Assembly (NCBI RefSeq): GCF_021172045.1
Contig: NZ_CP087164.1
Coordinates: 3,100,001 to 3,164,000 of the forward strand
Reading direction: 5' to 3'
Source: Capillimicrobium parvum
Lineage (GTDB): Bacteria; Actinomycetota; Thermoleophilia; Solirubrobacterales; Solirubrobacteraceae
DNA: 64,000 nucleotides
Shown: positions 1 through 64,000 of the stretch, piece by piece
Layout of the letters: each line of letters begins with the position of its first letter
Numbering within the stretch: position 1 is the first letter of the stretch
Made by a program: the position numbers and the translations under genes
Notes under the pieces: generated by a model
The model's database searches: none
What the model was told of the DNA's origin: nothing
Seen by the model: the letters and a program-made list of their open reading frames with translations, nothing else

Positions 1-295
1 TCGCCTCGCCGCGGCCGTGCAGGCGGACCACCTGCGGCGGCCCGTCGAACGCGCACAGCATCACGACGATCCGGCCGTTCTCGCGTAGGTGCGCGATCGT
101 CTCCGCCCCGCTGCCGGTGACGTCGAGGTAGGCGACCGCCCGCGGGCCGAGGATCTCGAAGGTCGAGATCGGGCCCTTCGGCGACACGTTGACGTGGCCG
201 GTGTCCGCACGCGGGGCCGTGGCCACGAAGAACATCGGCTGACGCCCGATCCAGGCCGTCAGGGGTGCGTCGATCTCGTCGAACGTCCGGGCCAT
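1..295 (-). CDS. Pyridoxamine 5'-phosphate oxidase-family (split-barrel) protein, partial
   Basis: The reading frame opens at an ATG (295) and runs leftwards off the window, so the C-terminus is not seen. The 98 visible residues start MARTFDEIDAPLTAWIGRQP and continue with FFVATAP, HVNVSPKGP, YLDVTGSG and ENGRIVVMLCAFDGPP. This is the typical N-terminal half of the FMN- or F420-binding split-barrel PNPOx-related family, with the V-S-P-K-G segment that precedes cofactor binding. Family members are small cytoplasmic flavin- or F420-dependent oxidoreductases; the substrate cannot be told. It lies 10 bp downstream of the methyltransferase gene on the same strand and may be the last gene of that group. 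Confidence 0.8.
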   Translation of the reverse strand, partial: MARTFDEIDAPLTAWIGRQPMFFVATAPRADTGHVNVSPKGPISTFEILGPRAVAYLDVTGSGAETIAHLRENGRIVVMLCAFDGPPQVVRLHGRGEA

Positions 296-305
296 GGGCG
301 GCAGG

Positions 306-938
306 CTACCGCGGGTGCAGCCGGTGCACCTGGACCCGCGGGCCGGCGGGGTCCGGCGTCGAGCGGACGTCGAACCGCTCGGCCGCGCGCTCGAGGAAGT
401 CCGCCGCCGAGGCGCGGCCCGGATCGGCGATCCAGACCGCTCCCCGTTCACCCACCAGGCGCGGCAGCAGGTCGAGCAGGAGCGGGACGTTGCGCCGCTC
501 GTACAGCAGATCCGAGCCGAGCACGAGATCCCACGGCGCCTGCGCGAGCAGCGGGTCCGCCTCCGCCCATGAGACCACGGCGGTCCGCACGGCCGCGCCG
601 TTGCGGGCCGCGTTGCGCGCCGTGAACGCGATCGCGTCGGCCGACCAGTCCGTGGCGGTCACGCGCCCGCCCGCCAGCGCGGCGGCGATCGCCGGCAGGC
701 CGAGGCCGCAGCCGAGCTCGAGCACCCGCGCGCGGTGCAGCGCCCGTCCGCCGACGGCCCGCGCGAGCGCCAGCGCGCTCGGCCACAGCTCCGCCCAGTA
801 CGGCAGGAGCTCCTCCTGCTCGAAGGCCTCCTCGTCGAGCAGCGCCTCGCTGTCGCGCGGGCGGACGATGAGCAGCTCACGCCCGTCGAGTCCGACGACC
901 TCCTCGACCTCGTCGGGGCCGGGATCGGCGCCGCTCAC
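306..938 (-). CDS. Class I SAM-dependent methyltransferase (METTL21/Nnt1-like)
   Basis: A protein of 210 residues. It contains LLPYWAELWPSALALA, then motif I LELGCGLGLPAIAAALAG, the acidic motif II ATDWS, and the post-motif region LVLGSDLLYE. This layout (a P-Y-W-A-x-L-W-P lead-in followed by E-L-G-C-G-x-G) is typical of the Methyltransferase_16 group, which includes protein-lysine methyltransferases. The GTG start at 938 overlaps the stop of the upstream J-domain gene as GTGA, so the two are probably translated together. The substrate is not predictable; a link to the J-domain protein, perhaps modification of a chaperone or ribosomal protein, is only a guess from the coupling. Confidence 0.8.
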   Translation of the reverse strand: MSGADPGPDEVEEVVGLDGRELLIVRPRDSEALLDEEAFEQEELLPYWAELWPSALALARAVGGRALHRARVLELGCGLGLPAIAAALAGGRVTATDWSADAIAFTARNAARNGAAVRTAVVSWAEADPLLAQAPWDLVLGSDLLYERRNVPLLLDLLPRLVGERGAVWIADPGRASAADFLERAAERFDVRSTPDPAGPRVQVHRLHPR

Positions 939-1531
939 GCCGCGCGGCGCCGGCGCGTGACGTGGCCGACGATCTCGGCGGCGGTGGCCGGGGCCAGCTC
1001 GGCGAACGAGGTCCGCCGCCCGTGGTGGTCGCGCACGCGCAGGGTGGCCGTGCGCCGCCGCGGCCAGGACAGCCGGTGGTCGGCCTCGGAGATCGCGTCG
1101 AAGCGCAGCGAGCGCACCCGGTCGGAGATCGCATCCTCGCGCAGCCACAGAAGCCGGCGGTCGGTGACGGCCAGGCGCGCCTGCGGGCTGGCCCACGTGG
1201 ACGCCGGCGCGACGAGGAGGACCTGCTCGCCCTCGTGCAGCGCGCGGCCGAGCTCGGCGCCCAGCGCGCGGCGCAGCCGCGGCTCGACCCACGCCGCGAC
1301 GGGCGGACGGCCGGCGCGGGGGCGCTCGGCGGCGAGGGGCCGCTTCGCCGCCTGCTCGCCGATGGCCGCGCGCGCCGCGTCGTAGGCGGCGTTGATCTGC
1401 GCCATGCGCCACGTCGCCTCGGCCGTCATCTGGCGGTCCGGGTGCCACTCCTTCGCCAGCCGCCGGTACGCGGCGCTCAGCTCGTCCGGGGTGGCGTCCG
1501 GGGAGACGCCGAGGAGGGCGAACGGGTCCAC
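935..1531 (-). CDS. J-domain (DnaJ-like) protein with C-terminal PH-like region
   Basis: A protein of 198 residues. Residues 1 to about 60 form a J domain: [20 protein letters not shown], then [13 protein letters not shown] with the essential HPD motif that stimulates DnaK ATPase. The rest has strands such as [27 protein letters not shown] and [13 protein letters not shown], which look like a bacterial PH-like domain. There is no G/F region and no zinc-finger domain, so this is a type III J protein and not DnaJ itself. The GTG at 1531 is chosen because the J domain begins directly there and the nearby ATG is out of frame. It overlaps the methyltransferase start by 4 bp. Confidence 0.85.
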
Positions 1532-1554
1532 GCCCCCATTGTGGCGCGCTCGGC

Positions 1555-2133
1555 TCAGCCGGTCGGCGCGGGGGCGGCGATCCCGTCGACGAACGTGCTG
1601 ACCACGAGGCGGCAGGCGTCGCGCTCGCGGACCTCGCCGTCGATGAGGGCCACGGTCACGGCCTGGATGAGCGCGCCGAGCGCGGACGCGCACCAGCGCG
1701 GCTGCAGATCCGAGCGGAAGTCGCCGGAGCGCTGCCCGCGCCCGACGATCGCGGTGAGCGGTGCGCCGACCTCCTCGGCGCGCTGGCGCAGCTCGACGTC
1801 GTCGCGCGGGATCTGGCGGACCAGCCGGTAGCGGTCGGCGACCTTGAGGATCGCCTGCACCGCCCGCTTGAGCGCTTCGACGGGCGTGCCGTCGTCCGGC
1901 CGGCTGCCGATCACCGCGTCGCGCGCGTCCTGCAGGGCCTGGTCGAGGATGGCCCGGACGAGGTGCTCCCGGCTCGCGAAGTGCCGGTAGACGGTCGCGC
2001 GGCCGACGCCGGCGGCGGTCGCCACACGCTCCATGCTCGCCTCCGGCTCGGCGGCCAGGAGCACGATGGCCGCGTCGATGATCGCGCGCATGTTGCGCTC
2101 GGCGTCCGCCCGGAGGTGACCCGTGGGCGACAT
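1555..2133 (-). CDS. TetR-family transcriptional regulator
   Basis: A protein of 192 residues. The N-terminal helix-turn-helix reads [20 protein letters not shown], then [20 protein letters not shown], the classic TetR DNA-binding segment. The remainder is a helical ligand-binding domain, including [20 protein letters not shown] and [18 protein letters not shown]. The ATG at 2133 is preferred to a longer frame because a TATGGT -10 element lies 9 bp upstream (2143-2148), giving a leaderless transcript. It is transcribed divergently from typA across a 96-bp gap. Its target is unknown; the adjacent downstream genes 306-1531 are the first candidates. Confidence 0.85.
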
Positions 2134-2142
2134 CGTGTGCCG

Positions 2143-2148
2143 ACCATA
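2143..2148 (-). promoter_or_regulatory. -10 element of the TetR gene, leaderless
   Basis: TATGGT on the minus strand, 9 bp before the ATG at 2133. No -35 match was noted. Confidence 0.5.
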
Positions 2149-2211
2149 CCCGCAGCAGCGGCACCGAGGGAACAATTCGGTTCAGCAGACGAGCCGGGTG
2201 GGCGAACGTCC

Positions 2212-2217
2212 TACCCT
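2212..2217 (+). promoter_or_regulatory. -10 element of typA, near-leaderless
   Basis: TACCCT 12 bp before the typA ATG. There is no Shine-Dalgarno sequence between the element and the start. Confidence 0.5.
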
Positions 2218-2229
2218 CCGCCGACGCCG

Positions 2230-4068
<1,839 letters not shown>

Positions 4069-4096
4069 AGGCGCCGGATCCCTCCTCCCCCCGCTT

Positions 4097-4102
4097 TAGA
4101 CT
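4097..4102 (+). promoter_or_regulatory. -10 element of the triple-repeat protein gene, leaderless
   Basis: TAGACT exactly 7 bp before the GTG at 4110. The same TAGACT + 7 arrangement is found before hflX. Confidence 0.55.
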
Positions 4103-4109
4103 GCCGCGC

Positions 4110-5063
4110 GTGACCCGTCTGCGCCGCCTGCTCCTCCCCGCCGCCCTGCTGCTCACCTGCGTGCCCGCCGCGGCCGCGCACGCCCAGGCGCAAGCGCCGG
4201 CCGGCGGCGGCTCCTCGACGACGAACTGCCCGTCGTTCCAGGTCCTCAACAACGACCGGATCGGCAACCTGCAGCTGCCCGCGGGGGCGTACGACATCAC
4301 GGTCAACACGCCGTCGACGCTGACCTGCGCCGCGGCGTCGGACCTGTTCCGCCAGTTCCTCGAGGACTTCGACGGGCGGCTCGGCGGCGGCTGGCAGATC
4401 ACGATCTCCACGGCGACCTTCAGCCGGAGCACGCCGCGGCAGTCGTTCTCGGTCGCGCGCACGGGCGCCCAGCCCTCGAACGGCGGCTCGCCGATCCAGC
4501 CCGACATCGGCGGCGGCACGTGTCCCGCGACCTTCCAGGTGCTGCACGAGGACCACATCGGCGACCTGGCGGTCCCGGCCGGCAACTACCGCCTGAACCT
4601 CCTGTCGGCGGAGCGGATGACCTGCGACCAGGCGGCGAGCTCGCTCGCCTCGTTCCTGCAGGACTACAACGGACGGCTTCCCCGTCCCTGGTTCGTCGAC
4701 GCCGAGACCGGCACGTTCCTCAACGGGTCGATCAACGTCGGGTTCTGGATCGAGCCGGTGAGCGGGACGCCGTTCAGGACGGTCCTCAAGCTGCCGGGCG
4801 ACGGCACTCCGTGCGCGGGCACGTTCCAGGTGCTGCACAACGACAAGATCGGCGCGCTCAACGTGCCGAAGGGCCACTACCTCTTCGTGCCGCTCGCCCA
4901 GTCGAACCTCAGCTGCAAGCAGGTCGTGACGCTGCTGCGCCGCTTCCTCGCCGCCCCGCAGAACCAGCTGCCGGGCCAGTGGGTGGTGGCCCGGAAGTCG
5001 GGCACGTTCACCGACGGCCGCGGCAGCAAGGTCGGCTTCCGGATCAAGCCGGCGCAGACGTGA
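4110..5063 (+). CDS. Secreted protein made of three copies of one unknown domain
   Basis: A protein of 317 residues with a Sec signal peptide (RLRRLLLPAALLLTCVPAAA, then AHAQAQA). The mature part is three tandem units of about 85-95 residues. Each begins with a cysteine followed by the core F-Q-V-L-x-x-D-x-I-G-x-L, then an L/V-P-x-G-x-Y strand, a second cysteine (LTCAAAS, MTCDQAA, LSCKQVV), a FLxxxxxxL helix and a W-x-V/I...TF strand. The two cysteines per unit suggest one disulfide per domain outside the membrane. I do not recognise the family. The GTG start follows a leaderless TAGACT promoter, and no operon partner is evident. Confidence 0.8.
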   Translation: MTRLRRLLLPAALLLTCVPAAAAHAQAQAPAGGGSSTTNCPSFQVLNNDRIGNLQLPAGAYDITVNTPSTLTCAAASDLFRQFLEDFDGRLGGGWQITISTATFSRSTPRQSFSVARTGAQPSNGGSPIQPDIGGGTCPATFQVLHEDHIGDLAVPAGNYRLNLLSAERMTCDQAASSLASFLQDYNGRLPRPWFVDAETGTFLNGSINVGFWIEPVSGTPFRTVLKLPGDGTPCAGTFQVLHNDKIGALNVPKGHYLFVPLAQSNLSCKQVVTLLRRFLAAPQNQLPGQWVVARKSGTFTDGRGSKVGFRIKPAQT

Positions 5064-5067
5064 TCCG

Positions 5068-5095
5068 GCGCCGGCACCGCCGCGGGCGCCGGCGC
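5068..5095. terminator. Hairpin between convergent genes
   Basis: An 8-bp GC stem (GCGCCGGC paired with GCCGGCGC, 5068-5075 with 5088-5095) lies just after the stop of the triple-repeat gene and before the end of the convergent gene at 5118. There is no T tract. Confidence 0.4.
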
Positions 5096-5117
5096 GCCGG
5101 CGGCGTGCCGCAGCGCC

Positions 5118-5627
5118 CTACGCCGGCAGCAGGCTGACCGTCGGAACCGGGACGGCGCGTCCGCCGCCCATCGCCACGAGCTCGTCGATGAGCGAGAGCA
5201 TCTCGGCGTGCGCGCCGTCGTCGATGCGGCCCAGCGCGCGGACGGCCAGGACGCCGGGCGCGTCCTTGCCCAGGTGCGCCGCGAGCGCGAGCGGGCGGCG
5301 TCTGCGCCCCCGCAGCCGCGACCGGCGCCGGTGGGACTCGGCGAACGCGATGCAGCGTGCGGCGCGGGCGCGCTCGATCCACGGCTCGGCCGTCGTGCCG
5401 ACCACGCTCGCCGCCACCGCGTAGAGGTCCTGGCGGCGCTGCTGGTCGACCGTGTCGTTGTAGGCGCGCAGCAACCCGCCGATCACGGGGTCGGTACACA
5501 ACGGCCGGTCGGTGAACGGCTCGCCGGCGAGCATGGAGGTGAGCTCCATGACGCACACCCCCTGGGCCGGGGAGCTGTGCTTTCCGCGGCCGAGTCGGAC
5601 GGTCTGGTGGGACGGTGCGGGAGCCAT
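5118..5627 (-). CDS. Hypothetical protein with strong ribosome binding site
   Basis: A protein of 169 residues, not recognised. It opens MAPAPSHQTVRLGRGKHSSP and contains FTDRPLCTDPVIGGLLRAYND, QRRQDLYAVAASVVGTTA and RARAARCIAFAESHRRRSR, a basic segment, then a helical C-terminus. No signal peptide or membrane segment is visible. Unlike most first genes here it has an almost perfect Shine-Dalgarno sequence, AAAAGGAGGT, 5 bp before the ATG, which suggests strong translation. Helical repeats with many Arg residues around 95-105 could bind nucleic acid or phospholipid, but this is speculation. It is convergent with the triple-repeat gene and divergent from the next TetR gene. Confidence 0.7.
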   Translation of the reverse strand: MAPAPSHQTVRLGRGKHSSPAQGVCVMELTSMLAGEPFTDRPLCTDPVIGGLLRAYNDTVDQQRRQDLYAVAASVVGTTAEPWIERARAARCIAFAESHRRRSRLRGRRRRPLALAAHLGKDAPGVLAVRALGRIDDGAHAEMLSLIDELVAMGGGRAVPVPTVSLLPA

Positions 5628-5744
5628 GTGGACCTCCTTTTGGCGAGGCTGGCGGCATCCGGTGGCTCAGGGCATTCTCCTACCCCGCAGCCGCGAGGGC
5701 TAGTGGAGGTGCCCGCAACTTCCCGATGCCCCCCGGTGGCCCAC

Positions 5745-5750
5745 TAGCGT
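5745..5750 (+). promoter_or_regulatory. -10 element of the second TetR gene
   Basis: TAGCGT 12 bp before the ATG at 5763. It is part of the 14-mer CTAGCGTCCCCGCG (5744-5757), which recurs exactly before dagK at 25318. Confidence 0.5.
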
Positions 5751-5762
5751 CCCCGCGCAGAC

Positions 5763-6323
5763 ATGGCCGACGACCCGATCCTCGACGCCGCGCACGCCCA
5801 GGTGATGGCGGTCGGCGTTAAGCGGACCACCCTCACCGACATCGCCTCCCGCGCCGGCGTGAGCCGCATGACCGTGTACCGGCGCTACCCCGACGTGCGC
5901 ACCGTCCTGCAGGCCCTGATGACCCGCGAGTTCGCGGCGCTCATCGCCCAGGCCACCTCAGAGGCCGGCGACGCGCCCGACGGCCGCGAGCGCGTCGTGC
6001 GCACGTCGGTCCACGGCGCCGAGCTGCTGGCCGCCCATCCCCTGTTCCTGCGCCTGCTCGACGTCGACCCCGAGCTGCTGCTGCCGTACGTGACCGAGCG
6101 CGTCGGTGCCTTCCAGAAGCTCGTGATCGACGACCTCGCCGCCCGGCTGGGCGAGGCGATGCGGGAGGGCAGCGTCCGCGAGGGCGACCCGCGCCGCATG
6201 GCTTCGGCGATCGAGCTGGCCCTGCGCGGTTACGTCCTGTCGGCGCACTCGGATGCCGCCGAGGCCGAGCGCGTGCACCGCGAGGACCTGCGCCGGATGA
6301 TCGACGCGTTCCTGGCGCCGTAG
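5763..6323 (+). CDS. TetR-family transcriptional regulator
   Basis: A protein of 186 residues. The N-terminal HTH contains VKRTTLTDIASRAGVSRMTV followed by YRRYPDVRTVLQALMTREF. The C-terminal region, with TSVHGAELLAAHPLFLRLLD and MASAIELALRGYVLSAH, is the ligand-binding domain. It lies 111 bp upstream of glpD in the same direction, so it may control glycerol/ether-lipid genes, although a separate promoter precedes glpD. Its last codons, stop and downstream hairpin are duplicated just after the gene (6294-6415). Confidence 0.85.
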   Translation: MADDPILDAAHAQVMAVGVKRTTLTDIASRAGVSRMTVYRRYPDVRTVLQALMTREFAALIAQATSEAGDAPDGRERVVRTSVHGAELLAAHPLFLRLLDVDPELLLPYVTERVGAFQKLVIDDLAARLGEAMREGSVREGDPRRMASAIELALRGYVLSAHSDAAEAERVHREDLRRMIDAFLAP

Positions 6324-6415
6324 CGCCGGCCGGTGGCGGGCCGCTCTGCCACCCGCGGATGATCGACGCGTTCCTGGCGCCGTAGCGCCGGCCGGTGGCG
6401 GGCGGCTCCGCCACC
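6294..6415 (+). repeat. 62-bp tandem duplication of gene end plus terminator-like hairpin
   Basis: Positions 6294-6353 and 6356-6415 are near-identical copies (a few mismatches) with a period of 62 bp. Each copy holds the last codons of the TetR gene, its TAG stop and a hairpin built from GGTGGC...GCCACC. The second copy is non-coding and places the hairpin directly before the glpD promoter. It looks like a recent slippage or unequal-crossover event. Confidence 0.85.
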
Positions 6416-6418
6416 TGT

Positions 6419-6424
6419 TACATT
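6419..6424 (+). promoter_or_regulatory. -10 element of glpD, leaderless
   Basis: TACATT 10 bp before the ATG at 6435, just downstream of the duplicated hairpin. Confidence 0.5.
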
Positions 6425-6434
6425 TTGGCGCAGC

Positions 6435-7994
6435 ATGTCACACCGTCTCGAAGCCGGCTCGGCCCTCACCGCCGACCGGCGCACGCGCGAGCTCGCCGGG
6501 CTCGCCGAGGGCCGGGTCGTCGACGTCCTCATCGTCGGCGGCGGCATCACGGGGGCCGGCGTGGCCCTGGACGCCGCCTCGCGCGGCCTGAGCGTCGCGC
6601 TGGTCGAGCGCGGCGACCTCGCCCAGGGCACCAGCCGCTGGAGCTCGAAGCTCGCGCACGGCGGCCTGCGCTATCTCGCGGGAGGCCATCCGGCCATCGC
6701 GTGGGAGTCGGCGCAGGAGCGCGCCGTCCTGCTGCGCGCCGCGCCGCACCTCGTCGCCCCGCTGCCCATGCTGACCCCGCTCACGCCCGGCCTGCCCGGC
6801 CCGGTCGCGGCGGGCACCATGTCCGTCCTGCGCGCCGGTGACACCATGCGCCGCCTCGCGGGCACCCCGCGCCGCCGGCTGCCCAACGCCCGGCGCATCG
6901 ACGCCCCCGAGGCCCTGCGCCTGGTGCCCGAGCTCGCCGCCACCGGCCTGCGCGGCGCTCTCATGAGCTGGGACGGCCAGCTCACCGACGACGCCGCGCT
7001 CGTCGTCGCCGTCGCCCGCACCGCGGCCTCCCACAGCGCGCGGATCCTGACCCGCGTCGCCGCGCGCTCGCTCGACGGCGACGGTGCCGTGGTACACGAC
7101 GAGATGACCGGCGACGAGCTGGGCATCGCGGCCCGCCACGTCGTCAACGCCACCGGCGTCTGGGCCGGCGAGCTCACCGGCGGCGTGCACCTGCGCCCCA
7201 GCCGCGGATCGCATCTCATCGTCGACGCTGCCCGCCTCGGCCATCCCCGCGCGGCGTTCGGCGTCCCGCTGGAGGGCTCGCGCTCGCGCTTCGTCTTCGC
7301 CCTCCCCCGCCCCGATGCCACCGTGCTCGTCGGGCTCACCGACGTCCCGGTGCTCGACCCGGTCGGCATCGCGGATCCGCAGGTGACCGAGGAGGAGGAG
7401 CGCGGGCTGCTGCGCTCGGTGTCGAGCGCGCTGGAGCTCCCGCTCGAGCCGGGCGACGTCATCGGCCGCTTCGCCGGCCTGCGCCCGCTCGTGGAAGGCG
7501 ACGACGACGCGACCGCGGACCTCTCGCGGCGCCACGTGCTCGTCGAGGACCCCGACACCCGGGTGCTGACCGTCGTCGGCGGCAAGCTCACGACGTATCG
7601 CCGCATGGCGCAGGACGCGGTCGACGCGATCGTCGCACGGCCGGGCGTGGACGCCGGGCCGTGCCGGACGACCCGCCTGGCGCTCGTAGGGGCGCTGGCG
7701 CCCGACACGTCGCTGCCGGGCGTGCCGACCCGCCTCGTGCGCCGCTACGGCACCGAGGCCGCCGATGTGATCGCCCTCGGCCACGACCGCCCCGAGCTGC
7801 TGCAGCCGCTCGCCGAGGGGGTCGAGGTCACGCGCGCGGAGCTGCTGTTCGCCGTCCGCCACGAGCTCGCGCTCACCGTCGACGACCTGCTCGACCGCCG
7901 CACCAGGCTCGGGCTCGTCCCCGCTCGGCGGGCCGCCGCGCTCCACGCCGCGCGCGAGATGATGGAGATCGGGCGGGAAGCCGTGTCCGCGTGA
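6435..7994 (+). CDS. glpD: Glycerol-3-phosphate dehydrogenase (FAD)
   Basis: A protein of 519 residues, a normal length. The FAD-binding motif is VDVLIVGGGITGAGVALDAA (about 29-48), followed by QGTSRWSSKLAHGGLRYL, the GlpD signature. NATGVWAGEL and VGGKLTTYRRMAQDAVDAIV are the conserved substrate/FAD segments, and a C-terminal cap domain contains FAVRHELALTVDDLLDRRTR. It oxidises sn-glycerol-3-phosphate to dihydroxyacetone phosphate, feeding electrons to the quinone pool. The stop overlaps the next gene's GTG as GTGA, so DHAP production is coupled to an alkyl-DHAP-synthase-like enzyme. Confidence 0.93.
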   Translation: MSHRLEAGSALTADRRTRELAGLAEGRVVDVLIVGGGITGAGVALDAASRGLSVALVERGDLAQGTSRWSSKLAHGGLRYLAGGHPAIAWESAQERAVLLRAAPHLVAPLPMLTPLTPGLPGPVAAGTMSVLRAGDTMRRLAGTPRRRLPNARRIDAPEALRLVPELAATGLRGALMSWDGQLTDDAALVVAVARTAASHSARILTRVAARSLDGDGAVVHDEMTGDELGIAARHVVNATGVWAGELTGGVHLRPSRGSHLIVDAARLGHPRAAFGVPLEGSRSRFVFALPRPDATVLVGLTDVPVLDPVGIADPQVTEEEERGLLRSVSSALELPLEPGDVIGRFAGLRPLVEGDDDATADLSRRHVLVEDPDTRVLTVVGGKLTTYRRMAQDAVDAIVARPGVDAGPCRTTRLALVGALAPDTSLPGVPTRLVRRYGTEAADVIALGHDRPELLQPLAEGVEVTRAELLFAVRHELALTVDDLLDRRTRLGLVPARRAAALHAAREMMEIGREAVSA

Positions 7995-9616
7995 CGCCCG
8001 CGGCCGCCCCCGCCACCGACCCCCTCGCCCCGCGCCTGCGCTGGTTCGGATGGGGCCCACCGACCCCGCCCGGCGCACCCGAGATGGACCTCCCGCCCGA
8101 GGCCGACCCGCTCCTGCACGAGCTCGGCGCCGCGGACGTCCACCAGCATCCCGTCGCGCTCGAGGACGTGCGCCTCGCGCCCTCCACGCTCGACACCGCG
8201 CCCTTCGCCGCCGTCGTCGGCGAGGACGCCGTGCGCACTGATCGCCTTACCCGCGTCGCGCACGCCGCCGGGCGCAGCTACCTCGACCTCGTGCGCCTGC
8301 GCGCCGGCGACGCGAGCGGCGCCCCGGACGCCGTCGTCCATCCCGGCTCGCCGGAGCAGGTGGCCGAGCTGCTGGCCCTCTGCGACCGGCTCGACGTCGC
8401 CGTCGTACCGTTCGGCGGCGGCACGAGCGTCGTGGGCGGCGTGAACCCGCAACGCGGCGGCCACCGCGCGGCCGTCACGCTCGACCTCGGCCGCCTCGAC
8501 CGTCTCGTCTCCGTCGACCGCGTCTCGCTCACGGCGACCGCGCAGGCCGGCATGACCGGCCCCGCGCTGGAGTCCGCGCTCGCCGAGCACGGGCTGACGC
8601 TCGGCCACCATCCCCAGTCCTTCGAGTTCAGCACCGTCGGCGGCTGGGCCGCCACCCGCTCGGCCGGCCAGGCCTCCACCGGCTACGGCGCGATCGCCGA
8701 GCTGGTCGCCGGCCTGCGCTGCGCCACGCCGGCGGGCGAGATCGTCTGCCGGCCGCTGCCCGCCACCGCCGCCGGGCCCGACCTGCGCCAGCTCGTCATC
8801 GGCTCAGAAGGGGCCCTCGGCGTCATCACCGAGGTGACCCTCCGCGTGCGGCCGGCGCCCGCGGTGCGCCGCTACGAGGCGTGGACCTTCCCGTCGTTCG
8901 CCGCCGGGGCCGAGGCGCTGCGCACGCTGGCCCAGGCCGCGGCCGCTCCCGACGTCGCCCGCCTCTCCGACGAGGAGGAGGTGCGGATGAACCGGCTCGT
9001 CGCCGCGCACGCCGCCGCCGCGCCCGAGGGTCAGGTCGCGGCCATCTTCGGCTGGGAGGGCGATGCCGAGGACGTCGAGCGCCGGGCGGCCCGGTCCGCA
9101 CGCGTCGCGCGCGCCCACGGCGGCCGGACGGACCCCGGCGACGGCGGCGAGCAGTGGCGCGCCGGCCGCTACGCGGCGCCCTACCTGCGCGACGTCCTGC
9201 TCAACCGCGGGGTGCTCGCCGAGACGCTCGAGACCGCCGGCGAATGGTCGCGGCTCGGTGAGCTGCGCACCGCGGTCACCGGCGCCCTGCAGGCGACCCT
9301 CGGTGCGCGCGGCACGCCGCCGCTCGTGCTCTGCCACATCTCCCACCTGTACGCCGACGGCGCGTCGCTGTACTTCACCGTCCTGGCCGCCCAGCAGCTC
9401 GGGGCCGAGGCCGAGCAGTGGCACGCCGCCAAGGCGGCGGCGACCGAGGCGATGCTCGCGCACGGCGGCACCGTCTCGCACCACCACGCCGTCGGCCGCG
9501 ACCATGCGCCGTGGCTCGCGGACGAGATCGGGGCGGCGGGGCTCGACGCCCTGCGCGCGGCGAAGGGCCGCCTGGACCCGCACGGGATCATGAACCCCGG
9601 CGTGCTCGGCCTGTAG
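7991..9616 (+). CDS. FAD-binding oxidase, alkyldihydroxyacetonephosphate synthase-like
   Basis: A protein of 541 residues. The PP-loop FAD-binding domain contains VVPFGGGTSVVGGVNP, then FSTVGGWAATRSAGQASTGY and VIGSEGALGVITEVTLRVRP. The C-terminal part has LVLCHISHLYADGASLYFTV and VSHHHAVGRDHAPW, which match the active-site regions of alkyl-DHAP synthase (AGPS), including the histidine run. AGPS exchanges the acyl of acyl-DHAP for a fatty alcohol to start ether-lipid synthesis; related FAD oxidases act on D-lactate or glycolate. Coupling to glpD favours a DHAP-derived substrate. The GTG start at 7991 overlaps the glpD stop. Confidence 0.82.
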   Translation: MTPAAAPATDPLAPRLRWFGWGPPTPPGAPEMDLPPEADPLLHELGAADVHQHPVALEDVRLAPSTLDTAPFAAVVGEDAVRTDRLTRVAHAAGRSYLDLVRLRAGDASGAPDAVVHPGSPEQVAELLALCDRLDVAVVPFGGGTSVVGGVNPQRGGHRAAVTLDLGRLDRLVSVDRVSLTATAQAGMTGPALESALAEHGLTLGHHPQSFEFSTVGGWAATRSAGQASTGYGAIAELVAGLRCATPAGEIVCRPLPATAAGPDLRQLVIGSEGALGVITEVTLRVRPAPAVRRYEAWTFPSFAAGAEALRTLAQAAAAPDVARLSDEEEVRMNRLVAAHAAAAPEGQVAAIFGWEGDAEDVERRAARSARVARAHGGRTDPGDGGEQWRAGRYAAPYLRDVLLNRGVLAETLETAGEWSRLGELRTAVTGALQATLGARGTPPLVLCHISHLYADGASLYFTVLAAQQLGAEAEQWHAAKAAATEAMLAHGGTVSHHHAVGRDHAPWLADEIGAAGLDALRAAKGRLDPHGIMNPGVLGL

Positions 9617-9871
9617 CTTCCCCGCCCGACGCCGACCTGGCTCGGGCTGCTGATCATCGGCGTCGCCGACGTCATCGCCGTCACAGTGATGCTGTTCGCG
9701 CGCCGGCGGGCGCCGCGCGCCCGACGGCGATGCAGCGCGTGCTGATCGCGATGCAGCTGGAACGGCCGGCGCTATCGCCGCCATGCGATGCGAGCGGTCG
9801 CCCCACCGGAGCGCCCGCGGTCCGACACGGCGAGTCTCACGCGTAAACTCCCCCGCCGACGTCTTCGCGCC

Positions 9872-9994
9872 ATGCCTGCTGACAGCCCGAACGCCGCGGT
9901 CACCGGTGCTCCCGACGCGCCCGTGGAGCAGTGGTCCGAGCAGGCGCAGAGGGGGCCGGCGCTCGTCGCCCCCTCCCGGAGCCCACGGCCATGA
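9872..9994 (+). CDS. Possible 40-residue upstream ORF coupled to the PP2C sensor gene
   Basis: A small frame starting at ATG 9872 (MPADSPNAAV...) ends in TGA overlapping the next ATG as ATGA. A TAAACT element (9844-9849) 22 bp upstream could be its -10. The peptide is rich in Pro and Ala with no motif and no clear ribosome binding site, so it may be non-coding leader sequence. The preceding gap (9617-9843) holds only a start-less frame with one transmembrane-like stretch, TWLGLLIIGVADVIAVTVML, directly after the previous stop. Confidence 0.3.
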   Translation: MPADSPNAAVTGAPDAPVEQWSEQAQRGPALVAPSRSPRP

Positions 9995-12534
9995 CGGTGC
10001 AGCGCGCCGATGACGACCGCCTGACCGAGGAGACGCTGCGCCTCGCCCTCGAGGGCACGCAGACGGGCAGCTGGATCTGGGACGTCGAGACCGACGTGAT
10101 CTCGTGGTCGGCCAACCTCGGCCCGCTGCACGGCATGGCGCGTGGCGCCGCCCCGAGCACCTTCGAGCAGTGGCTGGCGTGCGTGCACCCGGAAGACCGC
10201 GACGAGGTGGCCGCGCTCGTCAGCGCCGCGCTGGAGGGCGCCGACAGCTACGCATGCGAGTTCCGCCTGGCGGGCGGCGAGGGCGGCACCGAGCGCTGGC
10301 TGCACTCGCGCGCCCACGTGATGCGCGACGGGCCGGGCGTTCCCGCCCGCGCGATCGTCGGGCTCACCACGGACGTCACCGCCCGCCATCGCCGCGAGGA
10401 GGCGATGGAGGTGCTCGCCGACGCGGGGCTGGCCCTGGCCGCCACGCGCACGCCCGAGGCGAACCTGCAGCGGATCGCCGACCTCGTCGTGCCGCGCCTG
10501 GCCGACTGGTGCGCGGCCCACCTCCTCGACGCGGAGGGCCGTCCGACACGGGTCGCCATCGCGCATCCCGGCCCCGACCGCGTCGCGTGGGCGAGCACGC
10601 TCGAGCACCGGTCGGACACCGCCAGGGTCGGACCCGCGGAGGTGCTGCGCACCGGCCGGTCCGAGCTGTACCGGGAGATCACCGAGCAGCTGCTCGACAC
10701 GGCCGCCGCAGGCGACGACGAACACCGCGAGCTCCTGCGCAGCCTCGGCCTGCGCTCGGCGATGGTCGTCCCGATCAGCGCCCACGAACGGACGCTCGGC
10801 ACGCTGACCTTCCTGTACGCCGAGTCCAACCGCCGATACGACGAGGACGACCTCGCGGTCGGCGAGGAGCTCGGCCGCCGGGCGGGGCTGGCGATCGAGA
10901 ACGCCACGCTCCAGCGCGCCCAGCAGCAGGCCAACCGCCGCCTGCGCGACCTGCAGTCGGTCGCCGACGTGGCGCTCACCCACCTCGAGCTCGAGGCGAT
11001 GCTCGACGAGCTTCTCCGGCGCCTCGCGGCGGTCCTCGACTCCGACGTCGCCAAGGTCCTGCTGTTCGACGAGCGGCGCCGGGTCCTGCGCGTCCGCGCG
11101 GCGATCGGCCTCGCCGGCGACGTCGTCGACGCACTCGAGGTGCCGGCCGGCGCCGGCGTCGCCGGGCGCCTGGCCGTCGCCGGACGGCCGCTGATCCTCT
11201 CGGACCTCGGCGGCGAGGATGTCGTGCTCGAGGACCTGCGCGAGCCGGGCCGCGCGCTGGCCGGCGTGCCGCTGCGCGTGGACGGCGAGGTCACCGGCGT
11301 GCTCATCGTCTCCAGCCGGGAGCATCCGTACGACCAGGACGACCTGCAGCTGCTCGAGCTCGTCGCCGACCGCGTGAGCCTGGCGATCCGCCAGGCCGAG
11401 CTCTACGAGGCGGCCCGGGACGCGGCGCTCTCCCTGCAGCGCAGCCTGCTGCCCGACGTCCCGCCCGTCCTGGCCGGCCTGCAGGTCGCCGCACGCTACC
11501 TCCCCGGTCACGACGGCGACGAGGTCGGCGGCGACTGGTACGACCTCTTCGCGCTGCCCGACGGACGCGTGGCGATCGTCGTCGGCGACATCGTCGGCCG
11601 TGGGCTGTACGCCGCTGCGCGGATGGGGCGCGTGCGCACCGCGCTGCGCGCATACGCGCACGACTCGGCCTCCCCCGCCGATGCGGTCGGGCGGCTCGAC
11701 CGGCTGGTCGCGGCGGACGACATCGCCGAGTTCGCCACGCTGCTCGTGATCTTCCTGGACCCGCAGACCGGCGCGGCCCGCGCGTGCAGCGCCGGACACC
11801 CGCCGCCGCTGCTCGTCGCCGCCGAGGATGCCGAGACGGTGGCGGTGGCCGCCGGCCCGCCCATCGGGATCGGGACGGCCGCGCGCCGGGAGACCGCACT
11901 GACCGTGCCGGCCGGCGCGACGCTCGTCGCCTACACGGACGGCCTGGTCGAGCGCCGGACGCTGCCGCTCGACGCCGGGATCGAGCGCGTCCGCGAGGCC
12001 GCGGCCGGCGGGCAGGCGGGAGAGAGCGCCGAACAGCTCGTCGAGCGCGTCGTCGCGGAGATCATCGGCGTGGGCGGCACGGACGACGACGTGGCGGTCG
12101 TGGCGGTGCGCCGGCTCGGCCCCCAGCTTCAGCGGACGTTCGCCGCGGAGCCGTCCGCCGTGGCGGAGGCGCGCCACGAGGTGACCTCGTTCGCCCACGC
12201 CCACGGGTTCGCGCAGAAGATGCTCGGGGACCTCGCCCTCGCGGTCAGCGAGGCGTGCACGAACGTCGTGGTGCACGCGTACCGCGACCACCCGGTCCCC
12301 GGCCCGATGCACGTCGCCGCGCGCATGCAGGATGGCGCGCTCGAGGTGACCGTGGCGGACGAGGGCGGCGGCGTGCGTCCGCGCGGGGACAGCCCCGGCG
12401 TGGGGCTCGGCCTGCAGATCATGGCCCGCACCGCCGAGTCCTGCGAGGTGCGCGACGCGCCGGGCGGCGGCGCCTCCCTGGTCCTGCGCTTCGCCGATCC
12501 CGTCGCGCGGGTGCGGGAGGGCCGGCGGCTGTGA
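9991..12534 (+). CDS. PAS-GAF-GAF-PP2C phosphatase with anti-sigma-type HATPase domain
   Basis: A protein of 847 residues. Order: PAS-type domain (about 10-130; GSWIWDVETDVISWS, CVHPEDRDEV, GLTTDVTARHRREEA), GAF domain (about 145-310), second GAF domain (about 325-470), SpoIIE/RsbU-type PP2C phosphatase (about 485-700; GGDWYDLF, VVGDIVGRG, GTDDDVAVVAVRR), and a C-terminal RsbW-like HATPase (about 715-840; LALAVSEACTNVVVHAY, DEGGG, GVGLGLQIM). Such proteins carry phosphatase and kinase modules of a partner-switching pathway that controls sigma factors through STAS anti-antagonists. A GGAG 9 bp upstream supports ATG 9991. The stop overlaps the CDF gene, and a STAS gene follows. Confidence 0.88.
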   Translation: MTVQRADDDRLTEETLRLALEGTQTGSWIWDVETDVISWSANLGPLHGMARGAAPSTFEQWLACVHPEDRDEVAALVSAALEGADSYACEFRLAGGEGGTERWLHSRAHVMRDGPGVPARAIVGLTTDVTARHRREEAMEVLADAGLALAATRTPEANLQRIADLVVPRLADWCAAHLLDAEGRPTRVAIAHPGPDRVAWASTLEHRSDTARVGPAEVLRTGRSELYREITEQLLDTAAAGDDEHRELLRSLGLRSAMVVPISAHERTLGTLTFLYAESNRRYDEDDLAVGEELGRRAGLAIENATLQRAQQQANRRLRDLQSVADVALTHLELEAMLDELLRRLAAVLDSDVAKVLLFDERRRVLRVRAAIGLAGDVVDALEVPAGAGVAGRLAVAGRPLILSDLGGEDVVLEDLREPGRALAGVPLRVDGEVTGVLIVSSREHPYDQDDLQLLELVADRVSLAIRQAELYEAARDAALSLQRSLLPDVPPVLAGLQVAARYLPGHDGDEVGGDWYDLFALPDGRVAIVVGDIVGRGLYAAARMGRVRTALRAYAHDSASPADAVGRLDRLVAADDIAEFATLLVIFLDPQTGAARACSAGHPPPLLVAAEDAETVAVAAGPPIGIGTAARRETALTVPAGATLVAYTDGLVERRTLPLDAGIERVREAAAGGQAGESAEQLVERVVAEIIGVGGTDDDVAVVAVRRLGPQLQRTFAAEPSAVAEARHEVTSFAHAHGFAQKMLGDLALAVSEACTNVVVHAYRDHPVPGPMHVAARMQDGALEVTVADEGGGVRPRGDSPGVGLGLQIMARTAESCEVRDAPGGGASLVLRFADPVARVREGRRL

Positions 12535-13586
12535 GCGCGCCGCCCTTCTCCGGGCCGCAGGAGCGGGCGCCCGGCCACGCCCACGCCCACGACGACGGCG
12601 GCGGGGGCGGCCACGGCCACGGCGGCGGCGGCCACAGCCACGGCGGCGGCCACAGCCACGGCGGCGGCGGCCACAGCCACGGAGTCAGCGCCGACGCGGA
12701 CACCGGCAAGCTGACGATCGCGCTCGCGCTGATCGTGAGCTTCATGCTCGTCGAGGTCGTCATCGGCATCGTCGCGTCCTCGCTGGCCCTGTTGTCGGAC
12801 GCGGCGCACATGCTCACCGACGCCGGAGCGATCGCCTTGTCGATCGTGGCGCTCCGCCTCGCCCGCCGCCCGGCGCGCGGCGCGATGACGTTCGGCCTCA
12901 AGCGGGCGGAGATCCTCAGCGCCCAGGCGAACGGGGTGACGCTGCTCGTCCTCGCGCTCGTCATCCTCGTCGAGGCCGTCCGGCGCCTCGTCTCGCCGCC
13001 GGACGTCGAGGGCGGCCTCGTGCTCGCCGTCGCCCTCGCCGGGATCGTCGTGAACGTCGCCGCGACGATGGTCCTGGCGCGCGCCAACCGCCAGAGCCTG
13101 AACGTCGAGGGCGCCTTCCAGCACGTGCTGACCGACCTGTACGCGTTCATCGGCACGGCGATCGCGGGCGCCGTGATCCTGCTGACCGGCTTCGTGCGGG
13201 CGGACGCGCTCGCGTCGATCCTCGTCGCCGCCCTGATGCTGCGCTCGGCCTACGGGCTCCTGCGCGCCTCGGGGCGGGTCTTCCTGGAGGCGGCGCCGGA
13301 GGGCGTGGACCCCGAGGAGCTCGGCAACGCGATGGCCGGCCTCGGCGGCGTCGTCGAGGTCCACGACCTCCACGTCTGGGAGGTCACCTCGGGCTTCCCC
13401 GCGCTGTCCGCGCACGTCGTGGTGGGCGCCGACACCGACTGCCACGACAAGCGGCGCGAGCTCGAGACGCTCCTGCACGACCGGTACGGCATCGACCACA
13501 CGACGCTGCAGGTCGACCACGAGGGCGGCGAGCTCCTCCGCCTCGAGGTCGCCGACGGCCTCGACCCCGGCGGTCCCCCGCGCTGA
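12531..13586 (+). CDS. Cation diffusion facilitator (ZitB/CzcD-type) metal exporter
   Basis: A protein of 351 residues. Residues 13-50 are a His/Gly-rich tail with repeated GHSHG units that would bind zinc. The membrane domain has about six helices with the CDF metal site LLSDAAHMLTDAGA (H-x3-D) and HVLTDLYAFIGT, where TM5 carries the second H-x3-D motif. The cytoplasmic C-terminal domain contains VHDLHVWEVTSGFPALSAHV. It exports Zn2+ or a similar divalent cation in exchange for protons. The GTG start overlaps the sensor gene's stop (GTGA), linking metal export to the stress-signalling protein. Confidence 0.92.
   Translation: MSAPPFSGPQERAPGHAHAHDDGGGGGHGHGGGGHSHGGGHSHGGGGHSHGVSADADTGKLTIALALIVSFMLVEVVIGIVASSLALLSDAAHMLTDAGAIALSIVALRLARRPARGAMTFGLKRAEILSAQANGVTLLVLALVILVEAVRRLVSPPDVEGGLVLAVALAGIVVNVAATMVLARANRQSLNVEGAFQHVLTDLYAFIGTAIAGAVILLTGFVRADALASILVAALMLRSAYGLLRASGRVFLEAAPEGVDPEELGNAMAGLGGVVEVHDLHVWEVTSGFPALSAHVVVGADTDCHDKRRELETLLHDRYGIDHTTLQVDHEGGELLRLEVADGLDPGGPPR
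12577..12681 (+). repeat. Gly-His repeat coding tract
   Basis: A low-complexity stretch in the CDF gene made of repeated ggcggcggccacagccac-like units coding for G-G-G-H-S-H. It is a metal-binding tail and may vary in copy number between strains. Confidence 0.7.
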
Positions 13587-13641
13587 CCGGACGACGCCGT
13601 CGGATGTTCGGCGGCGTACAAATGGGGTACCCAGGGGCAGG

Positions 13642-14043
13642 ATGAGCGCGACCCACTATTCGGCGGCCCTCACCCCGGCCGGCCGCATCCCGACCCGATT
13701 CTCCGTGCGCCGGCTCGGTGAGCGACTGGCCGTCGTGAGCGCCGGCGAGTGGCTGGACGAGGAACACGCGCGCGCCTTCGCCCGCTGCGTCCTGCGCACC
13801 ACGCAGGAGGGCATCCGCGAGCTGGTGATCGACCTCTCCGAGGTGCGCCACCACGCCTGGCCCGCGATCTACGCGCTGTGCGAGCTCGAGGCGCGGCTGT
13901 CGGAGGCGTGCTGCGAGCCCGTCGCCGCCGCCGCCAGCGCGCTGCTGACCCACGACCTGCGCGCCGTCGGCCTCGACCAGACGTGGGAGCTGGCGCCGAC
14001 GGTCGACGAAGCGCTGGGCGAGATGCTGGCCCGCCCCTGCTGA
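13642..14043 (+). CDS. STAS-like anti-sigma factor antagonist, atypical
   Basis: A protein of 133 residues with a STAS-like pattern: TRFSVRRLGERLAVVSAGEW, ELVIDLSEVRHHAWPAIYAL, LEARLSEACCEPVAAAAS, then a C-terminal helix. In STAS antagonists the strand IDLSxV is followed by a D-S-S-G turn carrying the phosphorylated Ser; here that turn reads HHAW, so the usual phosphosite is missing. It is close to the PP2C/HATPase gene and may belong to the same partner-switching system, or act as an unphosphorylatable variant. An AGGGGCAGG stretch precedes the ATG, and TACAAAT (13617-13623) could be the -10. Confidence 0.6.
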   Translation: MSATHYSAALTPAGRIPTRFSVRRLGERLAVVSAGEWLDEEHARAFARCVLRTTQEGIRELVIDLSEVRHHAWPAIYALCELEARLSEACCEPVAAAASALLTHDLRAVGLDQTWELAPTVDEALGEMLARPC

Positions 14044-14046
14044 GCG

Positions 14047-14616
14047 TCACCCGCGGCGCCCCAGCACCTCGGCGGAGATCACCCCCAGCTCCTGCGCCAG
14101 CGTCAGGAACGCGCGCGCGTAGGGTGAGCCGTCGGTCGCGCCCTCGAGTGCCGCCCAGTCGACCTGCTCCCGCAGGGCGCGCGCCATCTGCAGCACGCCG
14201 GTGAAGTCGAGGTGGTGGTCGTTGAACGACAGGAGCTTGGCGGTGAAGACGTCCTCCAGCCGCAGCACCGGCATGTCGATCGCGGCGACGGGCATGACCT
14301 CGGCGCGCTCGAGGGCCGTCGGCACGTCCACGCCGGTCAGATGGAAGATGAGGTCGACGAGCACCTCGCCGTCCCAGACCTTCAGCAGCCAGTCCTCCGG
14401 CGGCTGCTCGGGCCGCATGCCCGCCGCGATGAGCGCCGCCTGAGCGCGCGCCGCGTCGTCGGGCGCGACGATGAAGTCGAGGTCGTTGCACGTCTCGGGG
14501 CCGCCGCGGGCCCACGCGGCCACGCTGCCGCCCAGCGCGTAGCGGACGCCGGCGTCGCGCAGGACCGCCGCGCAGCGGCGCATGGTCTCGCGGATGGCGT
14601 CGAAGCCGGGCTGCAC
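14047..14616 (-). CDS. Nucleotidyltransferase-fold protein
   Basis: A protein of 189 residues. YALGGSVAAWARG followed by NDLDFIVAP gives the G-S ... D-x-D core of the nucleotidyltransferase superfamily, and VLVDLIFHLTGVD supplies the third acidic residue. The C-terminal half (VLRLEDVFTAKLLSFNDHHL) resembles MNT/AbiEii-type proteins, which include toxins and antibiotic-modifying enzymes. No toxin or antitoxin partner is adjacent, so it may be a stand-alone enzyme. The GTG start at 14616 puts residue 1 just upstream of the first helix. It is convergent with the STAS gene, 3 bp apart, and divergent from the metallophosphoesterase. Confidence 0.7.
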   Translation of the reverse strand: MQPGFDAIRETMRRCAAVLRDAGVRYALGGSVAAWARGGPETCNDLDFIVAPDDAARAQAALIAAGMRPEQPPEDWLLKVWDGEVLVDLIFHLTGVDVPTALERAEVMPVAAIDMPVLRLEDVFTAKLLSFNDHHLDFTGVLQMARALREQVDWAALEGATDGSPYARAFLTLAQELGVISAEVLGRRG

Positions 14617-14679
14617 GACCGGTGGTTACCCGCGAGCCCCGCGGGTACACCGTCGGCCATCGAGGCCTCAGCCGGAGCC

Positions 14680-15417
14680 CTGCGCGTCGCCGCCGCCGGC
14701 GACATCCACGTCCGCGAAGCGCAGCACGTCACCGTCTGCGCCGCCTTCGCCTCCCTGCGCGGCGAGGCCGACCTCCTGCTCCTCGCCGGCGACCTGACCA
14801 CGCACGGCGAGCCGGACCAGGTCGCGGTGCTCGCCGATGCGTGCCGCGACCTCGGCATGCCGGTCTACGCCGTGCTGGGCAACCACGACTGGCACGCCGA
14901 CCGGGTCGACGAGCTGCGGCCCATCCTCGACGACGGCGGGATCACGCTGCTCGAGCGCGACTGGGCGGTCTGCGAGCTCGGCGGCATCGAGGTCGGCGTG
15001 GTGGGCACCAAGGGCTTCGTGGGCGGCTTTCCCGGCTCGCACCTCCCGGACTTCGGCGAGCCGCTCCTGCGCCGCGTCTACGACGAGACGAGCGCCGAGG
15101 TCGAGGCGCTCGACGCCGGCCTGCGCGCCGTCGCCCACTGCCCCCTGCGCTTCGTCGTCCTGCACTACGCGCCGATCGGCGCGACGCTCGTCGGCGAGCC
15201 CGAGGGCATCTGGACGTTCCTCGGCACCGACCGGCTGGCCGCGCCGATCGCCCAGCACGAGCCGACCCTCGTGGTCCACGGCCACGCGCACGCGGGGACC
15301 TTCGAGGGCGCGATCGGCGGGACGCCGGTGCACAACGTCTCCGTGCCTGTCATGGGCCGCGACTTCTGGACGTTCGAGGTGCCCTACCCGGTGCATCCGG
15401 CGTCGCCCGTGCACTGA
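14680..15417 (+). CDS. Calcineurin-like metallophosphoesterase (start codon unusual)
   Basis: About 245 residues. Metal-binding motifs in order are AAGDIHV (D-x-H), LLLAGDLT (GD), VLGNHDW (GNHD), VLHYAPIG and VVHGHAHAG (GHxH). All are present, so it should be an active phosphodiesterase or phosphatase. The frame has no ATG, GTG or TTG between 14485 and the first motif. The CTG at 14680 ([10 protein letters not shown]) fits the family's usual M-R-I-A-A-x-G-D start; an ATC at 14659, 7 bp after TACACC (14646-14651), is another option. Its stop overlaps the next ATG (TGATG). Confidence 0.8.
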
Positions 15418-15698
15418 TGGCCGAGATGGCCCCCGACCACGCGCTGCTGTCCGTCCGCGTCCAGCCGCGGGCGAAGCGCTCCGAGGTCGTCGGCGAGCGC
15501 GACGGCGCGGTGGTGATCCGGGTCGCCGCCCCGCCGGTCGACGGCAAGGCGAACGCGGCGCTGTGCCGGTTCGTCGCCGAGGCCGCCGGCGTCCCCCGGC
15601 GGGCCGTCACCGTCGTGCGCGGCGAGGGCGCGCGCGACAAGCTGCTGCGGATCGACGGTCTCACGGAGGCGGACGTCCGGCGGGCGCTGCTCGGATAG
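15417..15698 (+). CDS. DUF167 (YggU) family protein
   Basis: A protein of 93 residues. The signature [20 protein letters not shown], then [20 protein letters not shown] and [15 protein letters not shown], matches the small conserved YggU/DUF167 family of unknown function. The fold is known from structural genomics, but no activity is established. It is translationally coupled to the metallophosphoesterase by the TGATG overlap. Confidence 0.9.
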
Positions 15699-15768
15699 CC
15701 GGGCGGCCCCGCTCAGCCGCCGGCGGTGAACAGCGTTTCACCGCACCGCGCCCGGGTAGCGACTCGCC

Positions 15769-16914
15769 ATGCGCGCCAACGACCTCGACCCGGGGCGCCT
15801 GCGCCGCCTGGCCGGACTCAAGGCGCCGGAGGGCGCCACCGTGCTGAGCCTCTACGTCGATCTGGACCCCATGACGTTCGGCACGCCGCCGGCACGGCGA
15901 TCGGAGATCAGCTCGCTCACCGACGAGCTCGGGCGCCGTCTCCGCGACGCGGACCTGCCCCATGACGCGAGGGTCGCCGCGCGAAGCGACCTGGAGCGCG
16001 CTCGGACGGCGCTGAACGACACCGTCGCCGGCGCCGACGGCGCACGGGGCCTCGCGCTGTTCGTCTGTGGGCCCGCCGACCTCTTCGAGCTCGTGCGCCT
16101 TCCCCGTCCCGTCGACATGCGTGCGGTCGCCGACGACTCGCCCTGGATCGAGCCGCTCGTGCGCATCGGCCGCACCGAGGCGCTGGCCGTCGCCCTGGTC
16201 GACCGCCGCAACCTGCGCCTCCTGTACGGCGGCCGCGACAGCCTCGAGCAGATCGCCGACGAGGACCGCCTGCTGGGCCGCACGCCCGAGGAGGGCGGCA
16301 CGCAGGCGCCGGCGCACAACCGGCCGACGCACAACGAGGCGCTCGAGCACTTCAAGCGCCTCGGCCACCTGCTCCTCGGCCTCCAGAAGCGCCGCGGCTT
16401 CGACTGCCTCCTGATCGCCGCCCCCGAGGAGCTGCGCAACGAGATCTTCGACCAGCTGCACCCGTACGTGCGCGAGCGTCTGGCCGGCTGGCTGGACGTC
16501 CCGGTCGACTACGCGTCGATCGCCGACGTCAGCCGCGCTGCGGCCGAGGCGCTCGACGCCCAGCGCACACGGCGCGAGGACGAGACGCTCGACCGCTTGC
16601 GCGAGCGCCTGGGCCGGGGCGAGCGCGCCGCAGGCGGCCTGGGCGACGTGCTGGCCGCCCTCAACGAGCGCCGCGTCGAGACGCTGCTCTACGACGCCGG
16701 ACTGCAGGCGCCCGGCACGATCTGCCCGGCGTGCGGGTTCCTCGGCGTCGACCAGACGGCCTGTCCGGTGGACGGCACCGCCACGGAGCGGCGCGCGAAC
16801 GTCATCGAGAACGCGGCCGAGACCGCGCTCCTGCAGTCGGCCGACGTGCTGGCCCTCGAGGACCGCCCGGACCTCGGCCCGCACGGCGCGATCGCCGCGC
16901 TGCTGCGGTTCTGA
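15769..16914 (+). CDS. Vms1/ANKZF1-like peptidyl-tRNA hydrolase (bacterial eRF1 family)
   Basis: A protein of 381 residues. An eRF1 domain-1/2-like part starts VLSLYVDLDP and continues with ALFVCGPADLFELVRLPRPV and LVRIGRTEALAVALVDRRNL. Next comes the domain-3-like segment FDCLLIAAPEELRNEIFDQL and YVRERLAGWLDV, and at the C-terminus a short zinc-ribbon-like unit CPACG ... CPVDG (about 322-337). This fits the baeRF/Vms1 clade proposed to release nascent chains from stalled ribosomes. There is no GGQ tripeptide; this clade uses other catalytic residues. It is monocistronic, or the last gene after DUF167. Confidence 0.75.
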   Translation: MRANDLDPGRLRRLAGLKAPEGATVLSLYVDLDPMTFGTPPARRSEISSLTDELGRRLRDADLPHDARVAARSDLERARTALNDTVAGADGARGLALFVCGPADLFELVRLPRPVDMRAVADDSPWIEPLVRIGRTEALAVALVDRRNLRLLYGGRDSLEQIADEDRLLGRTPEEGGTQAPAHNRPTHNEALEHFKRLGHLLLGLQKRRGFDCLLIAAPEELRNEIFDQLHPYVRERLAGWLDVPVDYASIADVSRAAAEALDAQRTRREDETLDRLRERLGRGERAAGGLGDVLAALNERRVETLLYDAGLQAPGTICPACGFLGVDQTACPVDGTATERRANVIENAAETALLQSADVLALEDRPDLGPHGAIAALLRF

Positions 16915-16922
16915 CGGGGCGC

Positions 16923-17528
16923 TCAGTCCGCCACGAGCGGCACGAAGCGCACGCCCTCGCACGCCCGGCGCGTGATCGTCTCGCCACGCCGCCGGGCGAG
17001 GATCAGCCGGTCGTCGACGGGGACGACGAGCCGTCCGCCGTCGGCGAGCTGCTCCTCGAGCGCGGGCGGCACGCACCCCGTGGCCCCGGCGGCGACGTTG
17101 ATCGCGTCGTAGGGCGCGGCGGCCGGATGGCCGAGCGTGCCGTCGCCGATGAGCAGCGTGACGTTCTCGACCCCGGCGGCGGCGAGGTTGCGGCCGGCGC
17201 GCCGTGAGAGCTGGGCATGGCGCTCGATGGACCAGACGTGGCTCGCGAGGCGGGCGAGCACCGCGGCATGCCAGCCGGAGCCGGTGCCCACGTCGAGGAC
17301 GCGCTCGGTGCCCGTCAGCGCCAACAGCTCGCACATGCGCGCGACGACGTACGGCTGGGAGATCGTCTGGCCGGCGCCGATGGCCAGGGGCTCGTTGACG
17401 TAGGCGCGCCGCCCGGCGTCGGGAGGCGTGAAGAGCTCGCGGGGCACGCTGGCCATCGCGGCGAGGACGTCGCGGCCGACGCCCCGTCGGCGCAGCTCCT
17501 CGTAGAGGGCCTGCTCGGCGCGGTCCAT
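16923..17528 (-). CDS. pcm: Protein-L-isoaspartate O-methyltransferase
   Basis: A protein of 201 residues. AMASVPRELFTPP and NEPLAIGAGQTISQPYVVAR are the isoaspartate-binding and PCMT signatures. SAM motif I is VLDVGTGSGWHAAVLA, followed by VWSIERHAQLSRRA and LIGDGTLGHPAAAPYDAINV. It repairs isomerised Asp/Asn residues in aged proteins. A TACTCT -10 element 7 bp before the ATG (17536-17541) indicates a leaderless mRNA. Confidence 0.92.
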   Translation of the reverse strand: MDRAEQALYEELRRRGVGRDVLAAMASVPRELFTPPDAGRRAYVNEPLAIGAGQTISQPYVVARMCELLALTGTERVLDVGTGSGWHAAVLARLASHVWSIERHAQLSRRAGRNLAAAGVENVTLLIGDGTLGHPAAAPYDAINVAAGATGCVPPALEEQLADGGRLVVPVDDRLILARRRGETITRRACEGVRFVPLVAD

Positions 17529-17535
17529 CGCCGCG

Positions 17536-17541
17536 AGAGTA
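17536..17541 (-). promoter_or_regulatory. -10 element of pcm, leaderless
   Basis: TACTCT on the minus strand, 7 bp before the pcm ATG at 17528. Confidence 0.55.
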
Positions 17542-17548
17542 CTCCCGG

Positions 17549-18172
17549 TCAGCGCGGGGACATGAACGCCAGGGCCGTCCCGAGGCCCGCGGCGCGGCGG
17601 ACGGTCGCGATGCGGCGGCCGGGCTGGACGGCCGTGCGGGGAGCGCCGGCCAGGTCGCCCAGCCGCGCGCAGGTGGCGTCGAGGTCGGTCGTTACGGCCA
17701 CCAGGCCCCAGAACGCCGCGGGCCCGTCTCCGTCGGGCTCGCGCGGGCCGGCGACCTCGAGGACGGCGTCGCCGAGCAGGAAGAACCCCTGGCGCGCGGT
17801 CGGGCCGGCCTCGCGGACGCGGCGCAGTTCGAGCCCGGCGGCCTGCAACGCGCCGCACGTGCGGTCGAAGTCGGGGGTCGCGACGACGACGTGGTCGAGC
17901 CCCACCGCGCCGTTGGGGTGCGCCGGCGCCGGCGCCGGCGCCGGCGGGTCGTCGCCGGCCACGCGCGTCGCCAGACCGTCGATCGACCCGCCCGCCGTCG
18001 CCGGGATGCCGCGCAAGGACCAGGCGGTGATGCCGGAGCCGCCCGCCCCGAGCGCCAGCCGGATCGTCCCCACGCGGCAGCCGCCGTCGGGCTGCACGGC
18101 GAACCCGAGCGCCGCCCAGCGCTGCGGAGGGTCGGCGATCTCCAGCTCGGCGAGCGCCGGGCGCTGCGCTAT
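17549..18172 (-). CDS. VOC/glyoxalase-like protein (start codon unusual)
   Basis: About 207 residues in two halves. The first half, ALAELEIADPPQRWAALGFA, resembles a degenerate VOC module. The second, GLDHVVVATPDFDRTCGALQ, then LELRRVREAG, GFFLLGDAVLEVAGPRE and FWGLVAVTTDLDATCARLG, is a standard glyoxalase-fold module. A Pro/Ala linker (PPAPAPAPAHP) separates them. No ATG, GTG or TTG precedes the first module; an ATA at 18172 overlaps the upstream TAG as ATAG and would give the expected N-terminus. An internal GTG (V-Q-P-D) would truncate the first module. Function is unknown; members are metal-dependent lyases, dioxygenases or resistance proteins. Confidence 0.7.
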   Translation of the reverse strand: MAQRPALAELEIADPPQRWAALGFAVQPDGGCRVGTIRLALGAGGSGITAWSLRGIPATAGGSIDGLATRVAGDDPPAPAPAPAHPNGAVGLDHVVVATPDFDRTCGALQAAGLELRRVREAGPTARQGFFLLGDAVLEVAGPREPDGDGPAAFWGLVAVTTDLDATCARLGDLAGAPRTAVQPGRRIATVRRAAGLGTALAFMSPR

Positions 18173-19632
18173 CGGGCGACCACCTTGAACGACCCGCGCA
18201 TGAACGGATGCACGCGGCAGAAGTACGTGTACGTGCCGGGCTTGAGGTTGCTCGGCGTCTTCCAGCTCTTGCGGTTCGCCGCGGCGGTCATGACCGCCGG
18301 CCCGAAGCCGAGCTCCCCGGAGTCGAAGTCGACGCGCCCGTCCGCCAGCGGGTAGGCGATGCCGGTCTCGCCGCTGCACGGCTGCTTGCAGGCGGTGATC
18401 GTGTGGTAGATCGTCGCGTCGGAGTCCTGGTTGACGAACGTCAGCCGCCTGCCCTGGCGGACCACCGGCGGCCGGCCCGCCCTGCCGGTCATGTTCAGGT
18501 CGCCCTGGGCGTAGATGAAGTCCTTGATGTCGACGCGGCCGCCACCGCCGCGCACGCCCATGAGCGTCCGCGCGTCGGGCAGGCCGGACTGGCCGCCGCC
18601 GTGGTTGTCGTTCTCGGCGAGGTGGCCGTGGTTGAGCACGCCCTTCGTGTCGAGCTGGCCGGAGAACGGATCGATGCCGGTCGTGTCGCCCTCGGAGTAG
18701 GCGACCGGCATGATCGCCATCGACTCGTACCAGGAGGCCTTCGAGACGTCGTACGTCCCGGTGACGCTGATCACGTCCCCCTTGTGCAGCTGGACCTTCC
18801 AGTCCGGCGGCGTGTTCGTCATGGCGACGTCCCACGACACGGCGCCGGCCGGCTCGAAGTAGTGCGCCTCGGAGCGGAACAGCCGCACGCGCTGCCCGTT
18901 GCGCGTCAGGTACAGATCCGTGTGCAGCCCACCGGGATGCAGATGGCCGGCCGTCGCGACGAGCGTGCCGTCGTTGGGGACGTTCCACTCGTGCGCGAAG
19001 CCGATCTTCTTGCGCTCGGCGCCCTTGGCCATGTCGGGGAACGTGTACTGACCCTTGTGGCCCAGCCGCCGCAGCGCATCGAAGATCGGGTAGGCCTTGA
19101 CCCCCGCGGCGTCCATCCACTGCGTGCGCACGGTCTTCATCCCCTGCGCCGTCGCCTCGGTCGCCGGCAGGAAGTCGATCTCGTACGTGAGGTAGACCTT
19201 GTCCGGGTTCGGCGTGAGGTTGTGGATCATGTAGTTCAACAGCCACTTCTGGTCGAGGTCGTACCAGTAGCCGTAGCCCTGCGGCAGGAAGACGTTCGTC
19301 TTCTCCTCGCCCGCCGCCCACGTCGGCAGGCCGTCCACGAGCCACACGCCGTGATGGAGGTGGATCACGTCGACGCCGGGGACCTTGCCGTTGAGGTAGG
19401 TGAGGTTGGGGCGGAACGCCGTGATGTAGCCCGGCACCTTCGGCTTGAGGTCGTTCGGGTGGATCTCGATGGTGTTCTGGCCGGGCGCGATGTCGATCGG
19501 CCCGAACTTGTAGGTCAGGTGCTGCAGGCCGGGGTAGTCGACCGGCTGCGCGTACTGCGCCGCCCCCGCGGACGCCGGCAGCAGGGCGGCGGCGAACAGG
19601 ATCAGGGCAGGCAGAAGCAGTCGGCGCATCAT
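18169..19632 (-). CDS. Secreted Nod19-like protein with C-terminal cupredoxin domain
   Basis: A protein of 487 residues with a Sec signal peptide (MMRRLLLPALILFAAALLPA, then SAGAAQ). Residues about 30-290 contain VIHLHHGVWLVDG, GYGYWYDLDQKWLLNYMIHN and ATAGHLHPGG. These resemble the stress-upregulated Nod19 family and the histidine clusters of copper type-II monooxygenases. Residues about 390-487 form a cupredoxin: FVNQDSDATIYHTI, then YFCRVHPFMRGSFKVV, with H, C, H and M copper ligands all visible. It is probably an exported copper oxidase or electron carrier. The start overlaps the glycosyltransferase stop (ATGA). Confidence 0.75.
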   Translation of the reverse strand: MMRRLLLPALILFAAALLPASAGAAQYAQPVDYPGLQHLTYKFGPIDIAPGQNTIEIHPNDLKPKVPGYITAFRPNLTYLNGKVPGVDVIHLHHGVWLVDGLPTWAAGEEKTNVFLPQGYGYWYDLDQKWLLNYMIHNLTPNPDKVYLTYEIDFLPATEATAQGMKTVRTQWMDAAGVKAYPIFDALRRLGHKGQYTFPDMAKGAERKKIGFAHEWNVPNDGTLVATAGHLHPGGLHTDLYLTRNGQRVRLFRSEAHYFEPAGAVSWDVAMTNTPPDWKVQLHKGDVISVTGTYDVSKASWYESMAIMPVAYSEGDTTGIDPFSGQLDTKGVLNHGHLAENDNHGGGQSGLPDARTLMGVRGGGGRVDIKDFIYAQGDLNMTGRAGRPPVVRQGRRLTFVNQDSDATIYHTITACKQPCSGETGIAYPLADGRVDFDSGELGFGPAVMTAAANRKSWKTPSNLKPGTYTYFCRVHPFMRGSFKVVAR

Positions 19633-21029
19633 GGTTGCTGCAGTCTGCCTGAAATCATCTCGTCGCGCGGCACCAGCGCCTCCTCGAGCGTCGCGGCCAT
19701 CGCCCCCGCGATCGCCGGCCACGAGTAGTGGGCGCGCGCGTCCTCGAGCGCATTGCGCCCGCGGCGGCGCCGCTCGTCGCCGTCGTCGACCGCCTGGACC
19801 ATCGCGGCGGCCAGTCCCGCCTCGTCGTCGGGCTCCACCAGCCACCCCGTCTCGCCGTCGCGGATGATCAGCGACGGGCCGAACCGATCGACCGCGATCG
19901 GCGGCAGCCCGCACGCCATCGCCTCGACGATCACCTGGCCGAACTGCTCGCGCACGGAGGCGAGCACCAGCGCGTCGCTCGCATGCAGCAGCGCCGCGAG
20001 CTCGTTGTGCTCGTGCCAGCCGGCCAGGAAGACGTCCGGGACGCCGAGGCGCCGGATGGTGTCGAACGGATGCTCGCCCTCCCACTCGCCCGCGTGGCCG
20101 CCCACGACGACGAGCGGCGCGCGCGTGGCGAACCGCTCACGGGCGCGGGCGTACGCCGCGATCATGAGGCCCACCCGCTTGACCTCGGTGAACCGGCCGA
20201 CGTAGAGCAGCGTCGGCCCCTCGGCGAACGCGGCGAGGTCCTCCTCGGCGTACGCGACGCTGCCCGCCCCCCGCCCCGGCCGCCAGCCGCGGGGCTCGGC
20301 GACGAGGCACCGGCGCCACAGCGCGACGCGGTCGACCGGCTCCTCGGCGGGCGCGAACGCGGCCGGGTCGTAGCCGTTGGGCATCACCGTGCAGCGGTCG
20401 GGGTCGATGCCGAGCGCCGTGACCGCGCGCTGCACCTGCGTGGACGACAGGAGGATCAGCCGCGCGCAGGACTGCGCCCACCCGCGCAGCCTGCGGGCCC
20501 ACGCCTCGGCGTGCGTCCAGCCCGCCGGGGCGCCGGCGGCGATCCGCTCGAGCATGAGCAGCTCGGTGCCGTGGAGATGGCCGACCACCGGCACGCCGGG
20601 CGCCACGCGCTGCGCCGCGGCGTTGACGGGCGTCAGGTGCGACAGGTGCAGCACGTCGGCCGTGGCCGCCCCCGCCTCCTCGAGGGCGGCGGCCCAGGCA
20701 TCGACCTGGCGCTCGTACTGCGCGTCGTCGAGCGCCGCGAAGATGCGGTCCGGTGCCCCGAGGCGATCCTCGTAGGAGGGGTGCATCGGCGCGGCGCCCG
20801 CGGGCGGGTCCATGGGGTCGGGCGCGGCGAGCGCCGTTGTGAAGTCCACCTCGTGCAGGTCGAAGCCGGCATAGAACGCGCGGGCGTCGCCCTGGTGGCC
20901 GTCGTGGCGCGAGCCCGAGACGATCGTCACGTCCCACCCGTGGGCGGGCAGCTCACGCGCGAGCGAGCGCAGCACGTAGGCCGAGCCGCCGCGGGGAAAG
21001 AAGATCGACGCAGACACGACCCGGGGCAC
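19629..21029 (-). CDS. Glycosyltransferase family 4-like (GT-B)
   Basis: A protein of 466 residues. The N-terminal domain contains FPRGGSAYVLRSLARELPAH and DVLHLSHLTPVN; the C-terminal GT1 domain has TLLYVGRFTEVKRVGLMIAA, GVPDVFLAGWHEHNELAALL and EQFGQVIVEAMACGLPPIAV, the EX7E-type nucleotide-sugar site. It transfers a sugar from an activated donor to an unknown acceptor, perhaps a polysaccharide, lipid or small-molecule glycoside. The GTG start at 21029 lies 6 bp after TAGGAT (21036-21041). It is coupled to the secreted copper protein downstream. Confidence 0.87.
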   Translation of the reverse strand: MPRVVSASIFFPRGGSAYVLRSLARELPAHGWDVTIVSGSRHDGHQGDARAFYAGFDLHEVDFTTALAAPDPMDPPAGAAPMHPSYEDRLGAPDRIFAALDDAQYERQVDAWAAALEEAGAATADVLHLSHLTPVNAAAQRVAPGVPVVGHLHGTELLMLERIAAGAPAGWTHAEAWARRLRGWAQSCARLILLSSTQVQRAVTALGIDPDRCTVMPNGYDPAAFAPAEEPVDRVALWRRCLVAEPRGWRPGRGAGSVAYAEEDLAAFAEGPTLLYVGRFTEVKRVGLMIAAYARARERFATRAPLVVVGGHAGEWEGEHPFDTIRRLGVPDVFLAGWHEHNELAALLHASDALVLASVREQFGQVIVEAMACGLPPIAVDRFGPSLIIRDGETGWLVEPDDEAGLAAAMVQAVDDGDERRRRGRNALEDARAHYSWPAIAGAMAATLEEALVPRDEMISGRLQQP

Positions 21030-21035
21030 CGGCCC

Positions 21036-21041
21036 ATCCTA
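21036..21041 (-). promoter_or_regulatory. -10 element of the glycosyltransferase gene, leaderless
   Basis: TAGGAT on the minus strand, 6 bp before the GTG at 21029. Confidence 0.45.
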
Positions 21042-21078
21042 GGTGGACGGGGCGGCGCCCCCGCGCCGGCTCGCGCGG

Positions 21079-21297
21079 TCAGTGGCGGTTGTTGCGCCGC
21101 GCGCGGCGCGCGGCCTGCGCCCGCGCCCGGTCCTTCTTGCGCTGCACCCCGGAGCGGCGGTGGTGGTCCAGCCCGTCGGGATGGTCGGGGTCCGCCACGG
21201 GCGCGCGCCGGCGGGCGTCGCGCGCGATGAGCACCCCAATCCCGATCAGCAGCAGGATGCCGATGGCGACGAGGGCGATCTCCTGCAGGTTGCTCAT
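21079..21297 (-). CDS. Small single-pass membrane protein with basic tail
   Basis: A protein of 72 residues. Residues 5-24 (QEIALVAIGILLLIGIGVLI) form one transmembrane helix, followed by a strongly basic cytoplasmic tail with clustered Arg and Lys (SGVQRKKDRARAQAARRARR). No family is recognised. The ATG at 21297 overlaps the DUF72 stop by 4 bp (ATGA). A start-less frame after 9616 has a similar membrane helix plus Arg tail. Confidence 0.65.
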   Translation of the reverse strand: MSNLQEIALVAIGILLLIGIGVLIARDARRRAPVADPDHPDGLDHHRRSGVQRKKDRARAQAARRARRNNRH

Positions 21298-22037
21298 GGG
21301 TCGCCCGCAGTATCGGCCAACAGCGCGCGCAGCGCCAGCGCGTTGCGGGGGGCGAAGGCGTTCCAGTCGTTGTTGAAGTAGGCGAAGACCGTGGCGATCG
21401 CCCGCATCTCGTCGACCCGCGCCGCCCATTCGCGGATCTCGCGCTCGGAGTAGTTGCCGCCGCGTCCGCGCGCGCCGTAGTGGAAGCGGATGAGCGTCCA
21501 TCCGGCGGTGAGCGGCGCGGCCGGCAGCGGGCGCCGGGCGTCGTGGCCGATCACGGCGGCGACGCCGTGGCGGCGCAGCAGGTCCCAGACCTCGTCGCAG
21601 AACCAGCTCGCGTGGCGCAGCTCGAGCGCGTGCCGGCCCGGCGGCAGCTCGGCCAGCGCGCCCGCGAGCCGGTCGTCGTCGCGCCTGAAGCGCTCGGGCA
21701 GCTGCCACAGCCACGGCCCCATCCGGCCGGCGGCGGCGAGCGGCTCGACGCGCTCCGCGAGGCGCCGGCTCGAGTCCGCGACCGTCGTCAGGCGCTTCAT
21801 GTGCGTGGCGAAGCGGCTCACCTTCACGGTGAAGCAGAACTCGGGCGTCGTCTGAGCCACCCAGCGCGCCACCGCGTCGACCTTCGGCAGCCGGTAGAAG
21901 GTGTTGTTGAGCTCGACCGTGTCGAACACCGACGCGTAGTGCTCCAGCCACCGGCGCTGCGGGCAGCCGGCGGGATAGAACGCGCCCCGCCAGTCGGCGT
22001 ACTGCCAGCCGGAGCAGCCGATGCGGGCCGGCTTCAG
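21294..22037 (-). CDS. DUF72 family protein (CTG start)
   Basis: About 247 residues. RIGCSGWQYADWRGAFYP, then FDTVELNNTFYRLPKVDAVA, FCFTVKVSRFATHMKRLTT and AYFNNDWNAFAPRNALALRA are the DUF72 (YecE-like) signatures; the fold is a TIM barrel of unknown activity. The family normally begins a few residues before the R-I-G-T-S-G-W strand. In this frame that position is a CTG (22037) overlapping the upstream stop as CTGA. Any ATG or GTG farther up would overlap the upstream gene extensively. Confidence 0.85.
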   Translation of the reverse strand: MKPARIGCSGWQYADWRGAFYPAGCPQRRWLEHYASVFDTVELNNTFYRLPKVDAVARWVAQTTPEFCFTVKVSRFATHMKRLTTVADSSRRLAERVEPLAAAGRMGPWLWQLPERFRRDDDRLAGALAELPPGRHALELRHASWFCDEVWDLLRRHGVAAVIGHDARRPLPAAPLTAGWTLIRFHYGARGRGGNYSEREIREWAARVDEMRAIATVFAYFNNDWNAFAPRNALALRALLADTAGDP

Positions 22038-22420
22038 CGGCGTCCCCGCCTCCCGAAGGCCAGAGCCATCGCGAGGTTGCCCGCCCCGGCGCCCCAGAGG
22101 ACGGCGCGCGCGCCGCGCCGCGCGATGGACGGCGACGCCGACGCCCACACGACGTCGGTGGCGATCTCGGTCGCACGCAGCCACGCCAGCGCCCACCAGT
22201 CGCGCGGCGCGCCGCGCGCGGCGGCGACCGCGTGGGCCGCCGCGAACGTCAGCCAGATCGGCCCGCAGCGGCGGAACAGCGCGCGGGCGTCGGGCGACGG
22301 CTCGGCGTGACCCAGGGCCCGCAGCGTCGCGTCCGGCGCGACCAGCGCGCCGGTGCCGAGAGCGAGGTCGAAGGCCGCCATCGTGCGGTTCACGGCCTCC
22401 ACGGTGCCGTCGAAGGTCAT
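22034..22420 (-). CDS. Hypothetical small membrane protein
   Basis: A protein of 128 residues with up to four hydrophobic stretches: AAFDLALGTGALVAP, PIWLTFAAAHAVAAARG, WWALAWLRATEIATDVVW and VLWGAGAGNLAMALAFG. No family is recognised. The ATG at 22420 follows TAGGGT (22431-22436) by 10 bp, a leaderless arrangement. It is the first gene of an operon with DUF72 and the small basic membrane protein, and is divergent from the next gene. Confidence 0.6.
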   Translation of the reverse strand: MTFDGTVEAVNRTMAAFDLALGTGALVAPDATLRALGHAEPSPDARALFRRCGPIWLTFAAAHAVAAARGAPRDWWALAWLRATEIATDVVWASASPSIARRGARAVLWGAGAGNLAMALAFGRRGRR

Positions 22421-22430
22421 GGCGGACCGG

Positions 22431-22436
22431 ACCCTA
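22431..22436 (-). promoter_or_regulatory. -10 element of the 22420 membrane-protein gene
   Basis: TAGGGT on the minus strand, 10 bp before the ATG at 22420; it is in a 66-bp divergent gap shared with the plus-strand promoter at 22472. Confidence 0.45.
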
Positions 22437-22471
22437 GTCGAGCCGCCGCGGGGACCACCCAATGGTGCATC

Positions 22472-22477
22472 TACACT
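22472..22477 (+). promoter_or_regulatory. -10 element of the 22487 gene, leaderless
   Basis: TACACT 9 bp before the ATG at 22487. Confidence 0.5.
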
Positions 22478-22486
22478 GCGCGCACC

Positions 22487-23089
22487 ATGGCGAAGCAGCG
22501 ACAGGTCCGCATCGAGCAGCGCAGCGCGCTGGCCGCGATGCAGCAGCTCGAGACGCGGTCCGACGACGAGCTTCTCGCGGAGACGAAGTACCGCGCGGCG
22601 GCCCAGGCCATCCTGGGCGCCCGCGCCGCCGAGCGCTACGACGCCAAGGCGTCGCGCGAGCACTTCCGCAAGGCGATCGCGGCCGCCCGGCCGCAGGAGC
22701 GCATGCAGCTGCGGCGCATGGCCGACGCCTCGCTGGCCCTGGCCGAGCGCCGCGCCGGCGACCTCAAGGACGCGGTCGAGCGCCTGGGCCAGGCGCCGCC
22801 GTCCAGCCGCCAGCTCCTCATGCTGCGGTTCATGGGCCTGGTCGCCCCGCCGCCCGGCGCGTCGATCTTCCTGCGCCTGCGCGGCATCGCCCTCGTCATC
22901 GGGATCATCGTCGCGCTGATGGCGATCGGCTTCGGCATCGTCGAGCTCATCGCGCTGCCGTTCGGGGGCATCTCGATCGGCGGAGCCGTCCTCCTCGGGC
23001 TGCTGCTCGTCGTGGCGGTGCTCGGCGGCCTGGCGCTGTTCGGCCGCCGGCGCCAGAACAAGGCGAAGGCGGCGAGAGCCGCCGGATAG
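22487..23089 (+). CDS. Hypothetical protein: helical domain plus two transmembrane helices
   Basis: A protein of 200 residues. The first ~115 are charged, TPR-like helices (AAAQAILGARAAERYDAKAS, EHFRKAIAAARPQERMQL, ADASLALAERRAGDLKDAVE). Two membrane helices follow (GIALVIGIIVALMAIGFGIV and IGGAVLLGLLLVVAVLGGLA) with a short basic tail. No family is recognised. The topology suggests a cytoplasmic helical domain anchored to the membrane. The gene ends at a strong bidirectional hairpin (23091-23113). Confidence 0.7.
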   Translation: MAKQRQVRIEQRSALAAMQQLETRSDDELLAETKYRAAAQAILGARAAERYDAKASREHFRKAIAAARPQERMQLRRMADASLALAERRAGDLKDAVERLGQAPPSSRQLLMLRFMGLVAPPPGASIFLRLRGIALVIGIIVALMAIGFGIVELIALPFGGISIGGAVLLGLLLVVAVLGGLALFGRRRQNKAKAARAAG

Positions 23090-23090
23090 C

Positions 23091-23113
23091 CCGGGGCGGC
23101 CCGTCCGCCCCGG
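23091..23113. terminator. Bidirectional GC hairpin between convergent genes
   Basis: A perfect 9-bp stem, CCGGGGCGG paired with CCGCCCCGG, and a 5-nt loop, in the 30-bp gap between the end of the 22487 gene and the end of the cyclophilin gene. It lacks a U tract on either strand. Confidence 0.6.
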
Positions 23114-23119
23114 CGCGTC

Positions 23120-23821
23120 CTACCCCTCGCTCAGCGTCGCCTTCTCGATCACGACGGGCCGCTGCGGCGCGTCCGTCGCGTCCGTGGGCACCGCCTCGAT
23201 CCGGTCGGCCGCGTTCATGCCGTCGCCGACGACCCTGCCGATCACCGCGTAGTCCGGCGGCAGCTGCGCGTCCTCCGCCGTGACGATGAAGAACTGGCTG
23301 CCCGACGTGCCCGCGGGCTCCATCTCGCTCTTGGCCATCGCTACGACTCCGCGCGTGTAGCGCGTGCCGGCCGGCGGCTTCTCGGTCACCGAATAGCCCG
23401 GGCCGCCCGTGCCGTCGCCCGCGGGGTCGCCGCCCTGGACCACGAAGCCGGGGACGACGCGGTGGAAGCTCAGGCCGTCGAAGAAGCCGTCGCGGGCGAG
23501 CTGGGCGAACGAGGCGGCCGTCTTCGGCTGCGCGCGCTGGTCGAGCAGGATCCGGATCTCGCCGCAGTTGGTCAGCAGCGTCACCGTGTGGCGGGCGCCG
23601 CGCTTCAGACGCGTCGTGGGGGCCTGCTCCTCGACCTGCTTGGGGGCGGCGGCGGGCACGTCCCGGCATGCGGCGCCCGCCGGCGCGGTCGCGGTGCCGC
23701 CGGGGCTCTGCGCGATCGCGGCGGACGTGCCGGCCGATGTCGATCCGGAGTCGCCGCCGCAACCGGCGGCGGCGAAGGCGAGGCTGAGCAGGACGGCGAG
23801 GGCAGGCAGGAATCGGGGCAT
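23120..23821 (-). CDS. Lipoprotein cyclophilin-type peptidyl-prolyl isomerase
   Basis: A protein of 233 residues. A lipoprotein signal peptide (FLPALAVLLSLAFAAAGC, Cys about 20) is followed by a Ser/Thr/Ala linker. The cyclophilin domain has TNCGEIRILLDQRAQPKTAA, SFHRVVPGFVVQGGDP, GSQFFIV and YAVIGRVVGDGMNAAD. The catalytic Arg and the Q-F-F segment are present. It should fold proteins outside the membrane. TATCCT (23831-23836) 9 bp before the ATG indicates a leaderless message. Confidence 0.9.
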   Translation of the reverse strand: MPRFLPALAVLLSLAFAAAGCGGDSGSTSAGTSAAIAQSPGGTATAPAGAACRDVPAAAPKQVEEQAPTTRLKRGARHTVTLLTNCGEIRILLDQRAQPKTAASFAQLARDGFFDGLSFHRVVPGFVVQGGDPAGDGTGGPGYSVTEKPPAGTRYTRGVVAMAKSEMEPAGTSGSQFFIVTAEDAQLPPDYAVIGRVVGDGMNAADRIEAVPTDATDAPQRPVVIEKATLSEG

Positions 23822-23830
23822 CGGCGGGCG

Positions 23831-23836
23831 AGGATA
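23831..23836 (-). promoter_or_regulatory. -10 element of the cyclophilin gene
   Basis: TATCCT on the minus strand, 9 bp before the ATG at 23821. Confidence 0.5.
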
Positions 23837-23853
23837 GACGGCGCGCCCGCGCC

Positions 23854-25263
23854 CTACGCCGCCAGCCGCGCCGGCCGCGCGGCGGCCCGGCGCGGGTTCG
23901 GAACGAGAAGGCAGACGGCCAGCGCGGCGAGCGCCGCCACCCCGCTGATCGCGAAGGCGATCGTGTAGCCGCTCTCGGCCACGTGCCCGCTCGCCAGCGC
24001 ATGCGACGCCAGCAGCGACGCGGTGATCTGCCCGCCCACCGCGCCGCCGATGTTGCGCGTGATGGTGTTGATCCCGGTCGCCACCCCCGTCTGCGTCGGC
24101 TCCACGGAGTTCACCACGAGGTTCGCCATGGCCGCCAGCGCCAGCGAGATCCCGACGCCGAGCAGCCCGCCGCCGAACGCGATCGTCCACAGCTCGCCGT
24201 GGGCGAAGGTCAGCACCGCGAACGCTGCCGCCGCGAACATCGCGCCCAGGGCGAGCGGCAGGCGCGATCCGAAGCGGCTGCCCAGCCAGCCCGCGAGCGG
24301 CCCGACGACGAGCATCATGAGCGAGCTCGGCAGGAGCACCAGGCCCGCGCCGGTCGCGCTCAGCCCGAACCCGTATCCGGTCGACTCGGGCGCCTCGACG
24401 AGCTGCGGGATGAGGATGAACGACCCGAACATGGCGAAGCCGATGGCGAAGGCCGCCACGTTCGGGCTCCAGACCGCCCGCTGCGCCATGATCGCCATGT
24501 CGACGAGCGGCTGCGCAATCCGGGTCTCGTAGATGATGAAGACGGCGAGCAGGACGAGCCCGCCGACGATCAGCCCGAGGACGCCGCCCGACGTCCAGCC
24601 CCAGTCCGGACCCTGCGACACGCCGAGCAGCACCGCGATCAGCGAGAACGACAGCAGCGCGCCGCCGCCCCAGTCGATCCTCGCCGGTGCACGCACCGGC
24701 GACTCCGGCACCCAGCGCCACGTCGCCAGCGCCGCGGCGGCCGTCACGCCCAGCGAGACCCAGAACAGCGAGGCGACCGACAGGTGGTCGACCATGACCC
24801 CGGCGAGGACCAGCCCGAACCCGCCGCCGATGCCGAAGACGGCGCTGATGATCCCGATCGACGTCGCGACGCGCTCGGGCGGGAACTCGTCGCGGATGAT
24901 CCCGTAGGACAAGGGGAACACCGCTCCGCCCGCGCCCTGGATGACGCGGCCCGCGATCAGCAGCCCGAGCGAGCTCGTGCCCAGCGCGCACACGATCGAG
25001 CCCAGGCCGAAGAGGACGAGCGTGACGAGCAGCAGCCGCTCCTTGCCGAACATGTCGCCCAGGCGCCCGATGATCGGCGGCGCCACGCTGGCGACGAGCA
25101 GGAACGCCGTCAGCAGCCACGAGACGGCGGCCTCCGACGTCCCGGTCTCGGCCTGGATGGCGGGCAGCGCGGGCAGGATCATCGTCTGCGCGAGGGAGTA
25201 GGCGATCGCTCCCGCGACGAGCGAGAGCAGCGTCCGCGTCGGGCTCTGGCGCTCGGGCGGCAT
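23854..25263 (-). CDS. MFS drug/proton antiporter (DHA2, 14-helix type)
   Basis: A protein of 469 residues. Motif A between TM2 and TM3 reads GRLGDMFGKERLLL, with IAGRVIQGAGGAVFPL (motif B) and GFGLVLAGVMVDH (motif C). About 13-14 hydrophobic helices can be counted. DHA2 members export drugs or metabolites by proton antiport. TAGTCT (25271-25276) lies 7 bp before the ATG. It is divergent from dagK across 71 bp; no regulator gene is adjacent. Confidence 0.88.
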   Translation of the reverse strand: MPPERQSPTRTLLSLVAGAIAYSLAQTMILPALPAIQAETGTSEAAVSWLLTAFLLVASVAPPIIGRLGDMFGKERLLLVTLVLFGLGSIVCALGTSSLGLLIAGRVIQGAGGAVFPLSYGIIRDEFPPERVATSIGIISAVFGIGGGFGLVLAGVMVDHLSVASLFWVSLGVTAAAALATWRWVPESPVRAPARIDWGGGALLSFSLIAVLLGVSQGPDWGWTSGGVLGLIVGGLVLLAVFIIYETRIAQPLVDMAIMAQRAVWSPNVAAFAIGFAMFGSFILIPQLVEAPESTGYGFGLSATGAGLVLLPSSLMMLVVGPLAGWLGSRFGSRLPLALGAMFAAAAFAVLTFAHGELWTIAFGGGLLGVGISLALAAMANLVVNSVEPTQTGVATGINTITRNIGGAVGGQITASLLASHALASGHVAESGYTIAFAISGVAALAALAVCLLVPNPRRAAARPARLAA

Positions 25264-25270
25264 CGTTGAG

Positions 25271-25276
25271 AGACTA
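25271..25276 (-). promoter_or_regulatory. -10 element of the MFS gene, leaderless
   Basis: TAGTCT on the minus strand, 7 bp before the ATG at 25263. Confidence 0.55.
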
Positions 25277-25318
25277 AAACATCAGGCAGATAAGGACCTG
25301 CTTGCCCGGGCCCCCCGC

Positions 25319-25324
25319 TAGCGT
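25319..25324 (+). promoter_or_regulatory. -10 element of dagK, leaderless
   Basis: TAGCGT 10 bp before the ATG at 25335, inside the 14-mer (25318-25331) shared with the second TetR promoter. Confidence 0.55.
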
Positions 25325-25334
25325 CCCCGCGGTC

Positions 25335-26225
25335 ATGTCGCGGCTCATCTGGCTCATCGTCAATCCGCACTCCGGCGGCGGGCGCGGGATGCGCCGGCTC
25401 CCGGACGCCGAGCGGGCCCTGACGGCGCTCGGGCTGGAGCACCGGACGCACTGCACGACGAGTCTGGAGCACGGGCGCGAGCTCGCGCAGGAGGGCGCCG
25501 ACGAGGGGGCGCTCGTCGTCACGCTGTCGGGCGACGGGCTCATCGGCGCCGTCGCCGCGGTCCTCGCCGATCGGGACGACGCACTGCTCGGCATCCTCCC
25601 CGGCGGGCGCGGCAACGACCTCGCACGGACGCTCGGCATCCCGCTCGACGACGTCGCGGCCGCCTGCGCGGTGCTGCGCGACGGCGTCGCGCGGCCGCTC
25701 GACCTCGGCCGCGTCGGCGACCGCTCGTTCGTCGGCATCGCCTCGCTCGGCTTCGACTCCGACGCCAACCGCATCGCCAACGAGGCGCCGTCCTGGCTCG
25801 GCCGGGGCGTCTACGCGTACGGCGCGCTGCGCGCCCTCGCGGCGTGGCACCCAGCCCGCTTCGACCTCGAGATCGACGGCGCGCCGCCGCGATCGGTCAC
25901 CGGCTACAGCGTCGGGACGGCGAACAACTCGGCCTACGGCGGGGGCATGTACGCGGCGCCGCATGCGAAGCTCGACGACGGGCTGCTCGACGTCGTCGCG
26001 GTGCGCTCGATGCCGAAGCGCCGGTTCCTCACGCAGCTGCTGCCGCGGGTCTTCAAGGGCACGCACGTCGAGCTGCCGGAGGTGGAGGAGGCGCGCGCCC
26101 GCTCGGTCCGCATCAGCGCCGACCGCCCGTTCGTCGTCTACGCCGACGGCGACCCGATCGGCGCGACGCCCGTCGTCATCTCCGTGCGACCGCACGCGCT
26201 GCGCGTCATGGCGCCGGCCGCATGA
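25335..26225 (+). CDS. Diacylglycerol/lipid kinase (DagK/YegS family)
   Basis: A protein of 296 residues. WLIVNPHSGGGRG is the nucleotide-binding start, VVTLSGDGLIGAVAAVLAD corresponds to the GGDGT active-site motif (here S-G-D-G-L), and LGILPGGRGNDLARTLGI is the conserved G-T-x-N-D-x-A-R element. The C-terminal domain contains YSVGTANNSAYGGGM and FVVYADGDPIG. It phosphorylates diacylglycerol or a related lipid. It heads an operon with murT and gatD through an ATGA overlap, consistent with recycling of lipids for envelope synthesis. Confidence 0.88.
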   Translation: MSRLIWLIVNPHSGGGRGMRRLPDAERALTALGLEHRTHCTTSLEHGRELAQEGADEGALVVTLSGDGLIGAVAAVLADRDDALLGILPGGRGNDLARTLGIPLDDVAAACAVLRDGVARPLDLGRVGDRSFVGIASLGFDSDANRIANEAPSWLGRGVYAYGALRALAAWHPARFDLEIDGAPPRSVTGYSVGTANNSAYGGGMYAAPHAKLDDGLLDVVAVRSMPKRRFLTQLLPRVFKGTHVELPEVEEARARSVRISADRPFVVYADGDPIGATPVVISVRPHALRVMAPAA

Positions 26226-27574
26226 AGGCGGTGCTCGCTCGGACCGTGGGAGCGCTCTCGCGACGGACCGGCCGCGGCGGCACGTCTCTGCCCGGCAAGC
26301 TCCTGCTGCGCATGGAGCCCAGGGCGATCGCCCGGCTCGCGGCCGCGATCCCCCGCGGCAGCGCGGCGATCTCGGCCACCAATGGCAAGACGACGACCGC
26401 GGCGATGGCCGCCTCGATCCTCGAGCGCGACGGCACGCGCCTCGTCTCCAACCGCACCGGCGCGAACATGGCCGGCGGCGTCGCCACGGCGCTGCTCGAC
26501 GCGCGGGGGCAGGGCGATCTCGGCCTGTTCGAGGTCGACGAGTTCTGGCTGGGCTCGGTGGCCGAGCAGCTGCGCCCGCGGGTGCTGCTGCTGGCCAACC
26601 TGTTCCGCGACCAGCTCGACCGCTACGGCGAGCTCGAGACCATCGCCGACCGCTGGCACGAGGTGGTCGCCACGGCGGCGCCGCGCGGCACCCGCATGGT
26701 GCTCAACGCCGACGACCCGCTCGTCGCCGACCTCGGCCGGGACCTGGACGACGTCCTGTACTTCGGCGTCGAGGACCGGAGCCTGGCCCTGCCGGGGCTC
26801 CAGCACGCGGCGGACTCCAAGCACTGCCGGCGCTGCGGCGCGCCGTACGTCTACGACGCCGTACTGCTCGGCCACCTCGGCCATTACCACTGCCCCACCG
26901 GCGACGCGGCCCGCCCGCGGCCCGCGGTCGCCGCGCGGGACGTGGAACTGGAGGGCGTGCGCGCCGCCGCGTTCACGCTCGTCACCGACGCGGGCGAGCG
27001 GCGCGTGCGCCTGCCGCTGCCCGGGCTCTACAACGTCTACAACGCCCTGGGTGCCGCCGCGCTGGCCCAGGCGCTCGGCGCCTCGCTCGACGACGTCGTC
27101 GCCGGCCTGGAGGCGGTCGCCCCCGCCTTCGGGCGCGCCGAGACGATCGCGCTCGGCGACCGTGAGCTCACCCTGCTGCTCATCAAGAACCCGGCCGGCG
27201 CCAACGAGGTCCTGCGCACGCTGCTGCTCGAGCCGGGCGAGCACGACGTCTTCGCGGTCCTCAACGACAACATCGCCGACGGCCGGGACATCTCCTGGGT
27301 GTGGGACGCCGACTTCGAGCTGCTGGCCGGCCGCATCCGCCGCTTCACGTGCTCGGGCACCCGCGCCGCCGAGCTCGCGGTGCGGCTGAAGTACGCCGGG
27401 GTCGGCGCCGACCGGATCGTCGTCGAGCCCGACCTCGAGCGCGGACTCGACCGCGCGCGCGCCGACGGCGCCGGGCGCCTGTTCGCCCTGCCCACGTACA
27501 CGGCGATGCTCGCGCTGCGCGACCTGCTCGCCCAGCGCGGGGCCGCCCGCAGCTCCTGGGCGGCCCCGTCGTGA
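26222..27574 (+). CDS. murT: Lipid II isoglutaminyl synthase, Mur-ligase subunit MurT
   Basis: A protein of 450 residues. The Mur-ligase P-loop is SATNGKTTTAAMAASIL, with FEVDEFWL and LLANLFRDQLDRYGELETIA in the central domain. The MurT-specific Cys4 zinc ribbon is CRRC ... HYHC (about 202-225). The C-terminal DUF1727 domain has LLLIKNPAGANEVLRTLLLE and FAVLNDNIADGRDISWVWD. With GatD it amidates the D-glutamate of lipid II in peptidoglycan precursors. It overlaps dagK (ATGA) and the following methyltransferase (GTGA). Confidence 0.93.
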   Translation: MKAVLARTVGALSRRTGRGGTSLPGKLLLRMEPRAIARLAAAIPRGSAAISATNGKTTTAAMAASILERDGTRLVSNRTGANMAGGVATALLDARGQGDLGLFEVDEFWLGSVAEQLRPRVLLLANLFRDQLDRYGELETIADRWHEVVATAAPRGTRMVLNADDPLVADLGRDLDDVLYFGVEDRSLALPGLQHAADSKHCRRCGAPYVYDAVLLGHLGHYHCPTGDAARPRPAVAARDVELEGVRAAAFTLVTDAGERRVRLPLPGLYNVYNALGAAALAQALGASLDDVVAGLEAVAPAFGRAETIALGDRELTLLLIKNPAGANEVLRTLLLEPGEHDVFAVLNDNIADGRDISWVWDADFELLAGRIRRFTCSGTRAAELAVRLKYAGVGADRIVVEPDLERGLDRARADGAGRLFALPTYTAMLALRDLLAQRGAARSSWAAPS

Positions 27575-28302
27575 CGGCGGCCGGCGTCATCTGGCACGAC
27601 GTCGAGTGCGGCGCCTACGCCGCCGACCTCCCCCTGTGGCGCGAGCTCGCCGCGGCGGCCGGCGGGCCGATCCTCGACGTGGGCGCGGGCACCGGCCGCG
27701 TCACCCTCGACCTCGCGCGCCGCGGTCACGACGTCGTCGCGCTCGACCGCGACCCCGATCTCGTCGCCGCCCTGCGCGAGCGGGCCGCCCGCGAGGGCCT
27801 CCAGGTCGACGCCGTCCACGCCGACGCGCGCGCCTTCGACCTCGGCCGGCAGGTCGCCCAGGTGATCGTCCCGATGCAGACGATGCAGCTCCTGGGCGGC
27901 AGCGCCGGCCGCGTCGAGTTCCTGCGCTGCGCAGCGGCCCACCTGCGCCCGGGCGGGCTGCTGGCCGCGGCGCTCGCCGACGCCCTGGAGGGCGGCGTCG
28001 AGGGCGCCCGCGCCGAGAACCCGCTCCCCGACATCCGCGAGATCGACGGCATCGTCTACGCCAGCACCCCGGTCGGCGTGTACCGGGCACGCGGCGGGAT
28101 CGTCATCGAGCGACGGCGCGAGACGATCGACGGCGCGGGGCAGGTCACCTCCGGACACGACGCGATCCTGCTCGACGACGTCGAGGTGCCGACCGTCGAG
28201 CAGGAGGCGGCACCGCTCGGCCTGCGGGCGCTGCCGGCACGCGCGGTCGCCCCGACGGACGACTACGTCGGCTCCGAGGTGGTGGTCCTGTGCCGAAGCT
28301 GA
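27571..28302 (+). CDS. Class I SAM-dependent methyltransferase inside the murT-gatD operon
   Basis: A protein of 243 residues. Motif I ILDVGAGTGRVTLDLARRGH is followed by VVALDRDPDLVAALRERAA and VHADARAFDLGRQ. PMQTMQLLGGSAGRVEFLR and LRPGGLLAAALADALEG fit a small-molecule methyltransferase. The GTG start overlaps murT, and the end overlaps gatD by 13 bp, so this gene sits between the two subunits of one enzyme. The acceptor is unknown; a cell-envelope precursor is plausible only from context. Confidence 0.82.
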   Translation: MTAAGVIWHDVECGAYAADLPLWRELAAAAGGPILDVGAGTGRVTLDLARRGHDVVALDRDPDLVAALRERAAREGLQVDAVHADARAFDLGRQVAQVIVPMQTMQLLGGSAGRVEFLRCAAAHLRPGGLLAAALADALEGGVEGARAENPLPDIREIDGIVYASTPVGVYRARGGIVIERRRETIDGAGQVTSGHDAILLDDVEVPTVEQEAAPLGLRALPARAVAPTDDYVGSEVVVLCRS

Positions 28303-29021
28303 GGGTCTGCGCGTTGTACCCCGACCTGATGAACATCTACGCCGACCGCGGCAACCTGCTCATGCTCGAGCGCCGGTGCGCCTGGCGGGGGATCGGCTTC
28401 GAGCTGCAGGCCGCCGGCTTCGGCGACCGAATCGACCCCGACGCGCACGACCTCTTCTACATGGGCGGCGGGCAGGACCGCGACCAGGAGCTGTGCGCGG
28501 CGGACCTCGTCGCGACCAAGCGCGAGGGCCTCGAGGCGGCGGCCGCGGCGGGGCGCGTGATCATGGGCGTCTGCGGCGGCTTTCAGCTGCTCGGCCACGC
28601 CTACGCCCTCGGCGACCGCGACATCCCGGGGCTCGGGCTCGTCGACGTGCGTACCGTGCGTTCGGCCGACCCTCGGCTCATCGGCAACGTCGCGATCGAG
28701 GTCGCCCTTGACGGGCCGGGCGGCCCGCGGCAGGTGCTCGCCGGCTTCGAGAACCACGCCGGCCGCACGCACCTCGGGCCCGGCGAGGAGCCGCTCGGCC
28801 GCGTGCTGACGGGCCACGGCAATACGGGCGAATCGGGCTTCGAGGGCGTGCGCCGGGGTAACGTCGTCGGCACGTACCTGCACGGCCCGCTGCTACCGAA
28901 GAACGCCTGGTTCGCCGACTGGCTCATCCGCACGGCGACCGGCGCTGATGCGCTCGAGCCGCTCGACGACTCCCTCGAGGACGCCGCCCACGAGCTCGCG
29001 CGGCGCGTCGCCGGAGCCTGA
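28290..29021 (+). CDS. gatD: Lipid II isoglutaminyl synthase, glutaminase subunit GatD
   Basis: A protein of 243 residues, the usual length. LRVCALYPDLMNIYADRGNL is the family start. The nucleophile Cys is in IMGVCGGFQLLGHAY, and the catalytic His is in GTYLHGPLLPKN. The substrate-site segment FENHAGRTHLG is present. It releases ammonia from glutamine for MurT. The GTG start lies within the end of the methyltransferase gene, so all four genes dagK-murT-methyltransferase-gatD form one overlapping unit. Confidence 0.93.
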   Translation: MPKLRVCALYPDLMNIYADRGNLLMLERRCAWRGIGFELQAAGFGDRIDPDAHDLFYMGGGQDRDQELCAADLVATKREGLEAAAAAGRVIMGVCGGFQLLGHAYALGDRDIPGLGLVDVRTVRSADPRLIGNVAIEVALDGPGGPRQVLAGFENHAGRTHLGPGEEPLGRVLTGHGNTGESGFEGVRRGNVVGTYLHGPLLPKNAWFADWLIRTATGADALEPLDDSLEDAAHELARRVAGA

Positions 29022-29117
29022 GCGCCTCGATCGACGCGGCTCGTCGCCGCCATCTGACAGCCTTTGTCGGGCGAGGAAGCCGGGTACGCCTCCATCGCCC
29101 ATCGGGATCCCCCTCTC

Positions 29118-30272
29118 TTGACCGACCCCGCCACCCTCGAGTTCCGCGACGTCAGCAAGCGCTACGGCGACGGACCTCCCGTCATCCACGACCTCAGCTT
29201 CGAGGTCGGCGCGGGCGAGATCTGCGTGCTCGTCGGCCCGTCCGGCTGTGGCAAGACGACCGCCATGCGCATGGTCAACCGCATGGTCGAGATCACCTCC
29301 GGCGACATCCTCATCGGCGGGCGCAGCGTGCGCCAGCGGAACGCCGCCCGCCTGCGGCGCGACATCGGCTACGTCATCCAGCAGGTCGGCCTGTTCCCCC
29401 ACCAGACGATCGCCGGCAACATCGCAGCCGTCCCCAAGCTCCTCGGCTGGGACCGCCACCGGATCGCCGCGCGGGTCGACGAGCTGCTCGTGCTCGTCGG
29501 CCTCGATCCGGAGGACATGCGCGACCGCTACCCGGCCCAGCTGTCCGGCGGCCAGCGCCAACGCGTCGGCGTCGCCCGCGCGCTCGCGGTCGACCCGCCA
29601 CTGATGCTGATGGACGAGCCGTTCGGCGCGATCGATCCCATCAACCGGGAGCGCCTGCAGAACGAGTTCCTGCGCCTGCAGGCCCAGCTGGAGCGCACCG
29701 TCGTGTTCGTCACCCACGACATCGACGAGGCGATCAAGATGGGCGACCGCATCGCGATCATGAAGACCGGCGGCATCCTCGCCCAGTACGCGTCGCCGGC
29801 CGAGCTGCTCAGCCAGCCCGCCGACGAGTTCGTCGAGGACTTCGTCGGCGCGGACCGGGCCCTGAAGCGCCTGTCCCTGCTGCGCGTGCGCGACGTGAAC
29901 CTGTGGCACCCGCCGCTCGTGCGCGAGGGCGAGCCGACGGCCGCGGCGCGCGAGCGCGCGGCCCGCTCGGAGGTGCCGTTCCCGCTGCTCATCGACGCCG
30001 ACGGGCGCCCGCTCGGCTGGCTGTCGGAGCGCGACCTGAGCCGCGAGACCGTGCAGGCCCCCGCCGACTCGATGGCGGACCCGGTCATCGACCGTGACGA
30101 CGTGCTGCGCGATGCGCTCGCGGAGCTGCTGCAGGCCGGCACGCAGTACGCGCCGGTCGTCGACCCCCGCGGCGCGGTCGTCGGCGTGCTGTCCGTCGCG
30201 CTCGTCAGCCACCTGCTGACCTCCGGCGACCTGACCGAGGAGCCGCCCACCCAGCGGGCGACGGTGCGGTGA
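29118..30272 (+). CDS. OpuC-type osmoprotectant ABC transporter ATPase with CBS domains
   Basis: About 384 residues. Walker A is GPSGCGKTTAMRMVNRM, the signature is LSGGQRQRVGVARALA, Walker B is LMLMDEPFGAIDPINRE, and the H-loop is FVTHDIDEAIKMGDR. Residues about 285-375 form paired CBS-like repeats (PLLIDADGRPLGWLSERDLS, APVVDPRGAVVGVLSV) that sense ionic strength or nucleotides in this family. The start is uncertain: TTG 29118 (LTDPATLEF) gives the normal N-terminus; TTG 29064 is an alternative. It energises the two permeases downstream for uptake of betaine, choline or carnitine. Confidence 0.9.
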   Translation: MTDPATLEFRDVSKRYGDGPPVIHDLSFEVGAGEICVLVGPSGCGKTTAMRMVNRMVEITSGDILIGGRSVRQRNAARLRRDIGYVIQQVGLFPHQTIAGNIAAVPKLLGWDRHRIAARVDELLVLVGLDPEDMRDRYPAQLSGGQRQRVGVARALAVDPPLMLMDEPFGAIDPINRERLQNEFLRLQAQLERTVVFVTHDIDEAIKMGDRIAIMKTGGILAQYASPAELLSQPADEFVEDFVGADRALKRLSLLRVRDVNLWHPPLVREGEPTAAARERAARSEVPFPLLIDADGRPLGWLSERDLSRETVQAPADSMADPVIDRDDVLRDALAELLQAGTQYAPVVDPRGAVVGVLSVALVSHLLTSGDLTEEPPTQRATVR

Positions 30273-31015
30273 TGCTCGCCCAGCTCGAGATCCACCAGCG
30301 CGCCGGCAACGACAGCTGCGTCGCGAGCAACGGCTTCTGCCCGAGCTGGATCGCGCACAACATCGACCGCTACCTCCATCCGTTCTGGCAGCACGTGTAC
30401 CTGTCGGTCATCGCCGTCGTGCTCGGCTTCGTCATCGCGTTCGCGCTCGCCGTGCTGGCCCACAACAGGCACTGGCTCGTCGGCCCGATCATCGGCGTCA
30501 CCGGCGTCCTCTACACGCTGCCGTCGATCGCCGTGTTCTTCCTGCTGCAGCCGATCACCGGCCGCGGCGCGTTCACCGCCCTCATCGCGCTGACCGCATA
30601 CACGCTGCTGATCCTGTTTCGCAACATCGTCACCGGCTTCGACAACGTGCCGGCCGAGACGGTCGACGCCGCGCGCGGCCTCGGCTTCACCGACCGCCAG
30701 GTGCTCTGGCGCGTCGAGGTGCCGCTCGCGATGCCGGAGATCATCGCCGGGCTGCGGATCGCCTCGACCACGACGGTCGGGCTGGCCACGCTTGCGTTCT
30801 TCGCGGGCGCCGGCGGGCTGGGCGGCGAGATCTTCGCGGACATCACGTTCAAGTCGAACGTCGTCGTGGCGGGGGCGCTGTGCCTGCTGCTGGCGATCAT
30901 GTTCGACGTCGTCCTGCTGACCGCGCAGCGCATCGCCCTGCCGTGGCAGCGGGCCCAGACGGCGGCTGGTCCGCGGCCGCGCCGGCTGTGGCGTGAGGCG
31001 CGGGTGATGGACTGA
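30272..31015 (+). CDS. OpuC-type ABC transporter permease 1
   Basis: A protein of 247 residues with about six helices. The EAA-type loop is AETVDAARGLGFTDRQVLWR, followed by VEVPLAMPEIIAGLRIASTT and VGLATLAFFAGAGGLGGEIF. TGVLYTLPSIAVFFLL is typical for OpuCB/ProW-like permeases. The start may be GTG 30269 or ATG 30272 (TGATG overlap with the ATPase stop). It forms the membrane channel with permease 2. Confidence 0.92.
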   Translation: MLAQLEIHQRAGNDSCVASNGFCPSWIAHNIDRYLHPFWQHVYLSVIAVVLGFVIAFALAVLAHNRHWLVGPIIGVTGVLYTLPSIAVFFLLQPITGRGAFTALIALTAYTLLILFRNIVTGFDNVPAETVDAARGLGFTDRQVLWRVEVPLAMPEIIAGLRIASTTTVGLATLAFFAGAGGLGGEIFADITFKSNVVVAGALCLLLAIMFDVVLLTAQRIALPWQRAQTAAGPRPRRLWREARVMD

Positions 31016-31761
31016 TGAGCCAGTTCGGCGACGCGATCGACTTCATCCTGCACTCGCGGGAGGCGCGCAGCGGCGGCACGAACGTCGGCGGCGCGGAGCT
31101 GCTGCCGATGCTGTGGAAGCACCTGGAGCTGACCGGGGTGTCGGTCGGGATCGCGGTCGCGCTGGCGGTGCCCTTCGGGCTGTGGCTTGGCCACATCGGT
31201 CGCGGTGAGTTCCTGGCGACGTCGGTAGCGAACGTCGGCCGCGCCGTGCCCAGCCTGGCGCTCATCGCGTTCTTCGTCGCCTACATCGGCGTCGGCTTTC
31301 GCAACGTGACGCTCGCGCTCGTCCTGCTCGCCATCCCCCCGATCCTCACCAACACCTACGTCGGCGTGCGCCAGGTGGATCGCGACGCCGTCGACGCCGC
31401 CCGCGGCATGGGCATGACCGGTCCCCAGATCGTCCGCCGGGTGGAGCTGCCGCTTGCGCTGCCGCTCGTGTTCGGCGGCGTGCGGACGTCCGTCGTCAAC
31501 GTCATCGCGACGGCGGCGATCGCGCCGCTGGCCGGGGTGGTGACGCTCGGCGACCCGATCATCGCGGGCGGCGTGTACGGCGAGGACGGGCGGCTTGGAG
31601 CGGCCATCCTCGTCGCCCTGCTGGCGGTCGCAGCCGAGGCGCTGTTCGCCGTGCTTCAGCGCGCGGTCACCCCGCGCGGCATCCGGATCTCCCAAACCCC
31701 GCAGGCGCGGTCGCACCGCGGCTTCGGGATCCCACGTCTCAGGAGGCAGACGTCCACATGA
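31015..31761 (+). CDS. OpuC-type ABC transporter permease 2
   Basis: A protein of 248 residues. VGRAVPSLALIAFFVAYIGV, AIPPILTNTYVGVRQVDRDA and AARGMGMTGPQIVRRVELPL (the EAA loop) are diagnostic, followed by VVNVIATAAIAPLAGVVTLG. It is paralogous to the preceding permease and overlaps its stop (TGATG). The end overlaps the binding-protein ATG. Confidence 0.92.
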   Translation: MSQFGDAIDFILHSREARSGGTNVGGAELLPMLWKHLELTGVSVGIAVALAVPFGLWLGHIGRGEFLATSVANVGRAVPSLALIAFFVAYIGVGFRNVTLALVLLAIPPILTNTYVGVRQVDRDAVDAARGMGMTGPQIVRRVELPLALPLVFGGVRTSVVNVIATAAIAPLAGVVTLGDPIIAGGVYGEDGRLGAAILVALLAVAAEALFAVLQRAVTPRGIRISQTPQARSHRGFGIPRLRRQTST

Positions 31762-32762
31762 GAAAACTGACCCTTGCCCTGCTGGCCGTCCTCGCGCTCG
31801 CGCTCGTCGCGGTCGCGGCGGGCTGCGGCTCAGACGGCGGCGGCGGGACCGGCACGAGCACCGCGACGGGCGGCGCGACGGCCCCGCCGCAGACGACCGC
31901 CTCGTCGGGCAGCCAGATCGTGTCCAACCCGGACAACGCCAAGACGACGGTCACCGTCGGGTCGAAGAACTTCACCGAGCAGAAGGTGCTCGGCGAGGTC
32001 TACGCCCAGGCCCTGGCGGCGGCCGGCTACAAGGTGAACACCGAGCTCAACCTCGGCGACGAGAAGACGGCCCTCAAGGCGCTGAACGACGGCCAGATCG
32101 ACGGCTACCCGGAGTACACGGGCACGGCGCTGCTGTCGTTCTTCAACGTGCCGACCGACAAGCTGCCCAAGGACCCGGCGGCCGCGTTCGACCAGGTCAA
32201 GGCCGACTTCGCCAAGGACGGCATCGCCGCGCTGCCGCCGACGCCGTTCACCTCGTCCAACGAGGTGGCGCTGACGCAGGAGAAGGCCAAGGCGCTCGGC
32301 GTCACGAACATCTCCGACCTCAAGGGCAAGGCGCAGAACCTCACGCTGTACGGCACGCCGGAGTGCCGCCAGCGCCTGGACTGCCTGCTCGGGCTGGAGA
32401 AGGTCTACGGGCTGAAGTTCAAGAAGTTCGTGCCCGTCGACCCCGCCCTGCGCCACGAGGTGCTCGAGAAGGGCCAGGCCGACGTGTCGATCGTCTTCAC
32501 GACCGACCCGCAGAACAAGCGCGACAACCTCGTGCTGCTCAAGGACGACAAGGGCATGTTCCCGCCCTACAACTCGACGTTCCTCGTCAAGCAGTCGTTC
32601 CTCGACCAGGCGGGGCCGGACCTGCAGAAGACCGTCGAGCTCGTCAACAAGGATCTGACGGCGGCGAACATGCAGGAGCTCAACGCGCGCGTCGACCTCG
32701 ACAAGAAGACGCCGGAGGAGGTCGCCAAGGAGTACCTGCAGGAATCGGGCTACGTCAAGTGA
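31758..32762 (+). CDS. OpuC-type substrate-binding lipoprotein
   Basis: A protein of 334 residues. The lipoprotein signal is LALLAVLALALVAVAAGC (Cys about 23), with a Gly/Thr linker. The mature domain starts TVTVGSKNFTEQKVLGEVYA and contains DGQIDGYPEYTGTALLSFF and PLNSTFLVKQ-like PPYNSTFLVKQSF, the QAT-family (OpuAC/ProX) pattern. It captures quaternary-ammonium osmolytes and delivers them to the permeases. AGGAGG 11 bp upstream of the ATG is a good ribosome binding site despite the ATGA overlap, fitting a need for extra binding protein. Confidence 0.92.
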   Translation: MRKLTLALLAVLALALVAVAAGCGSDGGGGTGTSTATGGATAPPQTTASSGSQIVSNPDNAKTTVTVGSKNFTEQKVLGEVYAQALAAAGYKVNTELNLGDEKTALKALNDGQIDGYPEYTGTALLSFFNVPTDKLPKDPAAAFDQVKADFAKDGIAALPPTPFTSSNEVALTQEKAKALGVTNISDLKGKAQNLTLYGTPECRQRLDCLLGLEKVYGLKFKKFVPVDPALRHEVLEKGQADVSIVFTTDPQNKRDNLVLLKDDKGMFPPYNSTFLVKQSFLDQAGPDLQKTVELVNKDLTAANMQELNARVDLDKKTPEEVAKEYLQESGYVK

Positions 32763-32793
32763 CGGAGCAGCCGTCGGGGCGCGGACCGGCCGG

Positions 32794-33237
32794 TCAGCGC
32801 CCCGACGAGCCGAACCCGCCCGCGGCGCGGGCCGTCTCGTCGAGCTCGTCGACCTCCACCACGTCGGGCGTGGCGACCTCGACGAGCACGAGCTGGGCGA
32901 TCCGGTCGCCGGGCTCGACGGCGAACGGCTCGGCGCGGTCGGTGTTCAGCAGCAGGACGCGCACCTCGCCGCGGTAGCCCTCGTCGATGAGGCCGGGGGC
33001 GTTGACGAGCGCGATGCCGTGGCGCACCGCGGCGCCGGAGCGTGGGAGGACGAGGCCGGCGTGGCCGGGCGGCAGGGCGATCGCGATGCCGGTCGCCACG
33101 AGCGCCCGCTCGCCCGGCTGCAGCGTCGCGGCCGCGACCGCATAGAGGTCGTAGCCGGCGTCGCCGCCGTGCGCGCGGGTCGGCAGGCGGGCGTCGTCGC
33201 GCAGCCGGCGGACCTGGAGGGTGCCGGGCTCGCTCAC
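32794..33237 (-). CDS. dut: Deoxyuridine 5'-triphosphate nucleotidohydrolase
   Basis: A protein of 147 residues. All dUTPase motifs are visible: AHGGDAGYDL (motif 1), LVLPRSGAA (2), NAPGLIDEGYRGEVRVLLLN (3), GDRIAQLVLVEV (4) and the C-terminal arm RAAGGFGSSGR (5). It hydrolyses dUTP to dUMP and keeps uracil out of DNA. The GTG start overlaps the hflX stop (GTGA), so it is translated from the hflX transcript. Confidence 0.95.
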   Translation of the reverse strand: MSEPGTLQVRRLRDDARLPTRAHGGDAGYDLYAVAAATLQPGERALVATGIAIALPPGHAGLVLPRSGAAVRHGIALVNAPGLIDEGYRGEVRVLLLNTDRAEPFAVEPGDRIAQLVLVEVATPDVVEVDELDETARAAGGFGSSGR

Positions 33238-34523
33238 GCGCTGTAGGCGGCGAACCGCTCGGCCACCGTGGCCGGCACCTGCGCGCGCACCCGCACGCCC
33301 TCGGCGGTGTCCTCGCGCTCGAGGTCGCCGGCGATGTCGTGCAGCTCGGCGAGGCGTCCGCCCTCGGCGTAGGGCAGCAGCACGTCGATCTCGCGCAGCG
33401 TGCGCCGGAACTCTTCCTCGACGAGGTCACGCAGCTCGTCGAGGCCCTCCCCCGTGTGCGCGCTCACGAGGGCGGCGCCGGGATGGCGGAAGCCGAGCTC
33501 GCGACGGCGCTCCTCGTCGAGCAGGTCGGCCTTGTTGAGCACCAGCAGGCGCGGGCGCTCTCCGGCGCCGATCTCCTCCAGCACGTCGTCGACCGCCCGC
33601 AGCATCTCCTCGAGCTCCTCCTCCGGCGCGCTCGCATCCACGACGTGGAGCACGAGGTCGGCGAGGCGCGTCTCCTCCAGCGTGGCGCCGAAGGCGTCGA
33701 CGAGCTGGTGGGGCAGCTTGCGGATGAAGCCGACGGTGTCCGTCAGCAGGTAGCGGCGGCCGCCGATCTCGAGCGACCGCGTGGTCGGGTCCAGCGTGTG
33801 GAACAGCCGGTCGCGGACGCCGACCTCGGCGCCCGTGAGCGCGTTGAGGAGCGTCGACTTGCCGGCGTTCGTGTACCCGGCGAGCGCGATCTCCGGGAGG
33901 TGCGCACGCTCGCGCTCGGCGCGCATGGTCGCCCGCGAGCCCTTCACGTCCGCGAGCTTGCGCTTGAGCGCGGCGATGCGGTCGCGGGCCAGGCGGCGGT
34001 CGGTCTCGATCTGCGACTCGCCCGGGCCTCGCGTGCCGATGCCGGCGCCGAGGCGCTCGAGGTGCGTCCACAGCCCGCGCATCCGCGCGAGGTTGTACTC
34101 GAGCTGCGCCAACTCGACCTGGAGCTTGCCCTCGGCCGTGTTCGCGTGGCCGGCGAAGATGTCGAGGATGACCGCGGTGCGGTCGACGACCGCGACGCCG
34201 AGCTCCTTCTCGAGGTTGCGCTCCTGGCGCGGGCTGAGCTCGTCGTCGGCGGCGACGACGTTCGCGTCGAGCTCCTTGATGCGCTGCTTGATCTCCTGGA
34301 GCTTGCCGGGGCCGACGTACGTGTTCGGATGGGGCGTCTCGCGGTGCTGGACCTCCTGGCCGACGACCGCGACGCCGGCGGTGCGCAGCAGCTCCTGCAG
34401 CTCGGACAGGTCGTCGCCCGCGGGCAGCGCGGCGATCATCACGGCACGCTGACGCGCGCGCCCGGTGGGGGCGCCGTTGGGCGAGTGCGTCTCGGTGGTC
34501 CGGCCGTGCCTGGCGCGCTGCAT
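33234..34523 (-). CDS. hflX: GTPase HflX
   Basis: A protein of 429 residues. The HflX N-terminal domain includes HPNTYVGPGKLQEIKQRIKE and RTAVILDIFAGHANTAEGKL; the linker has GTRGPGESQIETDRR. The G domain has GYTNAGKSTLLNALTG (G1), TLDPTTR (G2), DTVGFIRKLPHQL (G3) and LNKADLL (G4). It splits ribosomes stalled by stress. TAGACT (34531-34536) 7 bp before the ATG gives a leaderless mRNA; dapE is divergent. Confidence 0.95.
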   Translation of the reverse strand: MQRARHGRTTETHSPNGAPTGRARQRAVMIAALPAGDDLSELQELLRTAGVAVVGQEVQHRETPHPNTYVGPGKLQEIKQRIKELDANVVAADDELSPRQERNLEKELGVAVVDRTAVILDIFAGHANTAEGKLQVELAQLEYNLARMRGLWTHLERLGAGIGTRGPGESQIETDRRLARDRIAALKRKLADVKGSRATMRAERERAHLPEIALAGYTNAGKSTLLNALTGAEVGVRDRLFHTLDPTTRSLEIGGRRYLLTDTVGFIRKLPHQLVDAFGATLEETRLADLVLHVVDASAPEEELEEMLRAVDDVLEEIGAGERPRLLVLNKADLLDEERRRELGFRHPGAALVSAHTGEGLDELRDLVEEEFRRTLREIDVLLPYAEGGRLAELHDIAGDLEREDTAEGVRVRAQVPATVAERFAAYSA

Positions 34524-34530
34524 ATCACTC

Positions 34531-34536
34531 AGTCTA
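34531..34536 (-). promoter_or_regulatory. -10 element of hflX, leaderless
   Basis: TAGACT on the minus strand, 7 bp before the ATG at 34523. Confidence 0.55.
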
Positions 34537-34568
34537 GGTTCTCCTCGTGCCCACGGAGTAGCCGCGGG

Positions 34569-34574
34569 TAGCCT
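34569..34574 (+). promoter_or_regulatory. -10 element of dapE, leaderless
   Basis: TAGCCT 8 bp before the GTG at 34583. Confidence 0.5.
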
Positions 34575-34582
34575 TCCCGGCC

Positions 34583-35650
34583 GTGCCCGACCTCCCCGGC
34601 CGCCTCGCCCGCCGTACCCTGGAGCTCGTCGACCTGCCGTCGGTGTCGCGCAGCGAGCAGCGGCTGGCCGCCCATGTGCTCGAGGTCCTGCGCTCCGGCG
34701 GGGCCGACTGCCGGGCGGCGGGCGACACGTGCGTGCTGGCCGGTGCGACCGAGCGCGGCGCGCGGCCGCTCGTCCTGCTCGCCGGCCACCTGGACACGGT
34801 GCCCGAGCAGGGCAACCTGCCCGGCGCGATCGTGGACGGTCGCGTCGTCGGGCTCGGCGCGGCGGACATGAAGGGCGCGGACGCGGTGATGATCGAGCTC
34901 GCCATCGCCCTGGCGGGCCGCGAGACCGCCGTCGACGTCGGCTTCGTCTTCTTCGGCCGCGAGGAGCTGCCGTTCGCCGAGAGCGCGCTGACGCCGCTGC
35001 TCGAGCGCGAGCCGGGTCTCGCGGCGGCCGACCTCGTCGTGGTGATGGAGCCGACCGCGAACGCGCTGCAGCTCGGCTGCCTGGGCAACCTCAACGCGAC
35101 CTGGACGTTCAGCGGACGGGCCGGGCACTCGGCGCGCCCTTGGCTGGCCGACAACGCGATCCACCGGGCCGCCGAGGGCATCCACGCGCTCGCGCAGGTC
35201 GGGCCGGTCGAGCACCGCTTCGGCGGGCTGACCTACACCGAGGTCGTGTCGGCGACGACGATCTCCGGCGGCATCGCCCAGAACGTCGTGCCCGACCGGG
35301 CGGTGGCGCAGGTCAACTACCGCTTCCCGCCCGGACGCGGCGCGGCCGAGGCCGAGGCGCAGGTGCGGGCGTGGTGCGAGCCGTACGGCGCGATCGAGAT
35401 CACCGGGATCGCACCGTCGGGGCCGGTGCCCGACGCCAATCCGCTGGTCGCGCGGCTACAGGAGTCGGGCGCCGGCGAGGTCGCGGCCAAGCAGGCGTGG
35501 ACGCCGGTCGCCGAGTTCGGCCTCGCCGGCGTCGACGCGGTGAACTTCGGCCCCGGCGATCCCGTGCACGCGCACCGCGCCGACGAGGAGGTCTCGGTCG
35601 CCGCGCTCGTCGAGTGCTTCTCCGTGCTGGAGCGGTTCCTGTGCGGGTGA
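34583..35650 (+). CDS. dapE: Succinyl-diaminopimelate desuccinylase
   Basis: A protein of 355 residues of the M20 metallopeptidase family. Metal ligands occur in [13 protein letters not shown] and [13 protein letters not shown], the catalytic Glu in [14 protein letters not shown], and further ligands in [13 protein letters not shown] and [11 protein letters not shown]. The lid domain contains [20 protein letters not shown]. It removes succinate from N-succinyl-LL-diaminopimelate. The stop overlaps the next gene (GTGA), which encodes an aminotransferase for the preceding step. Confidence 0.92.
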
Positions 35651-36777
35651 ACCCGGCGCTCGAGCAGATGGGGACGTACCCGTTCGTGCGGCTGGGCGAG
35701 GCGAAGGCGCGCCTGGCCGCCGAGGGGCGGACGGTGATCGACTTCGGCGTGGGCGAGCCGCGGGAGGAGACCCCTGCGTTCATCCGCGCGGCGCTGTGCG
35801 CGGCGGTCGAGTCCGAGCCGGTCTCGGTGTACCCGCTCGCCGTGGGAATGCCGCAGCTGCGCGAGGCGATCGCCGGCTGGGTCGGCCGCCGGTTCGGCGC
35901 GCCGCTGGACCCGGACACCGAGGTGGTGCCGACGCTCGGCTCCAAGGAGGCGATCTACGGGCTCGCGCAGGTCGTCGGCCGGGGCCGCGGGGCCGTGGCG
36001 GTCACGACGCCGGGCTACCCGGTGCCCGAGCGCAGTGCCGTGATCGAGGGGCTCGACGTGCTGTCGCTGCCGCTCGACGGCGCGCGCGGCTGGCTGCCGG
36101 ACCTCGATGCGGTGCCGTGGGAGCGGCTGGCGATCCTGTGGCTCAACTCGCCGGGCAACCCGACCGGCGCGGTCGCTTCGGTCGCGTTCCTCGAGGAGGC
36201 CGCCGCCCGCTGCCGGCGCCACGACGTGATCCTCGCCTGCGACGAGGCGTACTGCGAGCTGTGGTTCGAGGGCGACCCGCCGCCCTCCGCGCTCCAGGTC
36301 TCCGACCGGCGCGGCCTGCTCGCGTTCCACTCGCTGTCGAAGCGGTCGTCGATGCCGGGCTACCGGTCCGGGTTCGTCGCCGGCGACCGGGAGCTGATCG
36401 CGCTGCTCAAGCGCCACCGCCCGACCGTCGGCACGGCCCCGCAGCGCTTCGTGCAGCACGCGTCGGTCGCGGCGTGGTCCGACGACGCGCACGTGACCGA
36501 GATCCGGGCGCGCTACGGGGCCAAGCGCGAGATCGTGCTGCCGGCGCTGCGGGCGACCGGCCTGGAGCCGGTGGGCGGGCCGGCATCGTTCTTCCTGTGG
36601 CTGCGCGTGCCGGACGACGGCGACGATGCGGCGTTCGCGGCGCGCTGGCTCGAACGCGGCGTGGTGCTCGCGCCCGGGTCATATCTCGGTGCGGGCGGCG
36701 AGGGCCACGTGCGCGCAGCGCTCGTCCCGACGCTCGAGGAGTGCGAGCGGGCGGCGGAGCTGCTGGCCGGCGAATAA
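35647..36777 (+). CDS. dapC: Succinyldiaminopimelate aminotransferase-like (DapC), PLP-dependent
   Basis: A protein of 376 residues, fold type [19 protein letters not shown] and [20 protein letters not shown] start the domain; [29 protein letters not shown] and [20 protein letters not shown] carry the Asn, Asp/Tyr and PLP-Lys residues. The S-K-R-S-x-x-P-G-Y-R segment fits the DapC group. It makes N-succinyl-LL-2,6-diaminoheptanedioate from its keto acid. It sits between dapE and dapD, which strongly supports the assignment. Confidence 0.9.
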
Positions 36778-36780
36778 CCT
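36775..36780 (+). promoter_or_regulatory. -10 element of dapD, leaderless
   Basis: TAACCT, overlapping the stop of the aminotransferase gene, 8 bp before the ATG at 36789, so dapD can be transcribed on its own. Confidence 0.5.
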
Positions 36781-36788
36781 GCGCCGCG

Positions 36789-37721
36789 ATGTCCACCGCT
36801 CCCACCGCCGCCGCCGCCCACGGCCTCGCCACCGTCGACCTCGCCTCCGGGGCGACGCTCGAGGTCTTCTATCCCGCCCCCGTCCTGGGCGCCCATCCCG
36901 CCGCAGTCGACCTGCCCGCCGACGCGCGCGAGGACGCGCTGCGCGCCGTCCGCGTGGAGCGGGTGACGACGATCATCGCCAACCTCGCGATGCCGCCCGC
37001 GGACGTCGCGGACGCCTACCTTCGCCTGCACCTCCTCTCGCATCGCCTGGTGGCGCCCAACCAGGTGAGCATGGAGGGCATCTTCGGCGTGCTGGTCAAC
37101 GTCGCGTGGACGTCGCTGGGCCCGGTGTCCCTCGACCGGCTGCCGGAGCTGCGGCTGCGCGCCCGGGTCGACGGCATGCCGTTCAGCGTCGTATCCGTCG
37201 ACAAGTTCCCGCGGATGGTCGACTACGTCGTGCCGCCGGGCGTACGGATCGCCGATGCCGACCGCGTCCGCCTCGGCGCCCACCTCGCCGAGGGCACGAC
37301 CGTCATGCACGAGGGCTTCGTCAACTACAACGCCGGAACGCTCGGCGCCTCGATGGTCGAGGGCCGGATCAGCGCCGGGGTCGTGGTGGGCGACGGCACG
37401 GACATCGGCGGCGGCGCCTCGATCATGGGCACCCTGTCGGGCGGCGGCCGCGAGGTCGTCTCGCTGGGCGAGGGCTGCCTGCTGGGCGCGAACGCGGGCC
37501 TCGGCGTGCCGCTCGGCGACGGCTGCGTCGTGGAGGCGGGGCTCTACCTGACCGCGGGCACGCGGGTCACGCTGCCCGACGGCGAGGTCGTCAAGGCCCG
37601 CAACCTGGCCGGTGCCTCGAGCCTGCTCTTCCGCCGCGACAGCCAGACCGGCACGGTCGTGGCGGTCCCGCGCAGCGGCAGCTGGGGCGGGCTGAACGCG
37701 GTGCTGCACGCCAACGACTGA
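36789..37721 (+). CDS. dapD: Tetrahydrodipicolinate N-succinyltransferase (actinobacterial type)
   Basis: A protein of 310 residues. [20 protein letters not shown] and [19 protein letters not shown] belong to the N-terminal domain of the actinobacterial DapD. The left-handed beta-helix is seen as hexapeptide repeats in [39 protein letters not shown] and [20 protein letters not shown]. It transfers succinate from succinyl-CoA to tetrahydrodipicolinate. It is convergent with dapF, only 6 bp apart. Confidence 0.95.
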
Positions 37722-37727
37722 GATCCC

Positions 37728-38543
37728 TCAGGGCAGGTCGATCTCGCCCCGGAACACCGGCAGCGCCCAGCCGGTGAGGTTGACGTGGAGGTCGTCCTCG
37801 ACCTCGACCTCGAGCTCGCCCCCGTCGAGGCGCACGGTCACCGGGGAGCTGCCGCCGCGCAGCACGTGCGCGACCGCCGCGCCCGTGGCCCCGGTGCCGC
37901 TCGACAGCGTCTCGCCCACCCCGCGCTCGAAGATCCGCGCGCGGATCGCGTGCTCGTCGAGCGGCGCGTAGAACGAGACGTTCGTGCGGTTCGGAAACAG
38001 CGGGCTGTGCTCGATGTCCGGGCCGATGGCGCCGAGATCGAGCGCGTCGGGATCCTCGACGGCGATCGCGCACTGCGGGTTGCCGATCGACACGAACTGG
38101 AAGGTGCGGCCGGCGAGCTCGCCCCGGCCGTCGGGGCCGCCGGACGGGAAGTCCTTGGCGCTGTGGAGCTTCGCGCGGCCCATGTCGACCCGGCAGCGGG
38201 TCTCGTCGAGGATCGTCGGGCGGATCTCGCCGGCGACGGTGCGGATGGAGAACTGGCGCCGGTCGGTCCAGCCGTGGCGGTGGAGGTACATGATCGCCTC
38301 GCGCGCCCCGTTGCCGGAGAGCTCGGCCTCCGAGCCGTCCGGGTTGAAGATGCGCAGGTCGGCGACGAACCCGGCGTCGGAGGTGCGCGCCAGCAGGAGG
38401 ACGCCGTCGGCACCGACGCCGAAGTGGCGGTGGCACAACGCGCGGACCTGATCGGCCGTGAGCGGAGCGGGCAGGCGGTCCTCCTCGAGCACGAGGTAGT
38501 CGTTGCCCAGGGCCTGCCACTTCTCGAACGCGATGACGGTCAT
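37728..38543 (-). CDS. dapF: Diaminopimelate epimerase-like DapF with both catalytic Cys replaced by Ser
   Basis: A protein of 271 residues with the full DapF layout: FEKWQALGNDYLVLEE, HRHFGVGADGVLLL, FNPDGSEAELSGNGAREAI, FVSIGNPQCAIAVED, FPNRTNVSFYAP and FERGVGETLSSGTGATGAAV. Canonical DapF uses a Cys in x-x-C-G-N-G and a Cys in T-x-x-C-G-T-G as the acid/base pair. Here these are Ser76 and Ser215, and the usual N-P-H reads N-P-Q. The rest is well kept and the gene sits with dapD/E/C and miaA, so it is probably functional. Whether it epimerises LL- to meso-DAP is open. Confidence 0.85.
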   Translation of the reverse strand: MTVIAFEKWQALGNDYLVLEEDRLPAPLTADQVRALCHRHFGVGADGVLLLARTSDAGFVADLRIFNPDGSEAELSGNGAREAIMYLHRHGWTDRRQFSIRTVAGEIRPTILDETRCRVDMGRAKLHSAKDFPSGGPDGRGELAGRTFQFVSIGNPQCAIAVEDPDALDLGAIGPDIEHSPLFPNRTNVSFYAPLDEHAIRARIFERGVGETLSSGTGATGAAVAHVLRGGSSPVTVRLDGGELEVEVEDDLHVNLTGWALPVFRGEIDLP

Positions 38544-38556
38544 GGCGCGCGGGAGC

Positions 38557-39489
38557 CTACGGTCTCGCGGCGCCCGGGTCGCGACCGCCGAGCAGGCCGG
38601 CCGCGGCGTCCTCGGGCGTCGTCCGGGTCAGGTCGACCATCTCGACGCCCGGGAGCTTGCGCATCCAGGTGAGCTGGCGCTTGGCGTAGTTGCGGGTGCG
38701 GCGCTTCATCGCGTCGATGTCGCCGGCCAGCAGATCGTCGAAGCCGAGCGCCTTGCGGGCCGTCTCGGAGGCGCCGGCCGCGTTGGCGGCGCGGACCTCT
38801 TCGATCGCGCCGGCCGCCACCATCGCGTCGACGCGCGCCTCGATGCGCGCGTAGAGCGCCTCCCGGTCCATCGTGACGCCGATGAGCCGGGTCGGGTGGC
38901 GCGTGTGCTCGGTCCACAGCTGGTTGGGGCGCTGCGTCCCGTCGGGCGGTTCGAGCTCGCCGAGGTCCGAGAGCTCGAGCAGGCGGACGACCCGGTGCGC
39001 GTCGTTGGGGTCCACGCCGGCCGCCGCCCAGGGCGCGCGGCGGCGCAGCTCGGCGTGCAGGGCGGGCGCGCCGTCGCGGGCCAGGGCGTCCATCCAGGCG
39101 GCCCGGATCTCGTCGGGCGCGGCGGGACGCAGGTCGAGCTCGGCGAGCGCGGCGCGCAGGTAGAGCCCGGTGCCGCCGACGACGATCGGCGTCCGGCCCT
39201 CGTGCAGCAGCCCGTCGATCTCGGCGTGCGCGAGCCGGGCGTGCTCAGCGACCGAGAACCGGGCGTCCACGGGCACGAACGACACGAGCCGGTGCTCGAG
39301 CCGCGCGCGCTCGGCGGGGGTCGCGACGCCGGTGAGGGTCTCGAGGCCGGCGTAGACCTGCAGCGCGTCGGCGGAGACGGCGACCGGGCGGTCGCCGGTG
39401 CTCCGCAGGCGTTGCGCGAGCGCGATGGCGAGCGCCGTCTTGCCGGCGCCGGTCGGTCCGAACACCGCGAGGATCGTCGGGGTCGCCAT
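38557..39489 (-). CDS. miaA: tRNA dimethylallyltransferase
   Basis: A protein of 310 residues. The P-loop is LAVFGPTGAGKTALAIALAQ, followed by SADALQVYAGLETLTG, DARFSVAEHARLA, PIVVGGTGLYLRAAL and the C-terminal tRNA-binding KRRTRNYAKRQLTWMRKL. It isopentenylates A37 of tRNAs reading UNN codons; MiaB (43774) then methylthiolates the product. GATACT 7 bp before the ATG (39497-39502) is a leaderless promoter. dapF follows 13 bp downstream. Confidence 0.95.
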   Translation of the reverse strand: MATPTILAVFGPTGAGKTALAIALAQRLRSTGDRPVAVSADALQVYAGLETLTGVATPAERARLEHRLVSFVPVDARFSVAEHARLAHAEIDGLLHEGRTPIVVGGTGLYLRAALAELDLRPAAPDEIRAAWMDALARDGAPALHAELRRRAPWAAAGVDPNDAHRVVRLLELSDLGELEPPDGTQRPNQLWTEHTRHPTRLIGVTMDREALYARIEARVDAMVAAGAIEEVRAANAAGASETARKALGFDDLLAGDIDAMKRRTRNYAKRQLTWMRKLPGVEMVDLTRTTPEDAAAGLLGGRDPGAARP

Positions 39490-39496
39490 CGCGGCC

Positions 39497-39502
39497 AGTA
39501 TC
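39497..39502 (-). promoter_or_regulatory. -10 element of miaA, leaderless
   Basis: GATACT on the minus strand, 7 bp before the ATG at 39489. Confidence 0.45.
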
Positions 39503-39557
39503 GCGCGCCGGACGAGCGGGTCCGGCCGGCGATCTCCCCGGCCCGCCGGTCCTCCAT

Positions 39558-39563
39558 TACTGT
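39558..39563 (+). promoter_or_regulatory. -10 element of the SDR gene, leaderless
   Basis: TACTGT 7 bp before the ATG at 39571. Confidence 0.55.
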
Positions 39564-39570
39564 CCGGCTC

Positions 39571-40362
39571 ATGGACGTCTCCGGCAGGACCGTGCTCATC
39601 ACCGGCGCGACGGGCGGGCTCGGGCAGGCGATCGCCCGGACCTTTGCCGCCCGGGGCGCGTCGCTCATCGTCACGGGGCGGCGCAGCGAGGTGCTCGAGC
39701 CGCTCGCGACCGAGCTGTCCGCCCGTGTGATCGCCGTCGACCTCAGCGATGCGGCAGACGTCGAGCGCCTGATCGCCGAGACCGGCGACACCGACGTCCT
39801 GATCGCCAACGCGGCGCTGCCGGCGTCCGGCTCGCTCGACGACTTCAGCGTCGAGGAGATCGATCGCGCGCTGACCGTGAACCTGCGTGCGCCGATCATC
39901 CTGTCGCGGGAGCTCGGGCTGCGGATGGTCGAGCGCGGCGCCGGCCACATCGTGCTGATGTCGTCGCTGTCGGGGAAGGCGGCGACCCCCGGCTCGGCGC
40001 TGTACTCGGCCACGAAGTTCGGCCTGCGCGGCTTCGGGCTCGGGCTGCGTCAGGACTGGGAGCAGAAGGGCGTCGGGGTCTCGATCGTCTTCCCCGGCTT
40101 CATCCGTGACGCCGGCATGTTCCACGAGTCGGGCACGAAGCTCCCGCCGGGCGTCGGCACGCGCCGGCCCGAGGACGTGGCCGAGGGCACGCTGAAGGCG
40201 GTGCAGCGCAACCTTGCCGAGGTGGAGGTCGCCCCGGTGGCCCTGCGGGCGGGAACCCTGTTCTCCCAGATCGCCCCGGAGCTCGCGGCGAAGGTCAGCC
40301 GCCGGATGGGCGCCGGCTCGATCGCGAAGGACATGGCGTCCGGCCAGCGCGGCAAGCGCTGA
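39571..40362 (+). CDS. Short-chain dehydrogenase/reductase
   Basis: A protein of 263 residues. Cofactor motif LITGATGGLGQAIARTF, then VIAVDLSDAADV, LIANAALPASG (N-A-A/G), MSSLSGKAATPGSALYSATK (catalytic Ser, Tyr and Lys in Y-x3-K) and VFPGFIRDAGMF. An Arg after the first strand (VTGRRSE) favours NADPH. The substrate is unknown. It is monocistronic and leaderless. Confidence 0.9.
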   Translation: MDVSGRTVLITGATGGLGQAIARTFAARGASLIVTGRRSEVLEPLATELSARVIAVDLSDAADVERLIAETGDTDVLIANAALPASGSLDDFSVEEIDRALTVNLRAPIILSRELGLRMVERGAGHIVLMSSLSGKAATPGSALYSATKFGLRGFGLGLRQDWEQKGVGVSIVFPGFIRDAGMFHESGTKLPPGVGTRRPEDVAEGTLKAVQRNLAEVEVAPVALRAGTLFSQIAPELAAKVSRRMGAGSIAKDMASGQRGKR

Positions 40363-40461
40363 GCGGCGGGCTCGGCTGAGCTCTGGGCCAGCAAGCCGCG
40401 AGCAGACCTGGCATCGGCGGGCCGCAGTGGCGCCGGCCCGAGCTCAGGCGCGGCGGCAGGC

Positions 40462-40491
40462 GGGGCCAGCAGGCCGGCGCCCGGCGGCCCC
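40462..40491. terminator. Hairpin between convergent SDR and mscS genes
   Basis: GGGGCC (40462-40467) pairs with GGCCCC (40486-40491) around an inner GCCGG/CCGGC stem. It lies just before the mscS stop codon on the minus strand. No T tract. Confidence 0.35.
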
Positions 40492-40492
40492 C

Positions 40493-41629
40493 TCACCGAG
40501 CGGTCGGATACCTCGGGCGGCGGGAGGACTGGCCGCCGCCGGCGGCGGCGCCGTCCTGCGGCGTGTCGGCCGCTCGCGGATCCTGGGCGCCGGTGTCTGC
40601 CGCCCGGGCGCGGGACGTCTCCTCCTCTCCCTCGGCACGCTGCGCACGGCGATCCTCTCCCTCGGTGCCGTTGCCGCTGGCGGTGTTCTCGAGGGCGGCA
40701 TGGTGCTCGGCGATGCGGTCCTCGGAGCTGCGCGTCTCGCTCGACACCGCGGAGAGGATCTCGGTCGCCAGGCGCGGCCCGTCGTTCGACGCGACCGGCG
40801 TGGCCTGGATGCGCACGACGACCTCGTCGCCGTCGAGCTCCTCGAGGATGATGCGCGGGCGGTCGAGCAGCGGCGTCTCGAGCTCCTTCTCGAGCATGTT
40901 CTGGATGTCCGTCGGCGTGACCCCGGGGCGCAGGCGCGCGCGCATGTCGATGGCGTCGGGCTCGCGCAGCGGGACGACCGCGACGTTCAGGACCACGCTG
41001 TTGGGGATCATGATCTCGTCCTCGCCGTCGGCGAAGACCGTGTAGAGCAGCCCGAGCTGGCTGACGACGCCCTCGGCGGTGATGCCGGATCCCTGGAGCT
41101 TCACGCGCTCGCCGACGCGGAAGGGCCGCGCGCTCAGCAGCACCATGCCGGCGAACAGGTTGCCGAGCGTCTGCTGCGCCGCGAGACCGAGGACGACGGC
41201 GGTGAACGCGCCACCCAGCGTCAGCGACCGCGCGGACAGTCCGGCGATGTTCGCCGCCGCGAAGAAGGTGATGAGGATCGTCGCAAGGCGGATGAGGAAC
41301 CCGACCGTGCCGGCGGTGGCGGGGTCCATCCGGCGGAAGAGCATCGGTCCCAGCGATCGCCCGGCCGCCCGTGCGAGCGACCACCCGAGGATCAGCATCA
41401 CCACGACGCTGGCGATGCGGACGGGCAGCGCGAGATCGGGACCGAAGATGTCCTTGCGCTGCGTGTAGACCACGATGACGCCGACCAGGAGCGGCAGAAG
41501 CAGCAGGAGCTCGAGCCGCGCCCGCTTGACCGCGGCGCGGCTCAGCTGCTTGGCCAGGCCGACCTCGGCCCAGCTGTGGGAGCGGGTCTCGAACATCGAC
41601 GGCTTGCTGTATCTCTTGATTCTCGGCAT
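40493..41629 (-). CDS. Small-conductance mechanosensitive channel (MscS family)
   Basis: A protein of 378 residues. Three membrane helices (LELLLLLPLLVGVIVVY, IASVVVMLILGWSLARAAG, IRLATILITFFAAANIAGL) precede the pore helix and beta domain, TAVVLGLAAQQTLGNLFAG, then MVLLSARPFRVGERVKL and DEIMIPNSVVLNVAVVP. A Glu/Arg/Ala-rich C-terminal tail of about 80 residues is probably disordered. It releases solutes on hypo-osmotic shock, a counterpart to the OpuC uptake system in this window. Confidence 0.92.
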   Translation of the reverse strand: MPRIKRYSKPSMFETRSHSWAEVGLAKQLSRAAVKRARLELLLLLPLLVGVIVVYTQRKDIFGPDLALPVRIASVVVMLILGWSLARAAGRSLGPMLFRRMDPATAGTVGFLIRLATILITFFAAANIAGLSARSLTLGGAFTAVVLGLAAQQTLGNLFAGMVLLSARPFRVGERVKLQGSGITAEGVVSQLGLLYTVFADGEDEIMIPNSVVLNVAVVPLREPDAIDMRARLRPGVTPTDIQNMLEKELETPLLDRPRIILEELDGDEVVVRIQATPVASNDGPRLATEILSAVSSETRSSEDRIAEHHAALENTASGNGTEGEDRRAQRAEGEEETSRARAADTGAQDPRAADTPQDGAAAGGGQSSRRPRYPTAR

Positions 41630-41757
41630 GGCTTGTTGGGGATCTGCCCCGTGGCGTCCGACACTAACGGCGAGCGACGTCCCACCATCACAACGCGGCC
41701 CGGACGCCGGAGGTTGCGCTCAGGCGCGCGACAGGCAGGGCTGCGCCGCCCGGATGG

Positions 41758-43317
41758 TCAGAACAGCGCCTCCTGGATCGGCGCCGGTGCGCCTCCGCCT
41801 CCGGGGTCCCCCCGCGCCGCGCCACCCGACCGCACGCCGTAGCGGGCCGCCGCTGCCCCCGATCGCGCGCCGTCGGGCGCCTCGCCTGCGCCGGGCCGCC
41901 GCACGCCCCGATGGTCGCGCGTCGGCGACGGCAGCGGCGACACGGGCCCCCGCCGTACGAGCCGGGTCAACCGCTCCCGCTCGGCCCGCGGCGCGTAGGC
42001 GCCGCGCGCGTAGAGCTCCTCGTAGCGGCCGACCAGGTCGGGCCGATAGGAGCGCAGCCACTCCATGAAGACGCCCCGCACGTCGCCGCGAAGGTGCAGC
42101 GCGATGCCCGACACGCCCGTGGCCCCGTTCTCCGCCGCCAGATCGAGGATCCGCTCGACCTGCTCCGGCGAGTCGTTGATTCCCGGCATCAGCGGCGCGA
42201 CCAGCACCCCGCACGGGATCCCGGCCCGGTTGAGCTCACCGATGGCCTCCAGCCGCGCCCGCGGGTGCGGCGTGTGCGGCTCGCTCGCCCGCCATGCCTT
42301 CTCGTCCAGCGTCGGCACGGAGAAGTTCGCGCTCACGTCGGTCACCGCCGCGACCTCGCACAGGAGGTCCAGGTCGCGCAACACGAGCGGCGACTTCGTC
42401 AGCACCGAGCATGGGTTGCGCGCATCGCGCAGCACCTCCCAGATGCCCCGCATCAGCCGGTAGCGCCCCTCGGCCCATTGGTACGGATCGGTGTTGGTCC
42501 CCATCGCGATGTGCTCGAACTTCCATGACGGCCGCCGCAGCTCCGCGCAGAGCACCTCGGGCACGTTGACCTTCACCACGATCTCGCGCTCGAAGTCCCG
42601 CCCGGCGTCGAGATCGAGGTACTTGTGCGTCGGCCGGGCGAAGCAGTTGTGGCTGACGACGCCGTTGGCGACGAAGTCGCCGGTCCCCGTCGTGATGTCG
42701 AAGAGCGGCATCTCCATCTCAAGATCCTCGACGGAGACGACACGCAAAGCGTGTGCCTCTCCTCGTTCGAGCGACCGTGCCGACACGAGCTGGTCATCCA
42801 CGGTGAGGTGCTGACGCGCCTCACCATCGGAGTCCTCGCCGGTGACGAACCTCCACCCCGCCGCGGTCAGGAACCGGTGGTCCCCGCTGGCGACCAGCTC
42901 GTTCCCGTCGTCCAGCAGCAGCCGATGCGCCCACTTCAACGTGGCCCACCGGTCACGTACTTCGGTCGGGACCAGCCGCCGCGAGCCGCCCCGCATCTCC
43001 GTCCCCAGGACCCTCTCGCCGGCCCGCAGCGAGTCGATCCGCCGCGTCCGACCATCGGCCATGAGCACCAGCGTGTCGCCCGCGAGGCAGTAGACACAGG
43101 CATGGGTGCAGCCTCTGTACGGGTTGATCGTCCACCGGAACGGCACCTCCGACGCCTCCGGAACGCGGTTCAGCGCCGACTTCGCGTGAACTTCATGGAA
43201 GCGGATGTCCAGCGCCTCCGGTGCGTCGAAGCGGCGGACGACCGCGCCGTCGCGGTAGCCCGGGAGGCGGGTCCGCTCGTCGGCTTCGACGGTGAGGTTG
43301 CTCCAGCGCACGAACAC
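41758..43317 (-). CDS. Rv2578c-family radical SAM protein interrupted by an intein
   Basis: The precursor is 519 residues; the spliced product would be 371. The N-extein has NPYRGCTHACVY with cluster cysteines C70 and C74. Then comes a 148-residue intein (C77-N224), and the C-extein resumes CFARPTHKYLDLDAGRDFER with C225 as the third cluster cysteine. After splicing the C-x3-C-x2-C radical SAM site is complete. Further extein segments are MGTNTDPYQWAEGRYRLMRG and CGVLVAPLMPGINDSPEQVE. The family resembles spore-photolyase-like radical SAM proteins of unknown reaction. GTG 43317 is the only suitable start. Confidence 0.9.
   Translation of the reverse strand: MFVRWSNLTVEADERTRLPGYRDGAVVRRFDAPEALDIRFHEVHAKSALNRVPEASEVPFRWTINPYRGCTHACVYCLAGDTLVLMADGRTRRIDSLRAGERVLGTEMRGGSRRLVPTEVRDRWATLKWAHRLLLDDGNELVASGDHRFLTAAGWRFVTGEDSDGEARQHLTVDDQLVSARSLERGEAHALRVVSVEDLEMEMPLFDITTGTGDFVANGVVSHNCFARPTHKYLDLDAGRDFEREIVVKVNVPEVLCAELRRPSWKFEHIAMGTNTDPYQWAEGRYRLMRGIWEVLRDARNPCSVLTKSPLVLRDLDLLCEVAAVTDVSANFSVPTLDEKAWRASEPHTPHPRARLEAIGELNRAGIPCGVLVAPLMPGINDSPEQVERILDLAAENGATGVSGIALHLRGDVRGVFMEWLRSYRPDLVGRYEELYARGAYAPRAERERLTRLVRRGPVSPLPSPTRDHRGVRRPGAGEAPDGARSGAAAARYGVRSGGAARGDPGGGGAPAPIQEALF
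42646..43089 (-). other. Mini-intein (148 aa) in the radical SAM cluster motif
   Basis: Residues 77-224 of the precursor. Block A is CLAGDTLVLMADG, block B contains ELVASGDHRFLT with the conserved His, and blocks F and G are PLFDITTGTGDFVANGVVSH plus the terminal N. The +1 residue is Cys. The length of 148 residues leaves no room for a homing endonuclease, so it is a minimal Hint splicing domain. It must splice before the iron-sulfur cluster can form. Confidence 0.92.
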
Positions 43318-43353
43318 ATGTTCGCACAGCGGGCGGATGGAGAGAAGCGGGGC

Positions 43354-43773
43354 TCAGTCCGTGAGCTCGCGGGCGATCGCCCGGCCCCACGCGTCGATCG
43401 CGTCCCAGTCGCGGTGGTCCCCGAGCCGGCCGCCGAACGCGTGGTACAAGACACGCGACGCCAGCGGCCACATGTCACGCTCGACGACCCCCGCGAAGAC
43501 CCGGTAGTCGCGCGGCGACAGTGCTGCCCGGACCTCCGCGATGTCCCGCGGCTCGCGACGGACGAGCGGCCCGATCATGCGCTTCGTGTCGCCGAAGGCG
43601 CCCACGCTGAACAGCCACACCGGCCGGCCACGCAGCGCCGCGGCCTCGCGCCGCACGAACTCCGAGGCCTCGGGCGGCCATCGCCCGTCGTAGACGGGCG
43701 CACCGAACACCACAGCAGCCGCGCCTCCGACATCGCCGACCTCCCCCACCGCCCGAACGTCGACCGCCAGCCT
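43354..43773 (-). pseudogene. Flavodoxin-like (HemG-type) protein lacking its FMN-binding N-terminus
   Basis: The frame begins directly after the miaB stop codon with LAVDVRAVGEVGDVGGAAAV, then VFGAPVYDGRWPPEASEFVR, LRGRPVWLFSVGAFGDTKRM and ASRVLYHAFGGRLGDHRDWD. This matches residues from about 30 onward of protoporphyrinogen-oxidase-like flavodoxins. The first strand and phosphate-binding loop (T/S-x-T-x-x-T) are absent, and no frame upstream within miaB supplies them. The only start is a GTG at 43749, well inside the domain. Most likely a 5'-truncated remnant; a diverged functional short form cannot be excluded. Confidence 0.7.
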
Positions 43774-45132
43774 CTAACGCGTCGCCGCGGCCAGCAGCGA
43801 CATCTCGCCGGCCAGCGTCTGCGACGTGGCGCCGGTGATGGCGACCGCCACGATGTCCCCCGGCTCGGCCAGCCCGTCGAAGTTGACGACCTTGTTGTGG
43901 CTGGTCCGGCCCCGCAGGCGGCGCGGGTCGTGCCGTGAGGGGCCCTCGACGAGCACGTCGAGCGTGCGGCCGACGAAGCGCTGGGCGCGCTCGCGGGCGC
44001 GCCGCTGCACCACCTCGACGAGCCGCTCCATCCGCGCGGCCTTCACCTCGTGCGCCACGTCGTCGGCCATCTCGCCCGCGAGCGTGCCGCGCCGCGGCGA
44101 GAAGATGAACGTGAACGCGCCGTCGTAGCCGACCTCCTCGACGACTTCGAGGGTCTGTTCGAAGTCGGCCTCGGTCTCGCCGGGGAAGCCGACGATGACG
44201 TCGGTCGTCAGCGCGACGTCGGGCACGTGGCGGCGGATCATCTCGACGCGATCGAGGTACCGCTCGCGCGTGTACGTCCGGCGCATCGCCTTGAGGATCG
44301 CCGACGATCCGGCCTGCAGCGGCAGGTGGATGTGCTGGCAGACGCTCGGTAGCTCGGCGTGGGCGAGGACGACATCCTCGCGCATGTCCTTCGGGTGCGG
44401 GCTCGTGTAGCGGATGCGGTCGAGCCCGTCGATCGCGTCGAGCTCGCGCAGCAGCGCACTGAAATCGACCCTCGGTCGCAGATCGCGTCCGTACGAGTTG
44501 ACGTTCTGGCCGAGCAGCGTGATCTCCCGGACGCCGTCGGCGACGACCGCGCGCGCCTCGTCGACCAGCTCGCCGAGCGGTCGCGACACCTCGCGCCCGC
44601 GGGTCGAGGGGACGATGCAGTACGAGCAGTTGCAGTTGCAGCCGACCGAGATCTGCATCCACGCCTGGAACTCCCGCGCGCGTTTCATCGGCAGGTGGCC
44701 GGTGAAGCCCTCGAACTCGAAGTATCCCTGGGCGGACAGCGACTCGCTCGTCAGGAACTCAGCCAGCCGATGCACCTGCCCCGGCCCGAACGCGACGTCG
44801 ACGAACGGGAACTGGCGGAAGACGTCCTCCTTGACCGACTGCGCCCAGCAGCCCCCGACGCCGATGATGCGCTCCCGCTGCCCCCGCTTCAGCGCCTTGG
44901 CCTGGTGCAGGTGGCTGATGAAGCGCTCGTCGGCCTTCTCGCGGATCGAGCAGGTGTTGAACAGGATGAGATCGGCGTCCGCCGCCTCCCCGACCTCGGC
45001 GTACCCGAGCGACTCGAGCATGCCCTTCATGCGCTCGGAGTCGTGCTCGTTCATCTGGCAGCCGAACGTGGTGACGTGAAAGCGCTTCTGCGTTGCGGGC
45101 ACGGCCATGTCGAACACGAAGCGTAGAGCCAT
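43774..45132 (-). CDS. miaB: tRNA-2-methylthio-N6-dimethylallyladenosine synthase
   Basis: About 452 residues. The UPF0004 domain has Cys in VTTFGCQMNEHDSERM, LFNTCSIREKADE and GVGGCWAQSVKED; the radical SAM cluster is SVGCNCNCSYCIVPSTRGRE (C-x3-C-x2-C); the TRAM domain is near GRTSHNKVVNFDGLAEPGDI. It methylthiolates i6A37 made by MiaA. ATG 45132 is chosen because GGAG lies 8 bp upstream; ATG 45108 (MAVPATQKRF) is a shorter alternative. Frame continuing further upstream runs through degenerate sequence. Confidence 0.93.
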   Translation of the reverse strand: MALRFVFDMAVPATQKRFHVTTFGCQMNEHDSERMKGMLESLGYAEVGEAADADLILFNTCSIREKADERFISHLHQAKALKRGQRERIIGVGGCWAQSVKEDVFRQFPFVDVAFGPGQVHRLAEFLTSESLSAQGYFEFEGFTGHLPMKRAREFQAWMQISVGCNCNCSYCIVPSTRGREVSRPLGELVDEARAVVADGVREITLLGQNVNSYGRDLRPRVDFSALLRELDAIDGLDRIRYTSPHPKDMREDVVLAHAELPSVCQHIHLPLQAGSSAILKAMRRTYTRERYLDRVEMIRRHVPDVALTTDVIVGFPGETEADFEQTLEVVEEVGYDGAFTFIFSPRRGTLAGEMADDVAHEVKAARMERLVEVVQRRARERAQRFVGRTLDVLVEGPSRHDPRRLRGRTSHNKVVNFDGLAEPGDIVAVAITGATSQTLAGEMSLLAAATR

Positions 45133-45267
45133 CGGAATCACTCCACGGGGGACGTCCAGCAGGTGCTTGACGCCGACTCCCCGTCGCACCCGGAGAAGAT
45201 CCGACGCTGGCACGAGCTCATCGCGAACGATCGTCCGCCGGGTCGAGCTCGTCGCCGGCGCGTCCGT

Positions 45268-45728
45268 GGTCAAGGCCGGCGAGCAGCTCGTGTCCTTCGG
45301 CGAGCGGCGCGCTGGCCGGAGGTGACGGCTCCTTCCATGAAGTCCGTCGTGCCGGTCTCCGCGCCGGCGAACACGATCCGGCCGATGGGGCGGCGCAGGG
45401 TCGCGCCGACGCTGCTCAGCGTGCAGGTCGGGACCTGGCTGCCGCAGCCTCTCGACCAGGGGTCGTCCTCCCAGTTGCGGACGTAGAACTCCTTCGGCGC
45501 CCGCGCCTTGGGCTCGAAGTACGTCTCGAGCGCTTCGAGCGTCAGCGCGCGGGTCGCCTCGTCGCTGGACGGGTCGCCGCCGTACCGGGCGAGCGCGGGC
45601 CCGCTGCCGAAGAACAGCGCGCACAGGATGCCTTCGTCTCCCTCGGTCGGCGACAGGTCCAGGACCAGTGGGATCGAGGCGAGCCCGGAGGCGACGCCGG
45701 CGAGGCCGTCCTCCCGCCACCAGGGTTG
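45268..45728 (-). pseudogene. Flavin monoamine oxidase, C-terminal remnant
   Basis: A start-less stretch reads PWWREDGLAGVASGLASIPL, then CALFFGSGPALARYGGDPSS, FYVRNWEDDPWSRGCGSQVP and GRIVFAGAETGTTDFMEGAV followed by TSGQRAAR. The D-P-W-S-R-G-C and A-G-x-E-T...G-A-x-x-S-G-x-R-A-A elements are the C-terminal FAD-binding signature of amine oxidases. The FAD-binding N-terminal half is missing, and near 45283-45300 the frame shifts: the expected tail HELLAGLDHG continues in another frame. It is a dead fragment. Confidence 0.75.
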
Positions 45729-45988
45729 ACGATCGCCGCGCTGCCCTCCACGAATCGGCCGGTCCAGACGGCGCCGAAATTGCCAAGCGCGTCTACATCA
45801 CGATCGACCAGCAAGCGAGTGACGTCGAAGACTGGTTCTACGCCGTGATGGGAGCGTGCGGGGCCGCTTCTGTGCCCGTCTCCGCCGGCGACGCGCCTCG
45901 GGTCCGGTGCTGCGCGACCCGGACAGCCCGCGCGGCTGGGTACCGGCGGCCGATGGGTCGGCGACGCGGTCCTGAGCCGACCGCTGGA

Positions 45989-46081
45989 TCAGCCGGCGCC
46001 CTGTGCCCCCCAAGGGTTGGCGAGCAGCGCCAACTCGGGTTCGGCGGGGACGCGCACCTCCGCGGGCGGGAACGCCTCCGA
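45989..46081 (-). pseudogene. Short fragment resembling the FAH (fumarylacetoacetate hydrolase) fold
   Basis: About 30 residues, SEAFPPAEVRVPAEPELALL then ANPWG, directly follow the broken end of the alpha-hydroxy-acid oxidase and then stop. The V-P-x-E-P-E-L-A-L string resembles the segment before the metal site of FAH-family hydrolases. The piece is too short for certainty. Between it and the amine-oxidase fragment (45729-45988) I recognise nothing. Confidence 0.3.
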
Positions 46082-46094
46082 CCTCCACGCGGAT

Positions 46095-46853
46095 CCCCCC
46101 GGAGCGACGGATCCACGAGCGAACTGGACCGTTCGATCGTCCTACGCGGCATCGGCTCGGGAATGTGCGCGAATGCCGGCAGCCGCCCTCCCAGGAACTG
46201 TGACGTCCATGCGGGATGCCGCAGCCCGTCGATGATCGTCCGGGCCCCGATCGCCGGCGGCATGGTGAAGCCGTTGCGGGTGTCCCGCTCGCGGCCGCCA
46301 ACTGTCGGGGCGTCGGCGCCGACCAGCAGCGCCCGGTATCCCGCATCCCGCGCGCGTGTAACGATCTCGCGTGACAGGCCCCGGTCGCGCAGCATGTACA
46401 GCTGAAACCACAGCGGTCCCTGTGACGCCGCCGCGACGTCCTCGAGCGGCGTACTCGACATGGTGGAAACGGCGTAGGGCACCCCCGCAGCCGACGCGGC
46501 CCGGGCGACGTCTCGTTCTCCGCCATCACGGATCGCCCGCGTCAAGCCCGTGGGGGCAAGGGCGATCGGCAGGGCCGAGTCGCAGCCGAGTATCTCGGTG
46601 CGAAGATCGATCTCCGACACGTCGCGCATGACCCTCGGCACGAGCTCGAGCTCCTCAAGGGCGGCGCGGTTGCGGCGCACCGTCACCTCGTCCTCGCGCC
46701 ACCCTCGACGAAGTCGAAGACGGCGCGAGGGAGGAACCGCCGAGCCTCCGCACGCAGACCTCCGATGCTGTGACAGCGAGCGAGCCGCCGCCGGTCTCCG
46801 TCCGTGTCGAATGCGGGCCGTCTGATCAGCGCTACGAACTCGCGCACCGTCAC
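46095..46853 (-). pseudogene. FMN-dependent alpha-hydroxy-acid oxidase (LldD-like), frameshifted and truncated
   Basis: The N-terminus (GTG 46853) reads VTVREFVALIRRPAFDTDGD, then RRFLPRAVFDFVEGGA. One missing G near 46693 then causes ARTR and a stop, where the family has E-D-E. The main part continues in the next frame: VTVRRNRAALEELELVPRVM, LPIALAPTGLTRAI, LWFQLYMLRDRGLSREIV and LVGADAPTVGGRERDTRNGF. It breaks after SLVDPSL, before the FMN phosphate and catalytic His/Arg region. Intact relatives oxidise L-lactate or other 2-hydroxy acids. Confidence 0.85.
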
Positions 46854-47011
46854 GCGAACCCCGCCAAGCAACCCATGGTGCCGCTCATCGCGGCAAACGT
46901 AGAGGCGCCCCGTGCCGCCGGTACAGCGCAGCGTCCCAGCCAGTGAGACCGGCGCGGGCGTGGCGGGAGCCAACGGTTTGCCAGCGGCCCGCCACACGAC
47001 CACCGATCCGA

Positions 47012-47041
47012 CGCTCGGCGGGGAGACCCCCCCGCCGAGCG
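47012..47041. terminator. Strong hairpin downstream of the binding-protein gene
   Basis: A perfect 12-bp stem (CGCTCGGCGGGG with CCCCGCCGAGCG) and a 6-nt loop, about 100 bp after the end of the 47144 gene. It is a plausible terminator at the island's edge. The surrounding gap 46854-47143 contains no recognisable gene. Confidence 0.5.
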
Positions 47042-47143
47042 CCAGGCCGATGACGATGAAGGGCTGGACGTCCAGCCTGCTGGGCCCGTCGGCGAGGAGC
47101 CTGTCGAACTTCCCCCGCCGCGCGAGAGAAGATCGACAGACTC

Positions 47144-48532
47144 CTAGAGCCCCTGCTCCTGCTCGATCTTGCGCACCTTGGCGATCTGCGGATCGTCTGC
47201 CGTGACGTCGGCGCACTCGTCCTGGACGACCAGCTTGCCGGCCTTCGGCGTCAGCGTGCGCCCTGTGTTGTTGGGGATGTGCACGGGCGCCTTGCCGTAG
47301 TACCACGGCTTGCACACCAGGTCCGACTTGTAGCCCTTCGTGTCGAGCATCGCCTTGTTGACGCTCTCCTTGTCGATAGGACCGTCGATCGAGAGCAGCC
47401 GGTCGACGGTGAGCTTGGCCAGCACGAAGCCCATCTGACCGAACGACCCCACGGGCACCTTCGGGGCGTACTGATCGTGCACCTTGAGGTAGAGCTGGTT
47501 GTCCGGGCCCGTCGAGTCGACGGTGTTGACCTCGGCGTTGACCAGCAGCTTGCCCTCCCACTCCGGCCCCAGCGCCTGCGCCAGGAAGTCGGTGCTGCAC
47601 GTCGACGAGCAGCCCCACTTCACGCGGCCGGCCAGCCCCTGCTGCTGCGCGGCCTGCATGATCTTCAGCGCCTCGGGCGGCGTGAAGCCGAGCAGCACGC
47701 CGCCGTCAGCGCCCGCCTGCTGCACGAGCGTCAGGGCGATCGAGTTGGCGTCCTGGATCGGCACGTTCTCCTTCGCGAACACCATGGGGACCCCGGCGGC
47801 GTCGGCCACGGACTTGACCCCCTCCGCATACCACTCGGCGCCCGGCGTGCCTGCGGTCGCGAACACGAGCTTCTTGACGCCCTGCTTGATCAGCGCCTGC
47901 GCGCCGCCGTCCAGGCTGTAGCGCGGCCCGAGGTTGATCGAGGCGGAGTTGGGCGTCGAGAAGCACTCAGGGGCGACGCCGACGTTGGTCGTATAGAGGT
48001 CGTTGGCCTCGTAGAACGCGTGGTTCACGGCACAGTCGAGCAGCGAGAAGCTGCCGAGCATCCCCAACACCTTGTCGCTCGTGACGAGCTTTCTCGCCAG
48101 GCCGGCGATCTGCCCCGGATCGCTCTGCTCCTCCTCGACGATGTACTGGATCGGGCGACCCTTGATGCCGCCGTTGGAGTTGACGCAGTCGTAGAACGCC
48201 TGCGCCATGTTGGATGCATCGGTGAAGTCCGTGCCGGGCTGCTTGGTGACGATGGAGCCGATCTTGATCGGCTCCCCCGTGGCCTTCTGGCCGTTGCCAA
48301 GACCGCACTTCAACTCGCCGCCCGTGCTGGCTGTGGTCGACGCACCCGTGCTGGCCGTGGTCGACGCACCCGTGCTGGCCGTCGTGGACGCGGCGGTGCT
48401 CGCCGACGTCGCGGCGGTGGTGCCGGACTGGTTGTCGCTGCCGCCGCACGCCGCGAGCGCCGCGCTCGCCGCAAGCAGCGCCATCGCCGTCACCGCCCAC
48501 CGGACCCAGACCTGACCGGGATCTCTCCTCAT
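47144..48532 (-). CDS. ABC-type solute-binding lipoprotein (branched-chain amino acid/urea-like, Peripla_BP_6)
   Basis: A protein of 462 residues. The lipoprotein signal is WAVTAMALLAASAALAAC; a Ser/Thr/Ala repeat linker follows. The periplasmic-binding domain contains GEPIKIGSIVTKQPGTDFTD, GGIKGRPIQYIVEEEQSDPG, VLGMLGSFSLLDCAVNHAFY and KLVFATAGTPGAEWYAEGVK. Such proteins usually bind amino acids, amides or aromatic acids for a LivHMGF-type transporter, but no permease or ATPase gene is nearby. GAGGAGC precedes the ATG. The promoter (48639-48668) overlaps operator site 1, so it should respond to the island's regulator. Confidence 0.85.
   Translation of the reverse strand: MRRDPGQVWVRWAVTAMALLAASAALAACGGSDNQSGTTAATSASTAASTTASTGASTTASTGASTTASTGGELKCGLGNGQKATGEPIKIGSIVTKQPGTDFTDASNMAQAFYDCVNSNGGIKGRPIQYIVEEEQSDPGQIAGLARKLVTSDKVLGMLGSFSLLDCAVNHAFYEANDLYTTNVGVAPECFSTPNSASINLGPRYSLDGGAQALIKQGVKKLVFATAGTPGAEWYAEGVKSVADAAGVPMVFAKENVPIQDANSIALTLVQQAGADGGVLLGFTPPEALKIMQAAQQQGLAGRVKWGCSSTCSTDFLAQALGPEWEGKLLVNAEVNTVDSTGPDNQLYLKVHDQYAPKVPVGSFGQMGFVLAKLTVDRLLSIDGPIDKESVNKAMLDTKGYKSDLVCKPWYYGKAPVHIPNNTGRTLTPKAGKLVVQDECADVTADDPQIAKVRKIEQEQGL
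48321..48392 (-). repeat. Three 24-bp repeats coding for a Ser/Thr linker
   Basis: Copies at 48321-48344, 48345-48368 and 48369-48392 (first two differ at one base). They encode A-S-T-T-A-S-T-G-type linker units between the lipid anchor and binding domain. Confidence 0.8.
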
Positions 48533-48638
48533 CGCTCCTCCTCGTCTGCCTTGTGCGCCGGCGCGCGTGTGATCCGCTGCGCTGGGCGATCACGCCCGGA
48601 CGGCCGACTCACGGCCGCCGGCTGCGCTCACGGTGAGG

Positions 48639-48668
48639 ACCGTAGACAAAATCTGTACACGCTGTCAA
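48639..48668 (-). promoter_or_regulatory. Promoter of the solute-binding protein gene
   Basis: On the minus strand TTGACA (48663-48668), an 18-bp spacer and TACGGT (48639-48644). The -35 box lies inside operator site 1. Confidence 0.55.
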
Positions 48669-48669
48669 G
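48653..48669. promoter_or_regulatory. Operator site 1 of the catabolic island
   Basis: CTGTACACGCTGTCAAG. Its reverse complement matches site 2 (51862-51878) at 16 of 17 positions. It is an imperfect palindrome around ACA-nnn-TGT and lies between the divergent binding-protein and P450 genes. Confidence 0.65.
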
Positions 48670-48716
48670 CTAAGCGCCGACGGTCGCCACAACTTCGAGG
48701 AGGAGAGAGTCGCCCG

Positions 48717-49901
48717 ATGCCACCCGTCACCAGCGCCCCACCCACGCATGACCTGGATCTCTTCGCCGACGAGGTTCTCGTCGATCCGTATCCCGCGTAC
48801 GCGGAGCTGCGAGAGCTCGCCGGCGCCGTCCACCTGCCGGCCAACGACGTGTACGCGCTGACGCGCTACGACGTGATCCGCGGTGCGCTCGCGGACTGGG
48901 AGACGTTCTCGTCAGCCTCGATCGGGTTCAACCCGATGGTCAACGAGGCGCTCACCGGAACGTCGCTCGCGTCCGATCCACCGGTCCACACCCAGCTGCG
49001 AGCCGTCCTGACCGAGAACCTGACCCCGCGCGCCCTGCGCGGCCTGAAGGACACGATCGACGCGAAGGCCGACGCCCTCGTGGCCGGGCTCGTCGAGCGG
49101 CGCTCCTTCGAGGCGATCGACGCCCTCGCCCGGGCGTTCCCGCTCGAGGTCGTCGCCGACCTCATCGGCTTCACCGGCCAGGTCCGCGACAACATGCTGC
49201 GCTGGGGCCAGGCCGCGATGGAGGTCATCGGCCCGATGAACGCCCGCACCGCCGAGAACTTCCCCATCGCCGGCGAGCTCTACGGCTGGTGCTCGACCGT
49301 GACCGCCGACGACCTCGCGCCCGGCTCGGTGGGACGCGGCATCTTCGACGCCGAGGCGCGGGGCGACATCCCGCCGGACACGGCGGGCCACATCATCCAC
49401 CAGTACCTCGGCGCGGGCGTCGACACGACGGTCGCGGTGATCGGCAACGTCGTCGCGCTCCTCGGGAAGCATCCCGACCAGCTGGCGCTCGTCCGCCAGG
49501 ACCCTGCGCTCGTGCCGGCCGCGTTCAACGAGGTGCTCCGCTTCTGGCCGCCGATCCACGCCTGGGGCCGTCGCGCGACGAAGGACGTCGAGGTCGACGG
49601 CGTCGTCGTTCCCGCCGGCGCGCAGATCGCCATCCTCTTCGGCGCGGGCAACCACGACCCGCGCCACTACGAGAACCCGGACGACTTCCTGGTCGAGCGC
49701 AACCCTGTCGACCACCTCACGTTCGGCTACGGGGTCCACGGCTGCGCGGGCCAGGGACTCGCCCGCATGGAGGGGCACGCCGTGATCGCGGCGCTGGCCC
49801 GGCACGCCGAGCGGCTCGTGGTCGGCGACGAGGCGCGCGTTCCGAGCAACATCACCCGGAGCATCCACGAGCTCCCCGTCCTGGAAGTGGTGCGAGCATG
49901 A
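48717..49901 (+). CDS. Cytochrome P450
   Basis: A protein of 394 residues, soluble bacterial type. The I-helix oxygen-binding motif is LGAGVDTT (231-238), the K-helix E-x-x-R is EVLR (272-275), and the heme ligand is Cys343 in FGYGVHGCAGQGLARME. ATG 48717 follows GAGGAGAGAG, a clear ribosome binding site. It should hydroxylate, epoxidise or dealkylate the island's substrate, receiving electrons from the next two genes. The ferredoxin ATG overlaps its stop (ATGA). It is divergent from the solute-binding protein across operator site 1. Confidence 0.95.
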   Translation: MPPVTSAPPTHDLDLFADEVLVDPYPAYAELRELAGAVHLPANDVYALTRYDVIRGALADWETFSSASIGFNPMVNEALTGTSLASDPPVHTQLRAVLTENLTPRALRGLKDTIDAKADALVAGLVERRSFEAIDALARAFPLEVVADLIGFTGQVRDNMLRWGQAAMEVIGPMNARTAENFPIAGELYGWCSTVTADDLAPGSVGRGIFDAEARGDIPPDTAGHIIHQYLGAGVDTTVAVIGNVVALLGKHPDQLALVRQDPALVPAAFNEVLRFWPPIHAWGRRATKDVEVDGVVVPAGAQIAILFGAGNHDPRHYENPDDFLVERNPVDHLTFGYGVHGCAGQGLARMEGHAVIAALARHAERLVVGDEARVPSNITRSIHELPVLEVVRA

Positions 49902-50086
49902 AGATCGTCCTCGATCGAGCCCGCTGTGAGGGTCACGGCCTGTGCGAGGAGGCCGCCCCGGACCTGATGCACCTCGACGACGATGGCGAGCTGGTGATCG
50001 ACCGCGAGGAGATCACCGAGGCCGAGCTGGCCGCCGCGAACGCCGCCGTGCGGGTATGCCCGGTGGCGGCACTGCGGATCGAATGA
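49898..50086 (+). CDS. Small ferredoxin with C-x-x-H-x-x-C cluster motif
   Basis: A protein of 62 residues. The cluster residues are C10, H13 and C16 in CEGHGLC, then C54 in VRVCPVAAL. A histidine replaces the second cysteine of the standard 4Fe-4S motif, as in the P450-partner ferredoxins of actinobacteria that carry 3Fe-4S or His-ligated clusters. Its position between the P450 and its reductase leaves little doubt about its role. Both ends overlap neighbours by ATGA. Confidence 0.95.
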   Translation: MKIVLDRARCEGHGLCEEAAPDLMHLDDDGELVIDREEITEAELAAANAAVRVCPVAALRIE

Positions 50087-51243
50087 GCGCCGCCGCGATC
50101 AGGCGGATCGTCGTCGTCGGCAACGGGATCGCCGGCCTGACGGCCGCGGACTCGCTGCGCGGCGCGGGGTTCGACGGCGAGCTGACGATCATCGGCGACG
50201 AGCGCCATCCGGCCTGCAGCCGCCCGGCTCTGTCGAAGGCACTGCTCAGCGACTGCGCCGACCTGACGTCCCATCAGCTGCCCGCACCGACGCACGGCGC
50301 GCTCGAGATCGCCGGTCGTCGTGCCTGCGGGCTCGACGCCGAGCGCCGGCGCGTGGCCCTCGACGATGGCACCGAGCTGCCCTACGACCGGCTCGTGGTG
50401 GCCACGGGCTCGCGCGCGCGTCGCCTGTCCGACCTGGCCGGCGAGCTCACCCTGCGTGGGCTCGACGACGCGCTCGCCCTGCGCGAGCGCCTCGCCGCAC
50501 GGCCGTCGGTCGTCGTCGTCGGAGGCGGACCGCTCGGCATGGAGGTCGCGTCGGGCTGCGTGGCCGCCCGCTGCCAGGTGACGGTCGTCTCTCAGGGCAT
50601 GCCACTCGAGATGCAGCTGGGCCCGCACCTCGCCAGGGTCTTCGCCGAGGCCGCGCAGGGTCGGGGCGTCGCCCTCGTGCAGACCGAGTCGGCGCGCCTG
50701 GAGGAGCACGGCGGCGCGACGAGGGTCGTCCTCGAGGAGGACATCGTCCTGGAGGCGGAGCTCGTCGTCTCTGCCGTCGGCGACGTCCCGAACACGGAGT
50801 GGCTGGCCGGCACGAGCCTCGTCACCGACGGCGTCGTCCGCGTCGACGCCCGCGGGCTCGCACGACCGGACGTCGCGGCCGTCGGAGACCTCGCCGTCTT
50901 CCCGACGCCGTACGGCATGCGGCGGATCCCGCTGTGGAGCACCGCGATCGCGCACAGCAAGGTGGCGGCCGCGGCGCTCGTCCACGGCGAGGCGGCGCCG
51001 CCGCTGCAGTTCCAGCCGTACTTCTGGACCGAGCAGTTCGGGCTGAGCCTCAAGGCCGTCGGGTTCCTGCCGCTGAACGGCCCGCCCGTCTATGTCGACG
51101 GCGGGCCCGGAGGCCCCGCGCTGATGCGCTGGACCCACGAGGACGGCCGCGGCGCCGCGGCCGCGCTGAACTACCGGATCCCGATCCCGCGGTTGCGGCG
51201 GATCACGGAGGACGCGGCTACCGGCGCTCGCCGAGCAGCGTGA
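50083..51243 (+). CDS. NAD(P)H-ferredoxin reductase (FAD)
   Basis: A protein of 386 residues of the putidaredoxin-reductase/rubredoxin-reductase type. FAD motif IVVVGNGIAGLTAADSLRGA, then RHPACSRPALSKALL, LVVATGSRARRL, the NAD(P) motif SVVVVGGGPLGMEVASG and AAVGDLAVFPT. The C-terminal domain contains FWTEQFGLSLKAVGFL. It passes electrons from NAD(P)H to the ferredoxin. Its last 26 bp overlap the convergent TetR gene. Confidence 0.95.
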   Translation: MSAAAIRRIVVVGNGIAGLTAADSLRGAGFDGELTIIGDERHPACSRPALSKALLSDCADLTSHQLPAPTHGALEIAGRRACGLDAERRRVALDDGTELPYDRLVVATGSRARRLSDLAGELTLRGLDDALALRERLAARPSVVVVGGGPLGMEVASGCVAARCQVTVVSQGMPLEMQLGPHLARVFAEAAQGRGVALVQTESARLEEHGGATRVVLEEDIVLEAELVVSAVGDVPNTEWLAGTSLVTDGVVRVDARGLARPDVAAVGDLAVFPTPYGMRRIPLWSTAIAHSKVAAAALVHGEAAPPLQFQPYFWTEQFGLSLKAVGFLPLNGPPVYVDGGPGGPALMRWTHEDGRGAAAALNYRIPIPRLRRITEDAATGARRAA

Positions 51244-51832
51244 CCCACGTCTCGGTGAGGAGATCGAGCTCCGGCCCGCTGTCGAGGTCCCACGGGTCGC
51301 GCATCCAGTGCAGCGCCGTCCGGTCGAGGGTCTCCATCGCGAGAAAGCCGCGGAAGTGGCGTGTCTCGGGAGCGTGGCGGTCGGCGAGGTTCATGCCGTC
51401 GACCATGTCGCCGATGACCTCCTCGAACCACCCCTCGTAGAGCTGGCGGATCTCCGGATCGACGGCGGCGGCCTGGGTGCTGACGAGGATGTACGGCTTG
51501 ATCTGCGGCCACCTCGAGGCCTGCGTCGCGAGCCAGGGCTTCAGCGCGGCGGCGGTCCCGATCTGCACCGCCTCGACCAGCTTCGACGCGGTCGAGCCGT
51601 GCGCCTCCGAGGTGTGGCGGTCGAGGAGCTCGTTGAGCTCGTCGATGAGCGCCACCATGACGTCGCGCTTGCCGGGGAAGCGCGCGTAGAACGTCACCCG
51701 CGTCGTCCCGGCCCGGGCGGCGATCTCCTCGACGGTGGTCGCCACATAGCCCTTCTGCTGGAACAGCGCGAGTGCCGTCTCGAGGATCTGCTTCCGCGTC
51801 CGCTCCTTGCGCAGTGCGCGGAGGCCGGTCAT
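51218..51832 (-). CDS. TetR-family regulator of the catabolic island
   Basis: A protein of 204 residues. LRKERTRKQILETALALFQQ, then KGYVATTVEEIAARAGTTRV and TFYARFPGKRDVMVALI are the DNA-binding helices. The rest is a ligand-binding domain (LATQASRWPQIKPYILVS, YEGWFEEVIGDMVDGMNL). The ATG at 51832 lies 30 bp from operator site 2; GTG 51841 is an alternative. Its place between the two operons, divergent from one and tail-to-tail with the other, makes it the likely repressor acting at both operator sites, with a pathway compound as inducer. Confidence 0.9.
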   Translation of the reverse strand: MTGLRALRKERTRKQILETALALFQQKGYVATTVEEIAARAGTTRVTFYARFPGKRDVMVALIDELNELLDRHTSEAHGSTASKLVEAVQIGTAAALKPWLATQASRWPQIKPYILVSTQAAAVDPEIRQLYEGWFEEVIGDMVDGMNLADRHAPETRHFRGFLAMETLDRTALHWMRDPWDLDSGPELDLLTETWVTLLGERR

Positions 51833-51861
51833 GCGGGGCACCTTAACGAACGACGCGTTTT

Positions 51862-51878
51862 CTTGACAGCGTGTAAAG
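51862..51878. promoter_or_regulatory. Operator site 2 of the catabolic island
   Basis: CTTGACAGCGTGTAAAG, an imperfect palindrome (C-T-T-n-A-C-A-n-n-n-T-G-T-n-A-A-G, 6 of 8 base pairs symmetric). It sits between TetR and the hydrolase operon. Confidence 0.7.
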
Positions 51879-51892
51879 CGTTTGCGTATCTT
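51863..51892 (+). promoter_or_regulatory. Promoter of the hydrolase operon, leaderless
   Basis: TTGACA (51863-51868), an 18-bp spacer and TATCTT (51887-51892), then 7 bp to the GTG at 51900. The -35 box is inside operator site 2, so a bound repressor would block RNA polymerase. Confidence 0.7.
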
Positions 51893-51899
51893 CGAGACC

Positions 51900-52871
51900 G
51901 TGAACAAGAGGGTCAACACCGTTCTCGGTCCCGTTGCGGCCGACGAGCTCGGGGTCGTCGCGGTCCACGAGGCGCTGCTCTCGGTCATCCCCGGAGCGGA
52001 GCACGCATACGACGTCACCATCGATCGCGCCGCTATCTTCGAGCGTCTCGCCGGCAAGCTGGACGAGTTCCGCCGCCACGGCGGCGGGACGATCGTGGAC
52101 AGCACGGGCATGTTCCACGGCCGTGACGTCCGGCTGTACGAGGCCCTCTCGCGCTCGACGGGCGTGCACATCGTCGCGTCGACGGGCATGGGCCCGGAGG
52201 AGATGCTCGGCGGGTACTTCCTCACGCCGCAGACGAATCCGCCGACCCCCTGGTCGGCGGAGATGTTCGCCGACCTCTTCGCCAGGGAGGTCACCGAGGG
52301 CATGGTGGTCCCGCGGGTCGAGCGGCGCGGCGGGGCCGGGCTCGTCGCCACGGCCGCCGACCGAGCGGGCATGACGGCCACCGAGGAGAGCCTGTTCCGG
52401 GGCGCCGCCCAGGCGGCCCTCGCCACCGGGGTTCCGGTCTCCATCCGCTACGGGGCCGATGCGGTGCGCGAGCTCGACATCGTCCTGGGCGAGCGCCTGC
52501 CTGCCGGCCGGGTCGTCGTCGGCGGCCTGGACCGCACGGACGCCGCAGGCAGCGGAGCCCCGCTCGACGTGGCGCGCCGGGGCGCGTTCGTCGCGCTCGA
52601 CCACGTCGGCCGCGACGACGACGGCGCCTACCTGACCGACCGCGACCGGGCCGCGCTCGTGGCTGAGCTGGTCGACGCAGGCCACGCGGACCGCATCCTG
52701 CTTTCTAGCAGCGCGATCGGCGCGGCCAAGGGCCAACCGGACGACGCACTGCCCTACAGCCATGTCCTGTCCGGCTTCGTGCCGCTCCTGATGTCGCACG
52801 GGCTCGGCGACGCGGATGTCCGGCGCCTCCTGGTGGACAACCCGCGCGAGCTGCTGTCCACGGTCTCCTGA
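51900..52871 (+). CDS. Phosphotriesterase-family paralogue lacking the metal ligands (probable pseudoenzyme)
   Basis: A protein of 323 residues that aligns along its length with the next gene product (VNTVLGPVAADELGVVAVHE versus VNTVLGPIPTEELGFVAVHE; ending LLVDNPRELLSTVS versus LFVDNPASFLTIQS). The family binds two metals through H-x-H, a carboxylated Lys, two His and an Asp. Here H23 remains, but the other positions are A25, A150, R183, G209 and S271. It therefore cannot hold the usual binuclear site. The frame is intact and it is first in the operon, so it is unlikely to be a simple pseudogene; a structural partner or sensor role is possible. Confidence 0.85.
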   Translation: MNKRVNTVLGPVAADELGVVAVHEALLSVIPGAEHAYDVTIDRAAIFERLAGKLDEFRRHGGGTIVDSTGMFHGRDVRLYEALSRSTGVHIVASTGMGPEEMLGGYFLTPQTNPPTPWSAEMFADLFAREVTEGMVVPRVERRGGAGLVATAADRAGMTATEESLFRGAAQAALATGVPVSIRYGADAVRELDIVLGERLPAGRVVVGGLDRTDAAGSGAPLDVARRGAFVALDHVGRDDDGAYLTDRDRAALVAELVDAGHADRILLSSSAIGAAKGQPDDALPYSHVLSGFVPLLMSHGLGDADVRRLLVDNPRELLSTVS

Positions 52872-52882
52872 AGGGGCATGTC

Positions 52883-53836
52883 GTGTCGAGAGTGAACACC
52901 GTCCTGGGGCCCATCCCGACCGAGGAGCTCGGGTTCGTGGCGGTCCACGAGCACATCGGGTACGGCATGCCCGGCTGCGAGCTGGACACGAAGTGGTGGA
53001 AGACGCCGGAGGAGCGCTACGAGGAGACCGTCCCGAAGCTGCGCCGGTTCCACGAGTACGGGGGCGGGACCTTCGTCGATGCCACCGGCATCTGCAACGG
53101 CCGCGACGTCGACTACTACAAGTCGCTGGCGGCCAGGACCGGTGTGCACATCGTCGCCTGCACCGGGTTCGTCGGCGGCGACACCGCGCTTGCGTTCTTC
53201 GCCCGGGCGAGCGTCGAGTACCTGACCCGGCAGTTCGTCCACGAGATCACCGTCGGCATCGGCGACACCGGCAGCAAGGCGGGCATCATCAAGGTGGGCG
53301 TCAGTCGCGGCTTTCGCATGACGGACCTCGACAAGCGCATCTACCGGGCCGCCGCCCGCGCCGCGGTCACCACGGGCGTGCCCATCTTCACGCACCTCGC
53401 CGTCGACTCGGAGCCGGCGATCGACATCTTCCGCGAGGAGGGCCTCTCGCTCGACCGGGTCCTCTTCGGGCACGCCGACGATGGCGTGAGCCAGGGGAAG
53501 GTGCGTGACACCGAGATCGCCGACCAGGGCGGCCGGATCGGCTTCGACACCTTCGGCTACGACCTCGAGCTGCCCGACCCGCCGTTCTGGGGGCGCCCGC
53601 GCAAGGAGCGGCTCGATCACCTCCTGCGCTTCATCCGCGGTGGCTATCTCGATCGGGTGCTGGCCTCGGCCGACGCCAACTGCAGCCCGCTGGGGTGGCC
53701 GGGCGTCAAGGGGCACACCGTGAACTACCTCTTCGAGGAGCTCATCCCCGACCTGCGAGAGGCCGGGATCGACGAGGCGACGATCACCACGCTGTTCGTC
53801 GACAACCCGGCCAGCTTCCTCACGATCCAGAGCTAA
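52883..53836 (+). CDS. Phosphotriesterase-family metallohydrolase (lactonase/amidohydrolase-like)
   Basis: A protein of 317 residues. All metal ligands are visible: H22 and H24 (VHEH), K137 (GIIKVGVS, the carboxylated lysine), H171 (IFTHLAV), H197 (LFGHADD) and D264 (ASADAN). The start V-N-T-V-L-G-P-I and end L-F-V-D-N-P-A-S-F-L are standard. Family members hydrolyse lactones, esters, amides or organophosphates. AAGGGGC precedes the GTG start. It lies 11 bp after its degenerate paralogue, so both are made together. Confidence 0.92.
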   Translation: MSRVNTVLGPIPTEELGFVAVHEHIGYGMPGCELDTKWWKTPEERYEETVPKLRRFHEYGGGTFVDATGICNGRDVDYYKSLAARTGVHIVACTGFVGGDTALAFFARASVEYLTRQFVHEITVGIGDTGSKAGIIKVGVSRGFRMTDLDKRIYRAAARAAVTTGVPIFTHLAVDSEPAIDIFREEGLSLDRVLFGHADDGVSQGKVRDTEIADQGGRIGFDTFGYDLELPDPPFWGRPRKERLDHLLRFIRGGYLDRVLASADANCSPLGWPGVKGHTVNYLFEELIPDLREAGIDEATITTLFVDNPASFLTIQS

Positions 53837-53848
53837 GGGCAAGGAACC

Positions 53849-54955
53849 ATGCACCCCTCAGACCTGAAGGACCTGAAGGTCGCCGTCGTGGGCGGCGGGT
53901 ACGGCGGCGCCGCCGCCGCCGCGGCGCTGCGCAACATCGGCGTGGGCGACGTCCACGTGTACGAACGGGCGGCCGCGGTTCGCGAGGTCGGCGCCGGCAT
54001 CGGCCTGCGTCCGGCGACGGTGGAGCTGTTCCGCAAGTGGGGCATCTACGAGGCGATCGCCGCGGTGACCTCGCCCAGCGACTCCTTCGAGATCCTCACC
54101 GCCACCGGCCACGTCCTCCACCGCGAGGAATGGCCTGCCTCCGAGCACGAGACCAAGACCCGCTTCGTCCACCGCGACGACTTCATCAACGCGTTCCTCG
54201 ACGTCCTGCCCGCGGGCATGCTGCACATCGGCCGGCGGGTGACCGGCATCGAGGACGGCACGGAGCGCGCGACGGTGGTCTTCGCCGATGGGGCGTCGGT
54301 GACCGCGGATCTCGTGATCGGGGCGGACGGCATCCGCTCGCTCGTGCGCCAGCAGCTGTTCTCCGACGTTCCCCCCGTGTTCTCGGAATCCCACGCCTAC
54401 CGGGCGGTGATCTCCGCCGACGACACCTACGGTATGACGATCGACGACAACCTACGCCTCTACATCGGCGACAACGGCACGACGATCTACTTCCTGCCCC
54501 TGCGCCACCGCAACCAGGTGTCCTTCGACATCACGGCACCCTCCGCCGATGCATCCTGGTCCCCCGAGATCACCAAGGCCGACCTCATGCGGCTGGTCGA
54601 GGGCTTCGACGAGCGGCTGCAGAGCATCACGCGTGACCTGGACATGGACCTGGTCACGAGCCGGGCGGTGTACGACATCGACCCGATCGACACCTGGCAC
54701 ACGGACTGCGTCGCCCTGCTCGGCGATGCGGCGCACGCGATGCTCCACCATCAGGGCCAGGGCGCGAACTCGGCCATCACCGACGCCGGCGCCCTGGCTG
54801 ACGCCCTGGTCAAGGCGGACTCGGTCAAGGCGGCGCTGGTCGAGTACCAGGCGGTCCGCAAGCCGGTGACCGACGAGCTGCAGCGCATCTCCCGGCTGGG
54901 CTGGGACGCCGGAGCCGTCGAGACGGCGTTCCCCGGCCAGAAGGGTGCGGAGTAG
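53849..54955 (+). CDS. FAD-dependent monooxygenase (group A, salicylate-hydroxylase-like)
   Basis: A protein of 368 residues. FAD motif VAVVGGGYGGAAAAAALRNI, the D-G motif DLVIGADGIRSLVRQQLF, and the G-D motif VALLGDAAHAMLHHQGQGAN. The middle domain contains RAVISADDTYGMTIDDNLRL. Group A enzymes hydroxylate aromatic rings or oxidise activated rings with NAD(P)H and oxygen. Its place after a lactonase-like hydrolase suggests it works on a hydrolysis product. 12 bp separate it from the upstream gene. Confidence 0.92.
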   Translation: MHPSDLKDLKVAVVGGGYGGAAAAAALRNIGVGDVHVYERAAAVREVGAGIGLRPATVELFRKWGIYEAIAAVTSPSDSFEILTATGHVLHREEWPASEHETKTRFVHRDDFINAFLDVLPAGMLHIGRRVTGIEDGTERATVVFADGASVTADLVIGADGIRSLVRQQLFSDVPPVFSESHAYRAVISADDTYGMTIDDNLRLYIGDNGTTIYFLPLRHRNQVSFDITAPSADASWSPEITKADLMRLVEGFDERLQSITRDLDMDLVTSRAVYDIDPIDTWHTDCVALLGDAAHAMLHHQGQGANSAITDAGALADALVKADSVKAALVEYQAVRKPVTDELQRISRLGWDAGAVETAFPGQKGAE

Positions 54956-54959
54956 CGCC

Positions 54960-55850
54960 ATGCCCCTGCACCCTGAAGTCGCCCGGGTCGTCGTCACGAT
55001 GCCCGCACCGCCCGACGAGCTTGACCCGGTGGCGATGCGCGCCGACCAGGAGGCACACGTGCCGCCCCTCGACGAGCGCCTCCCGCTGGCCGCGGTGCAG
55101 GACGCGACCGCGGGTGACGTGCCGGTGCGGATCTACACGCCGACCGGCGCCGACGGCTGGCTCGTGTACATCCACGGCGGCGCGTTCTTCCTCGGCAGCC
55201 TCGACACCCACGACCATGTCGCTCGATCGCTGGCCGAGGCGACCGGGGCCACGGTGGTCTCCGTCGGCTATCGCCTGGCGCCGGAGGCGCCATACCCGGC
55301 GGGTCTCGACGACTGCTACGCCGTGGTCCGGTGGATGGCCGAGCACGGCAGGACGATGGCGATCGCCGGCGACAGCTCGGGCGCGAACTTCGTCGCCGCC
55401 GTCGCCGCGATGGCGCACGACGACGACCTCGACGCCATCACCGATCAGATCCTCTACTACCCCTCACTCGACCTGGACTTCGACCCGGACCGCTACGCCT
55501 CCCTGCGCGAGAACGCCGTCGGCTACGGGCTGGAGACCGTGGGGCTGAAGCCCTTCAACGCCTTCTACGTCGACAGCGGCGCGGACCCGGCGGATCCGCT
55601 CGTCTCCCCCATCAAGCGCGCAGACCTGACCGGGCTGCCGCGCGCCCTCGTCGTGACCGCCGAATATGACCCCATGCGCGACGAGGGGGAGCTGTACGCG
55701 CGACGGCTGAGCGAGGCCGGCGTGGATGTCGTGCTCAGCCGGTACGCCGGCGCCGGCCACGGCTTCGTCGAGCACTTCTCCTGGATCCCCGAGTTCCACC
55801 GGGTCTTCGAGGAGACGCGCGACTTCCTCGATCGGACGAGCACACCATGA
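54960..55850 (+). CDS. Alpha/beta hydrolase (hormone-sensitive-lipase family esterase)
   Basis: A protein of 296 residues. Oxyanion-hole motif LVYIHGGAFFLGSLDTH (H-G-G-A at 72-75), nucleophile Ser139 in IAGDSSGANF, an acid in VVTAEYDPMRDEGELYARRL and the His in GAGHGFVEHFS. This is a complete family IV esterase triad. It should cleave an ester of small or medium size. A GGAG stretch precedes the ATG, and its end overlaps the MBL gene (ATGA). Confidence 0.93.
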   Translation: MPLHPEVARVVVTMPAPPDELDPVAMRADQEAHVPPLDERLPLAAVQDATAGDVPVRIYTPTGADGWLVYIHGGAFFLGSLDTHDHVARSLAEATGATVVSVGYRLAPEAPYPAGLDDCYAVVRWMAEHGRTMAIAGDSSGANFVAAVAAMAHDDDLDAITDQILYYPSLDLDFDPDRYASLRENAVGYGLETVGLKPFNAFYVDSGADPADPLVSPIKRADLTGLPRALVVTAEYDPMRDEGELYARRLSEAGVDVVLSRYAGAGHGFVEHFSWIPEFHRVFEETRDFLDRTSTP

Positions 55851-56779
55851 CGCAGCCGGCGAGCATCCATCCGCTGCCCGCGCGGTGGGGCGACTTCACG
55901 CTGGGCAGCTACTTCATCGCCGCGCCCGAGCCGGCCATCGTCGACACCGGGATCGCCTCGACGCCGGCCGAGGTGATCGCTCCTCGGCTCGAGGAGCTCG
56001 GGCACCGGGTCGAGGACGTCCGCTGGATCCTGCTGACGCACGGCCACATCGACCATGTCGGCGGCGCCCATGCGCTCTGGGAGCTCACGGGTCGCCGCGC
56101 GCAGGTCGTGATCCACGAGGCCGATGCGCCGTTCCTGCGTTCGCGCCGGGCGCATGTCGACGAGTACGTCGGCGGCCGTCAGCGCTATCTGCGGGATCCG
56201 AACGGCGTCGCGCAGCTGACGCGGGCCACCGAGGCGGTGATATCGGGAGAGATGGAGCCATCCGTGGTCCTGACGGGAGGCGAGACGCTCTCCCTCGGCG
56301 GGGAGGTGTCGGTCTCGGTCCACCATGTGCCGGGTCACACGGCGGGAGCGGTCGCGTACGTCGTCGACGGCTCCAACGACGTGTTCGTCGGCGACGCCGT
56401 GGAGATCAACGGCGGCAACGGCTTTCCGACCTACGAGGACCCGGTCGGCTATCGCGCCGGCCTGGAGCACCTGCGCGACGTCGTACGCCCGAACCGCATG
56501 TTCCTGGGCCACCCGTTCGTCGGCCGGGACGGGGTGCCCTACAGCATCGAGCTCGACCGCGAGGCGGCGCAGCGGGCGCTGCAGGAGAGCCTGGACATCG
56601 AGGCGCGCATCGCCGGGCTTGCAGCGCGCTGTCTGGCCGACGGCCTGCAGGAGACCGACTCGGTCTACTCGCCGTTCGCGCTGGTCGCCGAAGAGCTCGG
56701 CTACGAGCGCGATCCGAGCCTGGAGCCGTCGCCGTTCTTCACCACGCTGCACGGCTATCGGCAGGCGGCTCGCGCATGA
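55847..56779 (+). CDS. Metallo-beta-lactamase-fold hydrolase
   Basis: A protein of 310 residues. Metal-site motifs: LLTHGHIDHVGGA (H-x-H-x-D-H), HHVPGHTAGAVAYV, VFVGDAVEI and MFLGHPFVG. All binuclear ligands are present. Related proteins act as lactonases, thioesterases or glyoxalase II. The C-terminal third is helical and contains PFALVAEELGYERDPSLEPS. It overlaps both neighbours by ATGA. Confidence 0.9.
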   Translation: MTQPASIHPLPARWGDFTLGSYFIAAPEPAIVDTGIASTPAEVIAPRLEELGHRVEDVRWILLTHGHIDHVGGAHALWELTGRRAQVVIHEADAPFLRSRRAHVDEYVGGRQRYLRDPNGVAQLTRATEAVISGEMEPSVVLTGGETLSLGGEVSVSVHHVPGHTAGAVAYVVDGSNDVFVGDAVEINGGNGFPTYEDPVGYRAGLEHLRDVVRPNRMFLGHPFVGRDGVPYSIELDREAAQRALQESLDIEARIAGLAARCLADGLQETDSVYSPFALVAEELGYERDPSLEPSPFFTTLHGYRQAARA

Positions 56780-58458
56780 CGGAGATCACGATTCGCAAGG
56801 ACCTACAGGTCGCGATGCGCGACGGGGTCATGCTCGCGGTCGACGTCTACCAGGGAACCGAGGACAAGCCGCGGCCTGCGCTCGTCGCGATGAGCCCCTA
56901 CGGCAAGGACCTCCAGGCGCAGTCGCTCGAGCTCCCGCCGCAGCGGCGTCCCAGCCCGCTGTGGGACGGCTGCCTCGAGGCCGGGGACATCGCGCGCATC
57001 GTCGCCGAGGACTACGCCCACGTGATCGCCGATCTGCGCGGGTCCGGCGCGTCCGGCGGCGAGATGGTCGGCAACTACAACGCCGGCGGCGTCCCGCTCG
57101 GCCAGGACGCCTACGACCTCATCGAATGGGTCGCGCAGCAGCCGTGGTGCGACGGCAACGTCGGCATGGTCGGGGTCTCCTACTTCGCCTCCATGCAGGT
57201 GTTCGCCGCCGCCGAGCGGCCCCCGCATCTGAAGGCGATCTTCGTGAGCGGCGGCCACTACGACTTCTACGAGACCACCTACCACGGCGGCATCATGTGG
57301 TTCATGCCGCGCGCCGCCCGAGAGGGCCGCGGCGGCGACTCCGGCATCGCCGTCGCGGACGTCAGGTCGCGCATGCTCGCGGAGTACTCGGCGGAGGAGG
57401 TCGCGCAGCGCGTGGCGGCACGGCTCGCCGACCCCGACGTCAAGCGGTGGCCGACCCTGGAGCACGTCCTGCGGTACCCGAAGAACCGCGAGCTGTGGTT
57501 CGACATCGTCCTCAACGAGCTCGACGGCGACTGGTACGAGGAGCGCAACCCCATCACGCTCGCCCGGAACATCGACATCCCCGTCTATGTGCAGATCAAC
57601 TGGGGTCGCGGCTGGACGGTCGACGGCAGCATCGAGCTCTTCAAGACGCTCAAGGGCCCGAAGAAGCTCGACCTGCTGCCCTACCCGCCGATGCAGGAGC
57701 GCCCGTTTCACGAGGTCCACGGCGACATGTTCCGCTGGTACGACCACTGGCTGAAGGGCGTCGAGAACGGCGTGATGGACGAGCCGGCCGTCAGCATCTT
57801 CGTCGAGGGCACGCGCGAGCGGGTGACCGTCGACGACTGGCCGCCCCAGGGGGTCGAGCATCGGCCGCTGTACCTGCGTCCCCGGCGCAAGCTGTCGGCG
57901 ACGCCCGAACCGCTGGACACCGAGTGGGCCGCCCCGGACGGCTTCTACCAGGCGCCCCTGACCGTGACGGACAAGGTGGAGATGCTGACGTGGTCCACCG
58001 AGCCGTTCGAGGCGACGACGCAGATGGTCGGCACCGGCGCCGCCCATCTCTTCGTGGAGATCGACACCGACGACACGAATCTCATCCTGCGTCTGTGGGA
58101 CGAGGCTCCGGGCGGCGGTCGTCAGCTCGTCACGACCGGCTACCTCAAGGCATCGCATCGCGAGCTCGACGACCGCACCACGGAGGGCAACCCCTACCAC
58201 CCGCACACCCGTGCCGTGCCGGTCGAGCCCGGGCGCGTCGAGGAGTACGTGGTCCGGCTGTATCCGTTCGCCAACGCCTTCCGACCGGACCATCGCCTCG
58301 TGGTCGAGTTGTCGTGCAACGAGCCGCTGGTCGACGCCCACAACTCGCTGCTGCCCCCCGAGGCGATGCACCTGCCGTCCGGGCGCGCGACGGGCCACAA
58401 GATCTACCGCGATGCGACGCACCATTCGCGGCTCGTGCTGCCCTTCACGACCGACTGA
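56776..58458 (+). CDS. CocE/NonD-type hydrolase (X-Pro dipeptidyl-peptidase S15 family)
   Basis: A protein of 560 residues. The N-terminal alpha/beta-hydrolase domain has VAMRDGVMLAVDVYQG, YAHVIADLRGSGASGGEM and the nucleophile Ser135 in GMVGVSYFASMQVF. FHEVHGDMFRWYDHWLKGVE holds the probable catalytic His. The C-terminal jelly-roll (LYLRPRRKLSATPEP onward, about 375-560) is the S15 domain. CocE enzymes hydrolyse bulky esters (cocaine-like), others hydrolyse amides. It ends the operon. Confidence 0.92.
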   Translation: MTEITIRKDLQVAMRDGVMLAVDVYQGTEDKPRPALVAMSPYGKDLQAQSLELPPQRRPSPLWDGCLEAGDIARIVAEDYAHVIADLRGSGASGGEMVGNYNAGGVPLGQDAYDLIEWVAQQPWCDGNVGMVGVSYFASMQVFAAAERPPHLKAIFVSGGHYDFYETTYHGGIMWFMPRAAREGRGGDSGIAVADVRSRMLAEYSAEEVAQRVAARLADPDVKRWPTLEHVLRYPKNRELWFDIVLNELDGDWYEERNPITLARNIDIPVYVQINWGRGWTVDGSIELFKTLKGPKKLDLLPYPPMQERPFHEVHGDMFRWYDHWLKGVENGVMDEPAVSIFVEGTRERVTVDDWPPQGVEHRPLYLRPRRKLSATPEPLDTEWAAPDGFYQAPLTVTDKVEMLTWSTEPFEATTQMVGTGAAHLFVEIDTDDTNLILRLWDEAPGGGRQLVTTGYLKASHRELDDRTTEGNPYHPHTRAVPVEPGRVEEYVVRLYPFANAFRPDHRLVVELSCNEPLVDAHNSLLPPEAMHLPSGRATGHKIYRDATHHSRLVLPFTTD

Positions 58459-58593
58459 CCGTGACGCCCCGGCCGAGCGCTCAACCAACGACAGCGACCG
58501 CCTCCGGGGCAGGGAGCTCCGCTCACGACGCCTGCCGCCCGCTCCCGCCGCCTGCGGCATCGGATGAGCAGGCCGTCTGAGCGACCGCTCCTT

Positions 58594-60039
58594 TCAGCGG
58601 GCGTACTCGATCGCCCGTGACTCCCGGATGACGGTCACCTTGATCTGGCCGGGGTACTCGAGCTCCTTCTCGATCTCGCGGGCGATCTCGTGGGAGAGCA
58701 CCACCGCGGCGTCGTCGTCGATCGCTCCCGGCTGGACCATGATGCGGATCTCGCGGCCGGCCTGCATCGCGTAGACCTTGTCGACGCCGGGGTGCCGGGT
58801 CGCGATCTGCTCGAGGTCGCGCAGGCGCTTCACGTACTGCTCCAGCGACTCGCCGCGCGCACCCGGGCGGGCGCCCGAGAGCGCGTCGGCGGCCTGGACG
58901 ATCACCGCTTCGACGGTCTGGGGCTCGACCTCGTTGTGATGCGCCTCCATTGCGTGGGCGACGGCCTCCGACTCGGAGTGGCGGCGGGCGAGCTCGCCCC
59001 CGACGAGCGCGTGCGGCCCCTCGACCTCGTGGGAGACGGCCTTGCCGATGTCGTGCAGGAGCGCCGCGCGGCGGGCGGTCTTCGCGCTGGCGCCGAGCTC
59101 GTCGGCCATGAGCGCGGCGAGATGCGCCGTCTCGACCGAGTGGGCGAGCACGTTCTGGCCGTAGCTCGTGCGGAACTTGAGGCGGCCGAGCATCTTCACG
59201 AGCTCGGGATCGAGCCCGCCGACGTTGGCCTCGAGGACGGCGGCCTCGCCCTCCTCGAGCATGTGGCTCTCGAGCTCGGACTTCGCCTGGTAGTAGGTCT
59301 CCTCGATGCGGGCGGGATGGATGCGCCCGTCCTGCAGGAGGCGCTCGAGGGTCATGCGGGCGATCTCGCGGCGGACCCCGTCGAATCCGGAGAGCACGAC
59401 CGCGTTGGGTGTGTCGTCGATGATGAAATCGACGCCGGTGAGGTTCTCGAGCGCGCGGATGTTGCGGCCCTCACGGCCGATGATGCGCCCCTTCATGTCG
59501 TCGGAGGTCAGCTGGACGACGGAGACCGTGGTCTCGGCGGCGTGGCTCGCGGCGAGCCGCTGCATCGCGATCGAGAGGATCGAGCGGACGCGGCGCTCGG
59601 CCTCGCGCTTGGTCTCCTCCTCGATGGAACGCAGCAGCTTGGCGTGCGCGTGGCGCGCCTCCTCCTCGATCTCGCGCAGCAGGAGGGTCTTGGCCTGGGA
59701 GGCGCTGAGCCCGGAGACGCGCTCGAGCTCGCGCTGCAGCAGCGCGCGGTCGCGTCCGAGCCGCTCGCGGGCCTCGCTGAGCTGCGCGCGGTCGGCATCG
59801 ACCTCGCTGACGCGCTTGTCGAGCTCGAGCGTCCGGCGCTCGAGGTCGCGCGCCTGGCGGGCGAGCTCCTCGGCCGCGGAGCTCTGCCGCTGAGCGTCCT
59901 CGGCGGCCGCCTCGGCGCGCTCGGCCGACGCCTCGGCGCGCGCGAGAGGTGGCGCAGCTGCCCCCCGCCCACGTGCCACCAGCGCGGCCGCGGCGACGAA
60001 GCCCACGGCGAGCACGATGGCCGCAATCAGTATCTCCAT
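58594..60039 (-). CDS. rny: Ribonuclease Y
   Basis: A protein of 481 residues. An N-terminal membrane anchor ([20 protein letters not shown]) is followed by a long coiled coil (about 30-165), a KH domain ([20 protein letters not shown]) and an HD domain ([38 protein letters not shown]). It is an endonuclease for mRNA turnover. GGGAGG precedes the ATG at 60039. A CCGCCG-CAAG-CGGCGG hairpin (60055-60070) sits in the leader just upstream of the ribosome binding site and could affect translation or mRNA stability. Confidence 0.95.
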
Positions 60040-60491
60040 CCCCGGTTCCTCCCTCCGCCGCAAGCGGCGGCAGGTTCGTATCAGCGTATGGAGCGACCGA
60101 CGGGCCCCGCGGGGCACGACTACGACGGGCATCGCGGCGGCAGCCGCGTATCAGCAGACGACGAAGGTGGCTGATTGAGAGGTTGAGACCCGGGTCCTTT
60201 TCCCGGCGAATGAGTGTCTGGACGTCGTCACGTTCTGAGACCGTCGTGTCAGAATCTACGGATTTGCTGCGGTTTCATGCCCCGAAGGGTCCTATCGTTC
60301 GCTGCCCGGCATCCTAGCCCTGGACGGCCTTGTGCGCAATCGAACGATGTGGTTCAAACGGCGGCGCACGAGGTCTTGTGCGGAGGCGGGCGCAGCGAGC
60401 GGCCGCGCCCTGTCGCTGACGGGAGGCCACCCCCTCTGACTGACGAGCGGCCGCGCCCTGCCGCGCCCTCCCACTGACGCCAGGCCTCCCT

Positions 60492-60600
60492 CTCTCACTG
60501 ACGAGAGACCGCGCCCCTCTCACTGACGAGAGGCCGCGCCCTTCTGACTGACGAGAGGCCGCGCCCCTCTCACTGACGAGAGGCCGCACCCCTCTCACCG
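60492..60600. repeat. 25-bp tandem repeat array with hairpin units
   Basis: Four full units (60492, 60517, 60542, 60567) and a partial fifth (60592) of the type CTCTCACTGACGAGAGGCCG followed by CGCCC. Each unit except the third holds a CTCTC/GAGAG inverted repeat. More diverged copies reach back to about 60399. The array abuts and includes the stop codon of the 60595 gene and is upstream of rny. The remaining gap (60040-60398) shows no gene; it should carry the rny promoter. Confidence 0.85.
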
Positions 60601-61290
60601 GGGCCGGTGGTACCAGGGGTCGGCGTCGAAGGCGGCGGTGAGCGCGGCCCGGCCGTTCTCGAGCACCGGTTCGCCGTGGGTGACGAGCACACGGTCGAAG
60701 TCGAGCCCGGCGAGCGGGCGCAGCGTCGGCTCGAGCCGCTCGCGCGACCAGCGCAGGCGCGACTCGGTGAGCGGGCGCTGGATCCAGACGCGCAGGCCGC
60801 CACCGTCCGCGGGCTCGACGGCGACCACGGCGTCGCCGAACGCGATCGCCCGTGCCTCCGGGATGAGCAGCGGCATCTCGCGACGCCGCGGGCTTCCGAT
60901 CGCGAACGCCTGGATGCCGTGTGGCAGCTCGTCGCCGGGCGTGATCGCGGCGAACGGCGCGTCGCCCTGGAGGCGGTCGCCGACCCGCTCATGGCCGATG
61001 ATCCGCACGCCATGGTCGCCACCCCACCGGCGCCACGCCTGCTCGGCGCTGCGGACGTGATACGGGATGGTGATCAAGACGAGCACGTCGCGCGCATCCG
61101 CCACGATCGCGTCGAGGCCTTCCGGCGGTTCGTTGCCGTCGAAGAGCGGATCCACGAGGAGGCAGTCGGCGCCGGCGAGGATCGCGAAGCAGCCGACCTC
61201 CGAGCCGAACCCCGTCAGCGATGGATGCCACTCGGGGTGGCGCAGCGTCCATCGCCAGAGGCCGGGTGCGAGCTGATGCAGCACGGACAT
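60595..61290 (-). CDS. Metallo-beta-lactamase-like protein without the metal-binding motif
   Basis: About 231 residues. SVLHQLAPGLWRWTLRHPEW, GFGSEVGCFAILAGADCLLV and DPLFDGNEPPEGLDAIVADA follow an MBL-fold start, and DRVLVTHGEPVLENGRAAL resembles a C-terminal MBL strand. The position of the H-x-H-x-D-H motif reads TIPYHVRSAEQAW, so the usual metal site is missing. The ATG at 61290 has AGGTGA upstream; ATG 61341 or GTG 61350 would add a short tail. The stop codon lies in the 25-bp repeat array. It is downstream of the LLM gene on the same strand. Confidence 0.7.
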   Translation of the reverse strand: MSVLHQLAPGLWRWTLRHPEWHPSLTGFGSEVGCFAILAGADCLLVDPLFDGNEPPEGLDAIVADARDVLVLITIPYHVRSAEQAWRRWGGDHGVRIIGHERVGDRLQGDAPFAAITPGDELPHGIQAFAIGSPRRREMPLLIPEARAIAFGDAVVAVEPADGGGLRVWIQRPLTESRLRWSRERLEPTLRPLAGLDFDRVLVTHGEPVLENGRAALTAAFDADPWYHRPR

Positions 61291-61354
61291 GGCGCTCACC
61301 TGCCCACTGCCGGCCGGTCGCCGGATCGTGGGGAACGCCATGTCGCGCACCGCG

Positions 61355-62242
61355 TCAGGTCTGCAGGTCGAGGATCGCGGCGGCGAGCCATGCGACCTCC
61401 TCGTCCCATGACGCCACGGCGTCCGTCGGGCGCAGCACGAACTTCGACAAGCCGGCGTCGATGTGGCGCTCGATCGATGAGCGGAGCTCCTGCGCGCCCA
61501 CGGGCAGCAGCTCCCGAGGGTCGAGATCGTCGCGCAGGACGCGGAGCCGGGCCAGAGCCGATGGATCCGGATCGGCTCGGGCGTAGCCGATGCTCAACCC
61601 GAAGTGCTCGGGATCGAACCGGCGTTCGGCGCGGCTGGCCGCGCGCTGGATCCGGCGACGCGCACGCTCGGCCTCGTCGGGGGTGAGCGTCGACCCGAGC
61701 CACCCGTCCGCGATGCGCCCGGCACGGTCCAAGGACGTGCCCGCCCGCCCGCCGAGCCAGACCTCCAGAGGATCCTGCACCGGCCGGGCTGCCGCGGCCA
61801 CAGTGCTGAACGACCACCGAGGCGAACGGTGGTCGACCACATCGCCGGCCCACCAGGCGCGCACGAGCCCGAGCGCCTCCTCGAGGATCGCGCCGCGATC
61901 GGCGCCCTCGACGCCGAGCGTCTCGCGTTCCTCCGGCGAGCCCAGGCCGGGCACGAAGCTCAGGAGCAGACGGCCGCCGGTGAGCCGGTCGAGCTGTGCG
62001 AGCTCCTTGGCCAGGAGGAACGGGTTGCGGCCGAGCGGGACGACGTTCGCGCCGAGGTGGCAGCGCCGGGTCCGCCCAGCGAGCACGGCGAGCCCGAGGA
62101 GCGGATCGAGAACCGGAGCGAGTGGAAGGTCCGACAGCCAGATGCCGTCGAAGCCGCTCGTCTCGACCGCATCGCCGAAGCGGGCGAGCTCCTCGCCGTC
62201 CAGCGGACCTGAACCAGGAGCGACGGCGAAGCGGATCTTCAT
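61355..62242 (-). CDS. LLM-class flavin/F420-dependent oxidoreductase
   Basis: A protein of 295 residues. KIRFAVAPGSG, ETSGFDGIWLSD, RTRRCHLGANVVPLGRNPFL and LLLSFVPGLGSPEE, then VWLGGRAGTSLDRAGRIADG and WLGSTLTPDEAERARRRI, follow the luciferase-like TIM barrel. Many actinobacterial members use F420. The substrate is unknown. It probably forms an operon with the following MBL-like gene. Confidence 0.88.
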   Translation of the reverse strand: MKIRFAVAPGSGPLDGEELARFGDAVETSGFDGIWLSDLPLAPVLDPLLGLAVLAGRTRRCHLGANVVPLGRNPFLLAKELAQLDRLTGGRLLLSFVPGLGSPEERETLGVEGADRGAILEEALGLVRAWWAGDVVDHRSPRWSFSTVAAAARPVQDPLEVWLGGRAGTSLDRAGRIADGWLGSTLTPDEAERARRRIQRAASRAERRFDPEHFGLSIGYARADPDPSALARLRVLRDDLDPRELLPVGAQELRSSIERHIDAGLSKFVLRPTDAVASWDEEVAWLAAAILDLQT

Positions 62243-62316
62243 CGGCGGTCCACCTCGGTGGGGCTACCCGTGCCGCGCGATCCAGAACGGCGCCATCGCG
62301 AATGCGTCGGCCGGCG

Positions 62317-62817
62317 TCAGGCCTCGCGCTCGAACGCGCGGACCGCGTCGTAGGCCAGGTCGAGGCTGTACCCGCGGCGGGCGAGCAGGCCCAGCGCGCG
62401 CTCACGGCCCCGGTCGTCGCCGGGCGCCGCGCGCAGCTTCTGGCGCAGCACCTCCACGGCGGCGGCCAGCTCATCCTCGACCCCGCGCGCGGCGAGCGCC
62501 GCCTCGACGGCCTCGCGGTCGACGCCCATCTGCGTGAGCCGGCGGCCGATGCGGTCAGGTCCCCACCCGTCCAGCGCCCGCCGGTCCTCCGCGAACGTGC
62601 GCGCGTAGCGCGCATCGTCGAGGTAGCCCTGCTCGCACAGCTCCGCCACGGCCTGCTCGATCGCGTCGGGCTCGACGCGCCGCCCCTCGAGATGGCGGCG
62701 CATCTCCAGGACGGTCCGGTCGCGACGGGCCAGGTAGCGGTACGCGGCGTCCAGCGCCCGCTGGCGCCGGACGGCGGGATCGGAGTCGGGAGCGGACACG
62801 GCGGTCACCTCGCCCAT
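62317..62817 (-). CDS. recX: Regulatory protein RecX
   Basis: About 166 residues. RQRALDAAYRYLARRDRTVL, then EMRRHLEGRRVEPDAIEQAV, CEQGYLDDARYARTFAEDRR and GPDRIGRRLTQMGVDREAVE are RecX three-helix repeats. It modulates RecA filaments. ATG 62817 is chosen; a TTG at 62880 overlaps the recA stop as TTGA and would add 21 residues, fitting the coupling seen elsewhere here. It follows recA directly. Confidence 0.93.
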   Translation of the reverse strand: MGEVTAVSAPDSDPAVRRQRALDAAYRYLARRDRTVLEMRRHLEGRRVEPDAIEQAVAELCEQGYLDDARYARTFAEDRRALDGWGPDRIGRRLTQMGVDREAVEAALAARGVEDELAAAVEVLRQKLRAAPGDDRGRERALGLLARRGYSLDLAYDAVRAFEREA

Positions 62818-62876
62818 CGCGGACAGGTCGGCGAGGTCGCTCAGAGGCGAACCGCCGACGCCGCCCCACGCGAGGG

Positions 62877-63971
<1,095 letters not shown>

Positions 63972-64000
63972 GTCAAAGCCTTTCCATCGTCGAGTGGACT

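Follow-up and report, generated by a model that had tools for sequence, protein, structure and literature searches.

The window, a stretch of 64,000 nucleotides from the genome of Capillimicrobium parvum, carries a cassette of eleven genes at positions 47144-58458 (Table 1). All eleven reading frames are uninterrupted, and their families are backed by Pfam and NCBIfam models, which bears out the eleven consecutive genes listed in a preliminary description of this DNA. That description spoke of one operon. Instead, the genes form at least four transcription units on both strands: the solute-binding lipoprotein (-), the P450 with its ferredoxin and reductase (+), the TetR regulator (-), and a six-gene unit running from PTE1 to CocE (+). 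Neighbouring frames of the P450 trio overlap by 4 bases, and successive gaps in the six-gene unit are 20, 12, 4, -4 and -4 bases.

Table 1. Features of the cassette and its surroundings (positions in the window).
Feature	Position	Strand	Evidence or remark
Inserted island	45118..58593	.	Between miaB (43774-45117, -) and rny (58594-60039, -)
Amine-oxidase C-terminal remnant	45273..45797	-	Amino_oxidase 1.3e-16, positions 294-441 of 443
Truncated FMN-dependent alpha-hydroxyacid dehydrogenase remnant	45838..46686	-	FMN_dh 1.2e-55, match confined to profile positions 22-186 of 350
Solute-binding lipoprotein, Peripla_BP_6 (LIV type), host-specific addition	47144..48532	-	Pfam 4.8e-36
TetR operator site 1 (predicted), CTTGACAGCGTGTACAG	48653..48669	-	Between binding-protein and P450 genes
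Cytochrome P450, nearest solved relatives CYP199	48717..49901	+	Pfam 4.1e-27; CYP199 2.7e-74
Ferredoxin, single cluster, CxxHxxC...CP type	49898..50086	+	Fer4_15 1.2e-13
Ferredoxin reductase, HcaD-like	50083..51243	+	Pyr_redox_2 domain; Pfam/NCBIfam
TetR-family regulator	51218..51832	-	TetR_N 6.5e-16
TetR operator site 2 (predicted), CTTGACAGCGTGTAAAG	51862..51878	+	Includes TTGACA, a -35-like hexamer for PTE1
PTE1, PTE-fold pseudoenzyme	51900..52871	+	Pfam 1.1e-38
PTE2, metal-competent phosphotriesterase-like hydrolase/lactonase	52892..53836	+	Pfam 7.2e-52; all six ligands
Group A flavin monooxygenase (FMO)	53849..54955	+	FAD_binding_3
HSL/LipP1-like alpha/beta-hydrolase esterase	54960..55850	+	Abhydrolase_3; motifs HGG, GDSxGG
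MBL-fold hydrolase	55847..56779	+	Lactamase_B; HxHxDH in 77/78
CocE/NonD-type hydrolase (S15)	56776..58458	+	Peptidase_S15 and PepX_C; CocE_NonD

The same gene set is found at another 81 loci, which belong to many genera of actinobacteria and several of proteobacteria. The comparison set thus comprises 82 loci: the window, plasmid p2 of Caballeronia insecticola, and eighty more genome loci. The core of the cassette is six genes, PTE1-PTE2-FMO-HSL-MBL-CocE, and all six are intact in 73 of the 82. Gene order is identical in 71 of these 73 complete loci, and five of the six core genes share a strand in every one of them. This recurrence is far beyond chance. A search for such co-occurrence had been proposed with the preliminary description, and its outcome upholds the single-pathway reading given there, in that an ordered set is co-inherited in unrelated genomes.

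In about 40% of the loci, no P450-ferredoxin-reductase trio lies within 10 kb. Comparison of gene content shows the trio to be an exchangeable front end to the six-gene core. On the Caballeronia plasmid (NC_021295.1, about 124.5-134.7 kb), the same ten genes are found in the same order, TetR-P450-ferredoxin-reductase-PTE-PTE-FMO-HSL-MBL-CocE, with enzymes 56-76% identical to those of the window. This cluster has no binding protein, and a porin and an MFS transporter lie downstream. Its TetR gene is co-directional with the others, unlike that of the window. No pathway description was found for the cluster, whose genes are annotated one by one.

Both promoter regions contain a predicted operator, the 17-bp palindrome CTTGACA-NNN-TGTAAAG. 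When the 5.95-Mb genome was scanned with up to 2 mismatches, two sites were found, both at the control regions of the cassette. Across the 82 loci (1.6 Mb) there are 81 sites. Of these, 78 precede a cassette gene by no more than 350 bp, and 60 of the 82 loci have an operator upstream of cassette genes. Sixty permuted palindromes, used as a control, gave a mean of 1.2 sites and occurred in at most 3 loci. The Caballeronia operator is a perfect palindrome, CTTTACAcgaTGTAAAG. Comparison of the loci shows that the six-gene core and TetR come with one conserved putative operator at both promoter regions. The earlier view, that the genes form a self-contained regulon with a single TetR gene, is well supported, because the predicted operator is confined to the cassette in this genome and recurs in most loci.

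Evidence that the cassette was acquired comes from its flanks. The distance between rny and miaB is 13.5 kb here. Ten relatives showing both genes have them adjacent, with a spacing of about 2 bp to 1.4 kb, and the cassette is present in 1 of 299 genomes of the host's class. By this comparison, the block is an insertion of about 13 kb between the two genes. No flanking repeats of at least 12 bases were detected between the island flanks tested, and no integrase was seen within the island.

The solute-binding protein had been counted as part of the pathway. It falls outside the conserved set, being absent from the 81 other loci. Its paralogues in the host genome (68 and 63% identity) are encoded at 676-679 kb, next to genes for a LIV ABC transporter. 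These identities mark it as a local paralogue of the host's own LIV-type binding proteins, unique to the cassette of this genome.

The two PTE-family proteins differ in their metal sites. In PTE1, five of the six metal ligands are lost in all 81 homologues, and H55 is retained in 68. The fold itself is kept (AF2 pLDDT 91, with a structural match to the PTE fold), and a conserved loop, GGYFLTPQTNPPTPW, is poorly ordered in the monomer model. Alignment and model together indicate that PTE1 has a PTE fold but is no catalytic PTE. In PTE2, each of the ligands (HxH, carboxylated Lys, His, His, Asp) is kept in 79-82 of 82 sequences, gaps and single exceptions aside. Across phyla, copies of PTE1 are 53-80% identical to that of the window, and on this distribution the two proteins are a conserved pseudoenzyme-enzyme pair. 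Since the pairing is kept across phyla, PTE1 presumably has a function, be it as a scaffold, in regulation, or as half of an active site. A conserved pseudoenzyme partner is unusual for a phosphotriesterase. Recent tandem duplication is ruled out as the origin of the pair by an identity of just 31%. There is about an even chance that the two form a heteromer, and that PTE2 carries out a lactone step is plausible, at slightly less than even.

Because PTE1 is a pseudoenzyme, the number of hydrolases given earlier was one too high. The four hydrolase folds also become four families with three folds, as HSL and CocE share the alpha/beta-hydrolase fold. HSL is related to LipP1 but scores below the cut-off (NF058653, 262.6 bits against 350). 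The fold neighbours of the MBL protein are TTHA1429, PqsE and a Bacillus paraoxonase. An antibiotic-degrading subclass B3 beta-lactamase was rejected for it, at 76 bits against a cut-off of 240 (NF033105); TTHA1429 and PqsE also rank above B3 enzymes by structure. CocE is well above its cut-off (TIGR00976, CocE_NonD; 242 bits against 66.3), and its GxSY nucleophile motif is present in 78 of 78 sequences. For the FMO, no curated model of known function reaches its cut-off. Its nearest solved relatives are tropone 2-monooxygenase (140 bits), 6-hydroxynicotinate 3-monooxygenase (132) and salicylate hydroxylase (122).

Genes beside the cassette in other genomes offer clues to the substrate. Neighbours include 3-hydroxybenzoate 6-monooxygenase in 21 loci, a gentisate dioxygenase-like protein in 13, mycothiol-dependent maleylpyruvate isomerase in 15, and a PcaJ-type CoA-transferase in 17, counts that are not independent because many gentisate neighbours belong to Streptomyces loci of one arrangement. 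Aromatic-acid/H+ symporters are near the cassette in 5 loci, and 4-hydroxybenzoate 3-monooxygenase in one (L084). In L021, PcaF begins 12 bp past CocE, and in L093, PcaI-PcaJ-PcaF follow CocE with short gaps. These hydroxybenzoate hydroxylases, gentisate enzymes, aromatic-acid transporters and 3-oxoacid CoA-transferase/thiolase genes suggest an aromatic substrate. In the host genome, no PcaIJ-type CoA-transferase scores above cut-off, and a close 3-hydroxybenzoate 6-hydroxylase was not found (best 34%). Neither is thus an obligatory partner of the cassette, and for the same reason the substrate and products are matters of inference. An aromatic substrate is rather likely, probably a compound made by plants or microbes. 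A substrate with several ester, lactone or amide bonds, as first proposed, is possible; the neighbours suggest an aromatic compound whose breakdown would supply the metabolism of hydroxybenzoates and 3-oxoacids.

On balance, the cassette is somewhat more readily explained as a horizontally acquired, ligand-induced catabolic unit, with steps as follows. TetR would repress the P450/binding-protein and PTE1 promoters until the substrate or an intermediate binds it. The compound, captured by the binding protein added in this genome, would be hydroxylated or O-dealkylated by the P450. The FMO would then oxygenate the resulting phenol or acid, and the ring would be decarboxylated or dearomatised. 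A lactone-like intermediate may be opened by PTE2, held as a heteromer with metal-less PTE1, and HSL, MBL and CocE may then cleave whatever ester, 1,3-dicarbonyl or amide bonds are left. A hydroxybenzoate, a 3-oxo acid or both would probably result; in other hosts, these products could enter gentisate or protocatechuate routes and CoA-transferase/thiolase steps. A bolder version is a long shot: a dioxygenase-independent opening of an aromatic or tropone-like ring, in which P450 and FMO dearomatise and a heteromeric PTE1-PTE2 lactonase, with the metal-less subunit obligate, and three hydrolases yield a 3-oxo acid.

The cassette could instead serve detoxification, with TetR sensing a toxic natural product (an antibiotic or allelochemical), the enzymes inactivating it, and a DHA2-type MFS protein exporting it. 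TetR control fits this idea, and so do the DHA2 efflux-family MFS genes of 19 loci, some of which (L054, L092, L097) directly follow the cassette operator. The FMO and MBL proteins are distant kin of tetracycline destructases and B3 beta-lactamases, both far below cut-offs, and the downstream CoA-transferase is missing from the host genome. However, nine coordinated enzymes exceed what inactivation needs, carbon-assimilating genes (CoA-transferase, thiolase, gentisate enzymes) adjoin the cassette in several hosts, and some loci have genes for uptake, not efflux: binding proteins (the window and L082), aromatic-acid symporters and MetA-type porins. Detoxification is fairly unlikely.

A non-aromatic substrate, such as a terpenoid, polyketide lactone or cyclic ketone, would make the hydroxybenzoate genes mere co-residents of catabolic islands. 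The cassette has several hydrolases and no ring-cleavage dioxygenase, the carboxylate-binding residues of CYP199A4 are missing from its P450, and the host genome lacks the two counterparts named above. Yet hydroxybenzoate hydroxylases from several families (3-hydroxybenzoate 6-monooxygenase, 4-hydroxybenzoate 3-monooxygenase, the phenol 2-monooxygenase family) and aromatic-acid transporters recur in varied arrangements and genera, and the closest solved FMOs act on aromatic or pseudoaromatic rings; this substrate class is unlikely. That separate pathways are neighbours by chance is barely credible: there are several transcription units, and neither the P450 trio nor the binding protein is universal, but strict co-occurrence and order hold across phyla, with one common operator. 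For the six-gene core, synteny and operator refute chance; it may apply to the binding protein and in part to the P450 trio.

If the catabolic reading holds, soil actinobacteria and Burkholderiales carry a whole putative pathway with its own switch, which appears to cross phyla, and the gene set makes the substrate question open to experiment. In a literature search that reached few subscription journals, neither the cassette or its gene set nor a PTE pseudoenzyme was found described, in agreement with the initial remark that no known pathway has this exact gene set. The aqd and bxd-type catabolic clusters and those for vitamin B6 degradation combine an FMO, an alpha/beta hydrolase or MBL lactonase, and a regulator. 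To our knowledge, they have other gene sets, with no PTE pair, CocE or P450 trio.

Individual enzymes also resemble known systems. By sequence, the closest solved relatives of the P450 are the CYP199 systems (CYP199A4 and relatives), which likewise have their own ferredoxin and reductase. At the CYP199A4 carboxylate-binding site, which we take to be Arg92/Ser95 and Arg243/Ser244 (benzoate binding), the cassette P450 aligns with a gap/Thr region and His/Gln; with these residues not kept, CYP199-type benzoate demethylation was rejected, as was membership of CYP199A, the P450s of para-substituted benzoates. Unlike CYP199 systems, it has a single-cluster CxxHxxC ferredoxin and is set within a hydrolase cassette. 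The FMO belongs to the same group A family as salicylate, 6-hydroxynicotinate and tropone monooxygenases, and differs from them by its own conserved motif around HxMLHHQGQGANSA. PTE2 has six metal ligands and a fold family in common with OPH/OpdA and phosphotriesterase-like lactonases. Neither PTE protein qualifies as OPH (NF041153 cut-off 500 bits; PTE2 125, PTE1 71). Adaptation to organophosphate pesticides was likewise rejected, as PTE2 shares only 34% identity with OpdA, and a recent response to xenobiotics would not account for so widespread and divergent a cassette. Unlike all these enzymes, PTE2 always lies beside a metal-less paralogue.

The window covers bases 3,100,001-3,164,000 of the host genome, a single contig of 5.95 Mb. 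Coding-frame analysis and HMM searches confirmed the eleven cassette genes listed in the preliminary description and found them intact, in a region of 70-72% GC. Spacing is -4 and -4 bases in the trio of P450, ferredoxin (Fdx) and reductase (FdR), and 20, 12, 4, -4 and -4 bases from PTE1 through CocE; the reductase and PTE1 are 656 bases apart, with TetR between them. Instead of the single operon first suggested, this gives two forward operons, of three and six genes, and two reverse single genes. The four hydrolase folds counted there are also too many, since HSL and CocE both have the alpha/beta-hydrolase fold.

Features of the cassette region (window positions)
Feature	Position	Strand	Content
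Cassette	47144-58458	-; +; -; +	SBP (-); P450, ferredoxin, reductase (+); TetR (-); PTE1, PTE2, FMO, HSL, MBL, CocE (+)
Flavoenzyme remnants, island edge	45273-46686	-	Amine oxidase (C-terminal) beside FMN-dependent alpha-hydroxyacid dehydrogenase (N-terminal half)
tRNA-Val (tac)	43635-43725	-	91 nt, ARAGORN
Predicted coding gene	43354-43713		Overlaps tRNA-Val call
Radical SAM gene	41758-43317	-	Rv2578c family, with intein (NF038136, Hint domain)

Co-occurrence in other genomes supports the earlier single-pathway reading. A tblastn search of plasmids with PTE2 found a homologue (75.9% identity) on plasmid p2 of Caballeronia insecticola, where the order TetR-P450-Fdx-FdR-PTE-PTE-FMO-hydrolase-MBL-CocE is exactly that of the window and the enzymes are 56-76% identical to the window's. 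Scanning 84,980 species genomes with a two-sequence PTE2 alignment, and requiring two peptide patterns, gave 80 loci; as these are the best 80 of 82 matches and depend on the two patterns, their number does not bound the total. Carriers include the actinobacteria Streptomyces, Nonomuraea, Nocardia, Rhodococcus, Arthrobacter, Nocardioides, Corynebacterium, Microbacterium, Geodermatophilus and others, as well as Caballeronia, Paraburkholderia, Janthinobacterium, Marinobacterium and Paracoccus. The six core genes (PTE1 to CocE) were recovered intact as a full set in 73 of 82 loci, the window counted, and in identical order in 71 of those 73; an inverted MBL gene is the most frequent departure in core layout. 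The P450 trio occurs in about 60% of loci, upstream or downstream and on either strand.

Among the 82 loci, only the window has the solute-binding lipoprotein (SBP). At L015 (G000 668-687 kb), the window's SBP has two paralogues in tandem, which adjoin a LIV-type ABC transporter and two sets of genes resembling 2-oxoacid/acetoin dehydrogenase E1. In a Microbacteriaceae MAG (L082:2150-6015), the space between TetR and PTE1 is taken up by another kind of ABC transporter, which has a Peripla_BP_4 binding protein; here a binding protein was recruited a second time, independently.

Gene distances indicate that the cassette region was inserted, and the cassette is of horizontal origin. In ten relatives with both genes visible, rny is separated from miaB by about 1.4 kb at most and by as little as 2 bp; in the host the distance is 13.5 kb. 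Of the 299 genomes sampled from the class, 1 carries the cassette (PTE2 at E <= 1e-40). In a concatenated-core tree the window branches off deeply on its own, and the proteobacterial clusters group as one clade; as the tree was read for topology and not for support values, no donor is named. The two decayed flavoenzyme remnants lie within the insert and are scars of earlier insertions or deletions. The tRNA-Val call is possibly spurious; it lies on the far side of miaB, about 1.4 kb from the edge of the island. The radical SAM gene scores just under its family cut-off, so its sequence may have diverged or its start may be misplaced.

The TetR/PTE1 and SBP/P450 spacers both carry CTTGACAgcgTGTAMAG, a 17-bp imperfect palindrome, and these are the only two such sites in the host genome at up to two mismatches. 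The Caballeronia TetR-P450 spacer has a perfect palindrome, CTTTACAcgaTGTAAAG. With at most one mismatch, TTKACANNNTGTMAA occurs 81 times in the 82 loci (1.6 Mb), 78 times in the 350 bp preceding a cassette gene, spread over 60 loci; 60 permuted palindromes averaged 1.2 sites, none in more than three loci. From this footprint and general TetR behaviour, we infer that TetR would bind the predicted operator and be relieved by a pathway compound. The TTGACA arm also serves as a -35-like element for PTE1, whose message, judged by eye, would be nearly leaderless. Most loci that lack the operator have a GntR/UTRA regulator instead. Two Rhodococcus loci (L031:16812, L052:19097) have the same additional operator-like site, AATCTACATTATGTCAAGT, which lies past the downstream end of the cassette and fronts no recognised cassette gene. 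In four proteobacterial cassettes (L038, L058, L067, L068), the GntR gene is closely preceded by a gene for a CobW-type (COG0523) metallochaperone, which perhaps serves to load the PTE2 or MBL metal site.

Alignment to OpdA (ligands H55, H57, K169, H201, H230, D301) points clearly to a conserved pair of PTE pseudoenzyme and enzyme. PTE2 keeps all six ligands, each in 79-82 of 82 sequences, apart from gaps and single exceptions. PTE1 lacks H57, K169, H201, H230 and D301 in all 81 sequences, with Arg at H201 in 74, and H55 is still present in 68. PTE1 is strongly conserved all the same, 88 of its 323 positions being at least 97% invariant, and in nearly all loci it directly precedes PTE2. Being only 31% identical, the two do not stem from a recent duplication. 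PTEs are homodimers, and a PTE1-PTE2 heteromer would be the simplest reading of the pair. The AlphaFold2 model of PTE1 (pLDDT 91, pTM 0.90) matches PTE structures at TM 0.77-0.85. The stretch of PTE1 that is most conserved, GGYFLTPQTNPPTPW (about 104-118), coincides in part with residues 102-114, the one segment that the monomer model gives with low confidence; a loop that becomes ordered only when a partner binds might well look like this.

The nearest solved relatives of FMO act on tropone, 6-hydroxynicotinate, salicylate, vanillate and 4-hydroxybenzoate. The closest relatives of the P450 are CYP199 enzymes; it does not keep the residues with which CYP199A4 contacts the carboxylate, so benzoate itself is not its expected substrate. 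Neighbours at other loci include 3-hydroxybenzoate 6-monooxygenase (21 loci), gentisate dioxygenase-like (13), mycothiol maleylpyruvate isomerase (15) and phenol-2-monooxygenase family genes (5), aromatic-acid/H+ symporters (5), MetA-type porins (8), PcaI-, PcaJ- and PcaF-like genes (13, 17 and 7) and, in L084, 4-hydroxybenzoate 3-monooxygenase. Gentisate genes take several distinct arrangements (L025/L060, L030, L035, L064, L088, L092), and many Streptomyces loci have one in common. The host genome has no PcaIJ above cut-off and no close 3-hydroxybenzoate 6-hydroxylase, which counts against an obligatory link to these neighbours. A thiolase starts 12 bp past CocE in one locus (L021), and CoA-transferase and thiolase genes follow CocE at short gaps in another (L093); this placement suggests a 3-oxo acid as the end product of the core. 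By fold, MBL comes closest to TTHA1429, PqsE and a Bacillus paraoxonase. PqsE has aroyl-acetyl thioesterase activity, a possible lead to MBL function.

Comparison shows the cassette itself, its operator footprint, its insertion and the PTE1 pseudoenzyme; a stepwise catabolic mechanism is inferred. Full-text literature searches, which reached few subscription journals, found neither the gene set nor a PTE pseudoenzyme described, and an earlier description may exist. TetR-controlled catabolic islands as such are of a known kind; this one has a core for which no description was located and a conserved pairing of a PTE pseudoenzyme with an enzyme.

Follow-up and report, generated by a model that had tools for sequence, protein, structure and literature searches.

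A shared palindromic operator predicted to link two catabolic operons of Capillimicrobium parvum to one TetR-family repressor

RESULTS

Two copies of one 17-bp palindrome lie in divergent gaps of a catabolic gene cluster in Capillimicrobium parvum. Judged from sequence, the TetR-family protein of the cluster very probably represses both operons and its own gene by sitting over the -35 boxes until a compound of the pathway releases it. This regulon is of a well-known kind; it is very probably real, and it is probably undescribed. Positions are those of the window, by which we mean the whole 64-kb stretch analyzed (G000:C1:3100001-3164000), taken from a single-contig genome of 5.95 Mb. See Table 1 for the features.

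Table 1. Genes, predicted operators, and promoters of the island, in window coordinates
Feature	Positions	Strand	Details
Periplasmic substrate-binding protein (SBP)	47144-48532	-	PF13458
Promoter towards SBP	48639-48668	-	-35 TTGACA 48663-48668 in site A; 18-bp spacer; -10 TACGGT 48639-48644
Operator site A (predicted)	48653-48669	-	CTTGACAGCGTGTACAG on the - strand; SBP/P450 divergent gap, 184 bp
Cytochrome P450	48717-49901	+	PF00067; nearest solved structures CYP199
Ferredoxin, single cluster	49898-50086	+	PF13459
Ferredoxin reductase (FAD/NAD)	50083-51243	+	PF07992
TetR-family regulator, proposed repressor, 204 aa	51218-51832	-	PF00440, E 5.6e-16, residues 16-61
Operator site B (predicted)	51862-51878	+	CTTGACAGCGTGTAAAG; TetR/PTE1 divergent gap, 67 bp
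Promoter towards PTE1	51863-51892	+	-35 TTGACA 51863-51868 in site B; 18-bp spacer; -10 TATCTT 51887-51892
PTE1, phosphotriesterase-family, heads second operon	51900-52871	+	PF02126
PTE2, phosphotriesterase-family	52883-53836	+	PF02126; nearest parathion hydrolase and other PTE-family enzymes
FAD-dependent monooxygenase	53849-54955	+	PF01494
Alpha/beta hydrolase, hormone-sensitive-lipase type	54945-55850	+	PF07859
Metallo-beta-lactamase-fold hydrolase	55847-56779	+	PF00753
CocE/NonD-family hydrolase, ends second operon	56776-58458	+	TIGR00976 above cut-off

Two predicted operator sites and their rarity in the genome

A first-pass annotation had claimed a pair of sites in reverse orientation, one mismatch apart and each in a divergent gap, and we located both in the sequence exactly so. 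Site A falls between the starts of the SBP gene (48532, minus strand) and the P450 gene (48717, plus strand). Site B falls between the starts of the TetR gene (51832, minus strand) and PTE1 (GTG at 51900, plus strand), 29 bp from the TetR start. The two are identical at 16 of 17 positions. Shuffled 64-kb windows gave 0.02 matches per shuffle at up to three mismatches, and none of 100 shuffles held two.

The annotation had also proposed a genome-wide scan for matches outside the island, and in the whole genome CTTNACANNNTGTNNAG is matched exactly at sites A and B alone. Its literal test pattern, CTTnACAnnnTGTnAAG, fared less evenly, as it matches site B exactly and misses site A by one letter. 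A shorter core has its sole exact match in the genome at site B; with one mismatch, it yields 33 forward matches versus 22 for the control, so this short pattern is unspecific and gives no support for site A. The case for site A is instead made by its near identity with site B, its place before the P450 operon, and the geometry of its promoter. We also scanned the window with a matrix built on 64 distinct sites, all from other genomes, which is partly dependent on the first-pass pattern because its sites were gathered with it. This matrix ranked site B first (27.4 bits), site A second (19.9 bits), and the third place at 9.9 bits, a 10-bit gap below site A.

The predicted operator and the -35 box form one element

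The TTGACA box and 18-bp spacer that had been claimed for both sites can be read on the plus strand at site B and on the minus strand at site A. The promoter towards PTE1 is the sole promoter-like match in 7.5 kb, and the -10 letters of the promoter towards SBP are identical to those of the PTE1 promoters at two related loci (L097 and L102). The GTG start of PTE1 comes 7 bp after the -10 box, which suggests that the transcript is leaderless.

Other genomes allowed a test of this geometry that is independent of the first-pass pattern, unlike the matrix. Among 46 distinct PTE1 sites, 96% have xAnnnT (A at the second and T at the sixth -10 position) exactly 18 bp past the operator's -35-like TTGACR, and only 0-4% have it at each of the other spacings between 12 and 26 bp. 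Site B on the plus strand and site A on the minus strand both fit this rule; read the other way, neither site does. Operator and -35 box are therefore a single element, and the promoter embedded in site A points to SBP.

We propose that a TetR dimer would bind each 17-bp palindrome, for which CTTnACAnnnTGTnAAG is the consensus. As the -35 box of a sigma-70-type promoter lies inside the operator, bound repressor would exclude RNA polymerase. At site B, this would turn off the PTE1-PTE2-monooxygenase-hydrolase operon directly and the TetR gene by occlusion, giving autoregulation. At site A, the SBP promoter would be off directly and the P450-ferredoxin-reductase operon by occlusion. Binding of a pathway substrate or intermediate to the TetR C-terminal domain would then turn both operons on together. 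It is scarcely credible that the protein acts as an activator at sites A and B; a minority of TetR-family proteins are generally known to activate, but in 96% of the PTE1 promoters that we examined the operator lies over the -35 box, where repressors typically bind.

The palindrome recurs with the cluster in remote hosts

We found no close relative of the TetR protein within its genus, family, order, or class, where the best full-length match has 29% identity, so the comparison was made in remote hosts. A single-sequence scan of genome contigs for TetR relatives gave no matches. A plasmid search found a relative at 53% identity, together with the whole cluster, on a plasmid of Caballeronia insecticola. 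Here, CTTTACACGATGTAAAG, an exact match to CTTnACAnnnTGTnAAG, lies between the TetR and P450 genes, and 47 bases separate the end of this site from the P450 start as annotated, compared to 48 from the end of site A in the window.

A three-row alignment search gave 80 loci in Actinomycetota and Burkholderiaceae, with the cluster present in most. TetR relatives at 47-59% identity adjoin the P450 system, two PTE-family proteins, a FAD monooxygenase, and three hydrolases. Several of the actinomycete loci that we read closely also have an MFS-type transporter gene between PTE1 and TetR or beside PTE1, with sites around it. A TetR protein on a Streptomyces NBC_01643 plasmid (50% identity) was set aside, as the cluster is absent there and the locus holds no strong site. 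Microbacterium elymi has two sites 9.8 kb apart, one at each end of the cluster, and this bracketing resembles the two-site layout of the window.

Within 350 bp upstream, and allowing up to two mismatches, the motif precedes PTE1 at 47 of 66 loci, TetR at 28 of 70, and P450 at 20 of 44, counts that overstate independence because the loci are mutually related and many are from Streptomyces. Permuted palindromes gave means of 0.88, 0.29, and 0.97 for the same three genes, with occasional maxima of 24, 12, and 24; presumably, the high values come from permutations that are still close to the motif. The positions in TTnAC and GTnAA carry much information, those in the centre and most of the flanks little. 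Exact matches in other genomes are few, at 12 sites in eight genomes or records with one or two each, and 11 of these are at or beside the cluster. The single exact site away from it is in Amycolatopsis acidicola (G770:C38). Where the P450 operon is placed separately (Nocardia, Nonomuraea, Micromonospora, and others), we saw only weak lookalike sites.

The earlier reading of a TetR repressor with two targets that mark the regulon boundaries is supported, and it passes the genome-wide scan that the annotation proposed. The palindrome recurs at PTE1, TetR, and/or P450 in dozens of genomes, and the same genomes keep the cluster, the TetR gene, the operator-embedded -35 box, and the 18-bp spacer. 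SBP, however, is not a conserved target elsewhere, and in many actinomycetes the separate P450 operon has no good site.

We consider it very improbable that the sites are merely similar sigma-70 promoters with a shared -35 box, or one copied promoter, rather than operators. The TTGACA box and 18-bp spacer in both sites would suit such a reading, but the whole palindrome is kept across phyla with different flanks, its TGTnAAG half within the spacer included, and the sites track the TetR gene. Furthermore, the -35-like half in Burkholderiaceae is TTTACA, so it is the palindrome, rather than a consensus -35 box, that is conserved.

The TetR protein is the likely binder

The protein has the N-terminal HTH of a TetR repressor, and the palindrome lies at its own and its predicted target promoters and overlaps promoter elements. 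It reached none of the NCBIfam curated cut-offs for KstR, FasR, AcrR, ScbR, or other named groups; the best family was ScbR, at 56 bits versus a cut-off of 150. Five TetR relatives without the cluster (L029, L037, L056, L060, and L103) have a strong site upstream, with E values of 5e-8 to 2e-5 per region. Nine other cluster-less relatives have no strong site (one is borderline), and the motif was found upstream of 0 of 20 distant TetR control genes. Its presence upstream of cluster-less relatives points to TetR as the binder. In a tree, the window protein falls together with proteins of Microbacterium and Burkholderiaceae (98/85), and every one of the nine members of the clade around it has the motif. 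The recognition-helix region TTRVTFY is common to almost all.

The sites could instead be operators of another regulator that controls the same cluster, which we regard as improbable. MarR proteins also use such palindromes, and one good site in the genome is in a MarR divergent gap: CTTGACAACATGTCAGG at G000:C1:1351832 scores 22.0 bits, higher than site A, and is flanked by a MarR gene and a SnoaL-like gene (named from reading translations). Against another regulator stand the motif upstream of the five cluster-less relatives, its presence in the TetR gaps of many families, and the fact that we saw no second regulator gene recur constantly in the cluster. We also rejected the site at 1351832 as a third target of the TetR protein, since in a MarR/SnoaL-like gap it is more likely a MarR site. 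The remaining near matches examined in the genome score 17 bits or less, and several are within coding frames.

The SBP gene is a host copy behind site A

Two cluster-less relatives (G006 and G005) have rny and miaB side by side, about 40 bp apart at L146 and a few hundred bases apart at L147; at L148, also without the cluster, they are about 1.5 kb apart. In the window, they are separated by about 13 kb. The SBP gene has paralogues in the host, two tandem SBPs at G000:C1:675775-678555 that adjoin a complete Liv-type transporter. DNA similarity to this paralogue region runs from 47150 to 48567 and ends short of site A, and a LivH remnant is at 46986-47085. We looked for a match to SBP in the related loci and found none in any. 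An original membership of SBP in the cluster was rejected, as it is absent from related loci and is a copy of host genes. Because the paralogue similarity ends before site A, site A probably arrived with the cluster; the duplicated SBP gene would have come to sit behind its promoter. SBP is thus a probable extra target of site A, outside the conserved cluster.

It is a real possibility, if a somewhat doubtful one, that site A controls one side only. Control of the P450 operon alone would agree with the conserved position in Burkholderiaceae, and control of SBP alone with the -35/18/-10 geometry, which only the SBP direction has. However, a single operator in a divergent gap of 184 bp would usually affect both promoters. 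Moreover, the P450 and PTE operons make up one conserved cluster, and SBP adjoins no other copy of it. In the reading that we favour, site A would act on both sides. As read from geometry and conservation, its embedded promoter would serve SBP, a duplicated host gene, and its predicted conserved target is the P450 operon.

DISCUSSION

The camphor operon holds P450cam along with its ferredoxin and reductase. CamR of Pseudomonas putida, a TetR-family repressor of this operon, is released by the pathway substrate (PMC4592980). The window is similar in having a TetR homologue and a P450-ferredoxin-reductase operon, but CamR has a different operator (CAGGCTCTATATCTGCGATATACTGAGCAT), serves the camphor pathway, and has no PTE operon. 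EdcR of Caenibius tardaugens is a TetR repressor of oestradiol degradation (PMC8700777) and is comparable in layout, as one TetR repressor in a catabolic cluster with two operons and a shared palindrome in both promoters. Its operator, TnnCnnTACnAnTnGTAnnGnnA, however, overlaps the -10 box, and its genes are those of an oestrogen pathway. The window has two sites and two operons, which may form such a regulon, and many separate actinomycete P450 operons are without a good site.

Two further systems share individual elements. QsdR of Rhodococcus erythropolis is a TetR repressor of the lactonase QsdA that is released by lactone (PMC6262395). Its place upstream of a phosphotriesterase-like lactonase gene is similar, although the qsd operon is small (lactonase and acyl-CoA ligase) and has no P450. 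SAV576 of Streptomyces avermitilis is divergent from a P450 gene and represses itself and that P450 (PMC3742746). The divergent TetR/P450 gap and several palindromic sites are alike, while the operator (CCRTACRVYGTATGS), the self-sufficient CYP102D1, and the placement of the sites elsewhere in the promoter differ.

We found no literature on the cluster or its operator, in a body of literature short of most subscription journals. Catechin as the substrate, a guess from the presence of Paraburkholderia oxyphila, found no support. Regulator, operator, and operons would have been transferred as a single module across the boundaries of genera and phyla. We are evenly divided over the fuller reading, that an undescribed module with its TetR protein and a near-constant 17-bp operator-promoter is mobile across Actinomycetota and Burkholderiaceae and here captured a duplicated host SBP, which would now be driven by the promoter embedded in the operator.

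For a catabolic cluster of many soil bacteria in two phyla, each genome having one or two sites, the regulator, the operator, and the promoter rule can be defined by sequence alone. This makes a ready test system, and an operator-driven reporter could reveal the inducer and hence the substrate of the pathway.

Operator-like sites outside the core cluster

Exact matches to the pattern of the 17-bp palindrome, the putative TetR target, also lie beyond the core cluster in other genomes. Microbacterium elymi has a second exact site past the far end of its cluster, preceding an additional FAD monooxygenase gene, and one exact site in Amycolatopsis acidicola is on a contig apart from the cluster locus (L045). 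Weaker lookalikes, such as ATTCACATCGATCAAAC, were observed 40–44 bp upstream of the P450 gene in L042, L045, L054, L068, and L083, loci where the P450 operon is separately placed; the distance to the P450 gene is constant. These may be degenerate sites or the sites of another regulator. Elsewhere in the C. parvum genome, a MarR gene and a SnoaL-like gene are separated by a gap containing CTTGACAACATGTCAGG, probably a MarR operator that resembles the putative TetR operator.

Genomic island between miaB and rny, and nearby features

A radical-SAM protein in the window has an intein-like insert apparently within its reading frame, and matches from relatives are split into two pieces on either side of the insert. 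A further frame resembles an FMN-dependent dehydrogenase and appears truncated.

The substrate-binding protein (SBP) gene beside one of the putative operators has paralogs elsewhere in the C. parvum genome, and a decayed LivH permease remnant lies downstream of it. The whole regulon lies within the ~13 kb between miaB and rny, genes that adjoin, or almost adjoin, in the relatives G006, G005, and G008. This interval is a genomic island for which these relatives provide the empty-site counterpart.

Locations of features (bare coordinates, window; G000, C. parvum; L and C, extracted loci and contigs)
Feature	Location
Radical-SAM protein	41758-43317
miaB-rny interval	about 45100-58593
FMN-dependent dehydrogenase-like frame	45838-46686
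SBP gene and LivH remnant	46986-48567
SBP paralogs	G000:C1:675775-678555
MarR-SnoaL gap site	L005:1501-1517 (G000:C1:1351832)
M. elymi second site	L031:121-137
M. elymi additional FAD monooxygenase	L031:297-2126
A. acidicola site	G770:C38:7987-8003

Follow-up and report, generated by a model that had tools for sequence, protein, structure and literature searches.

The Locus and Its Phosphotriesterase Gene Pair

The window, that is, the whole stretch of 64,000 nucleotides of the Capillimicrobium parvum genome that was analyzed, contains two adjoining genes for proteins of the phosphotriesterase (PTE) family (PF02126), here called PTE1 and PTE2, with the following neighbors:

48633..49901, + strand: cytochrome P450, nearest among solved structures to the CYP199 family; the actual start may be further downstream than 48633
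49898..50086, + strand: ferredoxin (PF13459)
50083..51243, + strand: ferredoxin reductase (Pyr_redox_2)
51218..51832, − strand: TetR-family regulator, divergent from PTE1 and a conserved neighbor in most loci
51900..52871, + strand: PTE1, a PF02126 protein without five of the six metal ligands, very likely a maintained pseudoenzyme (open reading frame, PF02126 profile, alignment, AF2 model)
52883..53836, + strand: PTE2, a PF02126 protein with all six metal ligands, predicted to be an active binuclear metallohydrolase (open reading frame, profile, alignment, model)
53849..54955, + strand: FAD monooxygenase (PF01494; profile; accompanies PTE1/PTE2 in 12/12 genomes)
54945..55850, + strand: alpha/beta hydrolase of the hormone-sensitive-lipase type (PF07859; profile, comparison of loci)
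55847..56779, + strand: MBL-fold hydrolase (PF00753; profile, comparison of loci)
56776..58458, + strand: CocE/NonD-type hydrolase (PF02129 and PF08530; profile)

Read as an open reading frame, PTE1 starts with a GTG at 51900 and encodes 323 residues, to which an alternative start, the in-frame TTG at 51882, would add six; PTE2 starts with a GTG at 52883 and encodes 317. The stop of PTE1 and the start of PTE2 are 11 bp apart, and both frames are open, as the initial annotation had described them.

Both proteins give whole-length matches to PF02126 (133.7 bits for PTE1 and 177.1 bits for PTE2, against a curated cut-off of 22.4 bits) and are 33% identical to each other; a Pfam search of PTE1 returned no domain besides this one. 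The AF2 model of PTE1 is a confident, intact barrel (pLDDT 93.4, pTM 0.92) whose nearest solved structures are phosphotriesterases (Z 42.4, rmsd 1.9 over 300 residues), and the model of PTE2 (pLDDT 88.6) reaches TM scores of 0.84–0.90 to solved PTEs, so that both show the (beta/alpha)8 barrel of that family. The only other PTE-family gene of the host genome (G000:C1:51271-52200, − strand) scores far higher, at 291 bits, and has the usual ligands.

Loss of the Metal Site in PTE1

Metal ligands were compared in an alignment of 54 PTE1 and 54 PTE2 orthologs (50 distinct sequences each) and 30 other PTE-family proteins from related genomes. H22, H24, K137, H171, H197, and D264 of PTE2 align with H23, A25, A150, R183, G209, and S271 of PTE1, the first histidine being the sole ligand that PTE1 of the window retains; the residue assignments and numbering first proposed for the two proteins are thus correct throughout. 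The six PTE2 positions agree with the published set of the lactonase SisLac (His22, His24, carboxylated Lys137, His170, His199, and Asp256; PMC3468530). All six ligands are present in 54/54 PTE2 orthologs, whereas every one of the 54 PTE1 orthologs keeps either none or one. At the corresponding sites (PTE2 numbering), PTE1 proteins have Ala or Ser at 24, Ala, Thr, or Val at 137, Arg at 171 and Gly at 197 (52/54 each), and Asn at 264 (43/54). Among the control proteins, the five His/Asp ligands are kept in 30/30 and the bridging position is Lys in 27 and Glu in 3; because the controls keep the ligand set, its loss in PTE1 is not usual for the family, which excludes chance or loose family variation as an explanation. 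PTE2 therefore belongs to the active family by the features that can be tested in a sequence, and its catalysis is predicted; PTE1 is a PF02126 member by sequence and predicted fold that fails at the metal site.

A protein of this kind might be an enzyme that needs no metal (a lactonase, isomerase, or lyase, for example) and catalyzes a separate pathway step, using new residues of the former pocket and of its loop 3 (described below). Metal-free members of the amidohydrolase superfamily do exist, such as LigI, a 2-pyrone-4,6-dicarboxylate lactonase that works without metal, and the replacement of a metal-binding His by Arg at position 183 in 52/54 PTE1s would suit such a function. On the other hand, no former metal-ligand position is invariant among the 54 aligned PTE1s: H23 is missing in the Caballeronia protein, R183 is missing in two others, and the position of S271 varies between N, S, and R. 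We regard a metal-independent PTE1 as unlikely.

Distribution and Co-Inheritance of the Pair

The initial annotation had proposed a search for the same paired paralogs in other genomes. We found 49 further distinct PTE1 orthologs, in Actinomycetota and on one Caballeronia plasmid, and these are not scattered: every complete one adjoins PTE2 in the same gene order. A PTE1 search of genome contigs gave 42 loci (56–80% identity) in Arthrobacter, Kocuria, Sinomonas, Georgenia, Rhodococcus, Nocardia, Actinomadura, Nocardiopsis, Streptomyces, Geodermatophilus, Okibacterium, Corynebacterium, and others. PTE2 lies directly downstream of PTE1 in 42/42 of them; the FAD monooxygenase and the lipase-like hydrolase then follow in 41, the remaining contig ending earlier, and on contigs of sufficient length the MBL and CocE-type hydrolases almost always come next. 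PTE1 is first throughout, with a spacing of 3 to 57 bp. The shared core operon is thus PTE1-PTE2-FAD monooxygenase-lipase-MBL-CocE, with P450, ferredoxin, and reductase genes close to the pair in about half of the loci. This core is constant, whereas the kinds of flanking regulators (TetR, LysR, GntR, or IclR) and MFS transporters vary by lineage. The plasmid of the betaproteobacterium Caballeronia insecticola carries the complete TetR-P450-ferredoxin-reductase-PTE1-PTE2-monooxygenase-hydrolase-MBL-CocE operon, in which the PTE1 and PTE2 frames overlap by 4 bp.

Within one actinobacterial family (251 genomes), PTE2 and the FAD monooxygenase occur in the same 12 genomes, in each of which a complete or nearly complete PTE1 adjoins PTE2; a thirteenth PTE1 piece is cut by a contig end. 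Across the phylum (396 genomes), PTE1 and PTE2 both occur in the same two. The operon is therefore rare, and its parts travel together. Such strict co-inheritance with a live paralog is what is expected of a prozyme-type activator. A single scan of viral contigs gave no viral relative.

In the 200 nearest relatives of the host genome we found no PTE1 ortholog, the best matches being about 36% identical or less, so that vertical inheritance of the operon in this host was rejected and the genome probably acquired it horizontally. A tRNA-Val gene of 91 nt lies at 43635-43725 (− strand), and GC content, about 0.75 before 44 kb, is lower beyond that point, at about 0.70 (44000-64000); from these two features, the operon may sit in an acquired island beside the tRNA gene. 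Within the same region, an FMN-dependent alpha-hydroxy-acid dehydrogenase gene (PF01070; 45838-46686, − strand, with flanks to about 46900) covers profile positions 22–186 of 350 only and looks broken by frameshifts.

In a phylogenetic tree, PTE1 and PTE2 form one group apart from the other PTEs (94/89), but this join unites two long branches and was flagged as unsafe. In the same tree, PTE2 of the window clusters with its counterparts from Caballeronia and from one actinobacterium (100/99), whereas PTE1 of the window does not; this mismatch stems either from rates that are uneven or from an exchange between copies of the operon.

The operon is probably catabolic and probably handles an aromatic acid or ester. 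This is suggested by the CYP199-like P450, by the kinship of the FAD monooxygenase, whose nearest solved structures are tropone 2-monooxygenase, 6-hydroxynicotinate 3-monooxygenase, and salicylate hydroxylase, by the three further hydrolases, and by gentisate-type ring-cleavage genes beside one copy: in Nocardia miyunensis, a gene that clusters with gentisate-dioxygenase-like cupins, together with an FAA hydrolase gene, adjoins the operon.

Selection on PTE1

Whether nonsynonymous change in PTE1 is constrained had been put forward as a check, and PTE1 does not evolve neutrally: the median dN/dS is 0.26 for PTE1 and 0.20 for PTE2 (Nei–Gojobori, 1088 pairs), the true values probably being lower because high GC compresses dS. 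Median identity to the protein of the window is 74% for PTE1, 80% for PTE2, 63% for the monooxygenase, 69% for the lipase-like hydrolase, 68% for the MBL hydrolase, and 76% for the CocE-type hydrolase, so that PTE1, at 74% against 63–80% for the other core proteins, is constrained about as much as the catalytic members of its operon. PTE1 orthologs are not frameshifted; one, from a frameshift-rich assembly, is seemingly without its N-terminus, and another ends with its contig.

That PTE1 is a decaying duplicate heading for loss is thus refuted by intact frames, co-inheritance with PTE2, and selection, and we give this reading next to no weight. PTE1 does evolve somewhat faster than PTE2, but its 50 distinct orthologs in two phyla are always paired, with dN/dS well under 1. 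The description of PTE1 as a maintained pseudoenzyme has therefore stood: the ligands are lost in all orthologs, the frame and the predicted fold are kept, and selection is purifying, which makes this status very likely on the sequence evidence.

Complementary Loop Conservation in PTE1 and PTE2

Conservation peaks in PTE1 at loop 3, not at the former metal site, and in PTE2 at the start of loop 8:

52188..52259, + strand: PTE1 codons 97–120, MGPEEMLGGYFLTPQTNPPTPWSA, the enlarged, nearly invariant loop 3, proposed to contact the PTE2 active site (entropy, model)
53672..53713, + strand: PTE2 codons 264–277, DANCSPLGWPGVKG, the start of loop 8, which holds ligand D264; most conserved stretch of PTE2 (mean entropy 0.01 bits)

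Residues 97–120 of PTE1, between strand 3 and helix 3, are its least variable part, with a mean entropy of 0.14 bits against 0.80 for the whole protein; the nearly invariant stretch of the enlarged loop is GGYFLTPQTNPPTPW, and the entropy falls to 0.03 bits for LGGYFLTPQTNP. Counted in the alignment from the flanking Thr-Gly to the Phe of helix 3, the loop is eight residues longer than in SsoPox or PTE2. The three divergent PTE1s that lack R183 or H23 retain GGYFLTPQTNPPTPWPA letter for letter, and a nearly invariant loop of 15 residues is also at odds with a decaying duplicate. The monomer model has its lowest confidence in loop 3 (pLDDT 69–75), as would be expected if a partner orders this loop. 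When windows are ranked by variability, loop 3 falls in the lowest 1% and loop 8 at 62% in PTE1, whereas in PTE2 loop 8 falls in the lowest 1% and loop 3 at 32%; 12 ordinary relatives show neither pattern (41% and 84%). A second conserved stretch specific to PTE1, GMVVPRxERR (residues 134–145; 52299-52334), lies between helix 3 and strand 4 and is perhaps another contact surface.

In the SsoPox dimer, F104 of one monomer is in contact with W263 of the other, a residue from the start of loop 8 (PMC3781021); in the alignment, PTE1 loop 3 corresponds to the segment that includes F104. The SisLac dimer has its two active sites near each other, and second-shell residues join in the dimer (PMC3468530); a phosphotriesterase variant that is monomeric and has one zinc lacks activity (PMC10619419). 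The loop asymmetry is the pattern expected if PTE1 gives its loop 3 to the PTE2 active site and receives nothing in return and, taken with the known dimer contact of PTEs and PTE-like lactonases (PLLs), it lends indirect support to the heterodimer that the initial annotation had suggested; in this heterodimer, PTE1 would complete or cap the PTE2 site. Were PTE1 instead a metal-independent enzyme, the invariant residues in which loop 3 is rich could serve it, but the complementary asymmetry of the two proteins would be a coincidence.

Proposed Role of PTE1

On balance, and by a slight preference, we interpret PTE1 as a long-maintained, metal-less paralog that acts as a noncatalytic, prozyme-like subunit of PTE2 in a catabolic operon. 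PTE1 and PTE2 would heterodimerize by the PTE/PLL dimer surface; PTE2 would hold two metals and carry out the hydrolysis of a lactone, ester, or amide; and PTE1 would dock its enlarged, nearly invariant loop 3 on loop 8 of PTE2, where the loop may complete, cap, or activate the pocket and thereby set activity or specificity. Several observations weigh against a prozyme-like subunit. Special conservation of PTE1 does not extend to the bulk of the known dimer interface: the phosphotriesterase interface segments are 60–79 and 301–313 (PMC10619419), and the PTE1 residues aligned to them are not conserved to an unusual degree. Conservation of PTE2 loop 8 would be expected anyway, since it bears the ligand D264; PTE1 loop 3 may form part of the pocket of PTE1 itself, where it could serve a ligand; and gene pairing by itself is also compatible with two separate functions in one pathway.

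PTE1 might instead be a noncatalytic ligand-binding protein (a sensor, carrier, or product scavenger) without contact to PTE2, in agreement with the intact barrel of the model and the nearly invariant loop at the pocket mouth. We consider this quite unlikely, as a TetR regulator, and often a LysR or GntR one, is already there, no extra Pfam domain accompanies the barrel, and the former ligand positions hold varying residues. Substrate binding by PTE1, which the initial annotation had also considered, may occur, but its former metal site has no invariant position. PTE1 might also heteromerize with PTE2 for stability or assembly only, as a structural chaperone that leaves the active site unaffected; the constant PTE1-first order and the close or overlapping frames suit co-translational assembly, but conservation is highest in the pocket-mouth loop and not in the body of the dimer surface, which makes this role improbable.

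The prozyme-like reading has a stronger form, to which we accord slightly less than an even chance: an obligate heteromeric PTE-family hydrolase, encoded by a widely transferred operon, in which a metal-free subunit of PTE fold donates a nearly invariant loop to the active site of its metal-bearing paralog.

Comparison with Known Systems

Enzyme evolution and the detoxification of organophosphates both have a main model in the phosphotriesterase family. In the open-licence literature, we found no described pseudo-PTE, heteromeric PTE, or PTE1/PTE2 operon; the pair would, if the proposal is true, be to our knowledge the first heteromeric, pseudoenzyme-dependent member of the family. It marks an uncharacterized conserved operon that has moved between phyla. 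The importance of dimerization in the family has been called unclear (PMC3468530), and a natural pair in which just one half carries the metal site would offer a direct way to test it.

With PTEs and PTE-like lactonases (PF02126; 1HZY, SsoPox 2VC5, Mycobacterium tuberculosis PHP 4IF2), PTE1 and PTE2 share family and barrel (Z about 42), and PTE2 shares the full ligand set. However, the studied enzymes are metal-dependent homodimers, whereas PTE1 has no binuclear site, has an enlarged loop 3, and is always found beside a second PTE. Other pseudoenzymes of the amidohydrolase superfamily are the CRMPs and the inactive dihydroorotase-like subunits of some aspartate transcarbamoylases, which have lost metal ligands and retained the barrel and an oligomeric role, but in other families, with other partners, and in other pathways than PTE1. 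LigI, in turn, is an active enzyme of another family, whereas PTE1 gives no hint of a fixed new catalytic residue among its former ligand positions. The closest likeness in kind, though not in kinship, is to the trypanosome AdoMetDC prozyme and the dead paralog of deoxyhypusine synthase, which activate their live partners, the latter about 3000-fold (PMC5201418, PMC3663545). There, too, a dead paralog is paired with an active relative; those proteins are eukaryotic and of unrelated folds, and complex formation and activation, which we infer for PTE1/PTE2, were shown for them. The pair described here would thus exhibit prozyme-like dependence in bacterial catabolism.
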